NCBI RefSeq assembly: GCF_017743935.1
Contig: NZ_JAGHRE010000002.1
Coordinates: 372,001 to 436,000 of the forward strand
DNA from: Tropicibacter sp. R16_0
GTDB lineage: Bacteria; Pseudomonadota; Alphaproteobacteria; Rhodobacterales; Rhodobacteraceae
Length of the DNA: 64,000 nucleotides
Reading direction: 5' to 3'
Translations under genes and position numbers: made by a program
Notes under the pieces: generated by a model
Seen by the model: the letters and a program-made list of their open reading frames with translations, nothing else
The model's database searches: none
Told to the model about the DNA's origin: nothing
Shown here: positions 1 to 64,000 of the stretch, one piece after another
How the letters are laid out: every line of letters begins with the position of its first letter
Position numbering within the stretch: position 1 is the stretch's first letter

Positions 1-473
1 AGAAGGGCGAATTCTGCCGTCAGGTCGGCGCGGACGAGGTGATCGTTTACCCCCGAGAACTGGACCGCGACGCGCAAAAGGCCCTGTCGGGTGAAATCAA
101 GAAACTGGCAGGCCCGGATGGCGTCGACGTGGTCTACGACGCCGTTGGAGGCGACTATGCCGAGCCCGCCTTGCGCGCCTTGGCCTGGAAGGGTCGGTTC
201 CTCGTGGTCGGCTTCCCGGCCGGCATTCCGAGCATCCCGTTGAACCTGACCCTGCTCAAGGGCAGTCAGATCGTTGGTGTGTTCTGGGGCGCGTCCGTGT
301 TCCGTGAACCGCAGGGGCATGCGGAAAACATGGCCGAGCTTTTCCAGCTCTATGCCGAGGGTAAGGTCAAACCGCAGATCAGCGCGCGCTTCCCGCTCGC
401 AGAGGCCCCCGCGGCCCTGGAAATGATGCAGGACCGCAAGGTGATGGGCAAAGTCGTCATCACGCTGGACTAA
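1..473 (+). CDS. NADPH:quinone oxidoreductase / zinc-type alcohol dehydrogenase family, C-terminal part
   Basis: This is the 3' end of a gene that begins before the window; the open frame runs in from base 3. About 157 residues remain. They carry the second half of a Rossmann nucleotide-binding domain (GVDVVYDAVGG, then a hydrophobic strand GRFLVVGFPAG) and the typical end of medium-chain reductases (PLAEAPAALEMM, then GKVVITLD). Family members reduce quinones or enones with NADPH. The remaining sequence is closest to the quinone oxidoreductase (QOR) branch by recognition, but the catalytic domain lies outside the window, so the substrate cannot be judged. It is followed by a convergent histidine phosphatase gene. 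Confidence 0.85.
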   Translation, partial: KGEFCRQVGADEVIVYPRELDRDAQKALSGEIKKLAGPDGVDVVYDAVGGDYAEPALRALAWKGRFLVVGFPAGIPSIPLNLTLLKGSQIVGVFWGASVFREPQGHAENMAELFQLYAEGKVKPQISARFPLAEAPAALEMMQDRKVMGKVVITLD

Positions 474-488
474 CGGGGTTTACCGGGA

Positions 489-1145
489 TCAGGGCAGATG
501 CGTGCAGTCGTTAAACCCACGGACAACCATCGTGTCGCCCTTGATCACAAGGCGACTGATCGAACCGTTTGCAGCCCCGTTGAACGCAAAGGGCGCGGAC
601 CCGCTGGCAATCGCCATCGCCGCGCCGATCACACCGCCATGGACAAAAGCCGCGACGCGCTGATCCGCGTGGTTGGCCGCGATCCGCAGCAGCCCTGCCC
701 GCACCCGCGCGTGCAGCTGCGCCGTGGTCTCAGCTCCCGGGATCTCTCCCCATTCCTGATTGGCCTTGGCGCGGGCGAACTCGGGCGCGCCCTCGGCCGC
801 TTTGATCCGGTAGAGGCCGCCGTCCCAATCGCCCAAGGACACCTCGCGCAGATCCGCCTCGACAGCTGGCGTCATGCCCAGATGCGCGGCCAACGGCGCC
901 GCCGTCTGATGCGTTCGCACCAACGTCGTGACATAGATCGCATCCAGCGGCTCAGACTTCATACGGTGACCGACTGCCACCGCCTGCGCCTCGCCATTGG
1001 GGTGCAGCGCCGGGTCGCCGTGTCCGTCTTTCATCGGAAAGCTCTGCCCCGGAATCGCCGCCTGGCTTTCGCCGTGGCGGATCAGGAACAGGTCCACGGC
1101 CCCTTTGGGCGGTTGGTAAACGCTTTGGCGATATTCACGGGCCAT
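489..1145 (-). CDS. Histidine phosphatase family protein (phosphoglycerate mutase-like)
   Basis: The protein has 218 residues. The signature LIRHGES sits at residues 21-27, with the phospho-accepting histidine at 24. The second conserved histidine is in FVHGG near residue 170, and the acidic catalytic region is REVSLGDWDG. These are the hallmarks of the histidine phosphatase superfamily (PhoE/CobC/GpmB-like); the physiological substrate cannot be read from sequence. The start at MAREYRQ was chosen because the residues before it in the longer frame do not resemble the family and the family core starts about 18 residues later. The gene is divergent from the downstream crotonase-fold gene, with about 70 bases between them. 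Confidence 0.85.
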   Translation of the reverse strand: MAREYRQSVYQPPKGAVDLFLIRHGESQAAIPGQSFPMKDGHGDPALHPNGEAQAVAVGHRMKSEPLDAIYVTTLVRTHQTAAPLAAHLGMTPAVEADLREVSLGDWDGGLYRIKAAEGAPEFARAKANQEWGEIPGAETTAQLHARVRAGLLRIAANHADQRVAAFVHGGVIGAAMAIASGSAPFAFNGAANGSISRLVIKGDTMVVRGFNDCTHLP

Positions 1146-1213
1146 TTCAAACTCTCTCAATCTGTCGGGCATCCAATCCCGCGCAGATTGAGCGCAACGA
1201 CAAAGGAATTGCA

Positions 1214-2038
1214 ATGACCACGCGCACTTTGGACACCGGAACGGACAAGCTGTTGGGTTCTGTTACCGACGGCGTCGCGACACTGACCTTGAACAACCCC
1301 ACCAAACGCAACGCTCTGGGGGATGAAATGACCCCAGCCCTGCGCCGGATGCTGCTCGAGACCGAGACTGACCCGGATGTGCGCGTTCTGGTCCTGACCG
1401 GGGCCGAGGGTGCCTTCTGCGCCGGCGGTGATATTGGCGGGATGGGTGACACATTGGCTGGCGGCAAGGCCCCCAACACCGATGACATGATCAGCCGTCT
1501 GCGCGAGGCCCAGAATACGGCTTCGCTGCGCCTTTACGAGTACTCCAAACCCACAATTGCTGCCCTACCGGGTGCTGCGGCGGGCGCGGGCATGTCCATC
1601 GCTCTGGCTTGCGATCTGCGGATCACCGGCCAAAGCGGTTTTCTCTATCCGGCCTTTGGCGCCATCGGCTTGAGTGGCGATTTTGGCGGCAGTTGGCTGC
1701 TGAGTCACTACATCGGCCCGGCGCGCGCCAAAGAGGTCTATTTCACCAACCATCGGATCCTGCCGGAAGAGGGGCTGGCACTTGGCCTGTTCAACCGCGT
1801 TGTTGCAGATGAGGATTTGCAGACAGAAACCAATGCACTGGCGCAGCAGATCGCAGGCTTTGCACCGATGGCGCTGCGCTACATGAAGGAAAACCACAAT
1901 CGCGCGCGCTCGACCGACCTGCGCACCGCCATGAACATGGAAGCAGACCGAATGATCCGCACCTTGCTGAGCGACGATCACAAGGAAGGCGCGCGCGCCT
2001 TCATGGAGAAACGAAAGCCCGAATTCAAAGGGCAGTAA
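1214..2038 (+). CDS. Enoyl-CoA hydratase/isomerase (crotonase) family protein
   Basis: A 274-residue crotonase-fold protein. The oxyanion-hole motifs are visible: FCAGGDI at residues 68-74 and GAAAGAG at 120-126. The two glutamates that act in classic enoyl-CoA hydratases are not present: the aligned positions are Ser128 and Ala147. An aspartate at 156 (SGDFGG) matches the acidic residue used by isomerase-type members such as PaaG. It therefore probably isomerises or otherwise handles an acyl-CoA rather than simply hydrating one; that is inference. A weak Shine-Dalgarno sequence (AAAGGAA) precedes the ATG. The next gene is a MaoC-type hydratase, so the pair may act on the same CoA thioesters. 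Confidence 0.85.
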   Translation: MTTRTLDTGTDKLLGSVTDGVATLTLNNPTKRNALGDEMTPALRRMLLETETDPDVRVLVLTGAEGAFCAGGDIGGMGDTLAGGKAPNTDDMISRLREAQNTASLRLYEYSKPTIAALPGAAAGAGMSIALACDLRITGQSGFLYPAFGAIGLSGDFGGSWLLSHYIGPARAKEVYFTNHRILPEEGLALGLFNRVVADEDLQTETNALAQQIAGFAPMALRYMKENHNRARSTDLRTAMNMEADRMIRTLLSDDHKEGARAFMEKRKPEFKGQ

Positions 2039-2162
2039 CGCAAGCAAGCGGGATCCCAACAACCGAACGCCCAACGGGTCGAAATGATGCGGTGCCCACG
2101 ACAAGCCACTCAAGGATGATGGTTTGACCGCGCCCGATCCCGCAAATTGAGGAGGAACAAAC

Positions 2163-2630
2163 ATGAGCAAGATTGACGACGCTGTCACCCAAGACCAGCA
2201 GAAGATCGGAACCGAGATTGGCGTGTCGGACTGGATCACCGTGGATCAGGCGATGATCGACCAATTCGCCACCGTTACGCATGACGAACAATGGATCCAC
2301 GTCGACCCTGAACGGGCCGCCGCCGAAACCCCTTTTGGCGGCACCATCGCGCATGGGTTTTTGTCGCTGTCCCTGGCCAGCCGCTTTGCCTATGAATGTC
2401 TGCCCGTCTACGAAGGCCAGGTCATGGGCATCAACTATGGCTTCAACAAGATCCGCTTTCTCGCGCCGGTCAAATCCGGGTCGCGCCTACGCGGTCGATT
2501 TGTCCTGCGTGACATCAAAAAACGGTCGGCCACCGAAATCCAAAGGGAAACCGGCCTGTCCATCGAAATCGAAGGCAGTGACACCCCTGCCCTCGTGGCC
2601 GAGTGGCTGAGCCTGAGCATCTTCGAGTAA
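2163..2630 (+). CDS. MaoC-family (hot-dog fold) dehydratase
   Basis: A 155-residue single hot-dog-fold protein of the MaoC/NodN type. The hydratase-2 signature is present as [12 protein letters not shown] at residues 35-46, giving the catalytic Asp41 and His46, followed by GGTIAHGF at 59-66. Family members add water to trans-2-enoyl-CoA in the R configuration. A strong ribosome binding site (GGAGGA) lies seven bases before the ATG. The 124-base gap from the crotonase gene contains no obvious gene. No operon partner is certain; aroQ follows in the same direction after 133 bases. Confidence 0.85.
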
Positions 2631-2763
2631 CATCAATCGCGGGGCCGATGGCCGGATCGCCCCCGTGACCACTTCCCCACAGTTGCCAGCTTGTATGCGT
2701 TTACATGCTGGACAGATATGCGTGTTCCTGAGTATCAATTTCTGTGAATGGGGAAACATTAAT

Positions 2764-3210
2764 ATGAGTAGAATTCTGGTCCTAAACGGCCCGAACCTGA
2801 ACCTGTTGGGCACTCGCCAACCCGAGGTTTACGGAAGCACAACGCTGGAATTGGTTGAAGACGCCTGTCGGCAGCATGCTCAGGCGGCGGGCGCAGTTGC
2901 GACCTGCATGCAATCAAACCACGAAGGCGCCCTGATCGACGCGATCCACGCAGCCAAAGGCACGCAAGACGGCATTATCCTGAACGCAGGCGCTTTTACA
3001 CACACGTCCATCGCCCTAATGGACGCCATTGCGTCTGTCGAGTTGCCGGTGGTCGAAGTGCATCTGTCAAACATCCACGCGCGCGAGCAATTTCGCCATC
3101 ATTCCTATATCGCACCCGTAGCCATTGGGCAGATCTGCGGCTTCGGGGCACAGGGCTATAGTCTTGCGATCGACGCATTGCTTGGTCACCTGAACGGGCG
3201 TGTGCTCTGA
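2764..3210 (+). CDS. aroQ: Type II 3-dehydroquinate dehydratase
   Basis: AroQ converts 3-dehydroquinate to 3-dehydroshikimate in the shikimate pathway, as a cytoplasmic dodecamer. The 148-residue length is normal. The flexible active-site lid is clear: [17 protein letters not shown], with catalytic Arg18 and Tyr23, followed by [14 protein letters not shown] and [12 protein letters not shown]. The start at 2764 ([11 protein letters not shown]) is chosen because it begins the family core directly; a longer frame upstream does not fit. Its stop codon overlaps the start of the downstream luxR-type gene (TGATG), so the two are probably translated together. Confidence 0.96.
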
Positions 3211-3965
3211 TGACGTTGTCGGAATACCTCAACCACATTTCCTGCACCAATACGCTGGAGGAGTTGTGGGCCGCGCATACCGCCAAGATGGCAGAGTTCG
3301 GCTTTGATCGTCTGTTGTACGGTTATACCCGCTACAAGACTGAAACCTCCCTCGGGGATCCCGAAGACTTTGTCATTCTGTCCAATCACAGTCAGGACTA
3401 CATTGACGGGTTCTTGCACTCTGGCCTTTATTTTCATGCGCCCATGTTGCATTGGGCGCTGGAGCACGAGGGGGCAAAAAGCTGGCAGATGATCAATCAG
3501 ATCATGGCAGACAAAACCATGACGGATGAGCAGCGCCAAGTGTATCAGTTCAACCTCTCCAAAGGTGTGATTGCAGGCTACACGGTCAGCTTCAATTCTG
3601 TCTCAGTGCGCTCCAAAGGGGCGATTTCGCTCTGCGCCAAAGAAGAGATGACGCAAGAGGATGTCGACAAGGTATGGGCCGAACATGGCGAAGATATCTT
3701 GCTGATGAACAACGTCGCACATCTGAAGATCCTGACGCTTCCTTATACGGCGCCCAACAGATCGCTCACCAAACGGCAACGTGAAGCGCTGGAGTGGGTC
3801 GGTGATGGAAAAACGACCCAGGATATTGCGATTTTGATGGGTTTGACCTCTGCCACCGTGGAAAAGCACCTGCGCCTCGCCCGCGAAGCGCTTTCGGTCG
3901 AAACCACAGCGCAAGCCGTTTTGAAGGCAGCCCTGCACAATCAGATGTTCGTCATGGAGGCTTAA
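3210..3965 (+). CDS. LuxR-family regulator with autoinducer-binding domain
   Basis: A 251-residue quorum-sensing-type regulator. Residues 1-175 match the autoinducer-binding domain and residues 185-251 are a LuxR helix-turn-helix (SLTKRQREALEW, then TVEKHLRLAREAL). No luxI synthase gene is nearby, so it is a LuxR solo within this window. The conserved Asp-Pro of the acyl-homoserine-lactone pocket reads Ala77-Pro78 (FHAPM), so the aspartate that holds the lactone amide appears to be missing. Binding of another ligand, or none, is possible. The start codon overlaps the aroQ stop, which suggests translational coupling to shikimate metabolism. Confidence 0.92.
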   Translation: MTLSEYLNHISCTNTLEELWAAHTAKMAEFGFDRLLYGYTRYKTETSLGDPEDFVILSNHSQDYIDGFLHSGLYFHAPMLHWALEHEGAKSWQMINQIMADKTMTDEQRQVYQFNLSKGVIAGYTVSFNSVSVRSKGAISLCAKEEMTQEDVDKVWAEHGEDILLMNNVAHLKILTLPYTAPNRSLTKRQREALEWVGDGKTTQDIAILMGLTSATVEKHLRLAREALSVETTAQAVLKAALHNQMFVMEA

Positions 3966-4171
3966 GCCCCGGAAATGGTGTCATAAAAATGTGGCATTAC
4001 GTGGGGTAAGGAATTCATGACTTTCCGAAAATCCTATCTGGTTGCATCATGAGACCGTTCCGTGAGTGGTGGCTTTAGCCAGGGAACATCGGGTACTGAT
4101 CTCCGTGATTTCGGGGCTCTCCGACCTGTTCGGTGTTGGGTTTGTATTGTTCCTTACTCGCACCGGAGAAT

Positions 4172-4213
4172 TTGAGGGATCCCGTCCATCCCCATCAAAA
4201 CGGGATCCCTCAA
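4172..4213. repeat. Perfect 14-bp inverted repeat
   Basis: The left arm TTGAGGGATCCCGT (4172-4185) and right arm ACGGGATCCCTCAA (4200-4213) are exact reverse complements with a 14-base loop. Each arm contains GGGATCCC, itself a palindrome. No T-run follows directly, so it is not a typical intrinsic terminator. It could be a stable RNA hairpin downstream of the luxR-type gene, a dimer protein-binding site, or a small repeat element. Confidence 0.7.
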
Positions 4214-4230
4214 TCATCTCCAAATGCACG

Positions 4231-4256
4231 GGCTCTCCAAGCAGGGGCCTTTTTTT
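4231..4256 (+). terminator. Possible rho-independent terminator after the luxR-type gene
   Basis: GGCTCT pairs with GGGGCC (three G-U wobbles) around a seven-base loop, followed by seven T residues at 4250-4256. The stem is weak, but the T-run is clear and the position suits termination of the aroQ-luxR transcript. Confidence 0.4.
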
Positions 4257-4403
4257 GGGTTCGCAGCTCACCCCACACAGCGCCTAATTTGCAACGCGTG
4301 ACCCTGCACCCAGGCTTGATTGTCTGTCTTGCGGTTCTGGTGAACCGAATTGAGCCGGAAAACTCCCGCGCCCGAGCAGACCCGACTTCGTCAGCCCCGC
4401 TAA

Positions 4404-4549
4404 CGGCCTTGGGCCGGGCGCCGCGCTGCGCGCGGCGCGGTTCCGAGTTTGGCAAACGTATCCAGACGCAGCGAGAATCCGCTCCTTGATTTGAAGGCGT
4501 GTTCAATCAAACACCACCCGCCGAGCGCAGCGAGGCCCGGCCCAACGGG
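4404..4549. repeat. Inverted pair of GC-rich repeat elements
   Basis: The reverse complement of 4404-4435 closely matches 4521-4549; both contain the block GCCCGGCCCAA and GCGCAGCG. The copies face each other about 85 bases apart, and short hairpins lie between them (GTGTT/AACAC around 4499-4514). This layout resembles repetitive extragenic palindromes arranged in pairs. Copy number in the genome cannot be judged here. Confidence 0.5.
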
Positions 4550-4608
4550 AGGAGGTTTTTCCGCCAGGAAAAATTGACGACGGGCGGGAGTGCCCCGTTC
4601 CAACAGAA

Positions 4609-4641
4609 AACCCCCGCCAGACAAATGCCTGACGGGGGTTT
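4609..4641 (-). terminator. Rho-independent terminator of the rpsB-tsf operon
   Basis: The minus strand reads AACCCCCGTCAG, an eight-base loop, CTGGCGGGGGTT and then TTCTG. The 12-bp stem has one mismatch and the T-tract is short but clear. It begins about 25 bases after the tsf stop codon. Confidence 0.85.
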
Positions 4642-4666
4642 CAATTCGACATGGTCGCAGTGGGGC

Positions 4667-5542
4667 TTAGCCTTGAGCGGCCTTGGCCACTTCGGCTGCG
4701 AAGTCTTCTTTTTCGACTTCGATGCCTTCGCCAACTTCCAGACGCACAAAACCGGTGATCTCGGCGCCCGCTTCAGCGGCAGCTGCACCAACGGTCAGAT
4801 CGGGGTTCACAACGAACTGCTGGTTCACCAGGGTCGCTTCGGCGACGAACTTCTTCATGCGGCCCACGATCATCTTTTCGATGACCTGCTCGGGCTTGCC
4901 GGATTCGCGAGCGATGTCCATCTGGACCTGCTTTTCTTTCTCGATCACGGCCTGATCCATGTCGGCCTCGGACAGAGCGGCAGGGTTCACAGCGGCGATG
5001 TGCATCGCAATCTGCTTGCCCAGGGCTTCGTCGCCGCCTTTCAGCGCAACCAGAACACCGATTTTACCCATGCCTGCGGTGGCGGCGTTGTGCACGTAGC
5101 TTACAACATTGTCGCCTTCGATCGACGCCATGCGGCGCACCGACATGTTCTCGCCGATGGTGGCGATCTTGTCGGTCAGAGTGTCAGCAACGGACTTGCC
5201 ACCCAGATCAGCGGCCAGCAGCGCGTCAACGTCTGCAACACCCAGAGCTGCGTTAGCGATGCCACCAACGAATTCCTGGAAGTCGGCGTTCTTGGCAACA
5301 AAGTCGGTTTCCGAGTTCACCTCAACCGCGACGCCTTTGCCACCGTCGACAACAACGGCAACCAGACCTTCGGCAGCGGTGCGGCCCGATTTCTTGGCCG
5401 CTTTGGCCAGACCTTTGGTGCGCAGCCAGTCAACGGCGGCTTCCATGTCGCCATCGGTTTCGGTCAGCGCCTTCTTGGCGTCCATCATGCCTGCGCCGGT
5501 CGAGTCGCGCAGTTCTTTCACGAGTGCTGCTGTGATTGCCAT
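4667..5542 (-). CDS. tsf: Translation elongation factor Ts
   Basis: EF-Ts exchanges GDP for GTP on EF-Tu. The 291-residue length is typical. The N-terminal UBA-like domain ([24 protein letters not shown]) and the TDFVAKN motif at residues 79-85, which contacts the EF-Tu nucleotide site, are both intact. A good ribosome binding site (GAGGAG) precedes the start. It lies 79 bases downstream of rpsB, the conserved bacterial order, and is followed by a strong terminator. Confidence 0.98.
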
Positions 5543-5572
5543 CTTTTGGCTCTCCTCAAATCAAAACGGATT

Positions 5573-5596
5573 TGGGGCAGGTCATACCCTGCCCCA
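5573..5596 (-). promoter_or_regulatory. Hairpin between rpsB and tsf
   Basis: TGGGGCAGG (5573-5581) and CCTGCCCCA (5588-5596) form a perfect 9-bp stem with a six-base loop in the rpsB-tsf spacer. On the transcribed strand it is followed by AAATCC rather than a T-run. It could tune the ratio of S2 to EF-Ts by partial termination or by RNA stability; that is inference. Confidence 0.5.
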
Positions 5597-5621
5597 TATG
5601 TCAAAGCTGTGACAGCTGGGA

Positions 5622-6395
5622 TCAGGCCTCGGCGGGCGCTTCTTCCGCAACAGCTTCTTCGACGGGTGCTTCTTCCATCGCGCCCAGGTCAACGCCGGCG
5701 GCGCCCAGCTGAGCCGACATGCCGTCCAGAGCCGCACGAGCAGCCAGGTCGCAGTACAGCGCGATGGCGCGCGATGCGTCGTCGTTGCCGGGGATGATGT
5801 AGTCCACACCGTCGGGCGAGCAGTTGGTGTCGACAACAGCCACAACCGGGATACCCAGTTTGTTGGCTTCGGCGATGGCCAGTGCTTCTTTTTTCACGTC
5901 GATGACGAACAGCAGGTCCGGGGTGCCGCCCATTTCGCGGATACCGCCCAGCGACGCTTGCAGTTTGCCCTGGTCACGCTCCATGCCCAGACGCTCTTTC
6001 TTGGTCAGGCCTTCGGCGCCGCCTTCCATGGCTTCGTCGATCTGGTTCAGACGCTGGATCGACTGGGAAACGGTTTTCCAGTTGGTCAGCGTGCCGCCCA
6101 GCCAGCGGTGGTTCATGTAGTACTGAGCCGATTTTTCAGCCGCTTCTGCGATCGGCTGAGCAGCCTGACGCTTGGTGCCGACGAACAGAACGCGGCCACC
6201 TTTTGCAACGGTGTCACGCACGGCCTGCAGAGCCTGGTCCAGCATGGGAACGGTCTGGGTCAGGTCCATGATGTGGATACCATTGCGCGAGCCGTAGATG
6301 AACGGCGACATGCGCGGGTTCCAACGCTGTGTCTGGTGACCAAAGTGAACGCCAGCTTCCAGCAGCTGACGCATGGTGAACTCGGGAAGAGCCAT
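5622..6395 (-). CDS. rpsB: 30S ribosomal protein S2
   Basis: S2 is an essential protein of the small ribosomal subunit. The 257-residue product shows the S2 signatures: [31 protein letters not shown] and [16 protein letters not shown]. The start at 6395 (MALPEFT) was chosen because AAAGGA lies eight bases upstream, while the ATG at 6401 is only two bases from it. The C-terminus carries an Ala/Glu-rich tail beyond the core. A consensus-like promoter sits about 125 bases upstream, inside the end of olsA. Confidence 0.97.
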
Positions 6396-6489
6396 GCTCA
6401 TTATCCTTTCCGGTTTTCGCCTCGGCGGGGGTCTCGACGCGGATGCGCCAACCGGCGGACTTATCAGGGATGTCTCCCCCAACAGGCCC

Positions 6490-6508
6490 AAACCCCGCCT
6501 GCGGGTTT
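6490..6508 (-). terminator. Small hairpin after olsA / in the rpsB leader
   Basis: AAACCC and GGGTTT form a 6-bp stem around a seven-base GC-rich loop, just beyond the olsA stop codon. Because the rpsB promoter lies upstream of it, the same hairpin falls at the start of the rpsB leader RNA. It could be a weak olsA terminator or a leader structure. Confidence 0.35.
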
Positions 6509-6518
6509 GAATGGCGCG

Positions 6519-6547
6519 CGTATAGTCCAGCTTTTACTGGGGCGCAA
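6519..6547 (-). promoter_or_regulatory. Candidate sigma-70-type promoter for rpsB-tsf
   Basis: The minus strand has TTGCGC, a 17-base spacer and TATACG. The -35 box lies inside the last codons of olsA and the -10 box just past its stop. Predicted transcription would start near 6512, giving a leader of about 117 bases before rpsB. Confidence 0.5.
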
Positions 6548-7388
6548 GAGCGTTTTGTTGGTTTTCCATCGCCTCGGCGTGACTTTCGCGGATCACCCGC
6601 TCCATCTCGGCCGCCAATGCCTTGCGATTGGGGAAATCGCGAACAGCAACAGGCGTGTGATAGATCAGCTCAACCGCGCCTTGTTTGCGCGCGGCCAGAG
6701 TTTTGAGCAAATGCTCGCCAAACTCCATCTCACCCCACCAGCCATAAAACCGCGCCGGTTGCCCCTTGGGTGCATGGTAGATTACGGATACCGGCTGGAC
6801 ATGCATGAAATCACGCAAATGTTCGGAAAAGAAGGCAGCAAAAAGCGTGGTCTTGAACGGCAACACCCGCAGCCCGTCGGTCGAGGTGCCTTCAGGAAAA
6901 AACAACAGCTTGTGTCCGGCTTTGAGGCGCGTCTCAAAAACCTCGGTCTGCTCCTTGGCCTTCTTGGGGTTGCGTTCGATGAATACGGTGCCGGTGGCCT
7001 TGGCCAGCGTGCCGATCCCGGGCCATCCCGCCACCTCGGCCTTGGACACGAAATAGACCCGCTTGCGCGCGTTGAGCGAGAAGATGTCCAACCAGGATGT
7101 ATGATTGGCCACGACCGCACCACGTTCGGTCATAAGCTGTCCGCTGATCCGATGTTCCATTCCCAGAATACGGAACGCGTTGCGGCAGACGAATTGTACG
7201 ATGAATGGCGTGATCGGGCGCTTCATGCCAAAGAATGGCACCTCGATCAGGCGCAAGAGCAGCAGCAGGATCAGGCACACCGTGATCAATAGGATCAGGG
7301 CCGAGCCGCGCAGCAGGATCAGCAGCCAACCAACCAAGCCAATCTCGATCGGGTCCGGCGCCTCGTCGCTTTCCCAGGTGGTGTTCAT
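6534..7388 (-). CDS. olsA: 1-acyl-glycerol-3-phosphate / lyso-aminolipid O-acyltransferase
   Basis: A 284-residue membrane acyltransferase of the PlsC family. After two hydrophobic segments at about residues 18-52 come the acyltransferase motifs: NHTSWLD (HX4D, His96 and Asp101) and FPEGTS at 164-169. OlsA adds the second fatty acid to lyso-ornithine lipid, and in some Rhodobacteraceae also acylates lysophosphatidate or lyso-glutamine lipid. The gene overlaps olsB by four bases (ATGA), so the two enzymes are almost certainly made together. Assignment as OlsA rather than a general PlsC rests mainly on this context. Confidence 0.85.
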   Translation of the reverse strand: MNTTWESDEAPDPIEIGLVGWLLILLRGSALILLITVCLILLLLLRLIEVPFFGMKRPITPFIVQFVCRNAFRILGMEHRISGQLMTERGAVVANHTSWLDIFSLNARKRVYFVSKAEVAGWPGIGTLAKATGTVFIERNPKKAKEQTEVFETRLKAGHKLLFFPEGTSTDGLRVLPFKTTLFAAFFSEHLRDFMHVQPVSVIYHAPKGQPARFYGWWGEMEFGEHLLKTLAARKQGAVELIYHTPVAVRDFPNRKALAAEMERVIRESHAEAMENQQNALAPQ

Positions 7389-8149
7389 GTCTTGCGCTCA
7401 CCCGTGTAAAGCCGCCGCTGTTTTTCGTTCATGCGCGCAGTGTCGAGGATCAGACAGACGTCCGTGGTGTTGAAGGCGTGGTCGATATAGGCCCCCTCGC
7501 CCACGAAGCCGCCAAGACGCAAGTAGGCCTTGATCAAGGCCGGCACCTCAAGCATGGCTTTTCGGCGATCCAGCTCCTCGGGCGCGACGCGGTTCATGTC
7601 GACGAAATGCTTTGCTTGTGTGCGCACACGCAGATCCTCGGGCGCCAGGTGGTTGTGGTGCAGCATCGACAAGGGCTGCGCCAGCGCATCCACATCCGTA
7701 CCGTGAAAGCTTGCGACGCCGAACAGAACCTCGACCTCATGCTCGGCCACATAGGCCGCCAGCCCGTTCCACAGATGAAACATCGCCATACCGCCGCGAT
7801 AATCGGGATGCAGGCAAGAGCGGCCCAATTCCAAGAGCTTGCGACCGCTGTTTTTCAACACGCTCAGGTCATATTCGTCTTCGGAATAGAACTGCCCCAA
7901 AGCGCGCGCCTGTTCACCGCGTAGCAGCCGGTATACCCCAACCACCTCACCCGTAGTGTCATCCGACACCAGCATGTGGTCAAAAAAGGGATCGAACCGA
8001 TCCTGTTCCAGGCCGCGGTCATGATCGACCATTTCGCCGCCGCCACCGAGCTCACGCACAAACACGTCATAGCGCAGCCGCTGTGCCGCCAGCAGCTCGT
8101 CCGCGGTTTCGGCGATCTTGACCGTGAATGTGGGTCCGGTGTCCGGCAT
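7385..8149 (-). CDS. olsB: Ornithine (or related amino acid) N-acyltransferase
   Basis: A 254-residue GNAT-fold acyltransferase of the OlsB/hemolysin-like group. Typical features are the N-terminal LRYDVFVRELGG block, the central RKLLELGRSCLHPDYRGG block, and LFGVASFHGTD. OlsB transfers a 3-hydroxy fatty acid from ACP to the alpha-amino group of ornithine, the first step to phosphate-free ornithine lipids, which marine bacteria use when phosphate is scarce. The related GlsB enzymes use glutamine, so the amino acid used here is not certain. A perfect palindrome lies 60-80 bases upstream and may be an operator. Confidence 0.85.
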   Translation of the reverse strand: MPDTGPTFTVKIAETADELLAAQRLRYDVFVRELGGGGEMVDHDRGLEQDRFDPFFDHMLVSDDTTGEVVGVYRLLRGEQARALGQFYSEDEYDLSVLKNSGRKLLELGRSCLHPDYRGGMAMFHLWNGLAAYVAEHEVEVLFGVASFHGTDVDALAQPLSMLHHNHLAPEDLRVRTQAKHFVDMNRVAPEELDRRKAMLEVPALIKAYLRLGGFVGEGAYIDHAFNTTDVCLILDTARMNEKQRRLYTGERKT

Positions 8150-8208
8150 TGGTGCAACTTCCGAAAGGGGCGCAAGAACTTGGCCGCAATTAGCCCGAAA
8201 TCACGGTT

Positions 8209-8228
8209 ATTGGCAACACGCTGCCAAT
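8209..8228 (-). promoter_or_regulatory. Operator-like palindrome upstream of olsB
   Basis: ATTGGCA (8209-8215) and TGCCAAT (8222-8228) are exact inverted repeats separated by six bases, ending 60 bases before the olsB start. The size and position fit a dimeric regulator site in the olsBA promoter. It does not resemble a Pho box. Confidence 0.35.
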
Positions 8229-8271
8229 GACGCGGCACCCAGCACTTGCGTTAACCATTCGTCAACCAGTT

Positions 8272-8454
8272 TCACGGATCAAAGACCGGCATCAGCGCGA
8301 TGCGTGAGCCATCGATCACCACCTTTCCCTGATCGCGAAAGTTGACCGTGATCTTGCCTGCGATGTTGGACTGTACCTGTCCGACGCCCCAGTCGGGAAA
8401 ATCAGGGTGGCGCACGTACATGCCAGGTGCAAGGATGGCATTCAGATCTGTCAT
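8272..8454 (-). CDS. DUF3553 domain protein
   Basis: A 60-residue protein that consists almost entirely of a DUF3553 domain: an initial MTDLNAILAPGMYVRHP, then WGVGQVQS and a strand-rich region ending in DGSRIALMPVF. The fold is predicted to be a small beta-barrel similar to domains found in RNA polymerase-associated helicases. Its function is unknown. It is divergent from chpT, with 48 bases between the starts, so the two may share a promoter region. Confidence 0.8.
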   Translation of the reverse strand: MTDLNAILAPGMYVRHPDFPDWGVGQVQSNIAGKITVNFRDQGKVVIDGSRIALMPVFDP

Positions 8455-8502
8455 GGCGCTCTCACTCTGGGCAACTAGGCAGGTTCAATTCGGAGGTACC
8501 CC

Positions 8503-9099
8503 ATGGGTGAAAGCAACGTCAACCTGGCCGCATTGATCGGCTCGCGGATCTGTCACGATCTGATCAGCCCCATCGGTGCCATTACCAACGGGCTGGAGCT
8601 GTTGGACATGGCGGGCGCGGTGCAAGGCCCCGAAATGGATCTGATTGCTGACAGCGTCGGCAACGCCGGTGCCCGCATCCGCTTTTTCCGTATCGCCTTT
8701 GGGGCGGCAGGCGAGCAACAGATGGGCCAGGCCGAAATCACGGCGCTGCTGGCCGACGTGAACAAGGGCAACCGTATTCAGGCGCACTGGGGCCAGATCG
8801 AGCCAGTGTCTCGCTCGGACGTGCGAATGGCCTTTCTGGCGCTCCAATGCTGTGAAACCGCCCTGCCATTTGGTGGCGACATCCGGATCAGCAAGCAGGA
8901 CGATCAGTGGGACGTCACCGGAACCGGGTCCAAGATCACGACAGCAGTCGATCTTTGGGAAGGTTTGACAAGCACCGATGGCCCAGCCCAGGTCTCGCCT
9001 GCGCAGGTGCAGTTTGCATTACTGCCCGCCGTTGCCGAGGAAATGGGCCGTAAGCTGTCCTACGACCAAAGCGACACGCAGATTACGATCCGGTATTGA
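8503..9099 (+). CDS. chpT: Histidine phosphotransferase ChpT
   Basis: ChpT passes phosphate from the hybrid kinase CckA to CtrA and CpdR, the relay that controls cell cycle, motility and gene-transfer-agent genes in alphaproteobacteria. The 198-residue protein starts with a helical dimerisation domain whose phospho-accepting His18 is in RICHDLISPIGA, followed by a degenerate kinase-like domain. A strong ribosome binding site (GGAGGT) lies before the ATG. Its stop codon sits in the loop of the terminator hairpin. The cckA and ctrA genes are not in this window. Confidence 0.92.
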   Translation: MGESNVNLAALIGSRICHDLISPIGAITNGLELLDMAGAVQGPEMDLIADSVGNAGARIRFFRIAFGAAGEQQMGQAEITALLADVNKGNRIQAHWGQIEPVSRSDVRMAFLALQCCETALPFGGDIRISKQDDQWDVTGTGSKITTAVDLWEGLTSTDGPAQVSPAQVQFALLPAVAEEMGRKLSYDQSDTQITIRY

Positions 9100-9114
9100 A
9101 CCGGATCGCTTTTA
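9086..9114 (+). terminator. Rho-independent terminator overlapping the chpT stop
   Basis: CGATCCGGT (9086-9094) and ACCGGATCG (9100-9108) form a perfect 9-bp stem; the loop ATTGA includes the TGA stop codon. CTTTTAAT follows. The proA gene converges and ends at 9116, so space is very tight. Confidence 0.8.
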
Positions 9115-9115
9115 A

Positions 9116-10378
9116 TCAACCGCGTGTAGTGCCGTCGCCGGTGACCAGATACTTGAAACTGGTCAACTGAGTTGCCCCAACCGGCCCCCGCGCATGCATC
9201 TTGCCCGTGGCAATACCGATTTCGGCGCCCATCCCGAACTCGCCCCCATCGGCGAACTGGGTCGAGGCGTTGTGCATCAGGATCGCACTGTCGAGACGGG
9301 TAAAGAAGCGCTGCGCGGCCTCTTTGTCCTCGGTCATGATGCAGTCGGTGTGGTTTGAGCCGAATTTCTGGATATGCGCAATCGCCGCATCGATGTCTGC
9401 CACCGGGCGCGCGGCGATGATCATATCCAGGAACTCTTTGCCCCAATCGGCATCGGTTGCGGCCAAGGTTTCGTCGATTTGCAAACCACCTTCGGCGTGC
9501 ACCTCGACACCGGCCGCCAGCAGCGCGTTGATGACATCGCGGCCCAGGGTGTCGACCACATCCTGATGGATCAGCAGACATTCCGCTGCGCCACAGATGC
9601 CCGTACGACGGGTTTTGGCGTTCATCACCACTTCCAGCGTCTTTTGCAGATCCGCGGCCTTGTCGATGTAGATGTGCACAATCCCTTCGAGATGCGCAAA
9701 GACCGGCACGCGCGCCTCGCGCTGAACCAGCCCCACCAGGCCCTTGCCGCCACGGGGCACGATCACGTCGACATAGTCGGTCATGGTCAACAGCTCGGAC
9801 ACCGCCGCACGGTCCCGCGTGGGCACCAGTTGGATCGCATCTTCGGGCAGACCGGCTGCCTTCAACCCCTCAACCAGGCAATCGCGGATGGCGCCAGAGG
9901 AATGGAAGCTTTCCGAGCCGCCGCGCAGGATCACCGCATTGCCCGATTTCAGGCACAGCGCACCTGCGTCGGCAGTCACGTTAGGACGGCTTTCATAGAT
10001 CACCCCGATCACGCCCAAAGGTGTGCGCACGCGTTGAATGTGCAGCCCGCTTGGCATGTCCCATTCGGTCATGACCTCGCCCACCGGATCGGTCTGTTGC
10101 GCCACCGTGCGCAAACCATCAACCATGCCCTGAACTCGTGCCTCGTCCAACATCAGACGGTCCATCATCGCCGGGCTCAGCCCCTTGTCGCGGCCAAACT
10201 CCAGGTCCTTGGCGTTGGCTTCGATGATCTCGGCGCGGCGCGCCCAGACGGCGTCAGCAGCAGCCAGCAGCGCCGAGGTTTTCTGTTCGGCACTGGCAAA
10301 GCCCAACTCTCGCGAAGCGGCTTTGGCACGGGCGCCCAGATCAGCCATGAGCGCGGGAATGTTGTCGAGGTCTTTCAT
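9116..10378 (-). CDS. proA: Gamma-glutamyl phosphate reductase
   Basis: ProA reduces gamma-glutamyl phosphate to glutamate semialdehyde, the second step of proline synthesis. The 420-residue protein is full length. Visible motifs include [28 protein letters not shown], and [11 protein letters not shown] with the catalytic Cys262. It is the last gene of an obgE-proB-proA run and lies 75 bases downstream of proB. Confidence 0.97.
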
Positions 10379-10453
10379 GTCGGTCGCCTTTGGTCGGGTG
10401 CGGGGCAGTTTGAATTTACGCCGCGCGCAGATGGATTTGAAGCAAGAAGAGGC

Positions 10454-12633
<2,180 letters not shown>

Positions 12634-12813
12634 TCAGATGGCTTGGGAAACTGTTTGAAACCCGGCTTTACCGCAAGCCCCTGCGGAAAGAAAGCCGTAT
12701 GACGCACGGACCCTCTTGTCACGCGGGCCTTGGCCTTCGGCGGGCCTTGTGTCGGGATGAGGCCGAGGCCTATAGTTGAGGCAATACTTTCACATCATCA
12801 ACGGATTAGCTGT

Positions 12814-13179
12814 ATGAAGCCTTACATGTTTTTGCCCTTTGCCCTGTGTGTGGCGGCCTGCGCCAACTCGGGCGCCAATTATGAACCTGTGGTCGATGGC
12901 CCTAAGAACGCAAACTATTACGCGGACCTGAACGAATGTCAGGCGCTGGCGGCCAGCCAGCCCACCGTTGATGGCAGCACTGCGGGCGCAGCAGCCGTCG
13001 GCGCCGTGGGTGGGGCGGCAACCAATGCGATCTGGAACGACAGTTCGGACAACATCGGCGAGGCTGCCGCCATCGGAGCCCTGGCCGCGATCACCGGCGA
13101 TGCCGTGCGCAAGAACAACCAGCGCGAATCCGTGGTCAAGAACTGCATGCGCGGGCGCGGTCACAACGTGGTCGGGTAA
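12814..13179 (+). CDS. Small lipoprotein with glycine-zipper segment
   Basis: A 121-residue putative lipoprotein. The N-terminus is a short signal with a lipobox (VAAC), giving a predicted lipid-modified cysteine near residue 15. The middle contains a glycine/alanine-rich stretch (GSTAGAAAVGAVGGAATN) typical of glycine-zipper envelope proteins, followed by a second small-residue helix. The start at 12814 is chosen because it begins the signal peptide. Function is unknown; family members are outer-membrane-associated. Confidence 0.75.
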   Translation: MKPYMFLPFALCVAACANSGANYEPVVDGPKNANYYADLNECQALAASQPTVDGSTAGAAAVGAVGGAATNAIWNDSSDNIGEAAAIGALAAITGDAVRKNNQRESVVKNCMRGRGHNVVG

Positions 13180-13189
13180 GGTCATGCTC

Positions 13190-13219
13190 GGGGCGTCCAA
13201 GCGACGCCCCTGCTTGCTT
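13190..13219 (+). terminator. Probable terminator after the lipoprotein gene
   Basis: GGGGCGTC (13190-13197) and GACGCCCC (13203-13210) form a perfect 8-bp stem with a five-base loop. The following TGCTTGCTT is only moderately T-rich. The converging acetyltransferase gene ends at 13218. Confidence 0.5.
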
Positions 13220-13754
13220 ACAGTTTGCGGCTGTAGGTCCAGGTCGGAACAGTGGCATCGCGGGCCACCGAAAAGCTTTCGGCGTCACCAAGATATTGGA
13301 ACCCGCAATGGGTCAGCACCCGGGCCGAGGCCGGGTTGTCCTGAAACACGCTCGCAAACATGTTTGCGCTGCCCAATGGGTTGGCAACAACCAGCGCTTC
13401 GACCGCCATCGACGCAAGGCCGGTGTTCCAGAAGATCGGCGCAACCCAATAGCCCACTTCGGCCTGGTCGCGGTCCATCTTCTGCAGCGAAATCAGTCCC
13501 ATCAACTCGGGTCCGCCATCCTTGGTGCCATCCATGGCCCAGACGTCCTCATCCCGGTCATCGGCCATGGCGCGACCCACAAAGGCTTCGGTCGCGGCTG
13601 GTGGCAGCGGATGCGGGATAGATGTGGTCATACGTGCCACACGTTCGTCGGATGCGTAATGCTCGATCAACCCCATGTCCGACTTGCGCAGCGGGCGCAG
13701 GTCGAACCGCTCGGTTTCAATGACCGGCTGGTTGATTATTGTATCCAGTTTCAT
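13218..13754 (-). CDS. GNAT-family N-acetyltransferase (RimJ/RimL type)
   Basis: A 178-residue acetyltransferase. It opens with ETERFDLRPLRKSDM, as in ribosomal-protein-type acetyltransferases, and has the acetyl-CoA-binding region VGYWVAPIFWNTGLASMAVEAL, then NPASARVLTHCGFQYLG. Substrate cannot be assigned. Its start overlaps the stop of the upstream LysE-type exporter by four bases, so exporter and acetyltransferase are probably co-translated and may act on the same small amine or amino acid. Confidence 0.88.
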   Translation of the reverse strand: MKLDTIINQPVIETERFDLRPLRKSDMGLIEHYASDERVARMTTSIPHPLPPAATEAFVGRAMADDRDEDVWAMDGTKDGGPELMGLISLQKMDRDQAEVGYWVAPIFWNTGLASMAVEALVVANPLGSANMFASVFQDNPASARVLTHCGFQYLGDAESFSVARDATVPTWTYSRKL

Positions 13755-14359
13755 ATGTGCAATCCTCCTCCGAACAACACAAAAAGAACGGACAGGACGG
13801 TCAGTGCCGCCAGTGTCCTCATCAAATATTTCTCGGCAGGCCGTCCTGCAACCGCCTGCGCAATTTTATCGCCCGCAAACGTCCAGATCGGGTGCAAAAC
13901 CAACTGACAGCTCAACAAAACGAGAGCGATGGTCAGCGTCGCCTCGAACGTCGACGTTCCTGCAGACACAAAGCCGGTGAACCCCGCCACAATCATGGCC
14001 CAGGCCTTGGGGTTGAGCGGATGCACGATCAGCCCGGCCAAAAACCCTGGGGCCTTGTCCTGCCCTTTGCCAACCGTCAGACGCAGGTTGGCGACCTTCC
14101 AGGCCAACCAGCAAATGTAGGTAGCGGAGGCATATTTCAGAACCGTAAACAGCCAAGGCACCTGATCGGCCAGTTCCATCAACCCATAGCCCACGGGCCA
14201 GATCACCAATTGCTTGCCCAAGGCCACACCCAACACAAACGGCAGCGCCGCGCGAAACCCATAACGCGCACCTGTCGCCAGCAGGGCCATGTTGGCCGGC
14301 CCCGGCGTGCCGACCTGACTGGCGGCAAAGATCAGGAAACTGGTGGTTGCGACGGGCAT
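13751..14359 (-). CDS. LysE/RhtB-family exporter
   Basis: A 202-residue inner-membrane exporter with about six predicted transmembrane segments. The family motif GTPGPANMALLATGARYG is near residues 17-34, and NPKAW lies in the middle of the protein. LysE/RhtB proteins export amino acids or homoserine lactones by proton antiport. Substrate is not predictable. It overlaps the acetyltransferase gene and is separated from rpmA by a terminator. Confidence 0.88.
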   Translation of the reverse strand: MPVATTSFLIFAASQVGTPGPANMALLATGARYGFRAALPFVLGVALGKQLVIWPVGYGLMELADQVPWLFTVLKYASATYICWLAWKVANLRLTVGKGQDKAPGFLAGLIVHPLNPKAWAMIVAGFTGFVSAGTSTFEATLTIALVLLSCQLVLHPIWTFAGDKIAQAVAGRPAEKYLMRTLAALTVLSVLFVLFGGGLHI

Positions 14360-14409
14360 GGGTGAATTGTCTTCAAGCCTTGGTGAAATGATGAACCCTG
14401 AATGAGAAA

Positions 14410-14435
14410 GGGGACCGGCGTTTCCGCCGATCCCC
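14410..14435 (-). terminator. Rho-independent terminator of rplU-rpmA
   Basis: GGGGACCGGCG (14410-14420) pairs with CGCCGATCCCC (14425-14435) with one mismatch around a TTTC loop; on the minus strand TTTCTCATT follows. It lies about 33 bases after the rpmA stop codon. Confidence 0.75.
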
Positions 14436-14467
14436 CTGATTTTGACTTAACCTTCAGGTTACGGCTG

Positions 14468-14737
14468 TTACTCGGCAGCTTCTGCGACGGGCAGTACGGA
14501 AATGAAGGTGCGCTTTTTCAGTCCCTTGTGGAACTTCACGGCGCCGTCGACAGTTGCAAAGATTGTGTGGTCTTTGCCCATGCCAACACCTTCGCCCGGC
14601 CAGAATTTGGTGCCGCGCTGACGCACGATGATGTTGCCTGCGGTTGCAGCCTGACCACCGTAGAGTTTTACGCCAAGGCGACGACCAGCAGAGTCGCGAC
14701 CGTTACGGGAGGAACCGCCAGCTTTTTTATGTGCCAT
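14468..14737 (-). CDS. rpmA: 50S ribosomal protein L27
   Basis: L27 lies near the peptidyl-transferase centre of the large subunit. The 89-residue product has the classic N-terminus [20 protein letters not shown] and the block GVKLYGGQ. Its AAGGAG ribosome binding site overlaps the rplU stop codon and the genes are 11 bases apart, the conserved rplU-rpmA order. Confidence 0.98.
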
Positions 14738-14748
14738 TCTCTCTCTCC

Positions 14749-15327
14749 TTAGCCTTGAGCCAGTTCTTTGGCCTGCTCAACCCATTCGGGTTTCACTTTG
14801 ACCGTCTCGATAGCAGCAATCTGCTCGTCCGACAAGGCGGCCAGAGCGGCAAAGCTCTCGATACCGGCCTCGGCCAGCTTCTTGGCGGCGGCAGGGCCGA
14901 CACCGTTCAGCTTGGTCAGATCGTCAGCAGCTGCGGCGGCAGCGGCGGGTGCCTCTGCTTTTGCTTCTGCCTTTGCAGCGGCCGGAGCAGCTTTGACGCC
15001 CGATTTGTCTGCACCCGAGGTCAGGATCTCGGTGATGCGGACCAGGGTCAGCTTCTGACGGTGGCCTTTGGTGCGCTTCGAGCTGTGCTTACGACGGCGC
15101 TTGACGAAATGGATGACCTTTTCGCCTTTGATCTGGTCGATGACTTCGGCCTGAACCGCAGCACCGTCCACGAACGGGGCACCCACAACCGGAGCGTCGC
15201 CGCCCAGCATCAGGATGTCGTTGAATTGAACTGTTTCGCCAGCATCTGCAGCCAATTTTTCAACGCGGAGCGTGTCGCCCGCCTGAACTTTGTACTGCTT
15301 GCCGCCAGTCTTGAGGACCGCAAACAT
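14749..15327 (-). CDS. rplU: 50S ribosomal protein L21 with C-terminal extension
   Basis: L21 is a 23S rRNA-binding protein of the large subunit. Residues 1-105 are the normal L21 core ([30 protein letters not shown]). Most L21 proteins end there, but this one is 192 residues. An Ala/Lys/Glu-rich linker spans about 112-135, then a small helical domain starts with [17 protein letters not shown], which resembles a helix-hairpin-helix nucleic-acid-binding motif. The extension remains in frame with no sign of a frameshift. Its role is unknown. The start has a good AAAGGA site. Confidence 0.97.
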
Positions 15328-15465
15328 GCGTCTTTCCTTTTTCTACCGCGTTCTTCGGTCCCCGGTGCCGGGCGTTCATGGCCCCCGATTCCACGGGACA
15401 CCACCTGCAAACAGCGCGCCTTTCATAGGCGAATTCATGCCCTTACGGGCAAAACGATAACGAAA

Positions 15466-15489
15466 CCCGGCGCGGGATTCCGTGCCGGG
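15466..15489 (-). terminator. Terminator-like hairpin at the start of the rplU leader
   Basis: CCCGGCGCGG (15466-15475) pairs with CCGTGCCGGG (15480-15489) with one mismatch; on the minus strand TTTCGTTATCG follows. It may terminate the DUF2059 operon, but it also lies directly after the predicted rplU start site and so may form the first part of the rplU leader. Confidence 0.55.
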
Positions 15490-15496
15490 ATGGTGG

Positions 15497-15525
15497 CTTA
15501 TTGTCGGATTGGAGGGCAAAGTCAA
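15497..15525 (-). promoter_or_regulatory. Candidate promoter of rplU-rpmA
   Basis: The minus strand has TTGACT, a 17-base spacer and AATAAG. These match the sigma-70 consensus at five of six and four of six positions. Predicted transcription starts near 15490, giving a leader of about 160 bases. Confidence 0.5.
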
Positions 15526-15539
15526 TCAAATTCAGGGCT

Positions 15540-16352
15540 TCACAGGTCAGTTGCCTGCAATGCGCGGGCTACTGCCAATCCCAGATCAAAGGAGATCCGG
15601 TTGTACAGATCATCGAACCCTTCGAACAGGGCCGTGTTCAATGCGATCCCGGCCTTGGTGCGAGAAAAGGCAATGTTGTCGTCCATCTGCTGTTCGCTCA
15701 GCGGACTATAGGCCATCATCAGGAACCCATAAAGCCAATCCTGGGTGTCTGCCCGGATGTCTTCGCGTCCCTCCAGGATGGTGGCCAGCATACCCTGATC
15801 ATCCCGCGGCGCACCGTTGCCTTCGGCCAGCCCAAGGTAGAAATTGTAGTCGGCTGTCAGGGCACCATCTACGTTTTGCTCGACCAGATTATTGGCCTCG
15901 ATATAGGTCTCTAGCTGTTGCAAAAAGCGATCGTCCGAGCTGGTCGCTTCATACCGCTCCCGCGCGGCGTCTTCGATCGTCGGGTCGGCAAAGGCGCGGC
16001 GAGCCGAGTTTTCGAGCGAAATGATTGTCTGTCCCAGATCACTGCTGAAGAAAGCCACGCTGTCGCTTAGCGTTTCATCGTCCAGATGCACCTCCATCCC
16101 GGCGCGGATGGCCGAGACGATGCGATCCTCCTGGTAGATGTCAGATATCACCCGAGCAAAGTGGTCCCCGCCCTGCCCCGCCAGCATGTCGTCATCAATA
16201 GAGGCTCCATAGCGCAGCCCCTCGGCGCGCAGAATCTCGGCCACCTCGTCCAGCTTCATGGCGCGGGCCAGACGGTCAAGATCACTCTCGGCCCAGACCG
16301 GAAGGGCCAAGAACACCCAAGCGGTAACAGCAAGAAAGGCCCGGTGTAGCAT
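15540..16352 (-). CDS. DUF2059-type exported protein (second of a tandem pair)
   Basis: A 270-residue protein with a signal peptide (hydrophobic residues 3-19, predicted cleavage after VWA). It has two alpha-helical repeats of the DUF2059 style; the first contains LSDSVAFFSSDLGQTIISLE, the second MDDNIAFSRTKAGIALN. Its start overlaps the stop of the upstream paralogue by one base. The function of the family is unknown; the protein is probably periplasmic. Confidence 0.75.
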   Translation of the reverse strand: MLHRAFLAVTAWVFLALPVWAESDLDRLARAMKLDEVAEILRAEGLRYGASIDDDMLAGQGGDHFARVISDIYQEDRIVSAIRAGMEVHLDDETLSDSVAFFSSDLGQTIISLENSARRAFADPTIEDAARERYEATSSDDRFLQQLETYIEANNLVEQNVDGALTADYNFYLGLAEGNGAPRDDQGMLATILEGREDIRADTQDWLYGFLMMAYSPLSEQQMDDNIAFSRTKAGIALNTALFEGFDDLYNRISFDLGLAVARALQATDL

Positions 16353-17221
16353 CAGATATCCTGTCCCGGATGCAGATCCGCCATCTTTTGCGCCAGAACT
16401 TCGAACCGATTGGCCATGATTTCATACTGCACCGCGTTCAGCAGTTCATAGACCTCTTGCATCTTGGGATGCTCCAGCGCCTCGGTGTAGTCCTCGACCT
16501 CTTCGTCCGAAAACGCCTGATAGGTATAGGCAGCCCCCGCCAGGGCGGACTGTTGCAAGGCAGCTCTGAGGTTGCCTTCGTTCTCACGCATCATTGCGCG
16601 CAGACCATCCGCATCAAGGCGCAACTCCACCACTCCGGCGGCACTTGCGGCCAGCAAAAAGCGGATCTGGATCTCTTGCAACGCGCGCAAGGCGGTTTCG
16701 GTGCCTGAAATTGCCAGGTTCATCCGGTTCAGTACATCGACCCGAGGAGAGCTGATCTGCACCAACCCCGCAACAATGGCACGGCCTTGTTCCTGTTTCA
16801 GTTCGTCATCCTCGACCATATGCGAGGCATTCTCTGCCTCGACCAGGCGTTGACCCAGATCGCTGCCGTAGAATTCCACCGCGTGGTCCAGCACATCCTC
16901 GTCCAGGGTCTGTTCAAGAATACCAAGGGCCATCTCATGCATTTCCTCGGTGTCAAAGACCTGTTTGGTCAGGCGGCTCCAATCCGCGCCAAAGGCGTCC
17001 GGCTCCATTCCCAGCATCGTGGGCGCCGAGGACGACGTGAGCGCGATACTGTCCAGCGCCACATCAAATCCGGTGGTCGTCAAGAACGCCTCGATCTGAT
17101 CGCGATCCGCAGCAGTCGCGCCGCGGGGCAACAGGACGGACATGGCGGCGAGACAGGCAAGGAATACCGCAAAAATAGTCGAAACAGCGCGCAGCTGCGC
17201 TTGGGGGGCAAGAGTACTCAT
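16352..17221 (-). CDS. DUF2059-type exported protein (first of a tandem pair)
   Basis: A 289-residue protein with a long signal or anchor segment at about residues 13-37 (ending ATAADR). It shares the helical repeat layout of the next gene: LDHAVEFYGSDLGQRLVEAE in the first repeat and EDYTEALEHPKMQEVYELL in the second. The overlapping tandem arrangement suggests duplication and joint function in the periplasm. Divergent from tRNA-Ser. Confidence 0.75.
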   Translation of the reverse strand: MSTLAPQAQLRAVSTIFAVFLACLAAMSVLLPRGATAADRDQIEAFLTTTGFDVALDSIALTSSSAPTMLGMEPDAFGADWSRLTKQVFDTEEMHEMALGILEQTLDEDVLDHAVEFYGSDLGQRLVEAENASHMVEDDELKQEQGRAIVAGLVQISSPRVDVLNRMNLAISGTETALRALQEIQIRFLLAASAAGVVELRLDADGLRAMMRENEGNLRAALQQSALAGAAYTYQAFSDEEVEDYTEALEHPKMQEVYELLNAVQYEIMANRFEVLAQKMADLHPGQDI

Positions 17222-17295
17222 GTCAAGAAACCTAAGCGTTTTCGGGATTGGAACAATGGAAAAACGATCTTTGTCAAAAAACCGGAAAAATGTGC

Positions 17296-17324
17296 TTGCA
17301 CACCCTCGCGGTTATCACTAAATC
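17296..17324 (+). promoter_or_regulatory. Candidate promoter of tRNA-Ser
   Basis: TTGCAC, a 17-base spacer and TAAATC lie just upstream of the tRNA gene, placing the transcription start about 14 bases before the mature 5' end. Confidence 0.45.
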
Positions 17325-17344
17325 CCCCCCTCACAGACCCCCGC

Positions 17345-17434
17345 GGAGAGGTGCCGGAGTGGTCGAACGGGGCGGTCTCGAAAACCGTTGTGGGTGCAAG
17401 CCCACCCAGGGTTCGAATCCCTGTCTCTCCGCCA
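17345..17434 (+). tRNA. tRNA-Ser (anticodon CGA)
   Basis: A 90-base class II tRNA. The acceptor stem GGAGAGG pairs with TCTCTCC, the discriminator is G and CCA is encoded. The anticodon loop reads CTCGAAA with CGA at 17379-17381, reading UCG serine codons. A long variable arm (TGTGGGTGCAAGCCCACC) and the T-loop GGTTCGAATCC are present, as expected for serine tRNA. Confidence 0.97.
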
Positions 17435-17537
17435 CTATCCCAGGATAGGGCCCCACTCATCAATCCGAAAACAGGATGACTGCGCGGCAGGCTGCGCTGC
17501 CACGCCAATGGCATGGCAGCACGAAAAGCCCTTATTC

Positions 17538-18464
17538 CTAGCGCAATTCGGCCGTTGCCTTCTGCATCGCCGTGATCAAGGCGTCGCGTCGCGCCGACAG
17601 TTCCGCCTGCGTTTGACCGCCTGCCTCGTGATTGACCCCGTCGATCAATTGCGCGGCGATGTCCGGTGTCAGATGGATTTGCCCCAGGTCATCCCACCAG
17701 CCATTGAACGTGTCGGTGAAGTGATCGCAAAACGCCTGAAGACCGCCCTCGCCCGCGCCCAGGTTGAACAGCATCGTGGGGCCCATGGCGGCCCACCGCA
17801 GGCCGGGACCGGCCCACATGGCTTTGTCCACGTCCTCGACCGACGCAACCCCCTGGATCACCAGGTTGATCGCCTCGCGCCACACTGCCGCCTGCAACCG
17901 GTTGGCTACATGGCCCGGCACTTCCTTGTTCACGCGGATGGTCGTCTTGCCAACACTGGCATAGAACCGCTCGGCCGCGTCGACAACACCCGGCGCGGTC
18001 TTGTCATTTCCCATCACCTCGACCAGCGGGATAAGATGCGGTGGGTTGAAGGGATGTCCCAACACCATGCGCGACGGATCGGTCCAGCCGCCCTGCATCT
18101 GGCCAAGCGTCAGCCCGGAAGCGGAACTTGCCAGCACCGCATCCGCCCCCAGCACCGGCTCGATTTCAGCAAAGAGCGCGTGTTTGACGGGCAGTCTCTC
18201 AGGCACGCTTTCCTGGACGAACCCTGCGCCATCGACCGCCTCGGGCGCCGAGGAGTGAAAGCTGACCGCTTCCGGATTGCCGTTTTTCGTCAATCCCAAT
18301 TCGGTCATCGTGGGCCAGGCCATTTCGACATAGTCGCGCACGCGCTTTTCGCTGTCCGGCGCGGGATCGAAAACCGCAACAGAGCGGCCAGACGCCAGAA
18401 ACAAGGCGGTCCAACTCGCACCGATTACACCACCGCCCAAGGACGCAGTATGAGAAAACTCCAT
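17538..18464 (-). CDS. 3-hydroxyacyl-CoA dehydrogenase-fold enzyme, carnitine 3-dehydrogenase-like
   Basis: A 308-residue NAD-dependent dehydrogenase. The nucleotide-binding motif is SLGGGVIGASW near the N-terminus, followed by the family blocks FVQESVPERLPVKHALF, VLGHPFNPPHLIPLVEV and KEVPGHVANRLQAAVWREA, and the later GPGLRWAAMGPT. This block set is shared with L-carnitine 3-dehydrogenases and L-gulonate dehydrogenases, which oxidise a beta-hydroxy acid to a beta-keto acid. A BKACE enzyme, which cleaves beta-keto acids, is in the same operon, so oxidation of carnitine or a similar compound is likely but not proven. Start overlaps the preceding gene (ATGA). Confidence 0.82.
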   Translation of the reverse strand: MEFSHTASLGGGVIGASWTALFLASGRSVAVFDPAPDSEKRVRDYVEMAWPTMTELGLTKNGNPEAVSFHSSAPEAVDGAGFVQESVPERLPVKHALFAEIEPVLGADAVLASSASGLTLGQMQGGWTDPSRMVLGHPFNPPHLIPLVEVMGNDKTAPGVVDAAERFYASVGKTTIRVNKEVPGHVANRLQAAVWREAINLVIQGVASVEDVDKAMWAGPGLRWAAMGPTMLFNLGAGEGGLQAFCDHFTDTFNGWWDDLGQIHLTPDIAAQLIDGVNHEAGGQTQAELSARRDALITAMQKATAELR

Positions 18465-19204
18465 CAGAACAATCCGGGGTTGAGGGGGGACGCGGCCGTC
18501 ATGCCGCCATCCACCGTGAACATTTGACCGCTGGCAAAACCGGCCTCGTCTGACGCAAGCCAAACCGCCATTGCCGCAATATCGGCAGGCTGCCCAAAGC
18601 GGCGCACCGGATGGCGCCTGAGCGCATCGGCGCGGGCAGCCTTGTGGTCACCGGCCAAATCGAACCCTGCCTCGAGCATCCCAGTGTTGATCCACCCCGG
18701 ACAGATTGCATTGCACCGAATGTCTGGCCCGTGATCCACTGCGATCGAACGGGTCAGCCCATGCACAAAGGCTTTGGACGCGTTGTAAAGCGCCATGGAG
18801 GGATCGGCATGGTTGCCCGAAATTGATCCGATGTTGATGATCGAACTACCCTTGGGCATAAGCGGAATGAAGGCGCGGCACATGTTGAACACGCCACGAC
18901 AATTGGTGCCGATAACTGCGTCCCAATCCGCGTCCGTGCTGTCAGCGACTGTCTTTTCGACCTGAACCCCGGCGTTGTTGACCAAGACGTCCGTGCCGTC
19001 GGTGATAGACGCCAGGTCTTGGACTGCTTGAGGATCGGTCACATCCAAGTTGTACCAGATGATGCTCTGCTCCAACCCGTCCGGACGGTCACCCCGCCCA
19101 CAGGTGGTGACTGCGGCCCCTGCGGCTGCAAAGGCATCGACGATACCGCGGCCGATCCCTTGCCTACCGCCTGTCACAAACGCTCGTTTTCCTGCCAATC
19201 GCAT
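18464..19204 (-). CDS. Short-chain dehydrogenase/reductase (SDR) 2
   Basis: A 246-residue classical SDR. It has TGGRQGIG at residues 11-18, the NNAG motif (LVNNAGVQ), the catalytic serine in NIGSISG, and YNASK with the catalytic Tyr and Lys. It ends in a DGG motif (TVDGGMTA). Substrate unknown. Start chosen at MRLAGKRAF because it overlaps the stop of the aldehyde dehydrogenase gene (ATGA) and begins the SDR core. It belongs to the seven-gene minus-strand operon. Confidence 0.88.
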   Translation of the reverse strand: MRLAGKRAFVTGGRQGIGRGIVDAFAAAGAAVTTCGRGDRPDGLEQSIIWYNLDVTDPQAVQDLASITDGTDVLVNNAGVQVEKTVADSTDADWDAVIGTNCRGVFNMCRAFIPLMPKGSSIINIGSISGNHADPSMALYNASKAFVHGLTRSIAVDHGPDIRCNAICPGWINTGMLEAGFDLAGDHKAARADALRRHPVRRFGQPADIAAMAVWLASDEAGFASGQMFTVDGGMTAASPLNPGLF

Positions 19205-20622
19205 CAGTGCGCCACCATCACATGTCGGATCACTGTATAGGCATCGAGCGCATAAACGCTCATGTCGCAGCCGGTTCCCGAGGATTTCATCGCCGCCCAG
19301 GGCATTTCCGGCGTGGCCACGCCGTGGGTGTTCACCCACGTAAATCCGTATCGCAATTTCGACGACATGCGCATCGCCCTCCCCGTGTTGTTGGTCCAGA
19401 CTGATGAGGCCAGACCGTATGGCCCCCCGTTGGCGATTTTCAGTGCTTCGTCTTCGTCCGAGAAGCGCGAGATGGTCACCACCGGTCCGAATATCTCGCT
19501 ACAGGCGGCCTCTGCCGTGTTGTCCACATCCGCCAGGACCGTGGGTTCATAAAAGTACCCCGGCCCCTCGATGCTCTTGCCGCCTAAGACAACCGTGCAG
19601 CTGTCTCGTGCCCGGTCCACGAAACCTGCTACCGTGTCCCGTTGCGTGGCTGAAACCAGCGGCCCCATCTCGGTCCCGTCAGCTCGCGGCGCACCAACCT
19701 TGATCTGGCTCACCTGATCCACGATGGCGGCGACCACCTTGTCGTATACCGCGTCCGCGACCATGATCCGACAGGGTTGCGCGCAATCCTGGCCCGCGTT
19801 GAAGAACGACCCATAGCGAACGGTTTCCGTAACCGCGTCTATGTCGGCGTCATCAAAGACGATCACGGGCGCTTTGCCGCCCAATTCCAGATGAACGTGA
19901 CGGATCTGGCGCGCCGCTGCCTTCATTGCTTCGGATCCCGTGGCGCCAGAACCCGTGATCGAAATCGCCTCGGCCCTAGGATCGTTTATCATCTGGTCCC
20001 CAACCTGCCTGCCGATCCCGTGCAGGACATTCACAACACCCTTTGGCGCGACGGATGCGATCAACTCAGCAGCCTTCAGCGTCGACAGCGGCGTCATTTC
20101 AGACGGTTTGAGCGTCACGGGGCACCCCGCCGCCAAGGGGGCAGCCAGCTTCCACGCGGCCATCATCAGCGGGTAGTTCCATGGCGCGATCGCCGCAACC
20201 GGCCCAACCGGATCGCGCCGGATCATGCTGGTATGACCGGCCACGTATTCCCCCGCAGCCACCCCGGTCATGGTGCGCGCGGCGCCGGCGAAGAACCTGA
20301 AGGTGTCCAGCGTCAGGGGCGTTTCATCCTCAAGCGCCGAGGGCCATGGTTTGCCGACATCAAGGCTTTCAAGCTCGGCCAGCTCCTCGATGTTGTCCGT
20401 CAGAACCTGTGCGATACCCCCCAGCAGTTCGGAACGCTCTGCCGGGCTGGTTTGGCCAAATGTCTCGAACGCGTCCTGTGCCGCGGCCATGGCCGCCTGC
20501 GTCTGCTCCGACGAAGCGGACCGGACGGCACAGATCTCTTCACCCGTGGCCGGGTTCATGACCGGGATCTCCGGTCCCTCACCCTCGACCAGTTCGCCAT
20601 TGATCAGCAGATTGGTTTGCAT
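19204..20622 (-). CDS. Aldehyde dehydrogenase (aminobutyraldehyde/betaine-aldehyde type)
   Basis: A 472-residue NAD(P)-dependent aldehyde dehydrogenase. It has APWNYPLMMAAWKLAPAL-type active-site framing (APWNYP), LKPSEMTPLS, the glutamate in HLELGGKAP and the catalytic cysteine in GQDCAQPC, then EIFGPVV. The general look is of enzymes that oxidise amino- or trimethylammonio-aldehydes such as 4-aminobutyraldehyde. A role in turning an intermediate aldehyde into a betaine-type acid would suit the operon; this is inference. The ATG at 20622 was preferred because GGGGGA lies five bases upstream. Confidence 0.85.
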   Translation of the reverse strand: MQTNLLINGELVEGEGPEIPVMNPATGEEICAVRSASSEQTQAAMAAAQDAFETFGQTSPAERSELLGGIAQVLTDNIEELAELESLDVGKPWPSALEDETPLTLDTFRFFAGAARTMTGVAAGEYVAGHTSMIRRDPVGPVAAIAPWNYPLMMAAWKLAAPLAAGCPVTLKPSEMTPLSTLKAAELIASVAPKGVVNVLHGIGRQVGDQMINDPRAEAISITGSGATGSEAMKAAARQIRHVHLELGGKAPVIVFDDADIDAVTETVRYGSFFNAGQDCAQPCRIMVADAVYDKVVAAIVDQVSQIKVGAPRADGTEMGPLVSATQRDTVAGFVDRARDSCTVVLGGKSIEGPGYFYEPTVLADVDNTAEAACSEIFGPVVTISRFSDEDEALKIANGGPYGLASSVWTNNTGRAMRMSSKLRYGFTWVNTHGVATPEMPWAAMKSSGTGCDMSVYALDAYTVIRHVMVAH

Positions 20623-20635
20623 GGTTTCCCCCATT

Positions 20636-21571
20636 TCAGAACGCGACCTGATCGCCCCCCTTCAACCCAAGACGCTGACGCGCCTCGGCTGGCGTGGCGA
20701 CGGTCAGCCCCAGATTTTCGATGATCGTGCGGATCTTGGTGACCTGCTGAGCGCTTGAGACCGCTTTTTCGCCCGGCCCGATGTAAAGGCTGTCCTCCAT
20801 CCCGACGCGGACATTACCCCCCAACAACCCGCTTTGAGTGGTAAAGGGGATCTGGTGGCGCCCGGCGGCCAGAACCGACCACTCATAGTCTTCGCCAAAT
20901 AGCTTGTTGGCGATGGTGTGCATGTGCATGAGGTTGTCCAAATCGGCACCCACGCCACCAAGGATGCCAAACACCATCTGCACAAAGATCGGCCCCTCGA
21001 TCCATCCCTGATCCAAGATCCACGCAAGGTTATAGAGATGGCCCAGGTCGTAGCATTCGAACTCGAACCGGGTGCCGTGCCCCTGCCCCAGTTCCTTGAT
21101 GCAATATTCGATGTCCGCGAACGTATTGCGAAAGATGAAATCGCGGGTCATGTCCAGGAACTCGGGTTCCCAGTCGTGTTTCCAATTGCTGTATTTGTCC
21201 TTCATCGGGAAGATGCCGAAGTTCATCGAACCGATGTTCATACTAGCCATTTCCGGGCTGGCACGGGTGGCCGCGCGCAGACGTTCCTCGCGCGTCATGC
21301 CAAGGCCACCGCCGGTTGAGACATTCATGACCGCGTCGGTGGCCTGTTTGATACGCGGTAGAAACTCCATGAAAAGATCCGGATCGGGATCCGGTTTGCC
21401 GGTTTCCGGATCGCGCGCATGCAGGTGAATGATCGAGGCCCCGGCCTCTGCCGCTTCGATGCTGGCCTGCGCGATCTCGCTGGGTGTGATCGGCAGATGC
21501 TCGGACATGGTCGGCGTGTGAATGCCACCAGTGGGCGCGCAGGTGATGATGACGGATTTTTGCTTGGCCAT
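20636..21571 (-). CDS. BKACE family (DUF849) beta-keto acid cleavage enzyme
   Basis: BKACE enzymes condense a beta-keto acid with acetyl-CoA and release acetoacetate plus a new CoA thioester; known substrates include 3-keto-5-aminohexanoate and 3-dehydrocarnitine. The 311-residue protein has ITCAPTGG near the start, the metal-binding histidines in IIHLHARD (49 and 51), and the late glutamate in RVGMEDSLY. These match the zinc site of the family. With the carnitine-dehydrogenase-like gene in the same operon, 3-dehydrocarnitine or a close analogue is the most likely substrate. SDR1 lies three bases upstream. Confidence 0.9.
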   Translation of the reverse strand: MAKQKSVIITCAPTGGIHTPTMSEHLPITPSEIAQASIEAAEAGASIIHLHARDPETGKPDPDPDLFMEFLPRIKQATDAVMNVSTGGGLGMTREERLRAATRASPEMASMNIGSMNFGIFPMKDKYSNWKHDWEPEFLDMTRDFIFRNTFADIEYCIKELGQGHGTRFEFECYDLGHLYNLAWILDQGWIEGPIFVQMVFGILGGVGADLDNLMHMHTIANKLFGEDYEWSVLAAGRHQIPFTTQSGLLGGNVRVGMEDSLYIGPGEKAVSSAQQVTKIRTIIENLGLTVATPAEARQRLGLKGGDQVAF

Positions 21572-21574
21572 TGG

Positions 21575-22369
21575 TCAGAGCCTCATCTGCTGTACTTGTG
21601 CCGACAGGCCACCGTCCAGAACCCACAGCTGGCCACTGGCATAGCGCGCCTCGTCCGAGGCCAGCCAGTTCACGAGGTTGGCGATGTCTTCGGGCGTGCC
21701 ATAGGTGCGCATCGGATGAACATCGCGCACAGCCTGTTGCAGTTGCTCGATGTTCTGTCCGCCGCCGCCAGAACCATCGCCGTCAAAAAAGCTCTGCAAC
21801 ATCGGCGTGTCGATATAGCCCGGACAGATCGCATTCACCCGGATGCCTTCGGGGCCGTGATCGCATGCCATGGCGCGGGTCAACGCATGCACCGCCCCCT
21901 TGGTGGCGCAATAAGCAGCCAGACCGGGGTCGGCAATGAACCCATCATAGCTGCCAAAGTTGATGATGCTGGCGCTGGTGCCGGATTTGGCCGCCGCGCG
22001 CATCAGCGGCAGCGCATATTTCGACGTCAGAAACGTGCCGGTGCAATTCACTGCAAATGATCGGTTCCAATCATCCAGAGTGGTCTCTTCGATGGTCTTT
22101 TCGATCTCGATCCCCGCCGCGTTGACGAGGATGTTCAGCTTGCCTGCCTCGGCCTGCACCTGTTCCATCGCTGCGATGACCGCGGCCTCATCCGCCACGT
22201 TCATCTGAACGAACCGGCTGCCGTCATCATCATGCGCTGCCAGCGAGCCCTCGGGCGTCAGGTCGGCGGCATAGACCGCGGCACCCTCAGCCAGGAACCG
22301 GGCCACAATAGCCCGGCCGATGCCGCCCCGTCCGCCGGTGACAAAGGCGGTCTTTCCTTCAAGTTTCAT
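21575..22369 (-). CDS. Short-chain dehydrogenase/reductase (SDR) 1
   Basis: A 264-residue classical SDR with TGGRGGIG near the N-terminus, LVNAAG, a catalytic serine region NFGSYDG and the YCATK active site, ending in VLDGGLSA. A glycine-rich insertion (DGDGSGGGGQN) sits before the C-terminus. The ATG at 22369 was chosen because AAGGA lies eight bases upstream; ATG codons at 22375 and 22378 are closer to that site. The start lies inside the end of the choline-sulfatase-like gene, so translation is probably coupled. Confidence 0.87.
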   Translation of the reverse strand: MKLEGKTAFVTGGRGGIGRAIVARFLAEGAAVYAADLTPEGSLAAHDDDGSRFVQMNVADEAAVIAAMEQVQAEAGKLNILVNAAGIEIEKTIEETTLDDWNRSFAVNCTGTFLTSKYALPLMRAAAKSGTSASIINFGSYDGFIADPGLAAYCATKGAVHALTRAMACDHGPEGIRVNAICPGYIDTPMLQSFFDGDGSGGGGQNIEQLQQAVRDVHPMRTYGTPEDIANLVNWLASDEARYASGQLWVLDGGLSAQVQQMRL

Positions 22370-23906
22370 GGTCATCATCCTTGTTCAGCGGTGGAAAGCG
22401 ATAGCGCGCGGCGGCCACCGTCCAATCCATGTGATTACGTACATATTGCTGGCTGGCGTCCGAGGGCGGGTTGTAGTCCCAGGCCTCTCCTGCGCCTGCC
22501 TCCATCGCGGCATGCAGCGCGCGGCGGGATTTCTGCGTGGCGATCACATCTGCGCGCAGCGCGTCACTGTTCCAGCGCTCGGCCACCTCGGCGGCAAATC
22601 GGGTCGCGGGCTCGGCATAGGCCGGATCGTCCGCGACGTTGACACGTTCCATCGGATCGCGCGCCAGATCATAGAGCTGCGGCGGGTCCACATCGCAGTG
22701 GATGTATTTCAGTGTCCCGCGTCGGATCATGAACACCGGTGCAGGCGTCATCTCGGCGCAGTATTCGCCGATGGCCTCATCTACCGGATCGGGCTCACCT
22801 CGGGCCAGGGGCATCAGGCTGCGGCCATCCACCGGCTCGCCCAACATGGTGCTGTCCCCTCCGGCCATCTCCAGCAAAGTCGGCAGCATATCGACCAGAG
22901 AGCACGCGTTTTGAGCAGTGCCCCGCACGACACCCGGCCCGGCCATGATCAAGGGCACGCGGGCGGAGTGTTCGAAAAAGTTCATCTTGTACCACAACCC
23001 GCGCTCGCCCAGCATGTCGCCATGATCGGCTGTGACGATGATCACCGTGTTGTCCAGCTCTCCAGTGTCTTCGAGGGCCTTGACCATCTCTCCGACCTTG
23101 CTGTCGAAATAGCTGACATTCGCCAGATAGGCGCGGCGGGCGCGGCGCACCTCTTCTTCGGTCAACGGCACATAGCTGGCCTCGATCCCGTCCATCACCC
23201 GGCGCGAGAACGGGTCTTGCTCTTCGGGCGACAGCACCACCTCGGGCATGTCGATGTCATCGTCGGAATAGAGTTCCCAGAACTCGGGCTTGGCCACATA
23301 GGGATCATGCGGATGTATGAAGCTTGCCACCATGGCAAACGGCGCATCATCCCCCGACGCCCGATCCCTGCCCCGGTCGATCAACCACCGCCGCGCGGCA
23401 AAGCCGACCTCGTCATCATAGTCGGTCTGGAACGTGGCCACGGCAACGCCACTTTCCTTGACCGTCTGCATGTTGTGATACCACTTGTCTATGCGCTCGT
23501 CCGGGGCCTCCCAATCCGGGGTCCAGGCAAAATCCGCCGGGTAGATGTCGGTTGTCACGCGATCCTGAAACCCATGTTTCTGATCAGGTCCCACAAAATG
23601 CATCTTGCCTGACAGACAGGTGCGATAGCCAAGCGCCTTGAGGTAATGCGCAAAGGTCGGCACGCTGGCCCGAAATTCGGACGCGTTGTCATAAGCCGCG
23701 ATCCTGCTGATCAACTGCCCTGACATAAAGGCAAACCGCGACGGTGCACACAGCGGTGCATTGCAATAGGCCGCATCAAACCGCATCCCGCGTGCGGCCA
23801 GTGCGTCCATATGCGGGGTCTTGGCAACCCGGTGGCCGTAGGCTCCGCAAAAATGCGGGGCCAATTGGTCGGCCATGATGATGACGATGTTGGGGCGTCT
23901 CGGCAC
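22359..23906 (-). CDS. betC: Choline-sulfatase-like sulfatase
   Basis: A 515-residue cytoplasmic sulfatase with no signal peptide. The sulfatase motif CAPSR is at residues 53-57; Cys53 would be converted to formylglycine. N-terminal IIMADQLAPHFCGAYG, the IHPHDPY block, TADHGDMLGERGLWYKMNF and a C-terminal tail (QYVRNHMDWTVAAARY) are characteristic of BetC, which releases choline from choline-O-sulfate. The start codon is GTG with a strong GGAGGA site. Its neighbours are not the usual betIBA genes, so a related sulfate ester is also possible. Confidence 0.88.
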   Translation of the reverse strand: MPRRPNIVIIMADQLAPHFCGAYGHRVAKTPHMDALAARGMRFDAAYCNAPLCAPSRFAFMSGQLISRIAAYDNASEFRASVPTFAHYLKALGYRTCLSGKMHFVGPDQKHGFQDRVTTDIYPADFAWTPDWEAPDERIDKWYHNMQTVKESGVAVATFQTDYDDEVGFAARRWLIDRGRDRASGDDAPFAMVASFIHPHDPYVAKPEFWELYSDDDIDMPEVVLSPEEQDPFSRRVMDGIEASYVPLTEEEVRRARRAYLANVSYFDSKVGEMVKALEDTGELDNTVIIVTADHGDMLGERGLWYKMNFFEHSARVPLIMAGPGVVRGTAQNACSLVDMLPTLLEMAGGDSTMLGEPVDGRSLMPLARGEPDPVDEAIGEYCAEMTPAPVFMIRRGTLKYIHCDVDPPQLYDLARDPMERVNVADDPAYAEPATRFAAEVAERWNSDALRADVIATQKSRRALHAAMEAGAGEAWDYNPPSDASQQYVRNHMDWTVAAARYRFPPLNKDDDHET

Positions 23907-23997
23907 GTGCTCCTCCCTTGTTTCAAGCCGATGATCTGACCTCAGCGCCCCAAAGGCGGTGGTTCAAATCGCATCGGCTTGACCCGCAAGGAAAACA

Positions 23998-25137
23998 TCA
24001 GCCAGCCGCCCGCCGGTACGCATCCAGCACCAGCCCGTGAAAATGGTGCACCGCGTGTTCCGACATGCCGGACCCGTCCGGATCGTTCACGATTCGACCA
24101 CTGGTGAAGGCCGGCGTGCTCATCCCCTTTTGAACGCTTTCAACGATGTTGATGTCCTCGACCTGCAATACCTCGTCCAGATAGCGGATCGATTCCAGTT
24201 CCGCCTCGTTGGGGGTCTTCTCCTCAAGGAAGAAGTCATAGGTTTCGAACGTCCGGTCGGGACCTGCGGGGATGATGTTGAGGATGATCATCGACGACCG
24301 GCCCGGATAACGCATGATGCAGGTGTTGGGCCACAGCCACCACACGGCGTGGGTTTTCACCGTCGCATTGGACACGTCGTAGGCGCTGTTGGGTGTGTTG
24401 CCCGCGTCCGCCATATGGCTGGAGTAGATGCCATGGGTGGTCACCTTGTAGGTGTCCATATCAACCAGATCGCAGAAATCCTTGTGCGCCGTAGGACAAT
24501 GATAACATTCCAGAAAATTGTCCACCACATTCTTCCAGTTCGACTTGATGTCATAGGTCAGTCGATGGGCAAAGGTCAGCTCTTCGATGTCTGGGGCCCA
24601 ATGGCGAATTTCGGTTTCCAGATCGCCTGACAACTCGGCCAGCGGAGCGGCGTCGGGATCAAGGTTCACGTAGACAAAGCCACAGAACTCTTCGACCTGA
24701 ACCTCATCCAGGCAGATCTCTTTCGGCTCAAAGCCCTCCAGGTTTTCGGTGTGCGGCGCGCGCACCAATTGGCCATCCAGTTTGTAGACCCAGGCGTGAT
24801 AGGGGCACATGATGCGGGTGGTGTTGCCCTCGCCCGACAAAAGCTCGTGGGCGCGGTGTTTGCACACGTTGTAGAACGCGCGCAGGACGCCTTCGCGGTC
24901 ACGGACCACGGCAATGGGCTGACCGGCGATTTCGATGGTGGTGTAGCTGCCGGGTTCGCGCAGCTTTTCGACATGGCACACCCATTGCCAGGTCTTGGCA
25001 ATGATCTGTTGCAGATCAACGTTGTGCCAGCCGCTTTCGGTATAGGCCTCGGCCCGCAGCGACAGCGATTTGGATGGGTTTTCGTCCCATCCCTTGGCGA
25101 TTTCGACAAACTGTTTGGCGTCGGGCAATTCCGTCAT
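23998..25137 (-). CDS. Rieske non-haem iron oxygenase, quaternary-amine type
   Basis: A 379-residue oxygenase alpha subunit. The Rieske cluster ligands are visible: CKH at 92-94 and CPYH at 111-114. The mononuclear iron site has His213 and His218 in DNFLECYHCPTAH. The residue bridging the two metal sites is Glu210 rather than the usual Asp, as reported for carnitine monooxygenase CntA. Relatives demethylate glycine betaine (GbcA), hydroxylate choline or split carnitine. No reductase gene is nearby, although these enzymes need one. The ATG at 25137 was chosen over 25194 because AAGGGG lies just upstream. Confidence 0.88.
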   Translation of the reverse strand: MTELPDAKQFVEIAKGWDENPSKSLSLRAEAYTESGWHNVDLQQIIAKTWQWVCHVEKLREPGSYTTIEIAGQPIAVVRDREGVLRAFYNVCKHRAHELLSGEGNTTRIMCPYHAWVYKLDGQLVRAPHTENLEGFEPKEICLDEVQVEEFCGFVYVNLDPDAAPLAELSGDLETEIRHWAPDIEELTFAHRLTYDIKSNWKNVVDNFLECYHCPTAHKDFCDLVDMDTYKVTTHGIYSSHMADAGNTPNSAYDVSNATVKTHAVWWLWPNTCIMRYPGRSSMIILNIIPAGPDRTFETYDFFLEEKTPNEAELESIRYLDEVLQVEDINIVESVQKGMSTPAFTSGRIVNDPDGSGMSEHAVHHFHGLVLDAYRRAAG

Positions 25138-25202
25138 GGCGCACCCCTTGCTGAATTGGATCGGGCCGAGAGTTTCAGCCTGTTTCGACAGCATCGGATC
25201 TG

Positions 25203-25234
25203 AGAGGGGCCTTGTCTAAACTAAATTGGCCTCT
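25203..25234 (-). promoter_or_regulatory. Inverted repeat upstream of the Rieske gene
   Basis: AGAGGGGCC (25203-25211) and GGCCTCT (25228-25234) form an imperfect inverted repeat around an AT-rich centre, 66-97 bases before the oxygenase start and just after the regulator gene. It may be the operator for the upstream GlxA-type regulator. There is no T-run, so a terminator is less likely. Confidence 0.35.
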
Positions 25235-25262
25235 TCCTGCACATTTATCGCCACTCAGACGT

Positions 25263-26276
25263 TCAAACCCGCTTTCGATGCATCGGCCAGGCGCGAAACT
25301 CGAACGGTACGCGCCCCTCGACCCGATCCTCGCGCGGGGCAAGGCCGAAGCGTGCGCGATAGGCGCGACTGAAATGGACCTGGCTGGCGAAACCGGACGC
25401 CAATGCCACCTCGGCCAAGGGGATTTCGGTTTGGGTTACCAACCCACGCGCGCGATCAAGGCGGATGTCACGGTAGTAGACCTTGGGCGACTTCTGAACA
25501 TAGGTGGTGAACAACCGGTTCAACTGCCGCTGTGATATGTCGACCGCCTGGCAGATTTCGGGAATGGACAGCGGCTGCTCAAGGTTTTGTTCCATGATCG
25601 AAATCGAGCGTCTGACCACATCTGGCGCGCGCAAGCCGATGGGTTCGGCCTGCCCCGGGCTTTGCATCGCGCCGACCGGACGCAAGCTTTGGTGAAACAC
25701 ATAGCGCGCGGCACCATTGGCCAGTTCAGCCCCATGAGTGCCTTGTATGATATGCAAGGCAAAATCCGCGACAGCACCGCCGCCGCAACATGTGATCCGG
25801 TTGCCATCAAATACGAACAGCTCTTCGCTGGTTTCCACATCGGGAAACAATTCGATCATCGCGTCGATGTGTTCGTAATGCACGGTGGCGCGACGATCCT
25901 TGAGCAGACCAGCCTCGGCCAGGATGAAGGCGCCGGTGTCAATGGCCCCAACCGTCGCCCCTTTTCTGGCCCACCGCCAAAGCGCGCTGTGGACCGGCGT
26001 GGAATTGTGCCGCTCGGGCGTCCAACTGGCCGAGACGATCACGATGTCGAACGCCCGATCCTGCAGGTCGGACAACTTCACGGTGTCGATGCTCATGCCG
26101 TTGCTGGCCAGACAGGTCCCGCCGTCTTGCGAGCAGACATCCCACCGGAAACGCGTTGCACCATCCAGATAATTCGCCGCCCGAAACGGGTCGATGAATC
26201 CTGCTGTGGCCGCCATGTTGAAATTCGGCGTGACCAGAATCAACAGGTGTATGGGCTTGTCCGAGGTCAGGGTCAT
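25263..26276 (-). CDS. GlxA-family (AraC-type) transcriptional regulator
   Basis: A 337-residue regulator with an N-terminal DJ-1/PfpI-like domain (LLILVTPNFNMAATAGFIDPFRAANYL) and a C-terminal AraC double helix-turn-helix (PLSIPEICQAVDISQRQLNRLF; LAEVALASGFASQVHFSRAYRARFG). Close relatives GbdR and CdhR sense glycine betaine or carnitine and activate catabolic operons. It sits directly upstream of the Rieske gene on the same strand, 125 bases away. The start is uncertain: neither 26276 nor the longer option at 26354 has a good ribosome binding site; 26276 fits the family better. Confidence 0.85.
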   Translation of the reverse strand: MTLTSDKPIHLLILVTPNFNMAATAGFIDPFRAANYLDGATRFRWDVCSQDGGTCLASNGMSIDTVKLSDLQDRAFDIVIVSASWTPERHNSTPVHSALWRWARKGATVGAIDTGAFILAEAGLLKDRRATVHYEHIDAMIELFPDVETSEELFVFDGNRITCCGGGAVADFALHIIQGTHGAELANGAARYVFHQSLRPVGAMQSPGQAEPIGLRAPDVVRRSISIMEQNLEQPLSIPEICQAVDISQRQLNRLFTTYVQKSPKVYYRDIRLDRARGLVTQTEIPLAEVALASGFASQVHFSRAYRARFGLAPREDRVEGRVPFEFRAWPMHRKRV

Positions 26277-26488
26277 GAGGCGTGTCACGTTACCCCCAAG
26301 CGGCAAGAGGTCAAGAATTTTGCCCTTACCGATGAACAGCATCCAAGAGATCATAAGTGTTGTACAAAGCGCAGAATATTGTTTCTCTGGCTGACAAACG
26401 TGTCTGGGCCGACGCTGAGAACCGCGATCAGATCACTGTGATTGCCAAAAGGCTCACCGACACACTGCAACATTCACAAGGTATTGCC

Positions 26489-27481
26489 GTGAAAAAAAAA
26501 TCTGAAACCCAAGCGGAGCACATGAAACGCCTCGAAGGGCGTTCTTTGATCGTGGGCATGTGGGGCAACCTGTTCATGGGCATCGCGGGGGTTGCAGCCG
26601 CGATCCTGTCAAATTCAGATGCGATCCTGGTCGATGGTCTGTTCTCGCTCATCGGGTTTACCGCCGCGATCCTGGGCCGTCGGGTCAGCCAGACGGCCGA
26701 CGCAGGCCCGGACCGCATTCGTCCTGCGGGCTATGCCGCCGATGAGGCGATCTTTACCACCTTCCGCTCGCTGTCATTGCTGGGGCTTGTGCTTTTCGCC
26801 ATCACCGGCGCGATCATGAATATCGTCAGCTACGCATCCGGCGGCGCCCCCAAACCGCTCGTCTTTGGGCCGCTGATCATTTATTTCGCCGTGATCGGCG
26901 TGACCTGTTTTCTGCTTTGGGGCATGCACAAATGGGCCTGGTCCCGGACGGGCAAGAAAAGCGATATTCTCCGGCTCGAGGCCACGGCCGCTGCTTTTGA
27001 CGGGGTCATAACAGGCGCCGCGGGGATCGGTATGGTGGGTATCGTTCTGCTGCAGGACACGGCGCTGTCTTTCATCACGCCCATCGGCGATTCCATCATC
27101 GTTCTGATCCTGTGTTCCACCGTCGTCACCCGGTATTTCGCGGATTTCATGAAGGGACTGGGGGAACTGGCCGGCGTCACCGCCGACCCGGAACACATCG
27201 CCAAGGTGCGCCGCACCGTGCGCCCGGCCCTGGCCGAAGCCGAAGGTGTGCTGACCGATCTGTCGGTGATGAAGCTGGGCCGAACTTTTGTCGTCACCGT
27301 GTATTACAACCCCGGCCGTCCAGTCACGGCGGCCGAGGTCGATAAGCTGACCCTGCAACTGGAACACGACCTGGCGCCGGTTTTGCCCTGTGACGTCTTT
27401 GTTCTGCCCAGCGAATACGGCCGCCGGTGGCCCGACGACCTGAATCCCAAGCTCAACCCCAAAGGTTTACCTGAGGGTTGA
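26489..27481 (+). CDS. Cation-efflux (CDF)-like membrane protein with altered metal site
   Basis: A 330-residue protein with about six transmembrane segments followed by a cytoplasmic domain, the cation diffusion facilitator layout. The metal site usually made of Asp-Asp-His-Asp in helices 2 and 5 appears changed: helix 2 has Asp49 with Ser53 four residues on, and helix 5 has Asp171 with Ala167 before it. It may carry a different cation, or have another role. The GTG at 26489 was chosen because AAGG lies eight bases upstream; a longer GTG start at 26357 and an ATG at 26522 are alternatives. Confidence 0.75.
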   Translation: MKKKSETQAEHMKRLEGRSLIVGMWGNLFMGIAGVAAAILSNSDAILVDGLFSLIGFTAAILGRRVSQTADAGPDRIRPAGYAADEAIFTTFRSLSLLGLVLFAITGAIMNIVSYASGGAPKPLVFGPLIIYFAVIGVTCFLLWGMHKWAWSRTGKKSDILRLEATAAAFDGVITGAAGIGMVGIVLLQDTALSFITPIGDSIIVLILCSTVVTRYFADFMKGLGELAGVTADPEHIAKVRRTVRPALAEAEGVLTDLSVMKLGRTFVVTVYYNPGRPVTAAEVDKLTLQLEHDLAPVLPCDVFVLPSEYGRRWPDDLNPKLNPKGLPEG

Positions 27482-27482
27482 G

Positions 27483-29903
27483 TCAGGCTTTGACCCGGGC
27501 GTTTTCGGGATCATAAAGGCATGGGTCCGCCACGCTAGCCGGAACCCGCTGTCCGATCACGTCCACGATCAGATCATCGTGTCCCTTGGCGAACACAGGC
27601 GTGACAAATGCCATGGCGATGTTCTGCCCCACGCGGTGCCCCCAATCGCCCGAGGTCACGGTGCCGACCACCTGATCGCCCACCATCACCGATGCCCCGG
27701 CATGGGCGGGTGCTGTTTGGCTGTCCAACAGCAATGTAACGCGTTGCCGGTTCGGACCATTGGCCTGGCGCGCGACCAAGGCCTCCCGCCCGATGAAATC
27801 GCCTTTGTCCAGCTTGACGAAGCGCTCCAACCCAGTCTCAAAGGGGTCGAATTCGGTCTGAAGCTCGGCTTTCCAGTGCAAATAGCCCTTCTCCAAACGC
27901 ATGGACTCAACCGCTCGACTGCCAAACAGCGTAAGACCATGTGCCTTACCCGCATGACGCAGCGCCAGATAGGCCCCATACAGCTGATTGTTCGGCACGT
28001 GAATTTCATAGGCCAATTCGCCAGAAAAGCTGACCGCCATGACCACCGCTGGTGCGATGCCAATGAACGCCTGGCGCACGGACAGCCATGGGAAGGCGGC
28101 AGACGACCAATCCCCGCGCGAAACCGCCGACAGCACGTCGCGCGCCTTGGGGCCTGCCAAAACCAGGATCGTGTGTTCATTGGTCAGCGAGCGGATCTGG
28201 ACATCCTCATCCTCACGCAGATGCGCCTGCAGCCAATCCATGTCATGCCATTCCGACGCCGCGGCCGAGCCGTACCAGACGCGCCCATCGGGCAGATTGG
28301 CGATTGTAGCTTCGGATTTGACCATGCCATGGTGGTTGAGCAGATAGGCCAGCCCTACCCGGCCCTCTTTCTTCGGCACGCGACCACAGATCATACGATC
28401 CAGGAAGCTGTGAACATCTGCGCCCGTCAGTTCAAATCGGTTGAAGCCATTGACCTCGGTCAGGCCCACGCCGGTTTGTACGGCAGCAACTTCCTTGGCA
28501 ACAACGTCAAAGGTCTCGTTGAACCGGAATGTGTGTGTCTCGGTAAACTCGGGATCGGGCTTGATATAATCCATCCGTTCCCAGCCGTTGACGACACCGA
28601 ATTCTGCCCCTTCAGCCGCCAAGACCGGTGTCAGCGGGGTTGTCTTAATAGGCCGCCCGGCGGGACGGTGTTCATGGGGGAAATGGAACCGGAATTCGTT
28701 CTGATAGTCCTCGATCGCCTTGAGCGCGGTCAGTTCCACATTGCCATGTCCGGTGAACCGGCGCGGGTCGAGGCACCAGGTGTCGTAACACGCCTCGCCA
28801 TGCACGATCTGTTGCGCGAGCAACCAACCGTGACCACCGCCTTCGCCAAGACCGGCGCGCAAACCAATGATACAAAACGCATTTCTCTTACCAGGGATCG
28901 GACCCACGAGGGGCGCGCCGTCGATGGTATATGTGATCGGGCCATTTACGACCGTGTGAATGCCGACCTCAGCCAGTGCAGGCATCCGTGCGATAGCCCC
29001 CTCAAGAACATCTGTCACCCGGTCCAGATCATCTGGACACAACGCGTTGACGAAATTCGGGTCGATCCCGTCCATGCCCCAGGTTTTGCAATCTTGCTCA
29101 TAGAACCCCACCAGCAGACCGTTCTTTTCCTGCCGCGAGTAATAGTCGCTGATCGGGCAACGGATCAGCGGCATGCGGTGGCCTGCCTCCTTGATCGCCG
29201 GGATCTCTTCGGTCAGGAAATACTGATGTTCCATCGAGGCGACAGGATGATGCACGCCCATCATGGCGCCCACCTCATTTACCCTGTAACCGCAAGCATT
29301 TACGACAATTTCCGCATGCACGTCACCCTTGGGCGTAGACACGATCCAGCTGTCATCCTTGAGCTGTTTAAGCGCGGTGACCGGCGTATTTCGATGCACC
29401 TCGGCCCCGGCTTTGCGGGCGCGGCGGGCCAGCGCCTGGCACAGCTGAGCGGGGTCGATATCACCATCCAACGGGTCCCATAGACCTCCCACCAGGTTGT
29501 CGGTGGCCAACAGAGGGTGACGGCGCGCGCATTCTTCGGCGTCGATCACTTCGAAATGAACATCCATCCCCCGCGCCATTGAGGCGAAGTGGCGATAGCC
29601 ATCCATCTGCGCATGCGTGTTGGCCAAGCGGATACCGCCATCGCCGTGGTGGTAGTTGATTGGATACTCAGGATCATCCGCCAACTCTTTGTAAAGGTTG
29701 ATGGAATGCGTTTTCAGGCCAACCATTGTCTGGTTCATGCCGAAGTTGGTCACCTGCGCGGCGGAATGCCAAGTGGTGCCCGATGTCAGCTCGTCACGTT
29801 CGAGCAACATGACATCTGTCCACCCTTCCTGGGTGAGATGATAGATCGTTGAGCACCCGGCGATCCCACCACCGATTACCACCACCCGAGCCGTCTTGCG
29901 CAT
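27483..29903 (-). CDS. FAD-dependent oxidoreductase with GcvT domain (dimethylglycine/sarcosine dehydrogenase-like)
   Basis: An 806-residue two-domain enzyme. The N-terminal DAO-type FAD domain opens with VVVIGGGIAGCSTIYHL and has His46 in TTWHSAAQ, the position used for covalent FAD in dimethylglycine dehydrogenase. From about residue 430 a folate-binding GcvT domain follows (FNRFELTG, AGPKARDVL, SMRLEKGYLHW, GREAL). Such enzymes oxidise N-methyl groups and load the released one-carbon unit onto tetrahydrofolate. It converges with the CDF-like gene with one base between stops. It would act downstream of glycine betaine demethylation. Confidence 0.88.
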   Translation of the reverse strand: MRKTARVVVIGGGIAGCSTIYHLTQEGWTDVMLLERDELTSGTTWHSAAQVTNFGMNQTMVGLKTHSINLYKELADDPEYPINYHHGDGGIRLANTHAQMDGYRHFASMARGMDVHFEVIDAEECARRHPLLATDNLVGGLWDPLDGDIDPAQLCQALARRARKAGAEVHRNTPVTALKQLKDDSWIVSTPKGDVHAEIVVNACGYRVNEVGAMMGVHHPVASMEHQYFLTEEIPAIKEAGHRMPLIRCPISDYYSRQEKNGLLVGFYEQDCKTWGMDGIDPNFVNALCPDDLDRVTDVLEGAIARMPALAEVGIHTVVNGPITYTIDGAPLVGPIPGKRNAFCIIGLRAGLGEGGGHGWLLAQQIVHGEACYDTWCLDPRRFTGHGNVELTALKAIEDYQNEFRFHFPHEHRPAGRPIKTTPLTPVLAAEGAEFGVVNGWERMDYIKPDPEFTETHTFRFNETFDVVAKEVAAVQTGVGLTEVNGFNRFELTGADVHSFLDRMICGRVPKKEGRVGLAYLLNHHGMVKSEATIANLPDGRVWYGSAAASEWHDMDWLQAHLREDEDVQIRSLTNEHTILVLAGPKARDVLSAVSRGDWSSAAFPWLSVRQAFIGIAPAVVMAVSFSGELAYEIHVPNNQLYGAYLALRHAGKAHGLTLFGSRAVESMRLEKGYLHWKAELQTEFDPFETGLERFVKLDKGDFIGREALVARQANGPNRQRVTLLLDSQTAPAHAGASVMVGDQVVGTVTSGDWGHRVGQNIAMAFVTPVFAKGHDDLIVDVIGQRVPASVADPCLYDPENARVKA

Positions 29904-30021
29904 GTTCTGCCTCCGTTAATCTGGACAGAGAAAACGCCTTGATGGCAGGCAGGGTCAACGGCATCACCGCAGGCTTTGGGAACAGTACAGAAAGATTTGA
30001 CTTTGCGAAATCTTTCAGGCG

Positions 30022-31635
30022 TCACACTCGATGAAGTTCGCCATTCAAATAACTGTCTCGCAACGAAAACTTTTGAATCTTTCCCGAACCCGTCAAGGGA
30101 AATGAATTCACCTTACACCAAACCACAGGCGTCTTGATCGCGGCCAAAGCCTCTCGGCAATGCGCTTTGAGCGCATCGGGGTCCACATCAAACCCTTCGG
30201 CGGGTCGGATAAAGGCGGCCACGACCTCTCCCCAAGTATCATCCGGCAGGCCCACAACGGCCACCTCTGCGACCGAGGCATGTGTGAGTAGAACGTTCTC
30301 GATCTCGGCCGGAAACAGGTTCTCGCCGCCGCGAATGATCATCTCTTTGACCCGGCCTGTGACGGCCACATAACCGCAGGCGTCCATCGTGCCCAAATCC
30401 CCGGTGTGCAGCCATCCATCCGTGTCGATCGTCGCAGCTGTTGCTTCGGGATTGTCGTTGTATTTCAACATGGTGCAGTACCCGCGCACGCAGATCTCGC
30501 CCACCTCACCGATGGCTACAATCCCATTGTCCTCCGTCGACCGGATCGACACCTCGGTCTGTGGCATGGGCTGCCCCACGGTTGTTGCGATCACCTCCAG
30601 CGGTTCGGATCCGTGGTGCTGTGTCACCAAGGGGGAGCACTCGGTCTGTCCGTAAACGGTTTGAAAAACGCACCCCAGCGAGGACGTGATCTTTTCAACC
30701 AGATCAGGGGCCACCATCGACCCGCCGGACATAAAGGTCTCAAGCGCGCTCAGATCAAAGGATCGGTGCTTCATCACCTCAAGCATGGCAACCACCATCG
30801 TGGGCACCCCACCGCTGGCGGCGATCTTTTCGCGTTCGAACACTTCGAGCACCGGTTCCGGGGCGAACATCTTGATCAGGAACAAGGGCGATTTCGACTG
30901 CAACGCCCCCAACACGGCCATTCCGCAGCCTGCGGTATGAAAGAGCGGCATCATCGTGGCCCACGGCGCACCTGGTGTGGCACCGGTGCGTTTGGCATAG
31001 AACCGCGCGTTGTTGGTGATCCCGCGATGGCCCAGAACTGCCCCCTTGGGAAAGCCCGTGGTGCCTGAGGTATATTGGATCTGCGCCGCGTCATCTGCGG
31101 CAACTGTCGGTAATTGTGGCGAAATCTGGCCTTGCGCCAATAGCGCATCCCAGTCTTCAAGGTCGACCACGTCACGCAAATTCGGCAAACCCTGAATCGC
31201 CTGGGCAGCGATATCCGCCATCGGATTGCCCCGAAACGATGCGGTCCGAAACAAGGCAACCGACCGCGATTGTTCAAGAACATAGGCAAGTTCCTGGGCC
31301 TGATAGGCAGGATTGGCGGTCACCAGCGTCAAACCGGCAAGCGCACAGGCGTATTCCAGCAAAACCCATTCGGGGATGTTTGGGGCCCAGACACAAATCC
31401 GCTCGCCCGGATGATACCGTGTCGACAGGGCCAAGGCGATCCGCTCGGAATCCCGGTAAAGCGCGCCATAGGTCCATCGACGTCCGTTGGCGCCCGTCTC
31501 GTCCACTTCGACAAGGGCCAATTGATCCGGCGAGCCTTGCGCAACCTCTCGCAAAAGGCCGCCGACGGTGGTCTCAAGGATCACCTCGTCGTCTTGGATC
31601 GGAAATTCGGATCGTGTCAGTGCAATGTCATACAT
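30022..31635 (-). CDS. AMP-forming acyl-CoA synthetase
   Basis: A 537-residue adenylating enzyme. It has the P-loop YTSGTTGFPKG at residues 188-198, YGQTECSP, HTGDLG and the lysine near the end (GSGKIQKF). It activates a carboxylic acid to its CoA thioester. The class resembles medium/long-chain fatty acyl-CoA ligases, but betaine-type acids activated before degradation are possible given the setting. The start at 31635 has GGGGGG eight bases upstream; a longer frame upstream does not fit the family. Confidence 0.87.
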   Translation of the reverse strand: MYDIALTRSEFPIQDDEVILETTVGGLLREVAQGSPDQLALVEVDETGANGRRWTYGALYRDSERIALALSTRYHPGERICVWAPNIPEWVLLEYACALAGLTLVTANPAYQAQELAYVLEQSRSVALFRTASFRGNPMADIAAQAIQGLPNLRDVVDLEDWDALLAQGQISPQLPTVAADDAAQIQYTSGTTGFPKGAVLGHRGITNNARFYAKRTGATPGAPWATMMPLFHTAGCGMAVLGALQSKSPLFLIKMFAPEPVLEVFEREKIAASGGVPTMVVAMLEVMKHRSFDLSALETFMSGGSMVAPDLVEKITSSLGCVFQTVYGQTECSPLVTQHHGSEPLEVIATTVGQPMPQTEVSIRSTEDNGIVAIGEVGEICVRGYCTMLKYNDNPEATAATIDTDGWLHTGDLGTMDACGYVAVTGRVKEMIIRGGENLFPAEIENVLLTHASVAEVAVVGLPDDTWGEVVAAFIRPAEGFDVDPDALKAHCREALAAIKTPVVWCKVNSFPLTGSGKIQKFSLRDSYLNGELHRV

Positions 31636-31704
31636 CGTCCAGTCCCCCCGTTTGTCAGGTGAGTATAGACGGAAATTGCGGTACCCCCGAAACAATCTGT
31701 GAAT

Positions 31705-31735
31705 CAAAAAAGGCCGAGCAACGATGGCCCGGCCT
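31705..31735 (-). terminator. Rho-independent terminator of the one-carbon module
   Basis: On the minus strand GGCCGGGC, a seven-base loop and GCTCGGCC (one mismatch) are followed by six T residues. It lies just beyond the methyltransferase stop codon and separates that operon from the acyl-CoA synthetase gene. Confidence 0.85.
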
Positions 31736-31757
31736 TTCTTTACATGAAAACAGTCGC

Positions 31758-32819
31758 TTACGCGCGGCGGCGACGGCCACCGGCACGGCCACCTCGGCCA
31801 CGACCTTCCTCGCCTGCTGCGGCGGGCGGCTTGTTGAACTTGATCCAGTCACCACCGTGCGGGTCGTTGTTGGTCAGGAAGTTGGCGGCGCGGATGGCCT
31901 CCATCTCCTTGCCGGCTTTCGGCTTGGTCGAACCCAGACCGAACATCTGGCAGAACGCCTCGTCGTCCATGTCTGCAGGCAGGATGATGCCCGACGCTTC
32001 AACCTCGGCGCGCTTTTCCGCGATCTTCTTGGGACCGATGGGCAGAGCCACCGGGTTCATGATCGCAGACGTCATGCCAGCACCCATTGCCATCGGCAGG
32101 AAGGCGTTGTTGATGCCGTGACGGTTGGGCAGGCCGAACGAAATGTTGGACGCACCGCAAGTGGTGTTCACACCCAGTTCCTCGCGCAGGCGACGGACCA
32201 GAGCAAAGACCTGCAGGCCGGCAGTTGCCATCGCGCCCACGGGCATCACCAGCGGGTCCACCACGATGTCATGAGCCGGAATGCCGAAATCGGCAGCGCG
32301 TTCCACGATCTTCTTGGCAACGGCGAAACGCACGTCGGGGTCTTCGGAAATGCCAGTGTCATCGTTCGAGATTGCAACAACCGGAACGTTGTACTTTTTG
32401 ACCAGCGGCAGGATCTCTTCCAAGCGCTCTTCTTCACCGGTGACCGAGTTCAGCAGCGGGCGGCCTTCGGCCACTTCCAGACCCGCCTCAAGCGCGCCGG
32501 GAACCGAGCTGTCAATGCAGAGCGGAACGTCGACCAGGCCCTGAACCAGCTCGACGATCTTTTTCATCAGCGGCGGCTCGGTCTCGTTCGGGTTGGGGTT
32601 CGAGTTGTAAACCACGCCCGCGTTGATATCGAGAACGGTTGCGCCCGCCAGAACCTGAGCAACGGCGTCTTTTTCAACAGTCGAAAAATCACCCGCTTCC
32701 AGTTCGGCAGCCAGTTTTTTGCGGCCCGTGGGATTGATACGTTCGCCAATCACGCAGAACGGCTGATCAAAGCCGATCACTGCCGTTTTGGTTTTGCTCT
32801 CTACGATGGTCTGCGTCAT
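31758..32819 (-). CDS. Methyltetrahydrofolate:corrinoid methyltransferase family protein
   Basis: A 353-residue pterin-binding TIM-barrel protein of the MtgA/AcsE type. Family blocks are CVIGERINPTGRKKLAAELE, GATVLDINAG, LCIDSS, GRPLLNSVTGEEER and TCGASNISFGLPNR. Such enzymes move methyl groups between tetrahydrofolate and a corrinoid protein. The last 17 or so residues are almost all Gly and Arg (GRGRGGRAGGRRRRA), an RNA-binding-like tail that is not part of the catalytic fold. It is the last gene of the module, nine bases after the reductase gene. Confidence 0.88.
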   Translation of the reverse strand: MTQTIVESKTKTAVIGFDQPFCVIGERINPTGRKKLAAELEAGDFSTVEKDAVAQVLAGATVLDINAGVVYNSNPNPNETEPPLMKKIVELVQGLVDVPLCIDSSVPGALEAGLEVAEGRPLLNSVTGEEERLEEILPLVKKYNVPVVAISNDDTGISEDPDVRFAVAKKIVERAADFGIPAHDIVVDPLVMPVGAMATAGLQVFALVRRLREELGVNTTCGASNISFGLPNRHGINNAFLPMAMGAGMTSAIMNPVALPIGPKKIAEKRAEVEASGIILPADMDDEAFCQMFGLGSTKPKAGKEMEAIRAANFLTNNDPHGGDWIKFNKPPAAAGEEGRGRGGRAGGRRRRA

Positions 32820-32828
32820 GTCGGCCTC

Positions 32829-33758
32829 TTATGCGGGGTTTACGGGGCGAGTGCTCTCGCCGCCATTGTTGATGGCCCAGGTGGCATTGGTCTTGATGCC
32901 GCCGAGCGGGAAGAAGTGGACCTTCTCGATCTGGAAGTCCGGGTTAGCAGCCTTGTGCGCGGCAAGATCGGTGATGATCTCGTTCGGCTCATGCGGCAGC
33001 AGCAGTTTGGTTACGTCCTTGGCACGCTTCTGCAGAACCTTGAGCGACGGGCCAACACCACAGGCGATGGCGAACTTGATCATCGTCTGCAGCTTTGCAG
33101 GACCGGCGATACCGATATGCACCGGCAGGTTCATGCCGCGCTCGGACAGCTCGTTGACCCAGTCGATGACGGGCTGTGCTTCGAAGCAGAACTGAGTGGC
33201 CAGGGCCATCTGCGCGTCGGTGCGCTTGGAAAACTCCAGTTTCCAGTCCAGCGCCGCATAGGTGTTGGCACGGCCGCCCTTGGGGTCGATGTCCAGGTTC
33301 GGCTCGGGGTGGCCCGCGACGTGCAGGTTGGTAAAGCCCGCCTGATCGAACAGACCGGTTTCCAGCAGCTGCATCGAGTCGCTGAAATCGCCATGCGGCT
33401 CGGCCACGCCACCGGCCAGGATCAGGCCCTGCTTGACATCGGCCTCGCCCTGATAGCGCGAGATCCAATCAGCCAGCGTCGCCTTGTCCTTGATGATACG
33501 CGCCGGGAAATGCGGCATCGCGTCAAAGCCTTCGTCCTTCAGGCGCTTGGCGGTTGCCACCATGTCCTCGATGGGCGTGCCTTCGATGTGGGCGATGTAG
33601 ACGCGGGTATCTGCGGGCAGCAGCGCGCGGAAGTCTTCGACCTTGGCGGCGGTGCGCGGCATCACCTCGATCGAGTAACCCTTGAGGAACGCCTCGACGG
33701 TGGGGTTCACCGGCCCGTTTTCGACCGTGTCGCGTTTTTTGAAATTCAGCAAAGCCAT
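32829..33758 (-). CDS. Methylenetetrahydrofolate reductase family protein (MetF-like)
   Basis: A 309-residue TIM-barrel protein of the MetF family. Visible blocks include TRVYIAHIEGTPIEDM near the start, the flavin-binding type region GGVAEPHGDFSDSM, NLHVAGHPE, and TQFCFEAQPVIDWV, which is typical of MetF. MetF interconverts 5,10-methylene- and 5-methyl-tetrahydrofolate. Here it probably works in the oxidative direction, feeding methyl groups from methylated amines into C1 oxidation (inference from context). The ATG at 33758 has a GGGAGG site six bases upstream. Confidence 0.87.
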   Translation of the reverse strand: MALLNFKKRDTVENGPVNPTVEAFLKGYSIEVMPRTAAKVEDFRALLPADTRVYIAHIEGTPIEDMVATAKRLKDEGFDAMPHFPARIIKDKATLADWISRYQGEADVKQGLILAGGVAEPHGDFSDSMQLLETGLFDQAGFTNLHVAGHPEPNLDIDPKGGRANTYAALDWKLEFSKRTDAQMALATQFCFEAQPVIDWVNELSERGMNLPVHIGIAGPAKLQTMIKFAIACGVGPSLKVLQKRAKDVTKLLLPHEPNEIITDLAAHKAANPDFQIEKVHFFPLGGIKTNATWAINNGGESTRPVNPA

Positions 33759-33784
33759 CACGGCCTCCCATACTGATGTGGGGC

Positions 33785-34081
33785 TCATGCCCATCCGTCT
33801 TTGGCGATCAGGGCCTTGATGCGCTCCTGATCGTATTCCGCTTCCAGACGCAGGGCTTCTGCCTCGGCCACTTCGGCGGGGTCGCCGTCGACAGCATAGG
33901 GGGCAGCCTTGCGCCATTCGGCCAGATAGGCATCAGCGTCCTTGGCGTTCACCTTCATCGCGGCACGGTCGATGGCTTGTTCGAACCGTTCCTCAAGTTG
34001 ACGCTTTGCCCCACGGCGGCCTTTGCCGACGATGACTTGGGCTGGGATGTCGCGCCAGTAGACGATGGTGACGTCGGGCAT
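33785..34081 (-). CDS. Virulence-factor family small protein (PF13769-like)
   Basis: A 98-residue protein. It starts MPDVTIVYWRDIPAQVIVG and has GRRGAKRQLEERFEQAIDRAAM and a Glu-rich C-terminus. This matches the small family named 'virulence factor' that accompanies MetF-like and methyltransferase genes in marine alphaproteobacteria. No activity is established. It has a good AGGAGG ribosome binding site and is the first gene of the three-gene one-carbon module. Confidence 0.8.
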   Translation of the reverse strand: MPDVTIVYWRDIPAQVIVGKGRRGAKRQLEERFEQAIDRAAMKVNAKDADAYLAEWRKAAPYAVDGDPAEVAEAEALRLEAEYDQERIKALIAKDGWA

Positions 34082-34268
34082 TGATGTGATTCCTCCTGAC
34101 CTGATGAACAGGTTCTAAACGGCAATATGGGTTTCGGTCGGCCTGATTTCGACACTGGCAGACTTTGAAGCGACCTTTCGGTGCCCGAGCAGAGGCATAG
34201 AGGATAAATTGCGCCAAAGCTTGCCCGAATATTTCAGGACAATCATGAGCCCGGCACATGTAAGCAAC

Positions 34269-34305
34269 AAAAGACCCCCGCAGCACTGGGCCACGGGGGT
34301 CAAAG
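34269..34305 (-). terminator. Rho-independent terminator of phoX
   Basis: GACCCCCG (34273-34280) and CGGGGGTC (34294-34301) form a perfect 8-bp stem with a 13-base loop; on the minus strand TTTTGTT follows. It begins about 20 bases after the phoX stop codon. Confidence 0.8.
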
Positions 34306-34323
34306 TCGCCGTCCGAGGGCATC

Positions 34324-36228
34324 TTAGCCTACCAGGCCGCCATCTTCGCGGGTCACCGCGATGATTGCGGAACGCGGCACCGACGTGCCGCCATCGGGCC
34401 AATGGCTGTCGCCGCGTTCGCCCGGATGCTGGATGCCCACAAACATGGTGCGGCGATCACCGGACCAGCACAGGCCGGTCACTTCGGCCTCTTTCGGGCC
34501 AACCAGGAAACGGCGGATTTCACCGGTTACCGGATCGCCTGCCAACATCTGGTTGTTGCCCTGACCGGCAAAGTCATCCGCGTTGCTGTATTTGCCGTCT
34601 GTCTGGATCCACAGCAGACCGTTGCTGTCGAACGCCAGCCCGTCGGGCGAGTTGAACATGTTGCCATCGTTGATGTTATCGGATCCGGCACGATCATCCT
34701 GGTGCACGGTCGGGTTACCGGCCAGAACATACAGGTCCCAGTCGAACCCGTCCGCTGTGTGATCACCAGCGGCAGGGCGCCAACGCACGATCTGGCCGTA
34801 TTTGTTCTTGGCCCGGGGGTTCGGACCTTCGACCGGCAGAGCGTCGCCACCTGCGTTGGTCTTGAACACACCTTCGTCGTTCTGAGCACCACGGTTCTTG
34901 TTGTTGGTCAGCGCGCAATAGACCTCGTCCGAGTTCGGGTTTGCGGTGACCCATTCGGGACGGTCCATTGTGGTCGCGCCCATTTTCGAAGCCGCGATCC
35001 GAGTGTGGATGCAGATTTCGGCCTGGGTCATGCCTGTGTTTTCCGGGGTCAGAGCCAGCCAGGTGCCCTTGCCGGATGCGTCAAACTTGGCTGCAAAAAG
35101 CGTGCCGTTCTCCATCAGTTCATCGGTATCGACTCCAGCGGCATAAACACCGTTCGAGACATAGCGGTACAGGAACTCGCCACGCTCATCGTCGCCCATA
35201 TAGATCACCAGGCGGCCGTCGTTGTTGATCACACATTCGGCGTTCTCATGCTTGAAGCGGCCAAGTGCAGTGCGTTTCTTCGGCGTCGAGTTGGGATCGC
35301 GCGGATCGATTTCAACGACGTAGCCTGCGCGGTTCGGCTCGTTGGGGTTTTTCGAAACGTCAAAGCGCTCGTCGATGGTGGCCCAGCCATAGCCCCAATC
35401 GCTAGCGGATACGCCATAACGCTTGAGTTCGGCCGACACCTCGTGATTTTCATCTGCGGCCGAGAAGTAACCGTTAAAGTTCTCTTCACAGGCCAGATAA
35501 GTGCCCCAAGGCGTGGTGCCCGAGCCACAGTTGTTCCAGGTGCCAAAGGTTGTGGTGCCCGACGGATCTGCGGCGGTTTTCACCAGGTCGTGACCCGCGG
35601 CCGGACCGGTCAGTGCCATCTCGGTCTTGGGCGTGATGCGGCGGTTGTACGGGCTGTCGATCACGATGCCCCAGCCGGTGCCGTCATGGGCAATCTCGAC
35701 CACTGACACGCCGTGAGCCAGCATGCCTTTTTCCACGTCGTCGGCGTTGGCAAATTTGCCTTCTTCGCGGTTGCCCCAGATGATCTTGCGGTTGGTGTAT
35801 TCGTTGTTGACCGCCATCAGGGTGCGACCCTCGTGCATGAAGATCTCCATGCCGTCGGTGTTGTCACCAAAGGTACGGGCCTGGGTTTCAGCGGTGCCGC
35901 GTGTCTCTTGATCAAAGGCAATGCTGTCGGACCACATCGGATCGGCCCAACGCATCACAACCTCGGCCTTGTAACCCTTTGGCACGACAATGCTATCTTC
36001 GGTCGATGCCGCAACCGCATCAAACGCGAAACGGTTCCCGTTGGCCTTGGCACCGGTGGGCAGAACAGCGCCACCCAAAGCGGCAAAGCCACCCATTGCC
36101 AGAACACCACCCAGGAACCCGCGACGGCTCAGCGCCTCTTCGACCACGTCGTCGAAATCACAGCCTTCGGGACGGGGGTTTACGGCTTCGTCAAAGTCGT
36201 CAAACGACAGATCATGGTCTTTTTTCAT
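34324..36228 (-). CDS. phoX: PhoX-family alkaline phosphatase
   Basis: PhoX is a Ca/Fe-dependent periplasmic alkaline phosphatase that frees phosphate from organic esters. The 634-residue protein has a Tat signal (SRRGFLGG near residues 35-42, with a hydrophobic core and cleavage after AKA) and the DUF839 core with TWNNCGSGTTPWGTYLACEE, which contains the conserved cysteine-rich CEE metal motif, and GRFKHENAECV. The start at 36228 has GGAG seven bases upstream. A candidate Pho box lies 77-98 bases upstream, consistent with PhoB control. Confidence 0.92.
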   Translation of the reverse strand: MKKDHDLSFDDFDEAVNPRPEGCDFDDVVEEALSRRGFLGGVLAMGGFAALGGAVLPTGAKANGNRFAFDAVAASTEDSIVVPKGYKAEVVMRWADPMWSDSIAFDQETRGTAETQARTFGDNTDGMEIFMHEGRTLMAVNNEYTNRKIIWGNREEGKFANADDVEKGMLAHGVSVVEIAHDGTGWGIVIDSPYNRRITPKTEMALTGPAAGHDLVKTAADPSGTTTFGTWNNCGSGTTPWGTYLACEENFNGYFSAADENHEVSAELKRYGVSASDWGYGWATIDERFDVSKNPNEPNRAGYVVEIDPRDPNSTPKKRTALGRFKHENAECVINNDGRLVIYMGDDERGEFLYRYVSNGVYAAGVDTDELMENGTLFAAKFDASGKGTWLALTPENTGMTQAEICIHTRIAASKMGATTMDRPEWVTANPNSDEVYCALTNNKNRGAQNDEGVFKTNAGGDALPVEGPNPRAKNKYGQIVRWRPAAGDHTADGFDWDLYVLAGNPTVHQDDRAGSDNINDGNMFNSPDGLAFDSNGLLWIQTDGKYSNADDFAGQGNNQMLAGDPVTGEIRRFLVGPKEAEVTGLCWSGDRRTMFVGIQHPGERGDSHWPDGGTSVPRSAIIAVTREDGGLVG

Positions 36229-36304
36229 AGCGTGCTCCGAATTGGCTTGCTGGGCTAGTTCCACGAATCCCTGATGTGGAATTCCTGACGCCCTGCTCGC
36301 ATGG

Positions 36305-36326
36305 CTATGTGAAGCGGATGTGACAG
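36305..36326 (-). promoter_or_regulatory. Candidate Pho box upstream of phoX
   Basis: On the minus strand CTGTCACATCC is followed at 11-bp spacing by GCTTCACATAG, two imperfect direct repeats sharing TCACAT. This is the layout of PhoB-binding sites in alphaproteobacteria. It lies about 77 bases before the phoX start codon. Confidence 0.5.
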
Positions 36327-36414
36327 TTACGATCAACTGTCTGGTGAATTCTCTTGCGCGTCGGCGGCGCGCCGCCTAGGGTCAAATCAACTCGAAATCG
36401 GAGGGCGTGAAGTC

Positions 36415-37527
36415 ATGGCGCCCAAGCGTCCCAAAGGTGCGGGCGCGTTCCCGAAAGCGGTAGACACCCCCGCGCCTATTAGGCCGGATCCGGATGCGCT
36501 ATATGCGGCGCTGGATCTGGGTACAAATAGCTGTCGCATGCTGATTGCCCAACCCAAGGGCAGCGGCTTTCATGTCGTCGACAGCTTTTCAAAGTCGGTG
36601 CAATTGGGCGCCGGATTGGAACGAACGGGGCGTTTGTCGCGTTCGTCGATGGCGCGTACCGTTCAGGCGCTGCGCATCTGTCAGCAAAAGCTGAAACGCA
36701 ACAAGGTCAAGCGCATGCGCCTGGTCGCTACCGAGGCCTGTCGCCGTGCCAAGAACGCGCGCGATTTCATCCGTCAGGTCAAGCGCGAGACCGGCCTGAC
36801 GCTGGAAATCATCCAGCCCGAGGAAGAAGCCCGTCTGGCCGTCATCTCTTGCGCGCCGCTGGTCTCGACCAAGACCGAGCAGCTCTTGGTCGTAGACATC
36901 GGTGGTGGCTCGACCGAGTTGGTGTGGATCGACCTGTCATCCGTTCCGCGCCGCGACCGCCCGGCCTCGATCACGCGCCTTCATACGGGCTTTCACTCCG
37001 CCGACAGCCCGTTTCACGCGGCCAAGGTGGTGGACTGGATCAGCGTGCCCCTAGGTGTCGCCACTTTGCGTGATCAGTTCAACGATGTCGAAGATGACGC
37101 CGCCCGCTTTGCATTGATGAGCTGGTTCTTTGAGGAAAACTTGGCCGACTTTGCCCCTTACAAGGACGAGCAAGCGCGAGAAGGGTTCCAGATTGTTGGC
37201 ACCAGCGGCACGGTGACGACGGTTGCCGCTTCGCATTTGGGGCTCAAGCGTTACGACCGGACCAAGGTCGACGGGCTGCGCATGACTTCGGATCAGATCG
37301 ACAAGGTGATCCGCGGCTATCTGGAGCTGGGGCCCGTGGGACGCCGTCGCGACCCGCGCATCGGCGAGGACCGACAGGCGTTGATCATGTCAGGCTCGGC
37401 CATTTTGCAGGCATTGTTGCGCTGCTGGCCCACCGACCGGCTTTCGGTTGCGGACCGGGGCCTGCGCGAAGGGTTGCTTTATGCGCAGATGAGCGGTGAT
37501 GGGGTTCTCGAAGACGGGCCCTTCTGA
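36415..37527 (+). CDS. Ppx/GppA phosphatase family protein
   Basis: A 370-residue actin-fold phosphatase. The phosphate-binding motifs are clear: AALDLGTNSCRMLI near residues 31-44 and VVDIGGGSTELVWI near 160. Family members remove phosphate from polyphosphate or from (p)ppGpp. There is no C-terminal HD domain, so it is the short form. A GGAGGG ribosome binding site precedes the start. It is followed by a lipoprotein gene and rlmE on the same strand, a common alphaproteobacterial order. Confidence 0.92.
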   Translation: MAPKRPKGAGAFPKAVDTPAPIRPDPDALYAALDLGTNSCRMLIAQPKGSGFHVVDSFSKSVQLGAGLERTGRLSRSSMARTVQALRICQQKLKRNKVKRMRLVATEACRRAKNARDFIRQVKRETGLTLEIIQPEEEARLAVISCAPLVSTKTEQLLVVDIGGGSTELVWIDLSSVPRRDRPASITRLHTGFHSADSPFHAAKVVDWISVPLGVATLRDQFNDVEDDAARFALMSWFFEENLADFAPYKDEQAREGFQIVGTSGTVTTVAASHLGLKRYDRTKVDGLRMTSDQIDKVIRGYLELGPVGRRRDPRIGEDRQALIMSGSAILQALLRCWPTDRLSVADRGLREGLLYAQMSGDGVLEDGPF

Positions 37528-37598
37528 CCGGATCTCAAGGGCTCCCTCATCCAACTCGTGCGCTGCTGCGTATCGTAAGAAACATCACGAGGTTTCTT

Positions 37599-38123
37599 AT
37601 GCGCGCTGCACTCTTGCTTGCCTTTCTCTTTCTCGCGGCCTGTTCCGGGCGTCCCAGCCTGGATCAGGACAAGCTTTCGGATCTAGAATTCAACCTCGAA
37701 GAGTTCTTTGCGGGCGAAACCGTCGCCTATGGTCAATTCAAGGACATCCTGGGCCGTGTTTCGCGCCGATTTGTCGTCGATATCGAGGGGACGTGGGATG
37801 GTGAAACGCTGACACTGGTCGAGGATTTCACCTATTCCGACAAAACAACCGAACAGCGCATATGGACGCTCACCAAGACCGGCGAGGAGACTTGGTCTGG
37901 CACGGCGCCGGGTGTGATTGGTACAGCCAAGGGCACTGAATCCGGCGACACGTTCAACTGGGCCTATACCATAGACCTGCCGGTTGACGGCGACACTGTA
38001 CGCGTGGGTTTTGACGACTGGATGTGGCTCTTGTCCGAGGATCGGGTCCTCAACATTGCCTATATGAAACGGTTTGGCATCACCGTGGGTGAGGTTACAA
38101 TCGTGTTCGAAAAGAAGCCCTGA
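37599..38123 (+). CDS. DUF3833 family lipoprotein
   Basis: A 174-residue protein. A short signal ends in a lipobox (LAAC, lipid-modified Cys at about residue 15). The mature part matches DUF3833: DLEFNLEEFFAGETVAYGQF, then FVVDIEGTWDGETLTLVEDF and a late DWMWLLSEDRVLNIAYMKRFG. It is probably anchored to the outer or inner membrane. The function is unknown. A clear GAGG ribosome binding site precedes the ATG. Confidence 0.82.
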   Translation: MRAALLLAFLFLAACSGRPSLDQDKLSDLEFNLEEFFAGETVAYGQFKDILGRVSRRFVVDIEGTWDGETLTLVEDFTYSDKTTEQRIWTLTKTGEETWSGTAPGVIGTAKGTESGDTFNWAYTIDLPVDGDTVRVGFDDWMWLLSEDRVLNIAYMKRFGITVGEVTIVFEKKP

Positions 38124-38209
38124 TGCGCCCGCTCGGCGTTTGACCCCGCCCATCTTGAAGCCGCGCAGCGAACAGGGTACACGCAACGCTCTGAACGGAG
38201 GCGGCCCGC

Positions 38210-38926
38210 ATGGCAAAGACACCTGATGGCAAGAACACCTCGGGGCGTGGACAGCGCGACCTGAAGGTCAAGGTGAAGTCCGCGCGCGGGCGCAAGCTCA
38301 GCTCGACCCGCTGGCTTCAGCGGCAGTTGAACGACCCGTATGTCAAACGCGCCCAGGCCGAAGGGTATCGGGGTCGCGCGGCGTTCAAGATCCTGGAGCT
38401 GGACGAGAAATTCCGCTTTCTCGTGCCAGGTGCGCGGGTGGTTGATCTGGGCTGTGCGCCTGGTGGCTGGCTGCAAGTCGCCGTCAAACGGGTGAATGCG
38501 CTGGGCGAACGATCGGGCAAGCGGATCGGCACCGTATTGGGCATCGACCTGCAAGAGGTTGAGCCGGTTGCGGGGGCCGAGGTGCATCAGCTCGATTTCA
38601 TGGATGACGGCGCTGACGACAAGGTCAAGGAGTGGCTGGGCGGCAAGGCGGATGTGGTGATGTCGGACATGGCGGCAGCCTCTAGCGGCCACAAGCAGAC
38701 CGACCACCTGCGGATCATTTCGCTGTGCGAAACCGCCGCCTATTTCGCCTTTGACGTTCTGGAAGAAGGCGGAACTTTCGTGGCCAAGGTTCTGGCCGGC
38801 GGGGCCGAGGGTGATCTGCAGAAACTGCTCAAGCAGAAGTTCACCAAAGTGGCCAATGTCAAACCGCCATCGTCGCGCTCGGACAGTTCGGAGAAATTCG
38901 TGGTCGCCACCGGTTTTCGGGGCTGA
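38210..38926 (+). CDS. rlmE: 23S rRNA 2'-O-ribose U2552 methyltransferase
   Basis: RlmE (FtsJ) methylates the ribose of U2552 in the A-loop of 23S rRNA late in ribosome assembly. The 238-residue protein has [15 protein letters not shown], the SAM-binding motif [13 protein letters not shown] and the catalytic region [17 protein letters not shown]. It carries a basic N-terminal extension ([14 protein letters not shown]) seen in the family. GGAGG lies upstream of the ATG. Confidence 0.95.
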
Positions 38927-38929
38927 CCC

Positions 38930-39169
38930 CTAGCGCGTTTTCTGCGCCTTGAACGAGGCACTCGCCAAGTGCTGCAACATCAATCTGTCGCCCTTTGAGA
39001 CGCGGGGAAAGGCCCTGCGGTCGACGCGCTGTGCGGCGCGTTTGGACAGGGATTGCTGGCGCAGGAGTTCAAACAGCCGCGCATGGCGACTTTGATCCTG
39101 CAAGTCAGGCGGCGGTGGCTCTACCGGAACCACCGGCAGGCCGTTTGGCGCGCGGGCAAATTCAAACAT
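38930..39169 (-). CDS. Small hypothetical protein
   Basis: A 79-residue reading frame, basic overall (many Arg and Gln), with a proline-rich start (VVPVEPPPPDLQ) and a helical rest. I do not recognise a family. Its support is a good ribosome binding site (AGAGGA) just upstream, and a position that fits neatly between rlmE and the cytochrome gene. It could still be spurious; it converges with rlmE with only three bases between. Confidence 0.5.
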   Translation of the reverse strand: MFEFARAPNGLPVVPVEPPPPDLQDQSRHARLFELLRQQSLSKRAAQRVDRRAFPRVSKGDRLMLQHLASASFKAQKTR

Positions 39170-39271
39170 CTCATCCTCTTTGGCAGCTGGGCAGCTTTCG
39201 CCATCATGGCCACCAAAGCTAAAGAAAGAATAAGAGCGATTTTAGGCAACATAGCGGCCATCTCGGGCCCC

Positions 39272-41185
39272 TTAGCGCGACAGGTCCTCTTGTAGTTGCA
39301 ACAAAGCAGGATCCCCTGGGACACTGTTCAGCCCTTCGATCAACACCCGTCGCGCCGCCCTTGGCCCACCGTTGATGTGGGCCAATTGTACCAGCATCGG
39401 CCAAGCCTCGGCTCGCTGCGGATCCATCTCGACCACCTCGCGAAAGGCCCTCTCTGCGGCCTGCGCGTTGCGCATGGTCAGGGCCAGCCCGCCCAGAACC
39501 AGATGCGTTTCCGGAAAATCGAGCCTTGTCCTGAGCGAGCGTTGCCAATCCTGCACCCCGGCCCCAACAACCGCCTGCTGGCTGCGGGTCATCGATGATT
39601 GCGGCACGTTCAGAACCGCCTTGGCCGCCGCAATCCGAACCGAGCGCACGGGATCGCCAAGAACCGGCATCAAACGCTCCAAACGCTCTGTGGGCGGGGC
39701 CGCTTGTTGCAAGCTGGCGGCACTTGCACGTACCAGCGGATCGGGCGCACCCAGCAGATTGGCGGTCTGCCCTGCCAGCTCAGCCGAGGCCGCGCCCTGT
39801 AACAGATAGAGCGCGGTGGCCCGCACGATCCCCGCCTGCCCCTCGTCCAAGGCGATGCCCAACAGATCACCCGATGCGCGCACCGGGTCGATCTGTGCGC
39901 GAGTAAAGGCCGACCCAAAATGCGGCTGCCTGTGCTTGGCATCTGGGAACCATTCGGCGATGCGTGATGCGGCCCAGGCCGGGTCCTTGTCTTCGTGACA
40001 GGTGGTACAGGTGTCCGGCGCGCCGGTTTCAGCCGAAAGATCAGGCCGTGGAATGCGGAAGCTGTGATCGCTGCGCGCGTCCACCTGCATGTAGGTCTTT
40101 TCAGGCATGTGACAGTTGCGGCACTGCGCGCCTTCGCTCCCTTCTGGGTGATGGTGATGATCCGGGCTGTCATAGTCGGCAATGGGCAGGCTTGGGAAAT
40201 CCGGGTTGCCTGCCAGCGAATGGCATTGCGTGCACACAGCGGTGCCTTCAGCGCGCAACTCACCACTGTGCGGCTCGTGGCAGTTCATGCAGGTCACGCC
40301 CTTGGCATACATCTTGGATTGCAGGAAAGAGCCATAGACATAGACCTCGTCCAGGATCTGACCGTCCGGGTAGTAGAGCCCCGGCCGCAACAGGCTGAGC
40401 GCATAGGTCTGGTGATAGGCTGTTCCGGGCAGCGGGTTGCCATCCTCCAGCGCTTCGCGGCGCGAGTGGCAGCTGGCGCATTGCTGGATCGCAACCTCTT
40501 TGTCGGCCCAATCCATGGCGAAGCCAGTTTCGGTCAACCCGGCTGGAGGGGTTTTGCCCGTGGTCCATTCGATATGAGCAGAAGCTGGCCCATGGCAGGC
40601 CTCACACCCGACCCCGATCTCGGCCTGGGTCGAGCGATAGCTGCGGGTTTGCGGGCCATAGTTGCGCTTGTATCCGGTGGCGTGGCATTCGGCGCAGCGG
40701 GCGTTCCAGTTCTTGTAAGTCCGGGTCCAATGCAACCCGTCATTGGGCGGCAGGTCTTGATCGGGGTAAAGATGCCCCCATGCTTGACGCTCGGTGTCCC
40801 AAAAGACATCAAAGCTCTGCAACCGCCCATTTCCGGTCTCGAACAGGTACTGCTGCAACGGTTCGATGCCCGCCACGGAATGGGCCTTGTAGTTGGTTGT
40901 GACCCCATCCTTTTCCGTGACCTTTGCAAAATAGTCGGCACCGTCGGTCGAAAACTCGACCTCCATCCCGTCGTGCGCAAACCTTGTGCCGTCAAAATCC
41001 CCCTTCACCGATTGTGCAGAGGGCGTCATCCAGGCCTGTGCATGATGTGAGCGGTCCCACTCTTGCGCCGCGTCTTCATGGCAATCGCGGCACGCTTCAG
41101 ACCCCACATAGGACGGCGCATCTTGGGCGTGCAGCGCGCCAAAGGGCGCAAACGCAAGCAAGAGGACGAACAGAAATGTCTTCAT
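39272..41185 (-). CDS. Eight-haem c-type cytochrome with HEAT and TPR repeats
   Basis: A 637-residue exported protein. A signal peptide (residues 1-20) is followed by eight CXXCH haem-binding motifs between about residues 32 and 395: CRDCH, CAECH, CEACH, CASCH, CMNCH, CTQCH, CRNCH and CTTCH. A His-rich stretch (DHHHHPEG) lies among the later ones. After the haem domain come HEAT-like repeats (residues about 440-540) and TPR-like helices at the end. Octahaem cytochromes of known type reduce nitrogen or sulfur oxyanions; this fusion has no assigned function. Start at 41185 gives the best signal peptide. Confidence 0.85.
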   Translation of the reverse strand: MKTFLFVLLLAFAPFGALHAQDAPSYVGSEACRDCHEDAAQEWDRSHHAQAWMTPSAQSVKGDFDGTRFAHDGMEVEFSTDGADYFAKVTEKDGVTTNYKAHSVAGIEPLQQYLFETGNGRLQSFDVFWDTERQAWGHLYPDQDLPPNDGLHWTRTYKNWNARCAECHATGYKRNYGPQTRSYRSTQAEIGVGCEACHGPASAHIEWTTGKTPPAGLTETGFAMDWADKEVAIQQCASCHSRREALEDGNPLPGTAYHQTYALSLLRPGLYYPDGQILDEVYVYGSFLQSKMYAKGVTCMNCHEPHSGELRAEGTAVCTQCHSLAGNPDFPSLPIADYDSPDHHHHPEGSEGAQCRNCHMPEKTYMQVDARSDHSFRIPRPDLSAETGAPDTCTTCHEDKDPAWAASRIAEWFPDAKHRQPHFGSAFTRAQIDPVRASGDLLGIALDEGQAGIVRATALYLLQGAASAELAGQTANLLGAPDPLVRASAASLQQAAPPTERLERLMPVLGDPVRSVRIAAAKAVLNVPQSSMTRSQQAVVGAGVQDWQRSLRTRLDFPETHLVLGGLALTMRNAQAAERAFREVVEMDPQRAEAWPMLVQLAHINGGPRAARRVLIEGLNSVPGDPALLQLQEDLSR

Positions 41186-41227
41186 CGAAATTTGGCTTTC
41201 TTGGCTGATGCGAAAGGGGTGCACGGG

Positions 41228-42097
41228 CTATAATCGATCCTCTGCCCCGCCTCCGGCCCTCAGGTCGATCAGGGCACCGTTGTATTCGGCCCCAAGGATC
41301 AGGATTGCAGAGTTGAGATACAAAAAGATAAGCGCCGCCATGGCCCCGGCAAGCCCGGCATAGGTGGCGCTGTAGACCGCGAATTTACCCAGATAGTAGG
41401 AAAACCCCCAGCCCGCAGCGGCCCAAAGCGCAAGGGTCAGCAACACGCCAGGCAAAATCTGGACAAGGTTGTGCCGACGACCCGGCAGCACCATGTGGCA
41501 GGCCAGAACGCCACCCGCGGGGATGGCCACGATAAAGATCCAGCTCAATCGCTCTTTCGACACCCAGGTGGGCGTCTCGCCGGGAATGGCCTCTGCCACC
41601 AAGGTGGCATAGATCGGAAAGACGACCTCGACCGCTGCGGTGATGATCAGGATCGCACCACCGGCCACGACCAGGGCAATACACAAGAGCCGCGCCTGCC
41701 AGAACGGGCGCATGTCCACATCGTGATAGGCCCGCGTCATCGCCTCGCGCACCGCATCCACACCATTCGAGGCAAAATAGATGGCCAGGAGGCCACCCAC
41801 TGTCATCACCTGCGTGCTGGCGCCTGCCAGAACCGCCTTTAGCTCGGTCTCGATCGGGTCTGCGACCGCCTCGGGCCAGGTGCCAAAAATCAATTCGATC
41901 AGATCCTCGGTGATCAGATCATGCGACAGGCTCCCTGCAAGGGCCACGACAAACAGGATAAAGGGAAACAAAGCCAGCATCATCGACATGGCGACATGGC
42001 TGCTCATCACCCAACCGCCCTTTTCGGCAAAACGGTAGAAGGCCAGCCCAAAGGCGCGGACCGGATCGGGAATGGCTGGGTCGGCAAGCAAGCTCAT
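41228..42097 (-). CDS. YihY/BrkB-family inner-membrane protein
   Basis: A 289-residue integral membrane protein with about six transmembrane segments. It shows the YihY family features: FALKGGWVMSSHVAMSMMLALFPFILF-like first helix region (SSHVAMSMMLALFPF), then DAVREAMTRAYHD and NSAILILGAEYNGAL at the end. Function of the family is unknown; earlier RNase BN naming is not supported. It lies between the cytochrome gene and an AI-2E-type transporter on the same strand. Confidence 0.87.
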   Translation of the reverse strand: MSLLADPAIPDPVRAFGLAFYRFAEKGGWVMSSHVAMSMMLALFPFILFVVALAGSLSHDLITEDLIELIFGTWPEAVADPIETELKAVLAGASTQVMTVGGLLAIYFASNGVDAVREAMTRAYHDVDMRPFWQARLLCIALVVAGGAILIITAAVEVVFPIYATLVAEAIPGETPTWVSKERLSWIFIVAIPAGGVLACHMVLPGRRHNLVQILPGVLLTLALWAAAGWGFSYYLGKFAVYSATYAGLAGAMAALIFLYLNSAILILGAEYNGALIDLRAGGGAEDRL

Positions 42098-42136
42098 AGG
42101 ATCAGGATACACCTAAACAAAGCGCGGCGCACGAGG

Positions 42137-43225
42137 TCAGGATTGATCATCTTCTCCCTCCAGTGCCTCGGTGTTGCCGACAGCCTCGGCCAAGGTTTGC
42201 CAAATGGTCACGAACAGCCCTGCCAGGACTGGCCCCAAAACCAGCCCCGACGCGCCGAACAAACCCAGGCCACCCAAGGTCGAGATCAGGATCATCACGT
42301 CGTGCAGCTTGGCGTCCCGACCGACCAGGATCGGACGCAGCACATTGTCGATGGTCGAAACCACAAGCGCCGCCCACAGAGCAAGGCCAGCGGCGGCCAC
42401 ATAAGCCCCTTCGATCGCCAGATAAGCCGCACCAATGAAGATCACCACCGGCGCGCCAAGACCCGGCAAGACAGCCGCCACCATCATCACCACCGACCAG
42501 AAGGCCGCCCCCTCGATCCCCGCGATCCAAAAGCTGATGCCCCCCAGCATCCCTTGGATGAAGGCAATCGAGAGCGTCCCCTTGATCGTTGCCCGGCTGA
42601 CCGAGACGATACGTTCGTGCAACTTGGCTTGGGTCTCGGGGCGCAGACCGGTGTAGCGCAGAACCTGCACCATGATCGGTGTTTCGAACTGCAGAAAGAA
42701 GAAAAGCGAATAGAAATAGACAAAGAGGCTAAGAAAAAACGTCGCCGCGCCAACCGTGACCTGCCCCACTGAGGCGACAAAGAACCGAGCAACCGCCTGC
42801 AGGATCGTGCCCATCCGCTCGGTGATCTTCTGCCGGATGTCTTCGAGATCAATCTCAAATGGCACCCAGCTGGGCAAAGTGAAGGTCGTCGGGTTGTTCG
42901 AAAGATCGGTGGCAAAGTGACTGACGTTGTTGACCAGAGCACTGGCCTGGCTGATGGCCAAAATGATCAGTGCAAACAGGGGCGCAATCACCAGAAACAT
43001 CAATGACAGTAGGGTGATCAGGCTGCCCGTGTTGCGCCGCCCGCCCAGAAACGCCACGATCTTGCGGTTCATTGGCTGCGCCATGGCGCCCGTGATTGCC
43101 GCCAAAGCAAGCGGCACCAGGAACCCCAAAGTCATAAGCACAAATGTTACCGTGATCAGCAAAGTGATCAGGATCAGGGCCAACCATCGCCAATTGTCGG
43201 CAAGGTCCGGTTTTGATTGGATCAT
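42137..43225 (-). CDS. AI-2E family transporter (first copy)
   Basis: A 362-residue membrane protein of the PerM/TqsA family, with about eight transmembrane segments. The C-terminal family pattern is present: LPGLGAPVVIFIGAAYLAIEG, IDNVLRPILVGRDAKLHDVMILISTLGGLGLFGASGLVLGP. Some members export the signal AI-2, others move ions, so substrate is not clear. The start at 43225 was selected for a GGAAGG site. It is divergent from a similar protein at 43606, with a small acidic protein gene in between. Confidence 0.88.
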   Translation of the reverse strand: MIQSKPDLADNWRWLALILITLLITVTFVLMTLGFLVPLALAAITGAMAQPMNRKIVAFLGGRRNTGSLITLLSLMFLVIAPLFALIILAISQASALVNNVSHFATDLSNNPTTFTLPSWVPFEIDLEDIRQKITERMGTILQAVARFFVASVGQVTVGAATFFLSLFVYFYSLFFFLQFETPIMVQVLRYTGLRPETQAKLHERIVSVSRATIKGTLSIAFIQGMLGGISFWIAGIEGAAFWSVVMMVAAVLPGLGAPVVIFIGAAYLAIEGAYVAAAGLALWAALVVSTIDNVLRPILVGRDAKLHDVMILISTLGGLGLFGASGLVLGPVLAGLFVTIWQTLAEAVGNTEALEGEDDQS

Positions 43226-43356
43226 TCCCTGTCCTTCCCGCACCTTCAAGCAAACACGATAACGCACGGGAATAGTTGCATTTTATTCGCATGCGATGCA
43301 ACATCATATCAGAATTCCAATACCTTTTTTCCAATGATTCTATGCAGGAGCATGTG

Positions 43357-43596
43357 ATGTCCGATTTTGACGACTGGGTGGCTGACCTTAAACAGAAGCG
43401 TGATGAGTTGAAGGTCAAGCTTCACCTCGCCAGCAAAGATGCCGAAGATGAATGGGACGATCTTGTTTCGGATTGGGACAAATTCGTGCGGGAAACCCAG
43501 CTGGACAAATCCGCCGAAGAGGTGGGCGAAGCAGCCAAGGAACTGGGCCTGCGCATGAAGGCTGCCTTTGACCGCATGAAGCAAGCCAAGGACTGA
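43357..43596 (+). CDS. Small acidic helical protein
   Basis: A 79-residue protein rich in Asp, Glu, Lys and Trp, predicted as long amphipathic helices (MSDFDDWVADLKQKRDEL; DEWDDLVSDWDKFVRET). No transmembrane segment or signal. I do not recognise a family. A good AGGAG site precedes the ATG at 43357. It is followed nine bases later by an AI-2E-type transporter, so they are likely one transcript. Confidence 0.72.
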   Translation: MSDFDDWVADLKQKRDELKVKLHLASKDAEDEWDDLVSDWDKFVRETQLDKSAEEVGEAAKELGLRMKAAFDRMKQAKD

Positions 43597-43605
43597 TCCA
43601 CGATC

Positions 43606-44685
43606 ATGACGGCCCCTGATCCCACCCCCGTCGGGTCCATCCGCCCGCGTCTATCCACCTGTCGCGATATCGCGATCATCATGGGACTTGTGGTCTGGGG
43701 GCTGTACATGGGATCCGGGTTCTTGATCCCGCTGACGTTGGCCTTGCTGGTCTATGTGTTGATCATCGCGGTCGCAGATCGTGTTGCGGGGAGGTTTGTG
43801 CCGTCGTGGCTGGCCAATCTGATTGGCATCGCCGTGGTGCTGACGGGACTGTTTGCGGTGATGTTTGTTCTGGGCAATCAGGCAACGCAATTTGCCCGCG
43901 CCGTGCCCACTTATGAAAGCCAGTTTGATACGGCCGTGAACCGCGTGGTTACCCTGGTGGGCAACGATGTGACCAAATTCATCCGCGACCACCTGATCAA
44001 CATCGACATGTCCATCATTGCGCGCAGCGCCTTTGGCGGGGCGACGTCCTTTCTCAACACCTTCTTGCTGATCGCACTCTATGTCTTCTTCATGATGGCC
44101 GAGCGTGTGATCTTTCGCGACAAGCTGCGCCTTGCTGCCAATGACGCGGAACTGGGGCGTGAGCTGTCCGCGATGATGGCGGCGATTTCCCACAGTCTGC
44201 AGGCTTATGTGGGCGTCAAGACATTCGTCAGCGTGCTGACCTCGCTGATCAGCTATGCGGTGTTCCGTTGGCTGGAGCTGGAATACGCTGAAACCTGGGC
44301 GGTTCTGACCTTTGCGCTGAACTTCATCCCGTCGATCGGTTCGATCGTGGCAGTTGTATTCCCGGCGCTGGTGTCGCTGGTGCAGTTCGACACCATCACG
44401 CCGTTTCTGATCATCGTGCTCTTTTGCGGCACGGTTCAATTCATGATCGGCAACTTTCTGGACCCCGCCCTGCTGGGGCGCTCACTCAACATGTCGACCT
44501 TCATGGTGATCATTGCATTGACGTTCTGGAGCGCGGTCTGGGGCGTGATCGGTGCCTTCCTGAGCGTGCCGCTGACCGTCTGCATCCTGATCGTTTTCAG
44601 CCACATCCCCGCCCTCAGGCCCGTGGCCATTCTCATGTCCAAGGACGGAGAATTGTTGACGGCCGACACCAAGAGACCGGAGTAG
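43606..44685 (+). CDS. AI-2E family transporter (second copy)
   Basis: A 359-residue membrane protein of the same family as the divergent gene at 42137 but clearly different in sequence. It has about eight transmembrane segments, a soluble segment after helix 3 and the family C-terminal pattern FIPSIGSIVAVVFPALVSL and FLDPALLGRSLNMSTFMVII. Substrate unknown. It leads a run of envelope genes that reaches the MoxR-Bat operon. Confidence 0.88.
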   Translation: MTAPDPTPVGSIRPRLSTCRDIAIIMGLVVWGLYMGSGFLIPLTLALLVYVLIIAVADRVAGRFVPSWLANLIGIAVVLTGLFAVMFVLGNQATQFARAVPTYESQFDTAVNRVVTLVGNDVTKFIRDHLINIDMSIIARSAFGGATSFLNTFLLIALYVFFMMAERVIFRDKLRLAANDAELGRELSAMMAAISHSLQAYVGVKTFVSVLTSLISYAVFRWLELEYAETWAVLTFALNFIPSIGSIVAVVFPALVSLVQFDTITPFLIIVLFCGTVQFMIGNFLDPALLGRSLNMSTFMVIIALTFWSAVWGVIGAFLSVPLTVCILIVFSHIPALRPVAILMSKDGELLTADTKRPE

Positions 44686-44689
44686 ACCC

Positions 44690-44983
44690 ATGGCCACCAA
44701 AGCCCAGCTCGAGGCCGAACTGGCCGCACTCAAATCCCAACTGGCGGCTTCGAACGCAAAGCCAGCGCCAGAGCCGGAACCAGATCCGGAGCCTGAGCAA
44801 AACGATGAGCAATCGGCCTTTACCGCCCTGCTCAAGGAACATGGAGTGGATACCCATGACATCGACGCCTTATGGGCGCAGTTCTCGTCCGAGCTGAGCG
44901 ATCTGCCCGAAAAGAAACCGCTTTTGACCGCTGTTGCAGCCTTTGGACTGGGGTTTGCCCTTGGCCGGATGTCCAAATCGTAA
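44690..44983 (+). CDS. Small membrane-anchored protein with coiled-coil start
   Basis: A 97-residue protein. It starts with a coiled-coil-like helix (AQLEAELAALKSQLAAS), has a Pro/Glu-rich linker (PAPEPEPDPEPE) and ends with a single short hydrophobic glycine-containing helix (LTAVAAFGLGFALGRMSKS), as in ElaB/DUF883-type inner-membrane proteins. It starts four bases after the transporter stop and is followed at once by another membrane protein. Confidence 0.78.
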   Translation: MATKAQLEAELAALKSQLAASNAKPAPEPEPDPEPEQNDEQSAFTALLKEHGVDTHDIDALWAQFSSELSDLPEKKPLLTAVAAFGLGFALGRMSKS

Positions 44984-44996
44984 GGAGAAGAGAGCC

Positions 44997-45458
44997 ATGA
45001 ACCGGATCAGCCGCAACCTGACCATTCTCTTTCGAACCGAACGCCTGATCGCACGACGGCAGATGGCTGTTCTGCGTGCGCAGACCGGGCTGGTGGCTTT
45101 TGCCGGTCTGGTCGCAGGTATCGCCATCATCATGCTGAACGTCGCCATCTTCTATGCGCTGGGCACTGTCATGGCGTCGCATTACGCTGCCCTGATCGTT
45201 GCCCTTGGAAATGCGCTGATGGCCTTGGTTCTTGTTGCGATCGCCAGCCGCATGAGCGCCGAAAAGGAGCTCGAGCCCGCGACCGAGGTACGCGACATGG
45301 CTCTGGCCGAGATCGAGGCCGACCTGAACGAGGTTGCTGACGAGGCCCGCGAGTTGACCCGCAATGTCAGCCGGATGGCGCGCGATCCCCTGGGCACCGC
45401 CCTGCCCGCCTTGATCGGCCCGCTGCTGTCGCTGCTGCTGAAATCCAAAGACAAATAA
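44997..45458 (+). CDS. Small integral membrane protein (phage-holin-like/YqjD-type)
   Basis: A 153-residue protein with two transmembrane helices near residues 32-55 and 62-82, a helical Glu-rich cytoplasmic part and a hydrophobic end. It resembles the 'phage holin family' membrane proteins (Actinobacteria-type holin superfamily III) found near DUF883 proteins; it is not from a phage. A strong AAGGAG site lies nine bases before the ATG. Probably co-transcribed with the gene before it. Confidence 0.75.
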   Translation: MNRISRNLTILFRTERLIARRQMAVLRAQTGLVAFAGLVAGIAIIMLNVAIFYALGTVMASHYAALIVALGNALMALVLVAIASRMSAEKELEPATEVRDMALAEIEADLNEVADEARELTRNVSRMARDPLGTALPALIGPLLSLLLKSKDK

Positions 45459-45486
45459 ATTTTCAAATTACCGAAACGGACATGTC

Positions 45487-46473
45487 ATGAGCGCACGAGA
45501 CCAGATTTTGGACCTTAAGACCCGTATGGGTCAGTCGATCATTGGCCAAGAAGACGTCATCGACCGACTGCTGATCGGCCTTCTGGCCAATGGCAACCTG
45601 CTGGTCGAGGGGTTGCCTGGTCTCGCCAAGACCCGCGCGATCAAGGCGATGGCCAAGAACCTGGATGCCCAGTTCAGCCGCATTCAGTTCACGCCCGACC
45701 TGCTGCCCTCAGACGTGACCGGGACCGAAGTGTACACCCAGACCGATCAGGGCGGCACCTTCCGCTTTGACCCCGGCCCGATCTTTGCCAACATCGTTCT
45801 GGCGGACGAGATCAACCGCGCGCCCGCCAAGGTTCAGGCCGCCCTGCTTGAGGCGATGGAGGAACGGCAGGTCACCGTATCCGGCAAGACCCACAAGATG
45901 GAGCCGCTGTTCACCGTGATGGCGACGCAGAACCCCATCGAGCAAGAAGGCACCTATCCCCTGCCCGAGGCACAGATGGACCGGTTCCTGATGCATGTGA
46001 ACATCACCTATCCGCCGGTCGAAGATGAGGTCGAAGTGATCCGACTTGTGCGCGGCGAAGAGGTTGCGGCCACCGGAGGCAGCGATGTGGGCGGCAAGCC
46101 CAAACCCGCCGCCATCCCGCAGGACGCCGTATTTCAGGCACGGGCCGAGATCGGCCAGATCCACGTCTCGGACGCGATGGAGCGCTATATGGCCGATCTG
46201 GTCTATGCCACCCGCACGCCCGAAACGATCAGCCCCGATCTCGCCCGCTGGATCGAGGTCGGCGCCAGCCCCCGCGCCTCACTGGCGCTCGATAAATGCA
46301 GCCGCACCCACGCTTGGCTGAATGCACGTGACTATGTCGACCCGCTGGACGTGCGCGCCATCGCTCATGACGTCTTCCGCCACCGCATCACCCTGAGCTT
46401 TGAGGCGCAGGGGGACGGCAAGACACCGGATGATATCACCGACGAGATGCTGAAAACCGTCGCTCTGCCCTGA
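45487..46473 (+). CDS. MoxR-type AAA+ ATPase
   Basis: A 328-residue AAA+ ATPase and the first gene of a Bat operon. The Walker A motif is GLPGLAKTR (42-50), Walker B is VLADEINRAPAKVQAALLEAMEE, and sensor 1 lies in FTVMATQNPIEQEGTYPLPEAQMDRF. MoxR proteins work with von Willebrand factor A (VWA) proteins as chaperones that mature protein complexes, sometimes metalloenzymes, at the membrane. The next five genes give its partners. Confidence 0.95.
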   Translation: MSARDQILDLKTRMGQSIIGQEDVIDRLLIGLLANGNLLVEGLPGLAKTRAIKAMAKNLDAQFSRIQFTPDLLPSDVTGTEVYTQTDQGGTFRFDPGPIFANIVLADEINRAPAKVQAALLEAMEERQVTVSGKTHKMEPLFTVMATQNPIEQEGTYPLPEAQMDRFLMHVNITYPPVEDEVEVIRLVRGEEVAATGGSDVGGKPKPAAIPQDAVFQARAEIGQIHVSDAMERYMADLVYATRTPETISPDLARWIEVGASPRASLALDKCSRTHAWLNARDYVDPLDVRAIAHDVFRHRITLSFEAQGDGKTPDDITDEMLKTVALP

Positions 46474-46483
46474 GGGTCAGATC

Positions 46484-47425
46484 ATGGAGGCACATGACAC
46501 ACAGGACCTGAGGGTTCACACCACAACAGATCAACTGCGCAGGCTGGGGCCTTTGTCGCGCGACATTTCCCTGCTGCCGCGCCAACCGGCACGGTCGATC
46601 CTGAACGGGCGCCATGCCTCGCGCCTGCGCGGTCGTGGGCTGAATTTTGAAGAGCTGCGCGATTATCTGCCCGGCGACGACATTCGAACCATCGACTGGA
46701 AGGTCACAGCCCGCACAGGCAGCCCCCATGTGCGCGTCTACACCGAAGAACGCGATCGCCCAGCCCTGGTCATTGTCGATCAGCGCGTGACGATGTTTTT
46801 TGGCTCGGTCGAATACATGAAATCGGTGGTCGCGGCCGAGGCCGCCGCCATCGTGGCACATCGCATTCTGACCCAAGGCGACCGGCTGGGTGGATTGGTG
46901 CTGGCCCCTGGTCGCATCGCCGAACATCGCCCGGAACGCCGTCCCCGCGCGCTGGACCGGTTGTTGAACTCCATCGCATCGGCCAATCAAATGCTTGGTG
47001 CCGATCTGGAAGACAGCGCCGAGCCCAGCCTGAACACCGTCCTGAAACAGGCCACACAAGTTGCAAAGACCAACTTTGTGGTGACGGTGTTTTCCGATTT
47101 CGCCGGTCTTGATGACACCTCGGAACCGCTGTTGCGCCGACTGGCGCAAAGCAACGACCTGATCCTGTTCAACGTGTCGGATCGGTCCGCGCAGACCCTG
47201 CCACCAGGCTTGCGCCTGTCGATCTCGGACGGCACATTGCAGGCCGAGTTGGACACCAGCGACCCGCAGGTTCACGCCCGTGTACAGACGGCCCTGCGGG
47301 ATCGCCTTGAGACGCTGCGCCACTGGTCGCGCCGCTATGGCATTCCGATGGTCGAGCTTGGCACCGACCGAGCGGCCCTGGCACAGATGCAGGTGCTCTT
47401 TGGTCTGCGGGGGGCGGGCCGATGA
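46484..47425 (+). CDS. DUF58 domain protein
   Basis: A 313-residue soluble protein. It has the DUF58 signature (RGLNFEELRDYLPGDDIRTIDWKVTARTG) near residues 45-75, with SPHVRVYTEERDRPALVIVD after it. The rest has a VWA-like fold. DUF58 proteins accompany MoxR ATPases. Ends in an ATGA overlap with the next gene, so the operon is tightly coupled. Confidence 0.92.
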   Translation: MEAHDTQDLRVHTTTDQLRRLGPLSRDISLLPRQPARSILNGRHASRLRGRGLNFEELRDYLPGDDIRTIDWKVTARTGSPHVRVYTEERDRPALVIVDQRVTMFFGSVEYMKSVVAAEAAAIVAHRILTQGDRLGGLVLAPGRIAEHRPERRPRALDRLLNSIASANQMLGADLEDSAEPSLNTVLKQATQVAKTNFVVTVFSDFAGLDDTSEPLLRRLAQSNDLILFNVSDRSAQTLPPGLRLSISDGTLQAELDTSDPQVHARVQTALRDRLETLRHWSRRYGIPMVELGTDRAALAQMQVLFGLRGAGR

Positions 47426-47898
47426 GCGAAACGCAACAAGCAACATCATTAACCGACCTGCTGAACCAACTCGAGCCGGTTCCGGTTCCACCAGCGGTTT
47501 CGATGGTTCCGCAAACCGTGGGCTGGCTGGTCTTGGCTGCGGTTTTTCTGACCTTGCTGGTTTTCGCGATTTGGCGTTGGCACCAGCATCGGCAGGCCAC
47601 GGCCCATCGGCGGGCGGCTTTGGTCGCCCTGTCCCAAGTCGGCGACGACCGCGCCGCGATCGCCGAGATCCTGCGCCGAACTGCACTGGTCTCATTTCCC
47701 CGCGCACAGGTGGCCGGATTGACCGGAGCCGATTGGGCCGCGTTTCTGGATCAAAGCTATGGCGGCAACGGCTTTGCCTCTGCCACCGGCCAAGCCCTGC
47801 TGAGCGCGCCCTACACTGGCTCGGCGCCCGACGCGCAAGCCACAACCCTGGCCCGCGACTGGATCAAGCGACACAAGGCCGAGGGAGGCAGATCATGA
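47422..47898 (+). CDS. DUF4381 domain protein
   Basis: A 158-residue protein with one transmembrane helix at about residues 33-52 and a DUF4381 pattern: an N-terminal L..LEPVPVPPAVSMVPQTVGW segment, followed by ILRRTALVSFPRAQVAGLTGADWAAFL. This small family occurs with the Bat proteins, probably as an accessory to the membrane VWA proteins. It overlaps both neighbours by four bases. Confidence 0.88.
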   Translation: MSETQQATSLTDLLNQLEPVPVPPAVSMVPQTVGWLVLAAVFLTLLVFAIWRWHQHRQATAHRRAALVALSQVGDDRAAIAEILRRTALVSFPRAQVAGLTGADWAAFLDQSYGGNGFASATGQALLSAPYTGSAPDAQATTLARDWIKRHKAEGGRS

Positions 47899-48887
47899 CC
47901 CTGTCCCTCTCTGCCCCCCTGATGCTGCTTCTTTTGCCCCTGCCCCTGCTGGTTTGGTTCTTTGCACCGCCCCACCGTCACCGCGTCCGCGCCACCCGCG
48001 TCCCGTTCTTTCGCGACCTTACCCAGGCCGCCGGGGTCGAGGCGCGGCGCGGCGCCCTGGTCCTGCGTCGCAGTTCTTTGCAAATGATTGCCGCCTGTTT
48101 GGCCTGGGCCTTGCTGGTTCTGGCGCTGGCCGGGCCAGAACGCCTGGGCGAGCCCATTGTGACCGAAAACGCCGCCCGCGACACGGTGCTGGCACTCGAC
48201 ATCTCGGGCTCGATGGATGAACGCGATTTCGTGGCCCAGGACGGCACACGCAAACAGCGGCTCGAGGCGGTCACGGACGTCCTGCGCCCCTTCATTGCCG
48301 AACGCGATGGCGATCGCATGGCCCTGATCGTGTTCGGCACCCGTGCCTTTGTGCAGGCGCCTTTCACCGACGATCTGCAAAGCTTGAACGGCTTTCTCGA
48401 TCAAACACAGGTCGGTATGGCCGGGCCAAATACGGCCCTGGGGGACGCCATCGGCCTTGCGATCCGCACTTTTCAGGGCAGCGATATCGAGGAAAGGCTG
48501 ATGATCCTGCTCAGCGATGGCAGCGACACGTCGAGCACCATGACCCCGGTCAACGCCGCCACAATCGCAGCAGATCAGGGTGTCACGATCTATACCATCG
48601 GCGTGGGCGATCCCGAGGCCACCGGCGAGGCGCGGGTCGATCTGGGTATCCTTGAGGACATCGCCAAACGCACCGGAGGCGAGTTCTTTTATGCCGATGA
48701 TCAGGAGGCGCTGACTTCGATCTATCAACGCATCGACGCGTTGAACCCACGCGTGGTCGAAACCACCAGCTATCGCCCCAAGACAAGCCTGGCTTATGTC
48801 CCGCTGTCGGTGGCTTTGTTGATCGTGCTGCTCGCGACGACACTGCTTCACTTGGGCTCTCGCAGACGGGGGACGCGCCATGTTTGA
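47895..48887 (+). CDS. VWA-domain membrane protein (BatA-like)
   Basis: A 330-residue protein with an N-terminal BatA domain and transmembrane helices at about 5-23 and 62-80, a VWA domain, and a C-terminal helix at about 302-322. The metal-ion adhesion site is complete: DISGS at 102-106, a threonine in PNTALG, and SDGSD. It should bind a divalent cation and a protein partner in the periplasm or cytosolic face. The start was chosen for the ATGA overlap with the preceding gene. Confidence 0.93.
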   Translation: MTLSLSAPLMLLLLPLPLLVWFFAPPHRHRVRATRVPFFRDLTQAAGVEARRGALVLRRSSLQMIAACLAWALLVLALAGPERLGEPIVTENAARDTVLALDISGSMDERDFVAQDGTRKQRLEAVTDVLRPFIAERDGDRMALIVFGTRAFVQAPFTDDLQSLNGFLDQTQVGMAGPNTALGDAIGLAIRTFQGSDIEERLMILLSDGSDTSSTMTPVNAATIAADQGVTIYTIGVGDPEATGEARVDLGILEDIAKRTGGEFFYADDQEALTSIYQRIDALNPRVVETTSYRPKTSLAYVPLSVALLIVLLATTLLHLGSRRRGTRHV

Positions 48888-50400
48888 AACGCTATCGCTG
48901 TTTCATTTCCTGCGCCCTTGGTGGCTGATCGCCGTGCCGCTGGTTCTGCTTCTGTGGTATCTGGTGCGTCGCCGATTGGACGGGCCTATTACCGAAACCG
49001 CAGGCCTTGCCCCCCATCTGGCCGAGGCGCTGAGCGTGGGCGCGCATGATCACCGGCGGCTGCATCCGATTGATGGATTTGCCTGTGTTGGCGTCCTCTT
49101 GGCGCTGGCCAGCGCTGGCCCGACATGGAGCAAGCTGCCCAACCCGCTGATCGCGGACACCGCACCTCTGGTCGTGGCGCTCAAGGTGACCCCAAGCATG
49201 GAAGAGACGGATCTGGCCCCCAGCCGCCTGGAGCGCGCAAGGTTCAAGATCGGCGATTTGATTGCCTCTCGCGCAGGTGCCCGTACTGCTCTGGTTGCCT
49301 ATGCCGGATCGGCCCACCGTGTGGCGCCCTTGACCGAGGATGCCAACATCCTGCGCCCCTTGCTTGAGGGGTTGACCCCCCAAGCGATGCCGGTCGATGG
49401 CGACACGGCATCACGCGCGTTGACCTTGGCTCAGGACATTCTGACCGACGCCGAGACCGAAGGCGCGATCCTGTTTGTGCTTGATGACATGGACCCGGCC
49501 GAAGCCAAGCTGCTCGAAACCGCGGATCCGAACGGGACACAGCTTATCTTTTTGACGGCGTTACCCACCGGAAAATCCCTGACGCAACTGGACCGTATTC
49601 CCAATGCCACCATTGTGCAGATGACCGCAGATGATGGTGATCTGGCACAACTCGACCGGGCAATCCGGTCAGCCTATGTCGCGGCTCTGGGACAGGACGA
49701 CCGCCTGCAATGGCATGATCGTGGGCGGCTGTTGGCCATTCCCGCCGCGCTGCTCGTTCTGCTGTGGTTCCGGCGTGGATGGACAATGAGATGGGCGATG
49801 GTCCTTCTGCTTCTGCCGTTGATGACCGTGCCGGGCCAGGCCCGTGCCGAAGGCTGGCGAGGTTGGTTCCTGACCCCGGATCAGCAGGGCCAGATTGCGA
49901 TGAACCGCAAAGAGTATTCAGCGGCCGGAGAGCTATTCCAGGACCGCTATTTGTCCGGCTACGCCAAATTCAAGGCCGGGGAATATGCGGATGCCGCAAC
50001 GATCTTTGCCGCGCTCGAAACGCCCGAGGCTGCCTTTGCCGAAGGGATGGCGCGCATCCGCAACCGTGAGTACCGCCCTGCGATTGCTGCATTTGAACGC
50101 GCACTGAAACTGCGCCCGGATTGGCCCGAGGCCAAACACAACCTGGCGCTAAGCAAAGAGATCCTCGAATACGTTGAAACCACACGCGAGCAATCAGACA
50201 CTGGTGAAGACAGCGGTATCGGCGCCGACGACGTGGTCTTTGACAACGAAGCACAACGCGGGGCCGACACCACGATCGAGGCAGCCGAAGAAGGCGCAGC
50301 GCCGCAAACTGCGGATCAATGGATTTCAAGCATCGACACCGACATGACCAAGTTTCTGCAAAGCCGTTTTCTGATTGAAAATCAGGAGTCTGAACGATGA
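48880..50400 (+). CDS. VWA-TPR membrane protein (BatB/BatC fusion-like) with lost metal site
   Basis: A 506-residue protein. Residues 13-85 hold two transmembrane helices, 95-225 a VWA domain, about 290-320 two further hydrophobic helices, and 340-420 TPR-like repeats (QIAMNRKEYSAAGELF; EYRPAIAAFERALKLRPDWPEAKHNLAL). The C-terminus is acidic. The first metal-binding aspartate of the VWA domain is replaced: the usual DxSxS reads KVTPS at 102-106. It may bind partners without a metal. It overlaps the preceding gene by eight bases. Confidence 0.9.
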   Translation: MFETLSLFHFLRPWWLIAVPLVLLLWYLVRRRLDGPITETAGLAPHLAEALSVGAHDHRRLHPIDGFACVGVLLALASAGPTWSKLPNPLIADTAPLVVALKVTPSMEETDLAPSRLERARFKIGDLIASRAGARTALVAYAGSAHRVAPLTEDANILRPLLEGLTPQAMPVDGDTASRALTLAQDILTDAETEGAILFVLDDMDPAEAKLLETADPNGTQLIFLTALPTGKSLTQLDRIPNATIVQMTADDGDLAQLDRAIRSAYVAALGQDDRLQWHDRGRLLAIPAALLVLLWFRRGWTMRWAMVLLLLPLMTVPGQARAEGWRGWFLTPDQQGQIAMNRKEYSAAGELFQDRYLSGYAKFKAGEYADAATIFAALETPEAAFAEGMARIRNREYRPAIAAFERALKLRPDWPEAKHNLALSKEILEYVETTREQSDTGEDSGIGADDVVFDNEAQRGADTTIEAAEEGAAPQTADQWISSIDTDMTKFLQSRFLIENQESER

Positions 50401-51806
50401 AATTAATACAGCTCGCAGTCTTCCTGAGCCTTCTGTGTTCCGCGTTGCAGGCGCAGAACGCCTTGTATCCCACGCCGCGCAATGAGCCGAAGAGCCCAGA
50501 GACCGTAGAAGAAACCCAGCCTGACAACACAGCTGCTTCGCCAAAAGTGACCGAAGCAGACAACATCGCCCCCATCGTCGAGACCGAATTGTCTGAGGCT
50601 GAAGTGATCGTGGGTCAGCCTATACGGCTGCAGATCAAGGTGCTGGTGCCCACCTTCATGCCGCAGCCGCCGATCTATCCAACAATCGAATTGCCCGATC
50701 TGATGGTGCGGCTGCCAGATCGCGCGACGACGCCCACCAGTGAACGCCGCGATGGTGCCTCGCTGTCTGGTACGATCCGGACCTATCGGCTGTATCCGCT
50801 GGCGGCGGGGACGTTCGAGATCCCGGAACAGACCCTCAACGTGACCTACGCCGATCCCGATACCAACGCGCCGATCACGACCGAGATTGCAATGCCTGCG
50901 CAGAGCTTTACCGCGACGGTGCCAGCAGCGGCACAGGATCTGGACCCGCCGGTGATCGCCGCCGGTTTCACGTTGGAGCAGGACATCCAAGGCGAAACCG
51001 ACCTCGGCGTTGGTGATGCCATAACGCGGGTGGTCACCGCCCGCATAGATGGCACGACACCGGTGCTGATCCCGCCGCTTGTTGCGGCCATCGAAACCCC
51101 GGCTTTGCGCGCCTATCCCAAGGAGCCACGGGTAACATCCACCGAAGAACGCGGCGTGCTGTCGGGCAGCCGCAGTGAAACGGTAACCTATTTGGTGCAA
51201 TCAGACGGCACCGCTGAATTGCCGGAGATCAGAATCGAATGGTACGACACAGAAACACAAACCGTGCAAACCGCCTCGGTCGACGGGGTGAGCCTGACCC
51301 TCGCCCCGGCCCCGCCTCCGCCACCTGACTATGGTAAAATCGCGCTGAGGTCTGGATTTGTCTTGATCGCCCTTGGTCTGATTGGTCTCCTTCTGAGACG
51401 TATGGCGCCCAAGCTTGCTGCTGCAAGGAGCCACGTCCGGGCCAGGCTGCAGGCCACTGAAACTGCAACTGCACGAACCGTGCGGCACGCCATCGCAAAT
51501 CAAGATCTGAACGCTACCTACGCTGCCCTTGAAACCTGGTCGACCTATGCCGCAGTTCTCGACACATCCGACTGGATAGACATGAAAAATGCGCTAGTTT
51601 CTGTTGGATCAGACACGTATAGCGATAGCCCTACTCGAACAAACTCCAGTTGGCGGATTCTTGCGCAAAACTTCGACGAACTCAGAAAAATCAATCGGAA
51701 CAAATATTTGGCTTTGAAAAATCGGCAAAATCTGCCAAAACTGAACTCAAATCTAAACATTCCGATTTATCTCAACACCCCTACGGCCGAACCGGTCGAA
51801 CGTTAG
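50397..51806 (+). CDS. BatD-like protein
   Basis: A 469-residue protein with a signal peptide (cleavage after LQA), beta-rich BatD (oxygen-tolerance) domains with ELSEAEVIVGQPIRLQIKV and TYLVQSDGTAELPEIRIEWYD, and a transmembrane helix at about residues 318-336. The last 70-odd residues are unlike the rest: rich in Asn, Lys and Leu, and AT-rich at the DNA level. It overlaps the previous gene by four bases and ends the operon. Confidence 0.9.
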   Translation: MKLIQLAVFLSLLCSALQAQNALYPTPRNEPKSPETVEETQPDNTAASPKVTEADNIAPIVETELSEAEVIVGQPIRLQIKVLVPTFMPQPPIYPTIELPDLMVRLPDRATTPTSERRDGASLSGTIRTYRLYPLAAGTFEIPEQTLNVTYADPDTNAPITTEIAMPAQSFTATVPAAAQDLDPPVIAAGFTLEQDIQGETDLGVGDAITRVVTARIDGTTPVLIPPLVAAIETPALRAYPKEPRVTSTEERGVLSGSRSETVTYLVQSDGTAELPEIRIEWYDTETQTVQTASVDGVSLTLAPAPPPPPDYGKIALRSGFVLIALGLIGLLLRRMAPKLAAARSHVRARLQATETATARTVRHAIANQDLNATYAALETWSTYAAVLDTSDWIDMKNALVSVGSDTYSDSPTRTNSSWRILAQNFDELRKINRNKYLALKNRQNLPKLNSNLNIPIYLNTPTAEPVER

Positions 51807-51866
51807 TTTTTCTCGACCCCTCCGGCTCCGCGTCACCGAGTATTCTGTTCATTTAAGGAGACATAC

Positions 51867-53444
51867 ATGAACGTGTTCCGAAGTAGTTTAAGCTACCTGT
51901 CGGCGGCCTCTGCCGCGTTGGTGCTGACCGTCGGGTCGGCGCTGGCACAGGATGCCGAAAAGCCAAACATTCTGGTCATCTGGGGCGATGACATCGGTCA
52001 GTCGAACATTTCGGCCTACACCATGGGCCTGATGGGCTATCGCACCCCCAATATCGACCGCATCGCGCAAGAGGGCATGATCTTTACCGACTATTACGGT
52101 GAGCAATCCTGCACCGCCGGCCGGTCGTCTTTCATCACCGGTCAATCGGTGTTCCGGACCGGCCTGTCCAAAGTTGGCATGCCCGGCGCGCCCGAAGGCA
52201 TGCAGGTCGAAGATCCGACCATCGCGGGCCTGCTCAAAGAGCAGGGCTATGCCACCGGTCAATTCGGCAAGAACCACCTGGGTGACCGGGATGAAATGCT
52301 GCCGACAAACCACGGTTTTGATGAGTTTTTTGGCAACCTCTACCATCTGAACGCAGAAGAAGAGCCCGAAAACGAAGACTATCCGCAGGACCCAGAGTTC
52401 CGTGAGCGTTTTGGCCCCCGTGGCGTCATCAGTTCGAAATCTGACGGAACGATCGAAGACACCGGTCCGCTGACCAAAAAGCGCATGGAAACCGTTGATG
52501 ATGAAACGCTGGCCGCTGCCATCGACTTCATCAAGCGCAAAGAGGAACAAGGTGTGCCTTGGTTCGTCTGGTGGAACGGGACGCGCATGCACTTCCGCAC
52601 CCACGTCAAGGACGAGATGCGCGCGCAGGCCAATGAGATTGTTGGTGGTGTGGCAGATGAATACACCGCGGGCATGATCGAACACGACATGCATGTGGGA
52701 CAGCTGCTTGACCTGCTTGACGAGCTTGGCATCGCCGACAAGACCTTTGTTCAGTATTCCACTGACAATGGCCCACACATGAACACCTGGCCCGATGCGG
52801 CGATGACCCCCTTCCGTGGTGAAAAGAACACCAACTGGGAAGGTGGCTTCCGCGTACCTGCGATGGTGCGTTGGCCCGGCAAGATCGATGCGGGCACCGT
52901 ATCGAACGAGATCGTGCACCACATGGACTGGCTTCCGACCTTCATGGCGATGGCTGGTGTGTCCGACATCAAGGAACAGCTGAAAGCTGGTGGTGTTCAG
53001 GCAATCGGACGCGAATACAAGGTCCACCTGGACGGCTACAATACCCTTCCGTACCTGCTGGGTGAAGAAGAAAGCTCGCCCCGCAACGAGATCTTCTATT
53101 TCTCGGATGATGGTGATCTGACCGCCCTGCGTTACAACGACTGGAAGGCGATCTTCCTCGAGCATCGTTACCCGCAAACCCTGCGCGCCTGGGCCGAGCC
53201 TTGGACACCGCTGCGTATTCCGCTGCTCTTCAACCTGCGCCGCGACCCCTATGAGCGTTCGAACATCACCTCGAACACCTATTGGGACTGGTACATCGAC
53301 CGCGCGTACCTGCTGCTTCCTGCAGCGGATTACGTCGGCAACTTCCTTGCCACGTTCGAAGAGTTCCCGCCGCGTCAGAAACCGGGCAGCTTCACCATTG
53401 GTGACGCCTCGGAAATGATCCTGAACAGCGTTGGCTCAAAGTAA
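51867..53444 (+). CDS. Exported arylsulfatase-type sulfatase
   Basis: A 525-residue periplasmic sulfatase. A signal peptide (cleavage after ALA) precedes the metal-binding Asp41-Asp42 (WGDDIGQSN) and the modification motif CTAGR at 82-86, a CxAxR version rather than the commoner CxPxR. HMNTW and the late VHHMDWLPTFMAMAG also match sulfatases. It needs formylglycine at Cys82, made by an enzyme not seen here. Substrate unknown. A strong AAGGAG site precedes the ATG and a strong terminator follows. Confidence 0.9.
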   Translation: MNVFRSSLSYLSAASAALVLTVGSALAQDAEKPNILVIWGDDIGQSNISAYTMGLMGYRTPNIDRIAQEGMIFTDYYGEQSCTAGRSSFITGQSVFRTGLSKVGMPGAPEGMQVEDPTIAGLLKEQGYATGQFGKNHLGDRDEMLPTNHGFDEFFGNLYHLNAEEEPENEDYPQDPEFRERFGPRGVISSKSDGTIEDTGPLTKKRMETVDDETLAAAIDFIKRKEEQGVPWFVWWNGTRMHFRTHVKDEMRAQANEIVGGVADEYTAGMIEHDMHVGQLLDLLDELGIADKTFVQYSTDNGPHMNTWPDAAMTPFRGEKNTNWEGGFRVPAMVRWPGKIDAGTVSNEIVHHMDWLPTFMAMAGVSDIKEQLKAGGVQAIGREYKVHLDGYNTLPYLLGEEESSPRNEIFYFSDDGDLTALRYNDWKAIFLEHRYPQTLRAWAEPWTPLRIPLLFNLRRDPYERSNITSNTYWDWYIDRAYLLLPAADYVGNFLATFEEFPPRQKPGSFTIGDASEMILNSVGSK

Positions 53445-53461
53445 ACAACACATCACACTTG

Positions 53462-53493
53462 CAAGGCCTCGGAACACTCCGGGGCCTTGTATC
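53462..53493 (+). terminator. Rho-independent terminator after the sulfatase gene
   Basis: CAAGGCCTCGGA (53462-53473) and TCCGGGGCCTTG (53478-53489) form a 12-bp stem with a single G-U pair and an ACAC loop. TATCGTTT follows. The HAD phosphatase gene begins 24 bases later. Confidence 0.8.
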
Positions 53494-53513
53494 GTTTCAT
53501 TTGATATTTTGGG

Positions 53514-54497
53514 ATGCTCATCGTGCTTCGCTCCTTGACCTCTGCCTTCGCTCTGTTTGCCGCCAGTGCCGCGTGGGCTGACCCGCTGCCATCGTGGTCC
53601 GATACGGACGCCAAATCCGGGATCGTGACCTTTGTGGAAACCGTGACCGACCCGGCATCCGACGACTATGTCACGCCAAGTGACCGAATTGCCGTGTTTG
53701 ACAATGATGGCACGCTTTGGGCGGAACAGCCGGTCTATTTCCAGTTCATTTTTGCCATTGATCGGCTGAAAACCATGGCCGAAGCAGACCCAAGCATTCT
53801 GGACACCGACGTCCTGAAGGCCGCCGCCGCTGACGATATGGAGACGGTGCTTGCCGGGGGGCACGACGCCCTGTTCGAAATCCTGGATGCCACCCATAGT
53901 GGCATGACCGTGGACGCGTTTCAGCAAGAGGTGGCTGAGTGGCTGGATGCCACGACACATCCCGACACTGGGCTGCCATACCACGAGATGACATATCAGC
54001 CCATGGTCGAGCTGCTGCGCTATCTGCGCGACGAAGGGTTCAAGACCTACATCGTATCCGGCGGCGGCATCCATTTCATGCGCGTCTTTGCCGAAGAGGC
54101 CTATGGCATTCCGCCCGAGCAGGTGCTGGGCACCTACACCAATACCGAATACGCCATGGTCGATGGCGAACCTGTGATCTCCAAGGCCCCTGGCATTGCC
54201 TTTGTCGACGACAAGGAAGGCAAACCCATCAATATCGAGCGCACGATCGGGCGGCGCCCGATCTTTGCCGGTGGCAACTCGGACGGAGATTTTGCCATGT
54301 TGGAATGGACCACTGCAGGGGAAGGCGCGCGCTTTGGCCTGCTGGTGCATCACACCGATGGCGACCGTGAATACGCTTACGACCGCGAAAGCCCCATCGG
54401 GCGGCTGGTCGACGGGCTGGACAAGGGGCCCGGCATGGGGTGGACTATTGTTGACATGAAACAGGATTGGCAGCGGATCTACACCGGCCAGAACTGA
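53514..54497 (+). CDS. Exported HAD-family phosphatase
   Basis: A 327-residue protein with a signal peptide (cleavage after AWA, near residue 22). HAD motif I is FDNDGTLW with Asp63 and Asp65, motif II lies in YIVSGGG, and the acidic motif is in GGNSDGDFAML. It resembles phosphoserine-phosphatase-type HAD proteins but is probably exported, suggesting a periplasmic non-specific phosphatase. The sulfatase gene lies immediately upstream, so joint scavenging of ester groups is possible. The ribosome binding site is weak. Confidence 0.82.
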   Translation: MLIVLRSLTSAFALFAASAAWADPLPSWSDTDAKSGIVTFVETVTDPASDDYVTPSDRIAVFDNDGTLWAEQPVYFQFIFAIDRLKTMAEADPSILDTDVLKAAAADDMETVLAGGHDALFEILDATHSGMTVDAFQQEVAEWLDATTHPDTGLPYHEMTYQPMVELLRYLRDEGFKTYIVSGGGIHFMRVFAEEAYGIPPEQVLGTYTNTEYAMVDGEPVISKAPGIAFVDDKEGKPINIERTIGRRPIFAGGNSDGDFAMLEWTTAGEGARFGLLVHHTDGDREYAYDRESPIGRLVDGLDKGPGMGWTIVDMKQDWQRIYTGQN

Positions 54498-54521
54498 GGC
54501 GAACAAAAGGGAGCAGACAGC

Positions 54522-55934
54522 ATGTGGTCATTTTTGTTGGCACTGAGTGTTCTGCTTCTCTTTATCTCTGCGGTTCTTTGCGCGGTCCGGGCGGCCCAGA
54601 CCGCCCGTACACCGCAGGGGGCGGTCGGCTGGGTTGTCTTCCTGCTTGCCGTTCCGTGGGCGGGCGTGCCGCTTTACCTGTTTCTGGGTCACCACCGGTT
54701 CACCGGCTACCGTATCGCGCGGCGAGAAAGCGAACGTGTGGTGCAAGGGATAAAGGCCTATTCCGAACACATCCGCCCTGCCCCCGAAACCCTGACAATG
54801 AATGTCAAACCCTTCGAGGCCATCGCCAACCTGCCCGTTCTCAAGGGCAACGAGGCCAAGTTGCTGGTCGATGGCGAGGCCACGTTTAGCGCGATTTTCG
54901 ACGCCATTGACGCAGCCCAGGACTACATCCTCATCCAGTTCTACATCGTGCGCGCCGATGATCTGGGATTGCGTCTTCAGGCCAAACTGATCGAAGCAGC
55001 CGCGCGTGGCGTCAAGGTGCGGTTCATGACCGACGCGGTCGGCAGCTATCACCTGCCCAATTCCTATTACGAGGAAATGCGCAGCGCAGGCATCGACATT
55101 GTCATGCCCGCAGATCAAAGGGGCCCCAAGTACCGCTTTCAACTGAACTATCGCAACCACCGCAAAACCGTCGTCATTGACGGCACCACCGGCTTTATCG
55201 GTGGGCACAATGTGGGGGACGAATACCTGGGGCTGGATCCCAAGTTCGGCCGGTGGCGGGACACACACATGCGCATCAGCGGGCCCATCGTATCGCAGCT
55301 GCAACTGATCTTTGTCGAAGACTGGCATTGGGCCCGGGACGAAGACCTGCTCGACGCGCTGAACTGGGCTGCTCCGGACGTCGAAGACAATGCAAATGCG
55401 GTCATCGTGGCCACTGGTCCGGGTGACACGACCGAGACGGGATCGATGATGTTCTTTTCCGCGATTGCTGCCGCACAAGAACGGATCTGGCTCGCCTCGC
55501 CGTATTTTGTGCCCGACATCGACGTGATGACCGCCCTGACCAACGCGGCCATGCGCGGCGTCGATGTGCGTCTGCTGGTGCCGGACGTGATCGACCACAA
55601 GATGCCCTGGCTGGCCGCCTTTGCCTATTTCGACGAGATCATCGAGGCAGGCGTCAAGGTTTACCGCTACACCGATGGTTTCATGCACCAAAAGGCCTTT
55701 GTGGTGGATCATGCGCTGGCCGCGGTCGGCACCACAAACCTGGACAACCGATCCTTTCGACTGAATTTCGAAGCGATGGCTTTGTTCTTTGACGCCGACA
55801 TCGCAGCCGATGTGGACGAGATGTTTCAGGTGGACTTTGAAAACTCCTACGAGCTCGTCAAACCCTTGGCCTTGCAACCGGCCTTTGTCCGCTATGGCGC
55901 CCCGCTGGCCCGGCTGGTCTCACCAATCCTTTAG
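54522..55934 (+). CDS. cls: Cardiolipin synthase
   Basis: A 470-residue phospholipase D-type synthase. Two transmembrane helices at about 3-20 and 36-55 precede two HKD motifs: His213/Lys215/Asp220 (NHRKTVVIDG) and His389/Lys391/Asp396 (MHQKAFVVD). These are the two halves of the active site that makes cardiolipin from phosphatidylglycerol. A good GGGAG site precedes the start. It converges with the ion-channel gene, overlapping it by four bases. Confidence 0.93.
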   Translation: MWSFLLALSVLLLFISAVLCAVRAAQTARTPQGAVGWVVFLLAVPWAGVPLYLFLGHHRFTGYRIARRESERVVQGIKAYSEHIRPAPETLTMNVKPFEAIANLPVLKGNEAKLLVDGEATFSAIFDAIDAAQDYILIQFYIVRADDLGLRLQAKLIEAAARGVKVRFMTDAVGSYHLPNSYYEEMRSAGIDIVMPADQRGPKYRFQLNYRNHRKTVVIDGTTGFIGGHNVGDEYLGLDPKFGRWRDTHMRISGPIVSQLQLIFVEDWHWARDEDLLDALNWAAPDVEDNANAVIVATGPGDTTETGSMMFFSAIAAAQERIWLASPYFVPDIDVMTALTNAAMRGVDVRLLVPDVIDHKMPWLAAFAYFDEIIEAGVKVYRYTDGFMHQKAFVVDHALAAVGTTNLDNRSFRLNFEAMALFFDADIAADVDEMFQVDFENSYELVKPLALQPAFVRYGAPLARLVSPIL

Positions 55935-56365
55935 ATCCTGCCCTTGTTTTCGAACAAGCGGGTCATCATGGCCACCAAATAAGCGGTGGACAGGCCAAAT
56001 GCCAAAAGACCGGTGACCGAGGCAAAGGCCGCGAAGATCCGCAACTCGGGTCCCAACACGATGTCGCCGTATCCAAGGGTTGTATACGTCACCAGAGAAA
56101 AATAGATGGCCGAATTCCAATCGGGCATCACATCCCACAAAACCCAAACCCCTGCCCACATCCAGACTTGGATCGTGTGCGCCAGTACGATCACCCCAAG
56201 AGACACGGCAATCAGCGTTGTCGCACGGAAAACCACCGATTTGCCAGGCATTTGGAGGGTGATTTTTTCCAGCCATAGATTGCACAAAACCAGCAACACG
56301 ATCTCGATGGCAAAACACAGCCCCAAGTTCACGCTGCCCCAAAAGATCTGCTCGGTTAAGGTCAC
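55931..56365 (-). CDS. Small potassium-channel-like protein
   Basis: A 144-residue membrane protein with about four hydrophobic segments; the last two enclose a pore loop with the selectivity-filter-like motif TTLGYGD at residues 95-101. This suits the ion-channel family (PF07885). There is no regulatory domain. The start is GTG with an AGGAG site upstream. Function in the cell is unknown. Confidence 0.85.
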   Translation of the reverse strand: MTLTEQIFWGSVNLGLCFAIEIVLLVLCNLWLEKITLQMPGKSVVFRATTLIAVSLGVIVLAHTIQVWMWAGVWVLWDVMPDWNSAIYFSLVTYTTLGYGDIVLGPELRIFAAFASVTGLLAFGLSTAYLVAMMTRLFENKGRI

Positions 56366-56534
56366 TGTGCGGCTCCTGTCGAATTCCCCTTTAGGTGTCG
56401 GAAATTTGCACGCGGGTCAATCCGTTGCCCCAAAGGTGCGGCGGAAGGTTGCTATCTATGCCTCGTCACTGGACACCGCTTTGATCCGCGCCACAGTATG
56501 GGTAAGAAAAAGACGCCAACCCGGGGCCAACTCC

Positions 56535-57182
56535 ATGCTGCTGTCCATTGAAAACGTTGACAAAGCCTACCCCGGCGGGCGCCCTGTTCTGTCGGGCGTG
56601 TCCTTGCAGCTGGATCGGGGTGAGACCTTGGCCCTGACGGGTGACAGTGGCAGCGGCAAAAGCACGCTTTTGAACCTGGCCGCGACCTTGGATCATTTCG
56701 ATGCGGGTGAAATCAGACTGGATCAAACGCGGTATTCAGGGTTGGACGACGCCGGACGCGCGGCGCTCAGGAGAAATCAGGTGGCGTTGGTGTTTCAAGC
56801 CTTCAACCTGATCCCGTCGCTGACGGTGGCCCAGAACCTGAGTTTTCACGCCCGTTTGGCCGGTGGTCTTGATCCGGACTGGCAAGAGACACTTGCCGAA
56901 CGTTTGGGCCTGACCGACCTGCTGGATCGCATGCCCGAGCAGCTGTCCGGCGGGCAGCAACAGCGCGTCGCCATCGGGCGAGCCATGGCGCTGAAACCGC
57001 CGCTTTTGCTGGCGGACGAACCCACGGGCAACCTGGATGAAATCGCAAGCACGGCCGTCATGGACCTGATGCTCGAACTGGTTCGGGATACGGGCTCTGC
57101 CCTGCTGCTGGTCACTCATTCACCGGCCATCGCCGCCCGCGCGGATCGTCAAGTTCATCTGAGCCAGGGACAGATTGCATGA
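56535..57182 (+). CDS. ABC transporter ATP-binding protein (MacB/LolD type)
   Basis: A 215-residue ATPase. Walker A is GDSGSGKST at 36-44, the signature is LSGGQQQR, and Walker B is LLLADEPTG. The type matches the ATPases of FtsX-fold systems (MacB, LolD). The start at 56535 fits the family; upstream frame residues do not. It overlaps the permease gene by four bases (ATGA). With the following permease and lipocalin it resembles the AttEFGH group of transport systems. Confidence 0.92.
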
Positions 57183-59593
57183 CAGGCGCCATCCTGCAGG
57201 CCATCTGGTCCCACTGGCGGCGCCATCCTTTGCAGCTGGCCACGTTGCTTAGTGGCATCGCGTTGGCCACCGCACTCTGGTCGGCGGTTCAGGCGATCAA
57301 CACCGAGGCGCGGGCAAACTATGCCAGTGCCACACAGCAGTTGGCCGCCGGGTCTCTGGATCAGATCGTGGATCCCGCTGGCCCGATGACCCTATCACAA
57401 TACCGCACCCTGCGCCGGGCCGGCTGGCAAGTGGCGGCGGTGCGCGAAGGACGGCTTGCAGTAGCCGGGGGACGGGTGGATCTTTTGGGTGTGGATCTGC
57501 TGAGCTATCCCACCCTGCCCGCCGTTGCCGAAGCCTCTCAAGTTCAAGGGATCGCGCCAGTTGATGCCCTGTCCGCGCCTGGGCGCCTGTTCGCCCGCGC
57601 AGCGTTGGCCGAGCGATTGAAAGCGACCCCCGGCTTGCCACCTGTGATTGCAAGCGATCAAGTGCCGGTAGGCACGGTCCTGACCGACATCGGCACCGCC
57701 GGTGCGCTGCTGGGAGCGCCTGAGCAGATCAGCTATCTGGTCGTCCTACCGAACCAACCCAAAGGCATTCCCCCTTTGGATCAGATCGCACCGGACCTGC
57801 GCCGCATCTCGGCCCAAGGTGACGGCGGTATTGCCAGCCTGACCGACAGCTTTCATCTGAACCTGACCGCTTTTGGCCTGCTGTCCTTTGCCGTTGGGCT
57901 GTTCATTGTCCATGGCACCGTAGGTCTGGCCTTTGAACAGCGCCGCCCGATGATCCGCACCTTGCGCGCTCTAGGCACCCCCATGCAAATCCTGCGCCGT
58001 CTTTTGGTGGTAGAGTTGATGATCCTGGCCCTGATCGGGGGCGTCGTGGGGCTGGTACTGGGGCTCTATATCGCCGGTGCCCTGCTACCGGATGTGGCCG
58101 CCACGCTGCGGGGACTTTACGGCGCGCCGGTGGACGGGGCGTTGACGATCCGACCTGTGTGGGTTGCCTCGGGCCTTGGGATGGCGCTGATTGGAACCGC
58201 TGCAGCCAGCGGTCAGGCGTTTTGGAAGCTTGCACGCATGCCGCTCTTGTCCACCCCCGGCACACGGGCCTGGTCGGGGCAAACCCAGGGTTCGGTGGCC
58301 CGGCTGGCCTTGGCCGGTTTGGCACTGTTCGGGTTGGGCGTGATCGCGGTTTTTCTGGGGGATGGGCTGATCGCCGGGTTTGCATTGTTGGCGGGTCTGT
58401 TGATGGGCGCGGCCCTGTGTTTGCCATTCCTCTTGTCGCATTTGCTGAACCTTGGCGGACGCACTGCGCGCACGGTGCTGTGTGAATGGGTCTGGGCGGA
58501 TATGAAAGCACAGCTGCCTGGCTTGTCGCTGGCGCTGATGGCGCTGCTTTTGGCGATGGCCGCAAACATCGGCGTCGGGACCATGGTGTCCAGCTTTCGT
58601 CTGACCTTTACCGGATGGCTTGACCAGCGCCTGACCGCCGAATTGTATGTCACGGCCCGCGACGACGCCCAAGGTGCCGAGATTGAGCGCTGGTTGGGCC
58701 AACACAGTGACCGTGTCCTACCCATCCGCGCGGTGGAGATGGAGCACGACGGCGCACCGATCTTTGTGTATGGGGTCGTGGATGACCAAACCTATCGCAG
58801 TCACTGGCCGCTGCTGACCCCGGTCGAAGGCGTCTGGGACCAAGTGATGGGGGGCGACGCCATCTTGATCAACGAGCAGATGGCCCGCCGCAACAACCTC
58901 TGGCCGGGGGACACTGTTACGCTGACCTCGGATATCACCTATCCGATCGCAGGCGTCTATTCGGATTACGGCAATCCCACGGCGCAGGCCATTCTGTCCG
59001 TGGACGAACTGCCCCGCTTTGGCCTGCCTGTACCGAACACGCAATTTGGCATTCGCTTGCCGCCGGGCCAAGTTGCAACTGTGGCTCAAGAACTGAGCGC
59101 CAGTTTCGACCTGCCGCCGGGCGCATTGATTGATCAGGCCAGCCTCAAGGCCCGCTCGATGGAGATCTTCGACAAGACTTTTGTCGTGACCGGTGCACTC
59201 AACATCCTGACGCTTGGCGTGGCGGGGTTTGCCATTTTCACCAGCCTCCTGACGCTCTGGACCCAACGCCTGCCTCAGTTGGCCCCGGTCTGGGCCATGG
59301 GCATCACGCGCAGGCAACTGGCTGGTCTGGAGCTGTTGCGCAGCGTGATCCTGGCGGCGCTGACGACTGCGCTTGCCCTGCCGCTGGGTTTGATGCTGGC
59401 CTGGGTTCTGCTGGCCGTGATCAATGTCGAGGCCTTTGGTTGGCGCCTGCCCATGTTCGTCTTCCCCGTGGAATGGGCCAAACTGGCGGCACTGGCCATG
59501 CTCACCGCCTTGGTGGCCGGCCTGCTGCCCGCCCGGCGTCTTTTGCAAGTGCCGCCCTCGGATCTGCTCAAGGTTTTTGCCCATGAACGTTAG
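57179..59593 (+). CDS. FtsX-type ABC transporter permease (fused double form)
   Basis: An 804-residue permease. Transmembrane helices cluster at about residues 18-38, 230-250, 280-310, 320-350, 390-430, 450-480 and then 670-700 and 740-790, so it carries two FtsX domains on one chain. Between them are large periplasmic loops. Such permeases do not pump substrate through the membrane but move lipoproteins or lipids to the outer side, or drive periplasmic changes. In Agrobacterium the equivalent AttF and AttG are separate proteins. It overlaps both neighbouring genes. Confidence 0.9.
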   Translation: MTGAILQAIWSHWRRHPLQLATLLSGIALATALWSAVQAINTEARANYASATQQLAAGSLDQIVDPAGPMTLSQYRTLRRAGWQVAAVREGRLAVAGGRVDLLGVDLLSYPTLPAVAEASQVQGIAPVDALSAPGRLFARAALAERLKATPGLPPVIASDQVPVGTVLTDIGTAGALLGAPEQISYLVVLPNQPKGIPPLDQIAPDLRRISAQGDGGIASLTDSFHLNLTAFGLLSFAVGLFIVHGTVGLAFEQRRPMIRTLRALGTPMQILRRLLVVELMILALIGGVVGLVLGLYIAGALLPDVAATLRGLYGAPVDGALTIRPVWVASGLGMALIGTAAASGQAFWKLARMPLLSTPGTRAWSGQTQGSVARLALAGLALFGLGVIAVFLGDGLIAGFALLAGLLMGAALCLPFLLSHLLNLGGRTARTVLCEWVWADMKAQLPGLSLALMALLLAMAANIGVGTMVSSFRLTFTGWLDQRLTAELYVTARDDAQGAEIERWLGQHSDRVLPIRAVEMEHDGAPIFVYGVVDDQTYRSHWPLLTPVEGVWDQVMGGDAILINEQMARRNNLWPGDTVTLTSDITYPIAGVYSDYGNPTAQAILSVDELPRFGLPVPNTQFGIRLPPGQVATVAQELSASFDLPPGALIDQASLKARSMEIFDKTFVVTGALNILTLGVAGFAIFTSLLTLWTQRLPQLAPVWAMGITRRQLAGLELLRSVILAALTTALALPLGLMLAWVLLAVINVEAFGWRLPMFVFPVEWAKLAALAMLTALVAGLLPARRLLQVPPSDLLKVFAHER

Positions 59594-60626
59594 GATGATC
59601 CTGCTTGTTCTGCTGCTGGCCCTGCCCGGTGTGGCCGGTGCCCAGGGGTTTGCGGGTCTTGGCACCACCGCCGAAGGGTTTGCCGTGCCGCAACGCGGAA
59701 ACCTGTTGCGCTTTCACGCCGACCATGGTGCCCACCCGTCGTTCCGGATCGAATGGTGGTATGTCACCGCCAACCTGACAGGCGCGGATGGGCGGGACTA
59801 TGGCATTCAATGGACCCTGTTTCGCAGTGCCCTGCGCCCCTTTGCAAGTGAAGGCTGGCAAAGCCCGCAGCTTTGGATGGGACATGCGGCGGTCACAACA
59901 CCCGAGGCGCATTTCTTTGACGAACGCTTTGCGCGCGATGGCATTGGACAGGCTGGTGTCACGGCGCACCCGTTTGAGGCCTGGATTGACGATTGGCAAA
60001 TGGTCGGCCCCGATTTCGACAATCTGAACCTGCGCGCCAGCGGGTCCGAATTCACCTATGACTTGGACCTTGTGGCCACCGGCCCGTTGGTGGCCCATGG
60101 CGATCGGGGGTATTCGGTCAAATCCGCGGCTGGTCAAGCGAGCTATTACTATTCCCAACCCGCCTATCAGGTCAGCGGCACGCTGGACCTGCCGGACGGC
60201 CCGATGCCGGTCACCGGCTGGGCCTGGCTCGACCGCGAATGGTCTTCTCAGCCCCTGTCCGAGGATCAGACAGGGTGGGATTGGTTCTCGCTTACCTTTG
60301 ATAGTGACGAGCGGCTGATGGCGTTTCGGCTCCGGGGGGAAAACGACCTCTTCACCTCAGGCACCTGGATCGCGCCGGACGGTCAAGCAACGCCAATTGG
60401 CAATGGTCACGTGACCGCAACGCCAACCAACTGGGACACGACGACCGGACGCCGAGTCCCAATTGAATGGCACCTGCAATTGCCCGACAAGAGCATCGAC
60501 GTTCGAATTGAGGCGCTCAATCCAGCCGCCTGGATGGGAACAACGTTCGCCTATTGGGAAGGCCCGGTGCGGGTCTCAGGATCGCATCAGGGCAAAGGGT
60601 ATCTGGAGATGACAGGTTATGACTAA
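59583..60626 (+). CDS. AttH-type lipocalin-like protein
   Basis: A 347-residue protein with a signal peptide (residues 1-20) and two lipocalin-like AttH/CrtC domains: the family motif is RIEWWYVTANL near residue 57, followed by LFRSALRP, AAWAWLDREWSSQPL-type block (TGWAWLDREWSSQPL) and WDWFSL. Such proteins probably bind hydrophobic molecules in the periplasm and pass them to or from the ABC permease. The start overlaps the end of the permease by 11 bases. Confidence 0.88.
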   Translation: MNVRMILLVLLLALPGVAGAQGFAGLGTTAEGFAVPQRGNLLRFHADHGAHPSFRIEWWYVTANLTGADGRDYGIQWTLFRSALRPFASEGWQSPQLWMGHAAVTTPEAHFFDERFARDGIGQAGVTAHPFEAWIDDWQMVGPDFDNLNLRASGSEFTYDLDLVATGPLVAHGDRGYSVKSAAGQASYYYSQPAYQVSGTLDLPDGPMPVTGWAWLDREWSSQPLSEDQTGWDWFSLTFDSDERLMAFRLRGENDLFTSGTWIAPDGQATPIGNGHVTATPTNWDTTTGRRVPIEWHLQLPDKSIDVRIEALNPAAWMGTTFAYWEGPVRVSGSHQGKGYLEMTGYD

Positions 60627-61173
60627 GCCCACGTTGACCGCCGCCTGGGCCCAAGCCTGGGCCATCTTGCAGCAAGCGATTGCAGACGATCGCTCGCCCC
60701 TGAGGTTCGTAACCTTGGCCACCGTCGACGCGAACCACGCCCCGCAATTGCGCAGCGTGGTGCTGCGCGAATTGGATGCGGAGGCGGCGACGCTTTACAT
60801 TTTCACCGATGCCCGTTCGCACAAGGTGGCAGAGCTTGGCAAAAACAACGCGGTGTCCCTGCACCTCTGGGCGCCAGATCACCTGATCCAACTGCGTCTG
60901 TCCGGTCAGGCGCAGATCTCGAGCGGTACACCGATCCGGGACCATTGGGATACCGTGCCTGATCACATGCGCGAAGCCTATGGCCATGTCCCATCCCCCG
61001 GCACCAAAATCGCGACGCCCGACGCCTGGGAAGTGCGCCCAGACATCCAGAATTTCGCCAAAATCACCCTTATCTTGTCTCATATCGACATTGTTTGCCT
61101 GTCGCGCGACGGACATTGGCGCGTGGAATTCCTTAGGGAAAACAATTGGAAAGGCGATTGGCTGTCGCCTTAA
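60619..61173 (+). CDS. Pyridoxamine 5'-phosphate oxidase family FMN-binding protein
   Basis: A 184-residue split-barrel flavoprotein of the PNPOx family. It contains RFVTLATVDANHAPQLRSVVLRELDAEA, ending with a Trp/Arg-rich C-terminal block that shapes the FMN site. It lacks features that would prove it acts on pyridoxamine phosphate and may be a general FMN-dependent reductase. It overlaps the lipocalin gene by eight bases, so it is translated with the ABC system. Confidence 0.82.
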   Translation: MTKPTLTAAWAQAWAILQQAIADDRSPLRFVTLATVDANHAPQLRSVVLRELDAEAATLYIFTDARSHKVAELGKNNAVSLHLWAPDHLIQLRLSGQAQISSGTPIRDHWDTVPDHMREAYGHVPSPGTKIATPDAWEVRPDIQNFAKITLILSHIDIVCLSRDGHWRVEFLRENNWKGDWLSP

Positions 61174-61205
61174 ACGACCAAATCTGGACAGTTGACGCAA
61201 GGACA

Positions 61206-61228
61206 GGTTGCAGACAACCGTTGCAACC
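61206..61228 (+). promoter_or_regulatory. Inverted repeat upstream of the solute-binding protein gene
   Basis: GGTTGCA (61206-61212) and TGCAACC (61222-61228) are exact inverted repeats with a nine-base spacer, 96-118 bases before the ATG of the next gene. The position fits an operator or a leader hairpin. Confidence 0.35.
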
Positions 61229-61323
61229 CGCTCAAGGATTTGGATGATACACCCCATGAGGACCGGAACGGTCCAAACGCCTGCGGCACAAGAATCGCAG
61301 GCTCAATAAATTGGGAGAGAACG

Positions 61324-62904
61324 ATGAAACTCAAACATCTTCTGGTCGCCGCAAGTGCGACCGCTCTGATGGCGTCTGCCGTTTCGGCAGAAACGCTACG
61401 CTGGGCCCGCGCCGGTGACGCGCTGACGCTGGACCCGCATGCGCAAAACGAAGGCCCGACCTCGGCGCTGGCGCATCAGATCATGGAGCCGCTGGTGATG
61501 CGCGACATGACCGGCGCCATGGTGCCTGCTCTGGCCACCGAATGGGGCCCGTCCGAGGCCAACCCGAACGTCTGGGTGTTCAAACTGCGTGAAGGCGTGA
61601 CCTTCCACGACGGCGCCGAGTTCGACAGCGAAGACGTCGTCTTCTCGCTGAACCGTGCGATGACACCGGATTCGGACTACAAGGAACTGCTGGCCTCGGT
61701 CAAAGAGGTCCGGGCGACCGACAAATATACCGTCGAGATCGAGACCAACGGTCCGAACCCGATCATGCCGAACAACCTGACCAACATGTTCATGATGGAC
61801 AAGGGTTGGGCCGAAGCAAACGGCGCGGTCAAGGTGCAGGACTATGAAGGTGGCGAAGACACCTATGCGGCCAAGAACGCCATGGGCACTGGCCCCTACA
61901 AACTGGTGAGCCGCGAGCCTGACGTGAAAACCGTCATGACGATCAACGAGAACTATTGGGGCAAGGACGAATTCCCCATGGCCGTGACCGAGATCATCTA
62001 TACCCCGATCCAGAACGCCGCGACCCGGGTTGCCGCTCTGCTGTCGGGTGAGGTTGATTTCATTCAGGACGTGCCGGTGCAGGATTTGAGCCGCGTTGCG
62101 CAATCCGATGGTCTGGACGTGCGCACCGCACCGCAGAACCGCGTCATCTTCTTTGGTATGAACCAGGGCGATGCGGATCTGAAGAACGACAACGTCGAAG
62201 GCAAAAACCCGCTGGCAGATGTCCGCGTGCGTCGTGCGATGTCGATGGCGATCAACCGCGATGCGATCAAACAGGTCGTGATGCGCGGTCAGTCTGCACC
62301 TGCGGGCATGATCTCGCCGCCGTTTGTGAACGGCTGGAACGAGGCGATGGACAGCTCGTCCAAAACCGACATCGAAGGTGCCAAGGCGTTGATGGCCGAA
62401 GCTGGCTATGGTGACGGGTTCAGCATTCAGCTCGATTGCCCGAACGACCGCTACATCAATGACGAAGCGATCTGTCAGGCCGCCGTTGGCATGCTGGCGC
62501 AGATCGGCGTGACCGTGAACCTGGACGCCAAGCCCAAGGCACAGCACTTCCCGCTGATCAACAACCTGGAAACCGACTTCTACATGCTGGGTTGGGGTGT
62601 TCCGACATATGACTCGGAATACATCTTCAACTTCCTGGCCCACACCAAGGGTGAGAAGTACGGTTCGTGGAATGGCACCCGCTTCGGCAACGCCGATCTG
62701 GACGCCAAGATCCAGGCTCTGGCCTCGGAAACCAACCTGCCCAAGCGCAACGAGATGATCAACGAGATCTGGACCGTTGTGCAGGACGAGCAGCTGTATA
62801 TCCCGATCCACCACCAGGTTCTGAACTGGGGCATGAACTCCAAGGTCGGCACCATCGTGGCACCGGATGACACAGCCAAGTTCAAGTACTTCACGCTGAA
62901 CTGA
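61324..62904 (+). CDS. ABC transporter solute-binding protein, peptide/nickel type (family 5)
   Basis: A 526-residue periplasmic binding protein. The signal peptide (residues 1-22, cleavage after VSA) is followed by LRWARAGDALTLDPHAQNEG and the family 5 signature GVTFHDGAEFDSEDVVFSLNRAM. The late pattern with INEIWTVVQDEQLYIPIHH is typical of DppA/OppA proteins. No permease or ATPase gene lies beside it in this window, so it is an orphan. A GGGAG ribosome binding site precedes the ATG and a strong terminator follows. Confidence 0.93.
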   Translation: MKLKHLLVAASATALMASAVSAETLRWARAGDALTLDPHAQNEGPTSALAHQIMEPLVMRDMTGAMVPALATEWGPSEANPNVWVFKLREGVTFHDGAEFDSEDVVFSLNRAMTPDSDYKELLASVKEVRATDKYTVEIETNGPNPIMPNNLTNMFMMDKGWAEANGAVKVQDYEGGEDTYAAKNAMGTGPYKLVSREPDVKTVMTINENYWGKDEFPMAVTEIIYTPIQNAATRVAALLSGEVDFIQDVPVQDLSRVAQSDGLDVRTAPQNRVIFFGMNQGDADLKNDNVEGKNPLADVRVRRAMSMAINRDAIKQVVMRGQSAPAGMISPPFVNGWNEAMDSSSKTDIEGAKALMAEAGYGDGFSIQLDCPNDRYINDEAICQAAVGMLAQIGVTVNLDAKPKAQHFPLINNLETDFYMLGWGVPTYDSEYIFNFLAHTKGEKYGSWNGTRFGNADLDAKIQALASETNLPKRNEMINEIWTVVQDEQLYIPIHHQVLNWGMNSKVGTIVAPDDTAKFKYFTLN

Positions 62905-62934
62905 TCCACGCTGATCATCAGAGCCAAGTAAATG

Positions 62935-62963
62935 GGCCCGTCGAGAGATCGACGGGCCTTTTT
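62935..62963 (+). terminator. Rho-independent terminator after the solute-binding protein gene
   Basis: GGCCCGTCG (62935-62943) and CGACGGGCC (62950-62958) form a perfect 9-bp stem with loop AGAGAT, followed by five T residues. The next gene converges and ends at 62983. Confidence 0.9.
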
Positions 62964-62982
62964 CGTGTCAGATCAGGGCACG

Positions 62983-64000
62983 TTAGGCCTGGCTGGGTGC
63001 CGGGGTGTAAGCCTGCTCTTCCCCCGCCAAAATGGCATCGACACCACCGCAGGCGTCAATCTTCATTTGCTGGTCTGCAAAGGCCCGGGCGTTGACCTGA
63101 TCAACATCGGCGACCGTATCCAATCGGGCGCGCATGTCCTGTAGCACCGGAAAAAACGCCGGATCCTCGGCCAAGTTGATCGTTTCATGCGGATCATTTT
63201 GCATGTCGAACAATTGGTCCGGATAGCCCGGATAGCGAATGATCTTCCACTGGGCGGTGCGCAACATGAACATGCCCGTCACCGAAGACCAATCATGATA
63301 TTCGCTGAAAACCGCGCGATCCTGGTTCGGGGCCTCGAACCACCGGCTCAAGGGGCTGCCTGGCAGGTCCGGGTCAGATGCGCGGCCCGCGAACTCCAGC
63401 AGCGTTGGATGCATGTCCACCAAGGACACCGGCGTGTCGACCCGTTGCCCAGATGGAACATCCGGCCCCGAGACGATCAGTGGCACCGCCACGGCATCGT
63501 CATAAATCACGGATTTCCCCCACAACCCGCGATGGCCCAGGTTGTCGCCATGATCCGACGAGTAGATGACCCGCGTGTTGTCGGTCAGGCCGCTGTCCGA
63601 CAACGCGCCAAGGATCTGACCGATGTTGTGATCCAGAAAGGACACCAGACCATAATAGGCCTGCCGCGCAATACGCAGGCTGTCCGGATCAAAGCTGTCA
63701 TCATAATTGGACGACGCCCGCAAAGCATCCAGAACCGGGTGTCTGGGTCTTTCGGCCTCGGCGTATTGCCGGGGCGGCGGAATCTCGGCATCCCGGTACA
63801 GATCAAAGAAACGCTGCGGCGCGATGAGCGGGAAATGCGGCGCGACCAGCCCGACATAGAGCACCCAAGGCTTATCGCTTTTGGTACGCGCGGCATTCCG
63901 CAGCCAGTCACAGGCCTTTTGCGTGATGTCCCGGTCGTACCGAGTATATCCCGTCTCTCCCGGTCCGATCTGTCCGGCCAACTGCTCTGCGCCCGCAATT
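62983..64000 (-). CDS. Sulfatase, C-terminal part (truncated by window end)
   Basis: The reading frame stays open to base 64000, so the N-terminus with the catalytic Cys motif lies outside the window; about 339 residues are seen. They match sulfatases of the choline-sulfatase type: YVGLVAPHFPL, SSDHGDNLGHRGLWGKSVIYDDAVAVPLIVSGP, SLVDMHPTLLEFAG and the late LFDMQNDPHETINLA. It is distinct from the two other sulfatases here. It converges with the solute-binding protein gene. Confidence 0.9.
   Translation of the reverse strand, partial: IAGAEQLAGQIGPGETGYTRYDRDITQKACDWLRNAARTKSDKPWVLYVGLVAPHFPLIAPQRFFDLYRDAEIPPPRQYAEAERPRHPVLDALRASSNYDDSFDPDSLRIARQAYYGLVSFLDHNIGQILGALSDSGLTDNTRVIYSSDHGDNLGHRGLWGKSVIYDDAVAVPLIVSGPDVPSGQRVDTPVSLVDMHPTLLEFAGRASDPDLPGSPLSRWFEAPNQDRAVFSEYHDWSSVTGMFMLRTAQWKIIRYPGYPDQLFDMQNDPHETINLAEDPAFFPVLQDMRARLDTVADVDQVNARAFADQQMKIDACGGVDAILAGEEQAYTPAPSQA

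Follow-up and report, generated by a model that had tools for sequence, protein, structure and literature searches.

Marine and soil bacteria share a conserved set of enzyme genes which, from its sequences, appears to degrade a carnitine-like nutrient that can bear sulfate. We analyzed this set in a stretch of 64,000 nucleotides (the window) from Tropicibacter sp. R16_0, and judge the chances evenly balanced that it is a catabolic operon, under regulation, whose substrate is a carnitine-like hydroxy-betaine able to arrive also as a sulfate ester. If this is true, an unrecognized sulfated nitrogen compound joins the pool eaten by roseobacters and certain soil bacteria. The curated label of choline sulfatase also takes in a clade whose binding tunnel is different. 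The operon would further provide a group Va-like Rieske enzyme in which the pocket has changed, and a carnitine-like pathway that is parallel and diverged.

Layout and conservation of the gene set

Recomputing the frames and junctions gave seven open genes on the minus strand (17538-25137), in the order first described and mostly overlapping or 1 to 3 bp apart, and Pfam and NCBIfam agreed with the enzyme families assigned by an earlier note on this DNA. A regulator which that note had left out of the operon precedes them.

25263-26276, minus strand: GlxA/AraC-type regulator, related to GbdR (Pfam DJ-1/PfpI and HTH_18)
23998-25137, minus strand: Rieske oxygenase, group Va-like, terminal oxygenase subunit (Pfam)
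22359-23906, minus strand: BetC-like formylglycine sulfatase of a separate clade (Lys142/Trp499 type), with a GTG start (TIGR03417)
21575-22378, minus strand: SDR1, short-chain dehydrogenase (Pfam)
20636-21571, minus strand: BKACE, beta-keto acid cleavage enzyme (PF05853, NF053538)
19204-20634, minus strand: ALDH, aminobutyraldehyde/betaine-aldehyde type (NF010000), with a second ATG at 20622
18464-19204, minus strand: SDR2, short-chain dehydrogenase (Pfam)
17538-18464, minus strand: HCDH, 3-hydroxyacid dehydrogenase related to carnitine dehydrogenase and lambda-crystallin (3HCDH_N/3HCDH)

The Rieske and sulfatase genes are separated by a gap of 91 bp, the sulfatase gene overlaps that of SDR1 by 20 bp, the SDR1-BKACE and BKACE-ALDH gaps are 3 and 1 bp, respectively, and one base is common to ALDH and SDR2 and likewise to SDR2 and HCDH. 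The regulator gene lies on the same strand, 125 bp upstream of the Rieske gene; its product scored 248 bits against the NCBIfam GbdR model, below the cut-off of 480. The window's operon contains neither a transporter nor a reductase gene. The single operon-like unit proposed earlier is supported. Elsewhere in the window, the gene at 32829-33917 carries a weak MetF label (E 0.0023) and has no Pfam match.

The same gene set was sought in other genomes, as the earlier note had suggested. Loci were chosen by the Rieske protein alone, the best 80 were kept, and the 69 with at least 7.5 kb of downstream DNA were scored by tblastn with identity thresholds that we set ourselves. All seven genes occurred together in 36 of these 69 loci, and SDR1, SDR2, and HCDH together in 65 (individually in 67, 68, and 67, respectively). 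BKACE was found in 57 loci, ALDH in 51, and the sulfatase in 49, while a GlxA/AraC-type regulator was present in 67, sometimes downstream and in inverted orientation. The grouping is more than chance, the loci having been picked by the Rieske protein alone, and BKACE, ALDH, and the sulfatase are its facultative members (missing from 12, 18, and 20 loci, respectively, with most rhizobial loci among those lacking the sulfatase). BKACE is not obligatory, because 8 of the 10 BKACE-lacking genomes tested had no match at E 1e-70 anywhere in the genome; all three controls were positive. In three loci the sulfatase gene lies upstream, not downstream, of the Rieske gene. A Pseudomonas plasmid version has an extra reductase, a choline-type binding protein, and a thioesterase similar to the thioesterase portion of carnitine 3-dehydrogenase. 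The combination of genes had been described as unfamiliar, and no paper in the literature searched joins them by title or abstract.

The Rieske oxygenase and the carnitine-like enzymes

The best solved relative of the Rieske enzyme was CntA (6y8j; E 1.5e-72, 34% identical). Its residues (CntA numbering) were tabulated for 80 operon-set rows, comprising the window, Pseudomonas MPC6, and 78 of the 80 loci. Glu205, Cys206, Cys209, Tyr225, and Tyr295 were kept in every row, and the position of CntA Tyr203 was Phe in every row. The group V core (Glu205, Cys206/Cys209, His208, His213, and Asp323) is present in the window, with His208 in 79 of the 80 rows and the others in all. Excerpts of PMC7948474 report that the Y203F variant of CntA is active. 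Judged by these residues, the enzyme is group Va-like (Phe203, as expected for C-N cleavage or carbon oxidation), as opposed to the N-demethylases with Asn203. This corrects the demethylation first suggested as one option. N-demethylation of glycine betaine in the manner of GbcA (group Vb) was ruled out by Phe203 and by the low score against the GbcA model NF058607 (148 bits; cut-off, 670). The enzyme shares with CntA the aromatic residue at 203, the bridging Glu205, the Cys pair, the iron ligands, Tyr225, and Tyr295, but its pocket in the window differs (F258H, N270M, Y315L, and F319L, plus Phe for Tyr203), and no reductase gene accompanies it there.

Carnitine catabolism via 3-dehydrocarnitine involves CdhR, carnitine dehydrogenase, BKACE, and betainyl-CoA thioesterase. 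The operon has in common with this system a GlxA/AraC regulator, a 3-hydroxyacid dehydrogenase, and BKACE, and its version on the Pseudomonas plasmid also shares a choline-type binding protein and a related thioesterase; the operon differs in the addition of the Rieske oxygenase, two SDRs, ALDH, and the sulfatase. HCDH, which has solved relatives and is kin to carnitine dehydrogenase and lambda-crystallin, fell below the cut-offs of two carnitine dehydrogenase models (NF005471, 252 of 414 bits; NF005716, 238.5 of 592 bits), while the genome's own carnitine dehydrogenase (L123) reached 812 bits (cut-off, 592). HCDH is 34 to 36% identical to the genome's own carnitine-type enzyme. The operon's BKACE passed PF05853 (345 bits; cut-off, 24.8) and also NF053538 (507 bits; cut-off, 430), a model named for the uncharged 3,5-dioxohexanoate, which the genome's own carnitine-type BKACE does not pass. 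The two BKACEs are 32% identical, the closest subfamily of the operon's enzyme being one other than the dehydrocarnitine type. Since HCDH and BKACE have diverged from their carnitine-type counterparts in this genome and the 3,5-dioxohexanoate model accepts BKACE, cleavage of dehydrocarnitine itself is doubtful. The Kce residue Glu14, which we took to be a BKACE specificity position, was uninformative, as both BKACEs lack an acid there. ALDH scored 646 bits against NF010000 (cut-off, 615), its closest solved structures being 1wnb and 6c43, and SDR1 and SDR2 are 43% identical to each other. Because betI-betC-betA and a canonical carnitine dehydrogenase-thioesterase, the latter with a BKACE of its own, are encoded separately in this genome, we regard the operon as a diverged parallel set.

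In one alternative, the Rieske enzyme would act first, cleaving a C-N bond as CntA does to give trimethylamine and an aldehyde, which ALDH or an SDR would convert; HCDH would then form an uncharged beta-keto acid, and BKACE would yield acetoacetate and a small hydroxyacyl-CoA. The pairing of Phe203 with Tyr295, the aminoaldehyde/betaine-aldehyde type of ALDH, and the BKACE match to a model whose name refers to an uncharged substrate all agree with this sequence of events, and the BKACE subfamily favors loss of trimethylamine before cleavage. According to excerpts of PMC6365646, a BKACE-family enzyme of another pathway takes hydroxylated neutral beta-keto acids. We nevertheless consider this order of steps unlikely, given the loci without ALDH or BKACE and the carnitine 3-dehydrogenase-like thioesterase of Pseudomonas, which fits a product retaining the ammonium group.

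The sulfatase clade and its surroundings

The sulfatase passed the choline sulfatase model TIGR03417 (705.6 bits; cut-off, 433.45), which bears out its description as choline-sulfatase-like, but it turned out not to be simply BetC. It is 47% identical to the canonical BetC encoded elsewhere in the genome, and operon-type and canonical sulfatases split with a support of 100 in a tree of 92 rows, which took in 25 of the 53 operon rows (certain genomes occur in both operon and family rows, as identical pairs in the tree). The formylglycine motif (C54 and R58) and the metal/sulfate ligands (D14, N75, H104, H201, D296, H297, and K309) were kept in all 53 operon rows and all 34 further rows, and so was the ammonium clamp Trp129/His145 with Glu386 in all 87; the roles of the clamp residues in choline sulfatase are described in excerpts of PMC9063841 and PMC5870055. 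By contrast, the choline tunnel residues Trp142 and Leu499 were each present in 29 of 29 canonical rows and in none of the 87 operon-type rows. Position 142 was Lys in 85 of the 87 and position 499 was Trp in 86, with neither residue found there in any canonical row (the 29 controls, with flanks of about 1.5 kb, were the top-scoring ones, which favors uniformity). Asn498 and Asp500, distinctive against two references, were dropped as markers because canonical sequences also vary at these positions. The alignments and the tree show a clade distinct from BetC whose tunnel, by its residues, is changed and whose catalytic residues and ammonium clamp, like the C-terminal choline-sulfatase domain, are retained.

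The neighborhoods differed as well. Genes verified as betI and betA, used as queries, were found in 21 of the 29 canonical sulfatase loci, and in none of the 30 narrow or 32 wide contexts (overlapping sets) of operon-type sulfatases or the 80 Rieske loci. These results bear on an oxygen-dependent choline sulfate route, in which the sulfatase would release choline, the Rieske enzyme would act like a plant choline monooxygenase, and ALDH would form glycine betaine, with HCDH, BKACE, and the SDRs serving another linked step. Such a route accords with the TIGR03417 score, the betaine-aldehyde type of ALDH, and the placing of plant choline monooxygenases in group Va (excerpts of PMC7948474). It seems very unlikely in view of the replaced tunnel residues, the lack of bet genes in the contexts examined, and the presence of betI-betC-betA elsewhere in the same genome, and it gives no account of the most constant genes, SDR1, SDR2, and HCDH.

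Among 295 genomes of the family, an operon-type sulfatase was present in 22 of the 28 with a Rieske ortholog versus 15 of the 267 without (Fisher, 3e-18), and, with 15 adjacent cases removed, in 7 of 13 versus 15 of 267 (9e-6); this table takes the 394 genomes of one listing to contain the 295 of another. The 28 contexts of sulfatases away from the Rieske gene (mean, 16.3 kb; shortest, 3.8 kb) included six with an OpuAC-type binding protein and 22 with no OpuAC-type transporter of the searched families. At the Rieske loci, such a transporter was found in only 9 of the 63 with enough upstream DNA. One and the same ProX-type transporter family occurs next to lone sulfatases and next to certain Rieske operons; the genome's own relative of the transporter (63%) lies far from the operon. 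In 2 of the 28 contexts (genomes G151 and G201), a carnitine-type BKACE (81 to 83% to the window genome's own) and a crotonobetainyl-CoA-hydratase-like gene (332 bits, below the model cut-off of 500) stand beside a sulfatase of the operon-type clade, one of these two sulfatases (G151, L180/L195) having Ala instead of Lys at 142. The chance figures assume contexts of 17 kb, a 4-Mb genome with a single carnitine-type BKACE and two copies of ProX, and independence among the genomes. These neighbors show that the clade is linked to transporters of the betaine type; in two genomes it is linked to carnitine-type genes as well. The quaternary-ammonium chemistry envisaged in the earlier note is supported by the group Va-like Rieske residues, the sulfatase clamp, and the OpuAC-type transporters beside certain relatives, all of which suggest it.

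The sulfatase could also be a passenger, the core operon degrading an unsulfated betaine and an independently useful sulfatase having settled there in roseobacters. Its absence from 20 of the 69 loci, its upstream position in three, and its presence in 15 of the 267 Rieske-less family genomes are what one would expect, but the co-occurrence that persists when the genes are not adjacent and the ProX-type family shared by lone sulfatases and Rieske operons argue against it, and we give it little credence.

Proposed pathway

For the operon read as one for a carnitine-like hydroxy-betaine, we infer the substrate, step order, and product as follows. Uptake would be by an OpuAC-type ABC importer. 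The Lys142-type sulfatase would desulfate an ester that shares the N-C-C-O-S spacing found in choline sulfate and has an anionic branch; O-sulfocarnitine, or a compound closely analogous to it, is the simplest fit. With a reductase encoded elsewhere, the Rieske oxygenase would oxidize the trimethylammonium compound on its carbon chain, and any aldehyde formed would pass to ALDH. The SDRs and HCDH would oxidize hydroxyl groups or invert them; HCDH would produce a beta-keto acid, from which BKACE, where present, would form acetoacetate and an acyl-CoA with acetyl-CoA; a thioesterase would hydrolyze the acyl-CoA. Glycine betaine is a possible end product.

Counted against this explanation are the name of the BKACE model, the absences of BKACE and ALDH, the HCDH scores, Ala142 in G151, the Rieske pocket differences, the scarcity of OpuAC-type transporters, and the lack of transporter and reductase genes in the window's operon; the interpretation first put forward is, as a whole, partly supported. 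A plain L-carnitine route was put aside, as a canonical set exists separately in the genome and neither HCDH nor BKACE falls within the carnitine models; the substrates gonyol, homoserine betaine, hydroxytrimethyllysine, and homocholine, also considered, found no support in the analysis, and in the literature searched the homarine operon did not point to the window's gene set.

More tentatively, and in our estimate somewhat improbably, the genes may form a dedicated system for the uptake, desulfation, and oxidation of a carboxylated quaternary ammonium sulfate ester, such as O-sulfocarnitine, with the whole clade labeled choline sulfatase acting on such an ester. Sulfated carnitine is not named as a metabolite in the literature searched. 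The window's operon lacks the CoA ligase, acyl-CoA dehydrogenase, and hydratase of carnitine-type operons with a crotonobetainyl-CoA-hydratase-like gene, but has in common with them the sulfatase clade, which stands beside them in G151 and G201.

Layout and families of the operon genes

The earlier note had described seven genes in a row on the minus strand (17538-25137), and recomputing their reading frames and junctions found all of them as it had stated: a Rieske oxygenase, a choline-sulfatase-like enzyme, SDR1, a beta-keto acid cleavage enzyme (BKACE), an aldehyde dehydrogenase (ALDH), SDR2, and a 3-hydroxyacid dehydrogenase (HCDH). From the Rieske gene onward, the junctions are 91, -20, 3, 1, -1, and -1 bp. 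The last six genes look co-transcribed because they are only -20 to 3 bp apart; the Rieske gene is separated from them by 91 bp. Two features flank the operon:

25263-26276, same strand as the operon: GlxA/AraC-type regulator, 125 bp upstream, absent from the earlier gene list
17345-17434, plus strand: tRNA-Ser gene, past the operon's 3' end

Pfam and NCBIfam models identified two SDRs, one Rieske oxygenase, and a regulator related to GbdR. The sulfatase passed the NCBIfam choline-sulfatase cut-off, the ALDH that of an aminobutyraldehyde-type model, and the BKACE that of an NCBIfam model named 3,5-dioxohexanoate:acetyl-CoA acetone transferase; the closest models of HCDH were carnitine dehydrogenases, with scores under their cut-offs. 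Among solved structures, the Rieske enzyme is nearest to CntA (carnitine monooxygenase), the sulfatase to SmeBetC, BKACE to DUF849 structures, ALDH to an aminobutyraldehyde/betaine aldehyde dehydrogenase, and HCDH to lambda-crystallin; SDR1 and SDR2 matched many.

We read the operon as catabolic and carnitine-like, with an enzyme of choline-sulfatase type that has diverged. Literature searches, with subscription journals mostly outside their coverage, found no report of sulfated carnitine, nothing related on sulfated betaines, and no title or abstract joining the operon's gene set.

Conservation of the gene set

The Rieske protein was used to scan bacterial genomes, and the 80 best loci were taken; these are 77-97% identical and come mostly from Rhodobacteraceae and rhizobia. 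Genes were counted in the 69 loci with at least 7.5 kb downstream. The regulator, SDR1, and HCDH were each present in 67/69, SDR2 in 68/69, BKACE in 57/69, ALDH in 51/69, and the sulfatase in 49/69. SDR1, SDR2, and HCDH occurred together in 65 loci, and all seven genes in 36. BKACE was absent from 12/69 loci; 8 of 10 such genomes tested (completeness not stated) had no match at E 1e-70, and all three controls matched. No redox partner gene lies within the operon; an AndAa-like ferredoxin reductase was present at 14/69 loci, and a Pseudomonas plasmid version carries a PDR-type reductase.

The arrangement varies. Three loci (L052, L066, L077) have the sulfatase gene upstream of the Rieske gene, and in Roseovarius THAF8 both SDRs are at the operon's end. 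Genome G072 has a split version (L206 and L226), with the sulfatase, SDR1, ALDH, SDR2, and HCDH in one group and the Rieske gene plus a transporter on the same contig but about 180 kb distant. A minimal version in Labrys sp. WJW (L028) consists of regulator, Rieske gene, BKACE, and HCDH, along with a divergent gene for an OpuAC-type binding protein and an ORF resembling ferredoxin reductase; SDR1, ALDH, and an operon-type SDR2 were not found nearby. The Rieske gene was on 10 plasmid records, of which six were looked at, one of them the Pseudomonas plasmid. Of the Rieske loci, 63 reach 8.5 kb or more upstream, and nine of these have a ProX-type binding protein; its relative in the window's own genome (63%; C11:767996-768937) lies beside ABC-type genes, far from the operon. 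Rieske orthologs were detected at E 1e-130 in 28/295 genomes of the family and in 2/398 of a phylum sample, both Rhodobacteraceae.

The operon-type sulfatase at E 1e-185 was present in 42/394 family and 4/385 class genomes, two of the latter four outside Rhodobacteraceae. In a set of 42 genomes (27 with and 15 without a Rieske ortholog) it was 59-86% identical to the window's sulfatase, and other sulfatases 43-49%. Among the 295 family genomes (294 genera) it occurred in 22/28 with versus 15/267 without a Rieske ortholog (Fisher 3e-18), or in 7/13 versus 15/267 without the 15 adjacent cases (Fisher 9e-6), both figures ignoring kinship. Neither betI nor betA was found in 30 narrow or 32 wide contexts of operon-type sulfatases or at the 80 Rieske loci, against 21/29 canonical sulfatase loci with betI/betA.

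Twenty-eight sulfatase contexts had no such Rieske gene near (L189-L210, L212-L216, L220). In six (L195, L198, L199, L200, L203, L220) an OpuAC-type binding protein from the transporter families seen with the operon lies within 8 kb of the sulfatase, a Pfam check covering two of the six. L206 and L215 contain further operon genes, and a peptide-type ABC transporter is common to L199 and L201. L195 (genome G151) and L208 (genome G201) contain a BKACE 81-83% identical to the own genome's carnitine-type one, an acyl-CoA dehydrogenase, a CoA ligase, and a crotonobetainyl-CoA-hydratase-like gene (332 bits, under the cut-off of 500); chance alone would give at least two such BKACE neighbours with a probability of about 0.006, under the assumptions made for this estimate.

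Predicted substrate and reactions

In an alignment with SmeBetC, the catalytic residues of the operon sulfatases are conserved, as are the Trp129/His145 clamp, which grips the ammonium group (PMC9063841), and Glu386 (PMC5870055). The operon enzymes differ from SmeBetC in the substrate tunnel, which is lined by Trp142 and, from the adjacent subunit, residues 495-499, among others (PMC9063841). Canonical rows have Trp142 and Leu499 in 29/29, versus Lys142 in 53/53 operon rows and 32/34 family rows (Arg and Ala in the other two) and Trp499 in 86/87 operon-type rows (Tyr in one); Gly128Ala and Tyr133Trp occur in 87/87. The two types split in a tree of 92 rows with a support of 100. Lys142 in the tunnel suggests an extra negative charge on the substrate. 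O-sulfocarnitine would fit if the N-C-C-O-S spacing is kept, as would other carboxylated esters. Against this reading counts Ala142, found in the sulfatase of G151, one of the two that adjoin carnitine-type genes.

In the Rieske enzyme, CntA Tyr203 is replaced by Phe in 80/80 operon-set rows; an aromatic residue here marks group Va (carnitine, choline, benzalkonium), and Asn the group Vb N-demethylases (PMC7948474). CntA residues Glu205, Tyr225, and Tyr295 are conserved, together with the Cys pair and the iron ligands; F258, N270, Y315, and F319 of CntA are replaced. Judged from these residues, the enzyme would most likely oxidise the chain, or cleave the C-N bond, of some quaternary ammonium compound that is not carnitine.

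For the last steps of the pathway, the Pseudomonas version encodes a thioesterase (4HBT_2) that matches the thioesterase portion of carnitine 3-dehydrogenase (112 bits, from a partial match to a model with a cut-off of 592), which would fit a betainyl-CoA-like product. Against such a product, the operon BKACE scores above the cut-off of a model for an uncharged substrate; when BKACEs are divided by positively charged versus hydrophobic or uncharged substrates (PMC4922564), it would fall into the second group.

Standard pathways and surroundings

Searches of the own genome gave five BKACE matches, 13 for the catalytic domain of Rieske enzymes, and three choline-sulfatase matches above the cut-off (27 stretches match that model at E 1e-3). 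The best of the three (904 bits) lies in the order betI-betC-betA (betI, 207 bits versus cut-off 201; betA, 842 versus 732). Contig C18 ends with a fused carnitine dehydrogenase-thioesterase (812 bits versus 592), and C16 starts with a BKACE gene and, after it, one for a GlxA-type regulator; the two ends probably adjoin. Identity to these counterparts is 47% for the operon sulfatase (BetC), 34-36% for HCDH (carnitine dehydrogenase), and 32% for BKACE (carnitine-type). Given these standard genes elsewhere and the low identities, the operon is, as judged from sequence, a diverged set parallel to the standard pathways, and would be redundant if its substrate were plain carnitine or choline sulfate. 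The third sulfatase above the cut-off (568 bits; C2:98000-110000, 5675-7354 of that stretch, L126) carries Leu at position 145 of the clamp and Pro at position 142, and adjoins a betA-like gene (495 bits, below the cut-off of 732).

Genes beside the operon on the minus strand:

27483-29903, minus: dimethylglycine/sarcosine dehydrogenase-type domains (DAO/GcvT-type), upstream of the operon
within 27483-34081, minus: acyl-CoA ligase, upstream of the operon
31758-32819, minus: pterin-binding (MtgD-like) methyltransferase (NF005719, 406 bits versus cut-off 259), upstream of the operon
32829-33917, minus: gene weakly like MetF (E 0.0023), upstream of the operon
within 27483-34081, minus: 98-aa protein, PF13769

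In Ruegeria pomeroyi, glycine betaine is demethylated by way of a pterin-binding protein, MtgD, with metF2 as the next gene (PMC12478193). The stretch 27483-34081 is a possible glycine betaine C1 cluster, and the neighbourhood would fit a flow to glycine betaine. Weighing against such a flow, a close relative of the 27483-29903 dehydrogenase (56-96%) was found in only 2/80 Rieske loci.

The window also holds a PhoX alkaline phosphatase (34324-36336, minus strand), a multihaem c-type cytochrome with doubled CXXCH motifs (39272-41224, minus), and two more sulfatase-family genes (51867-53444, plus; 62983-63981, minus).
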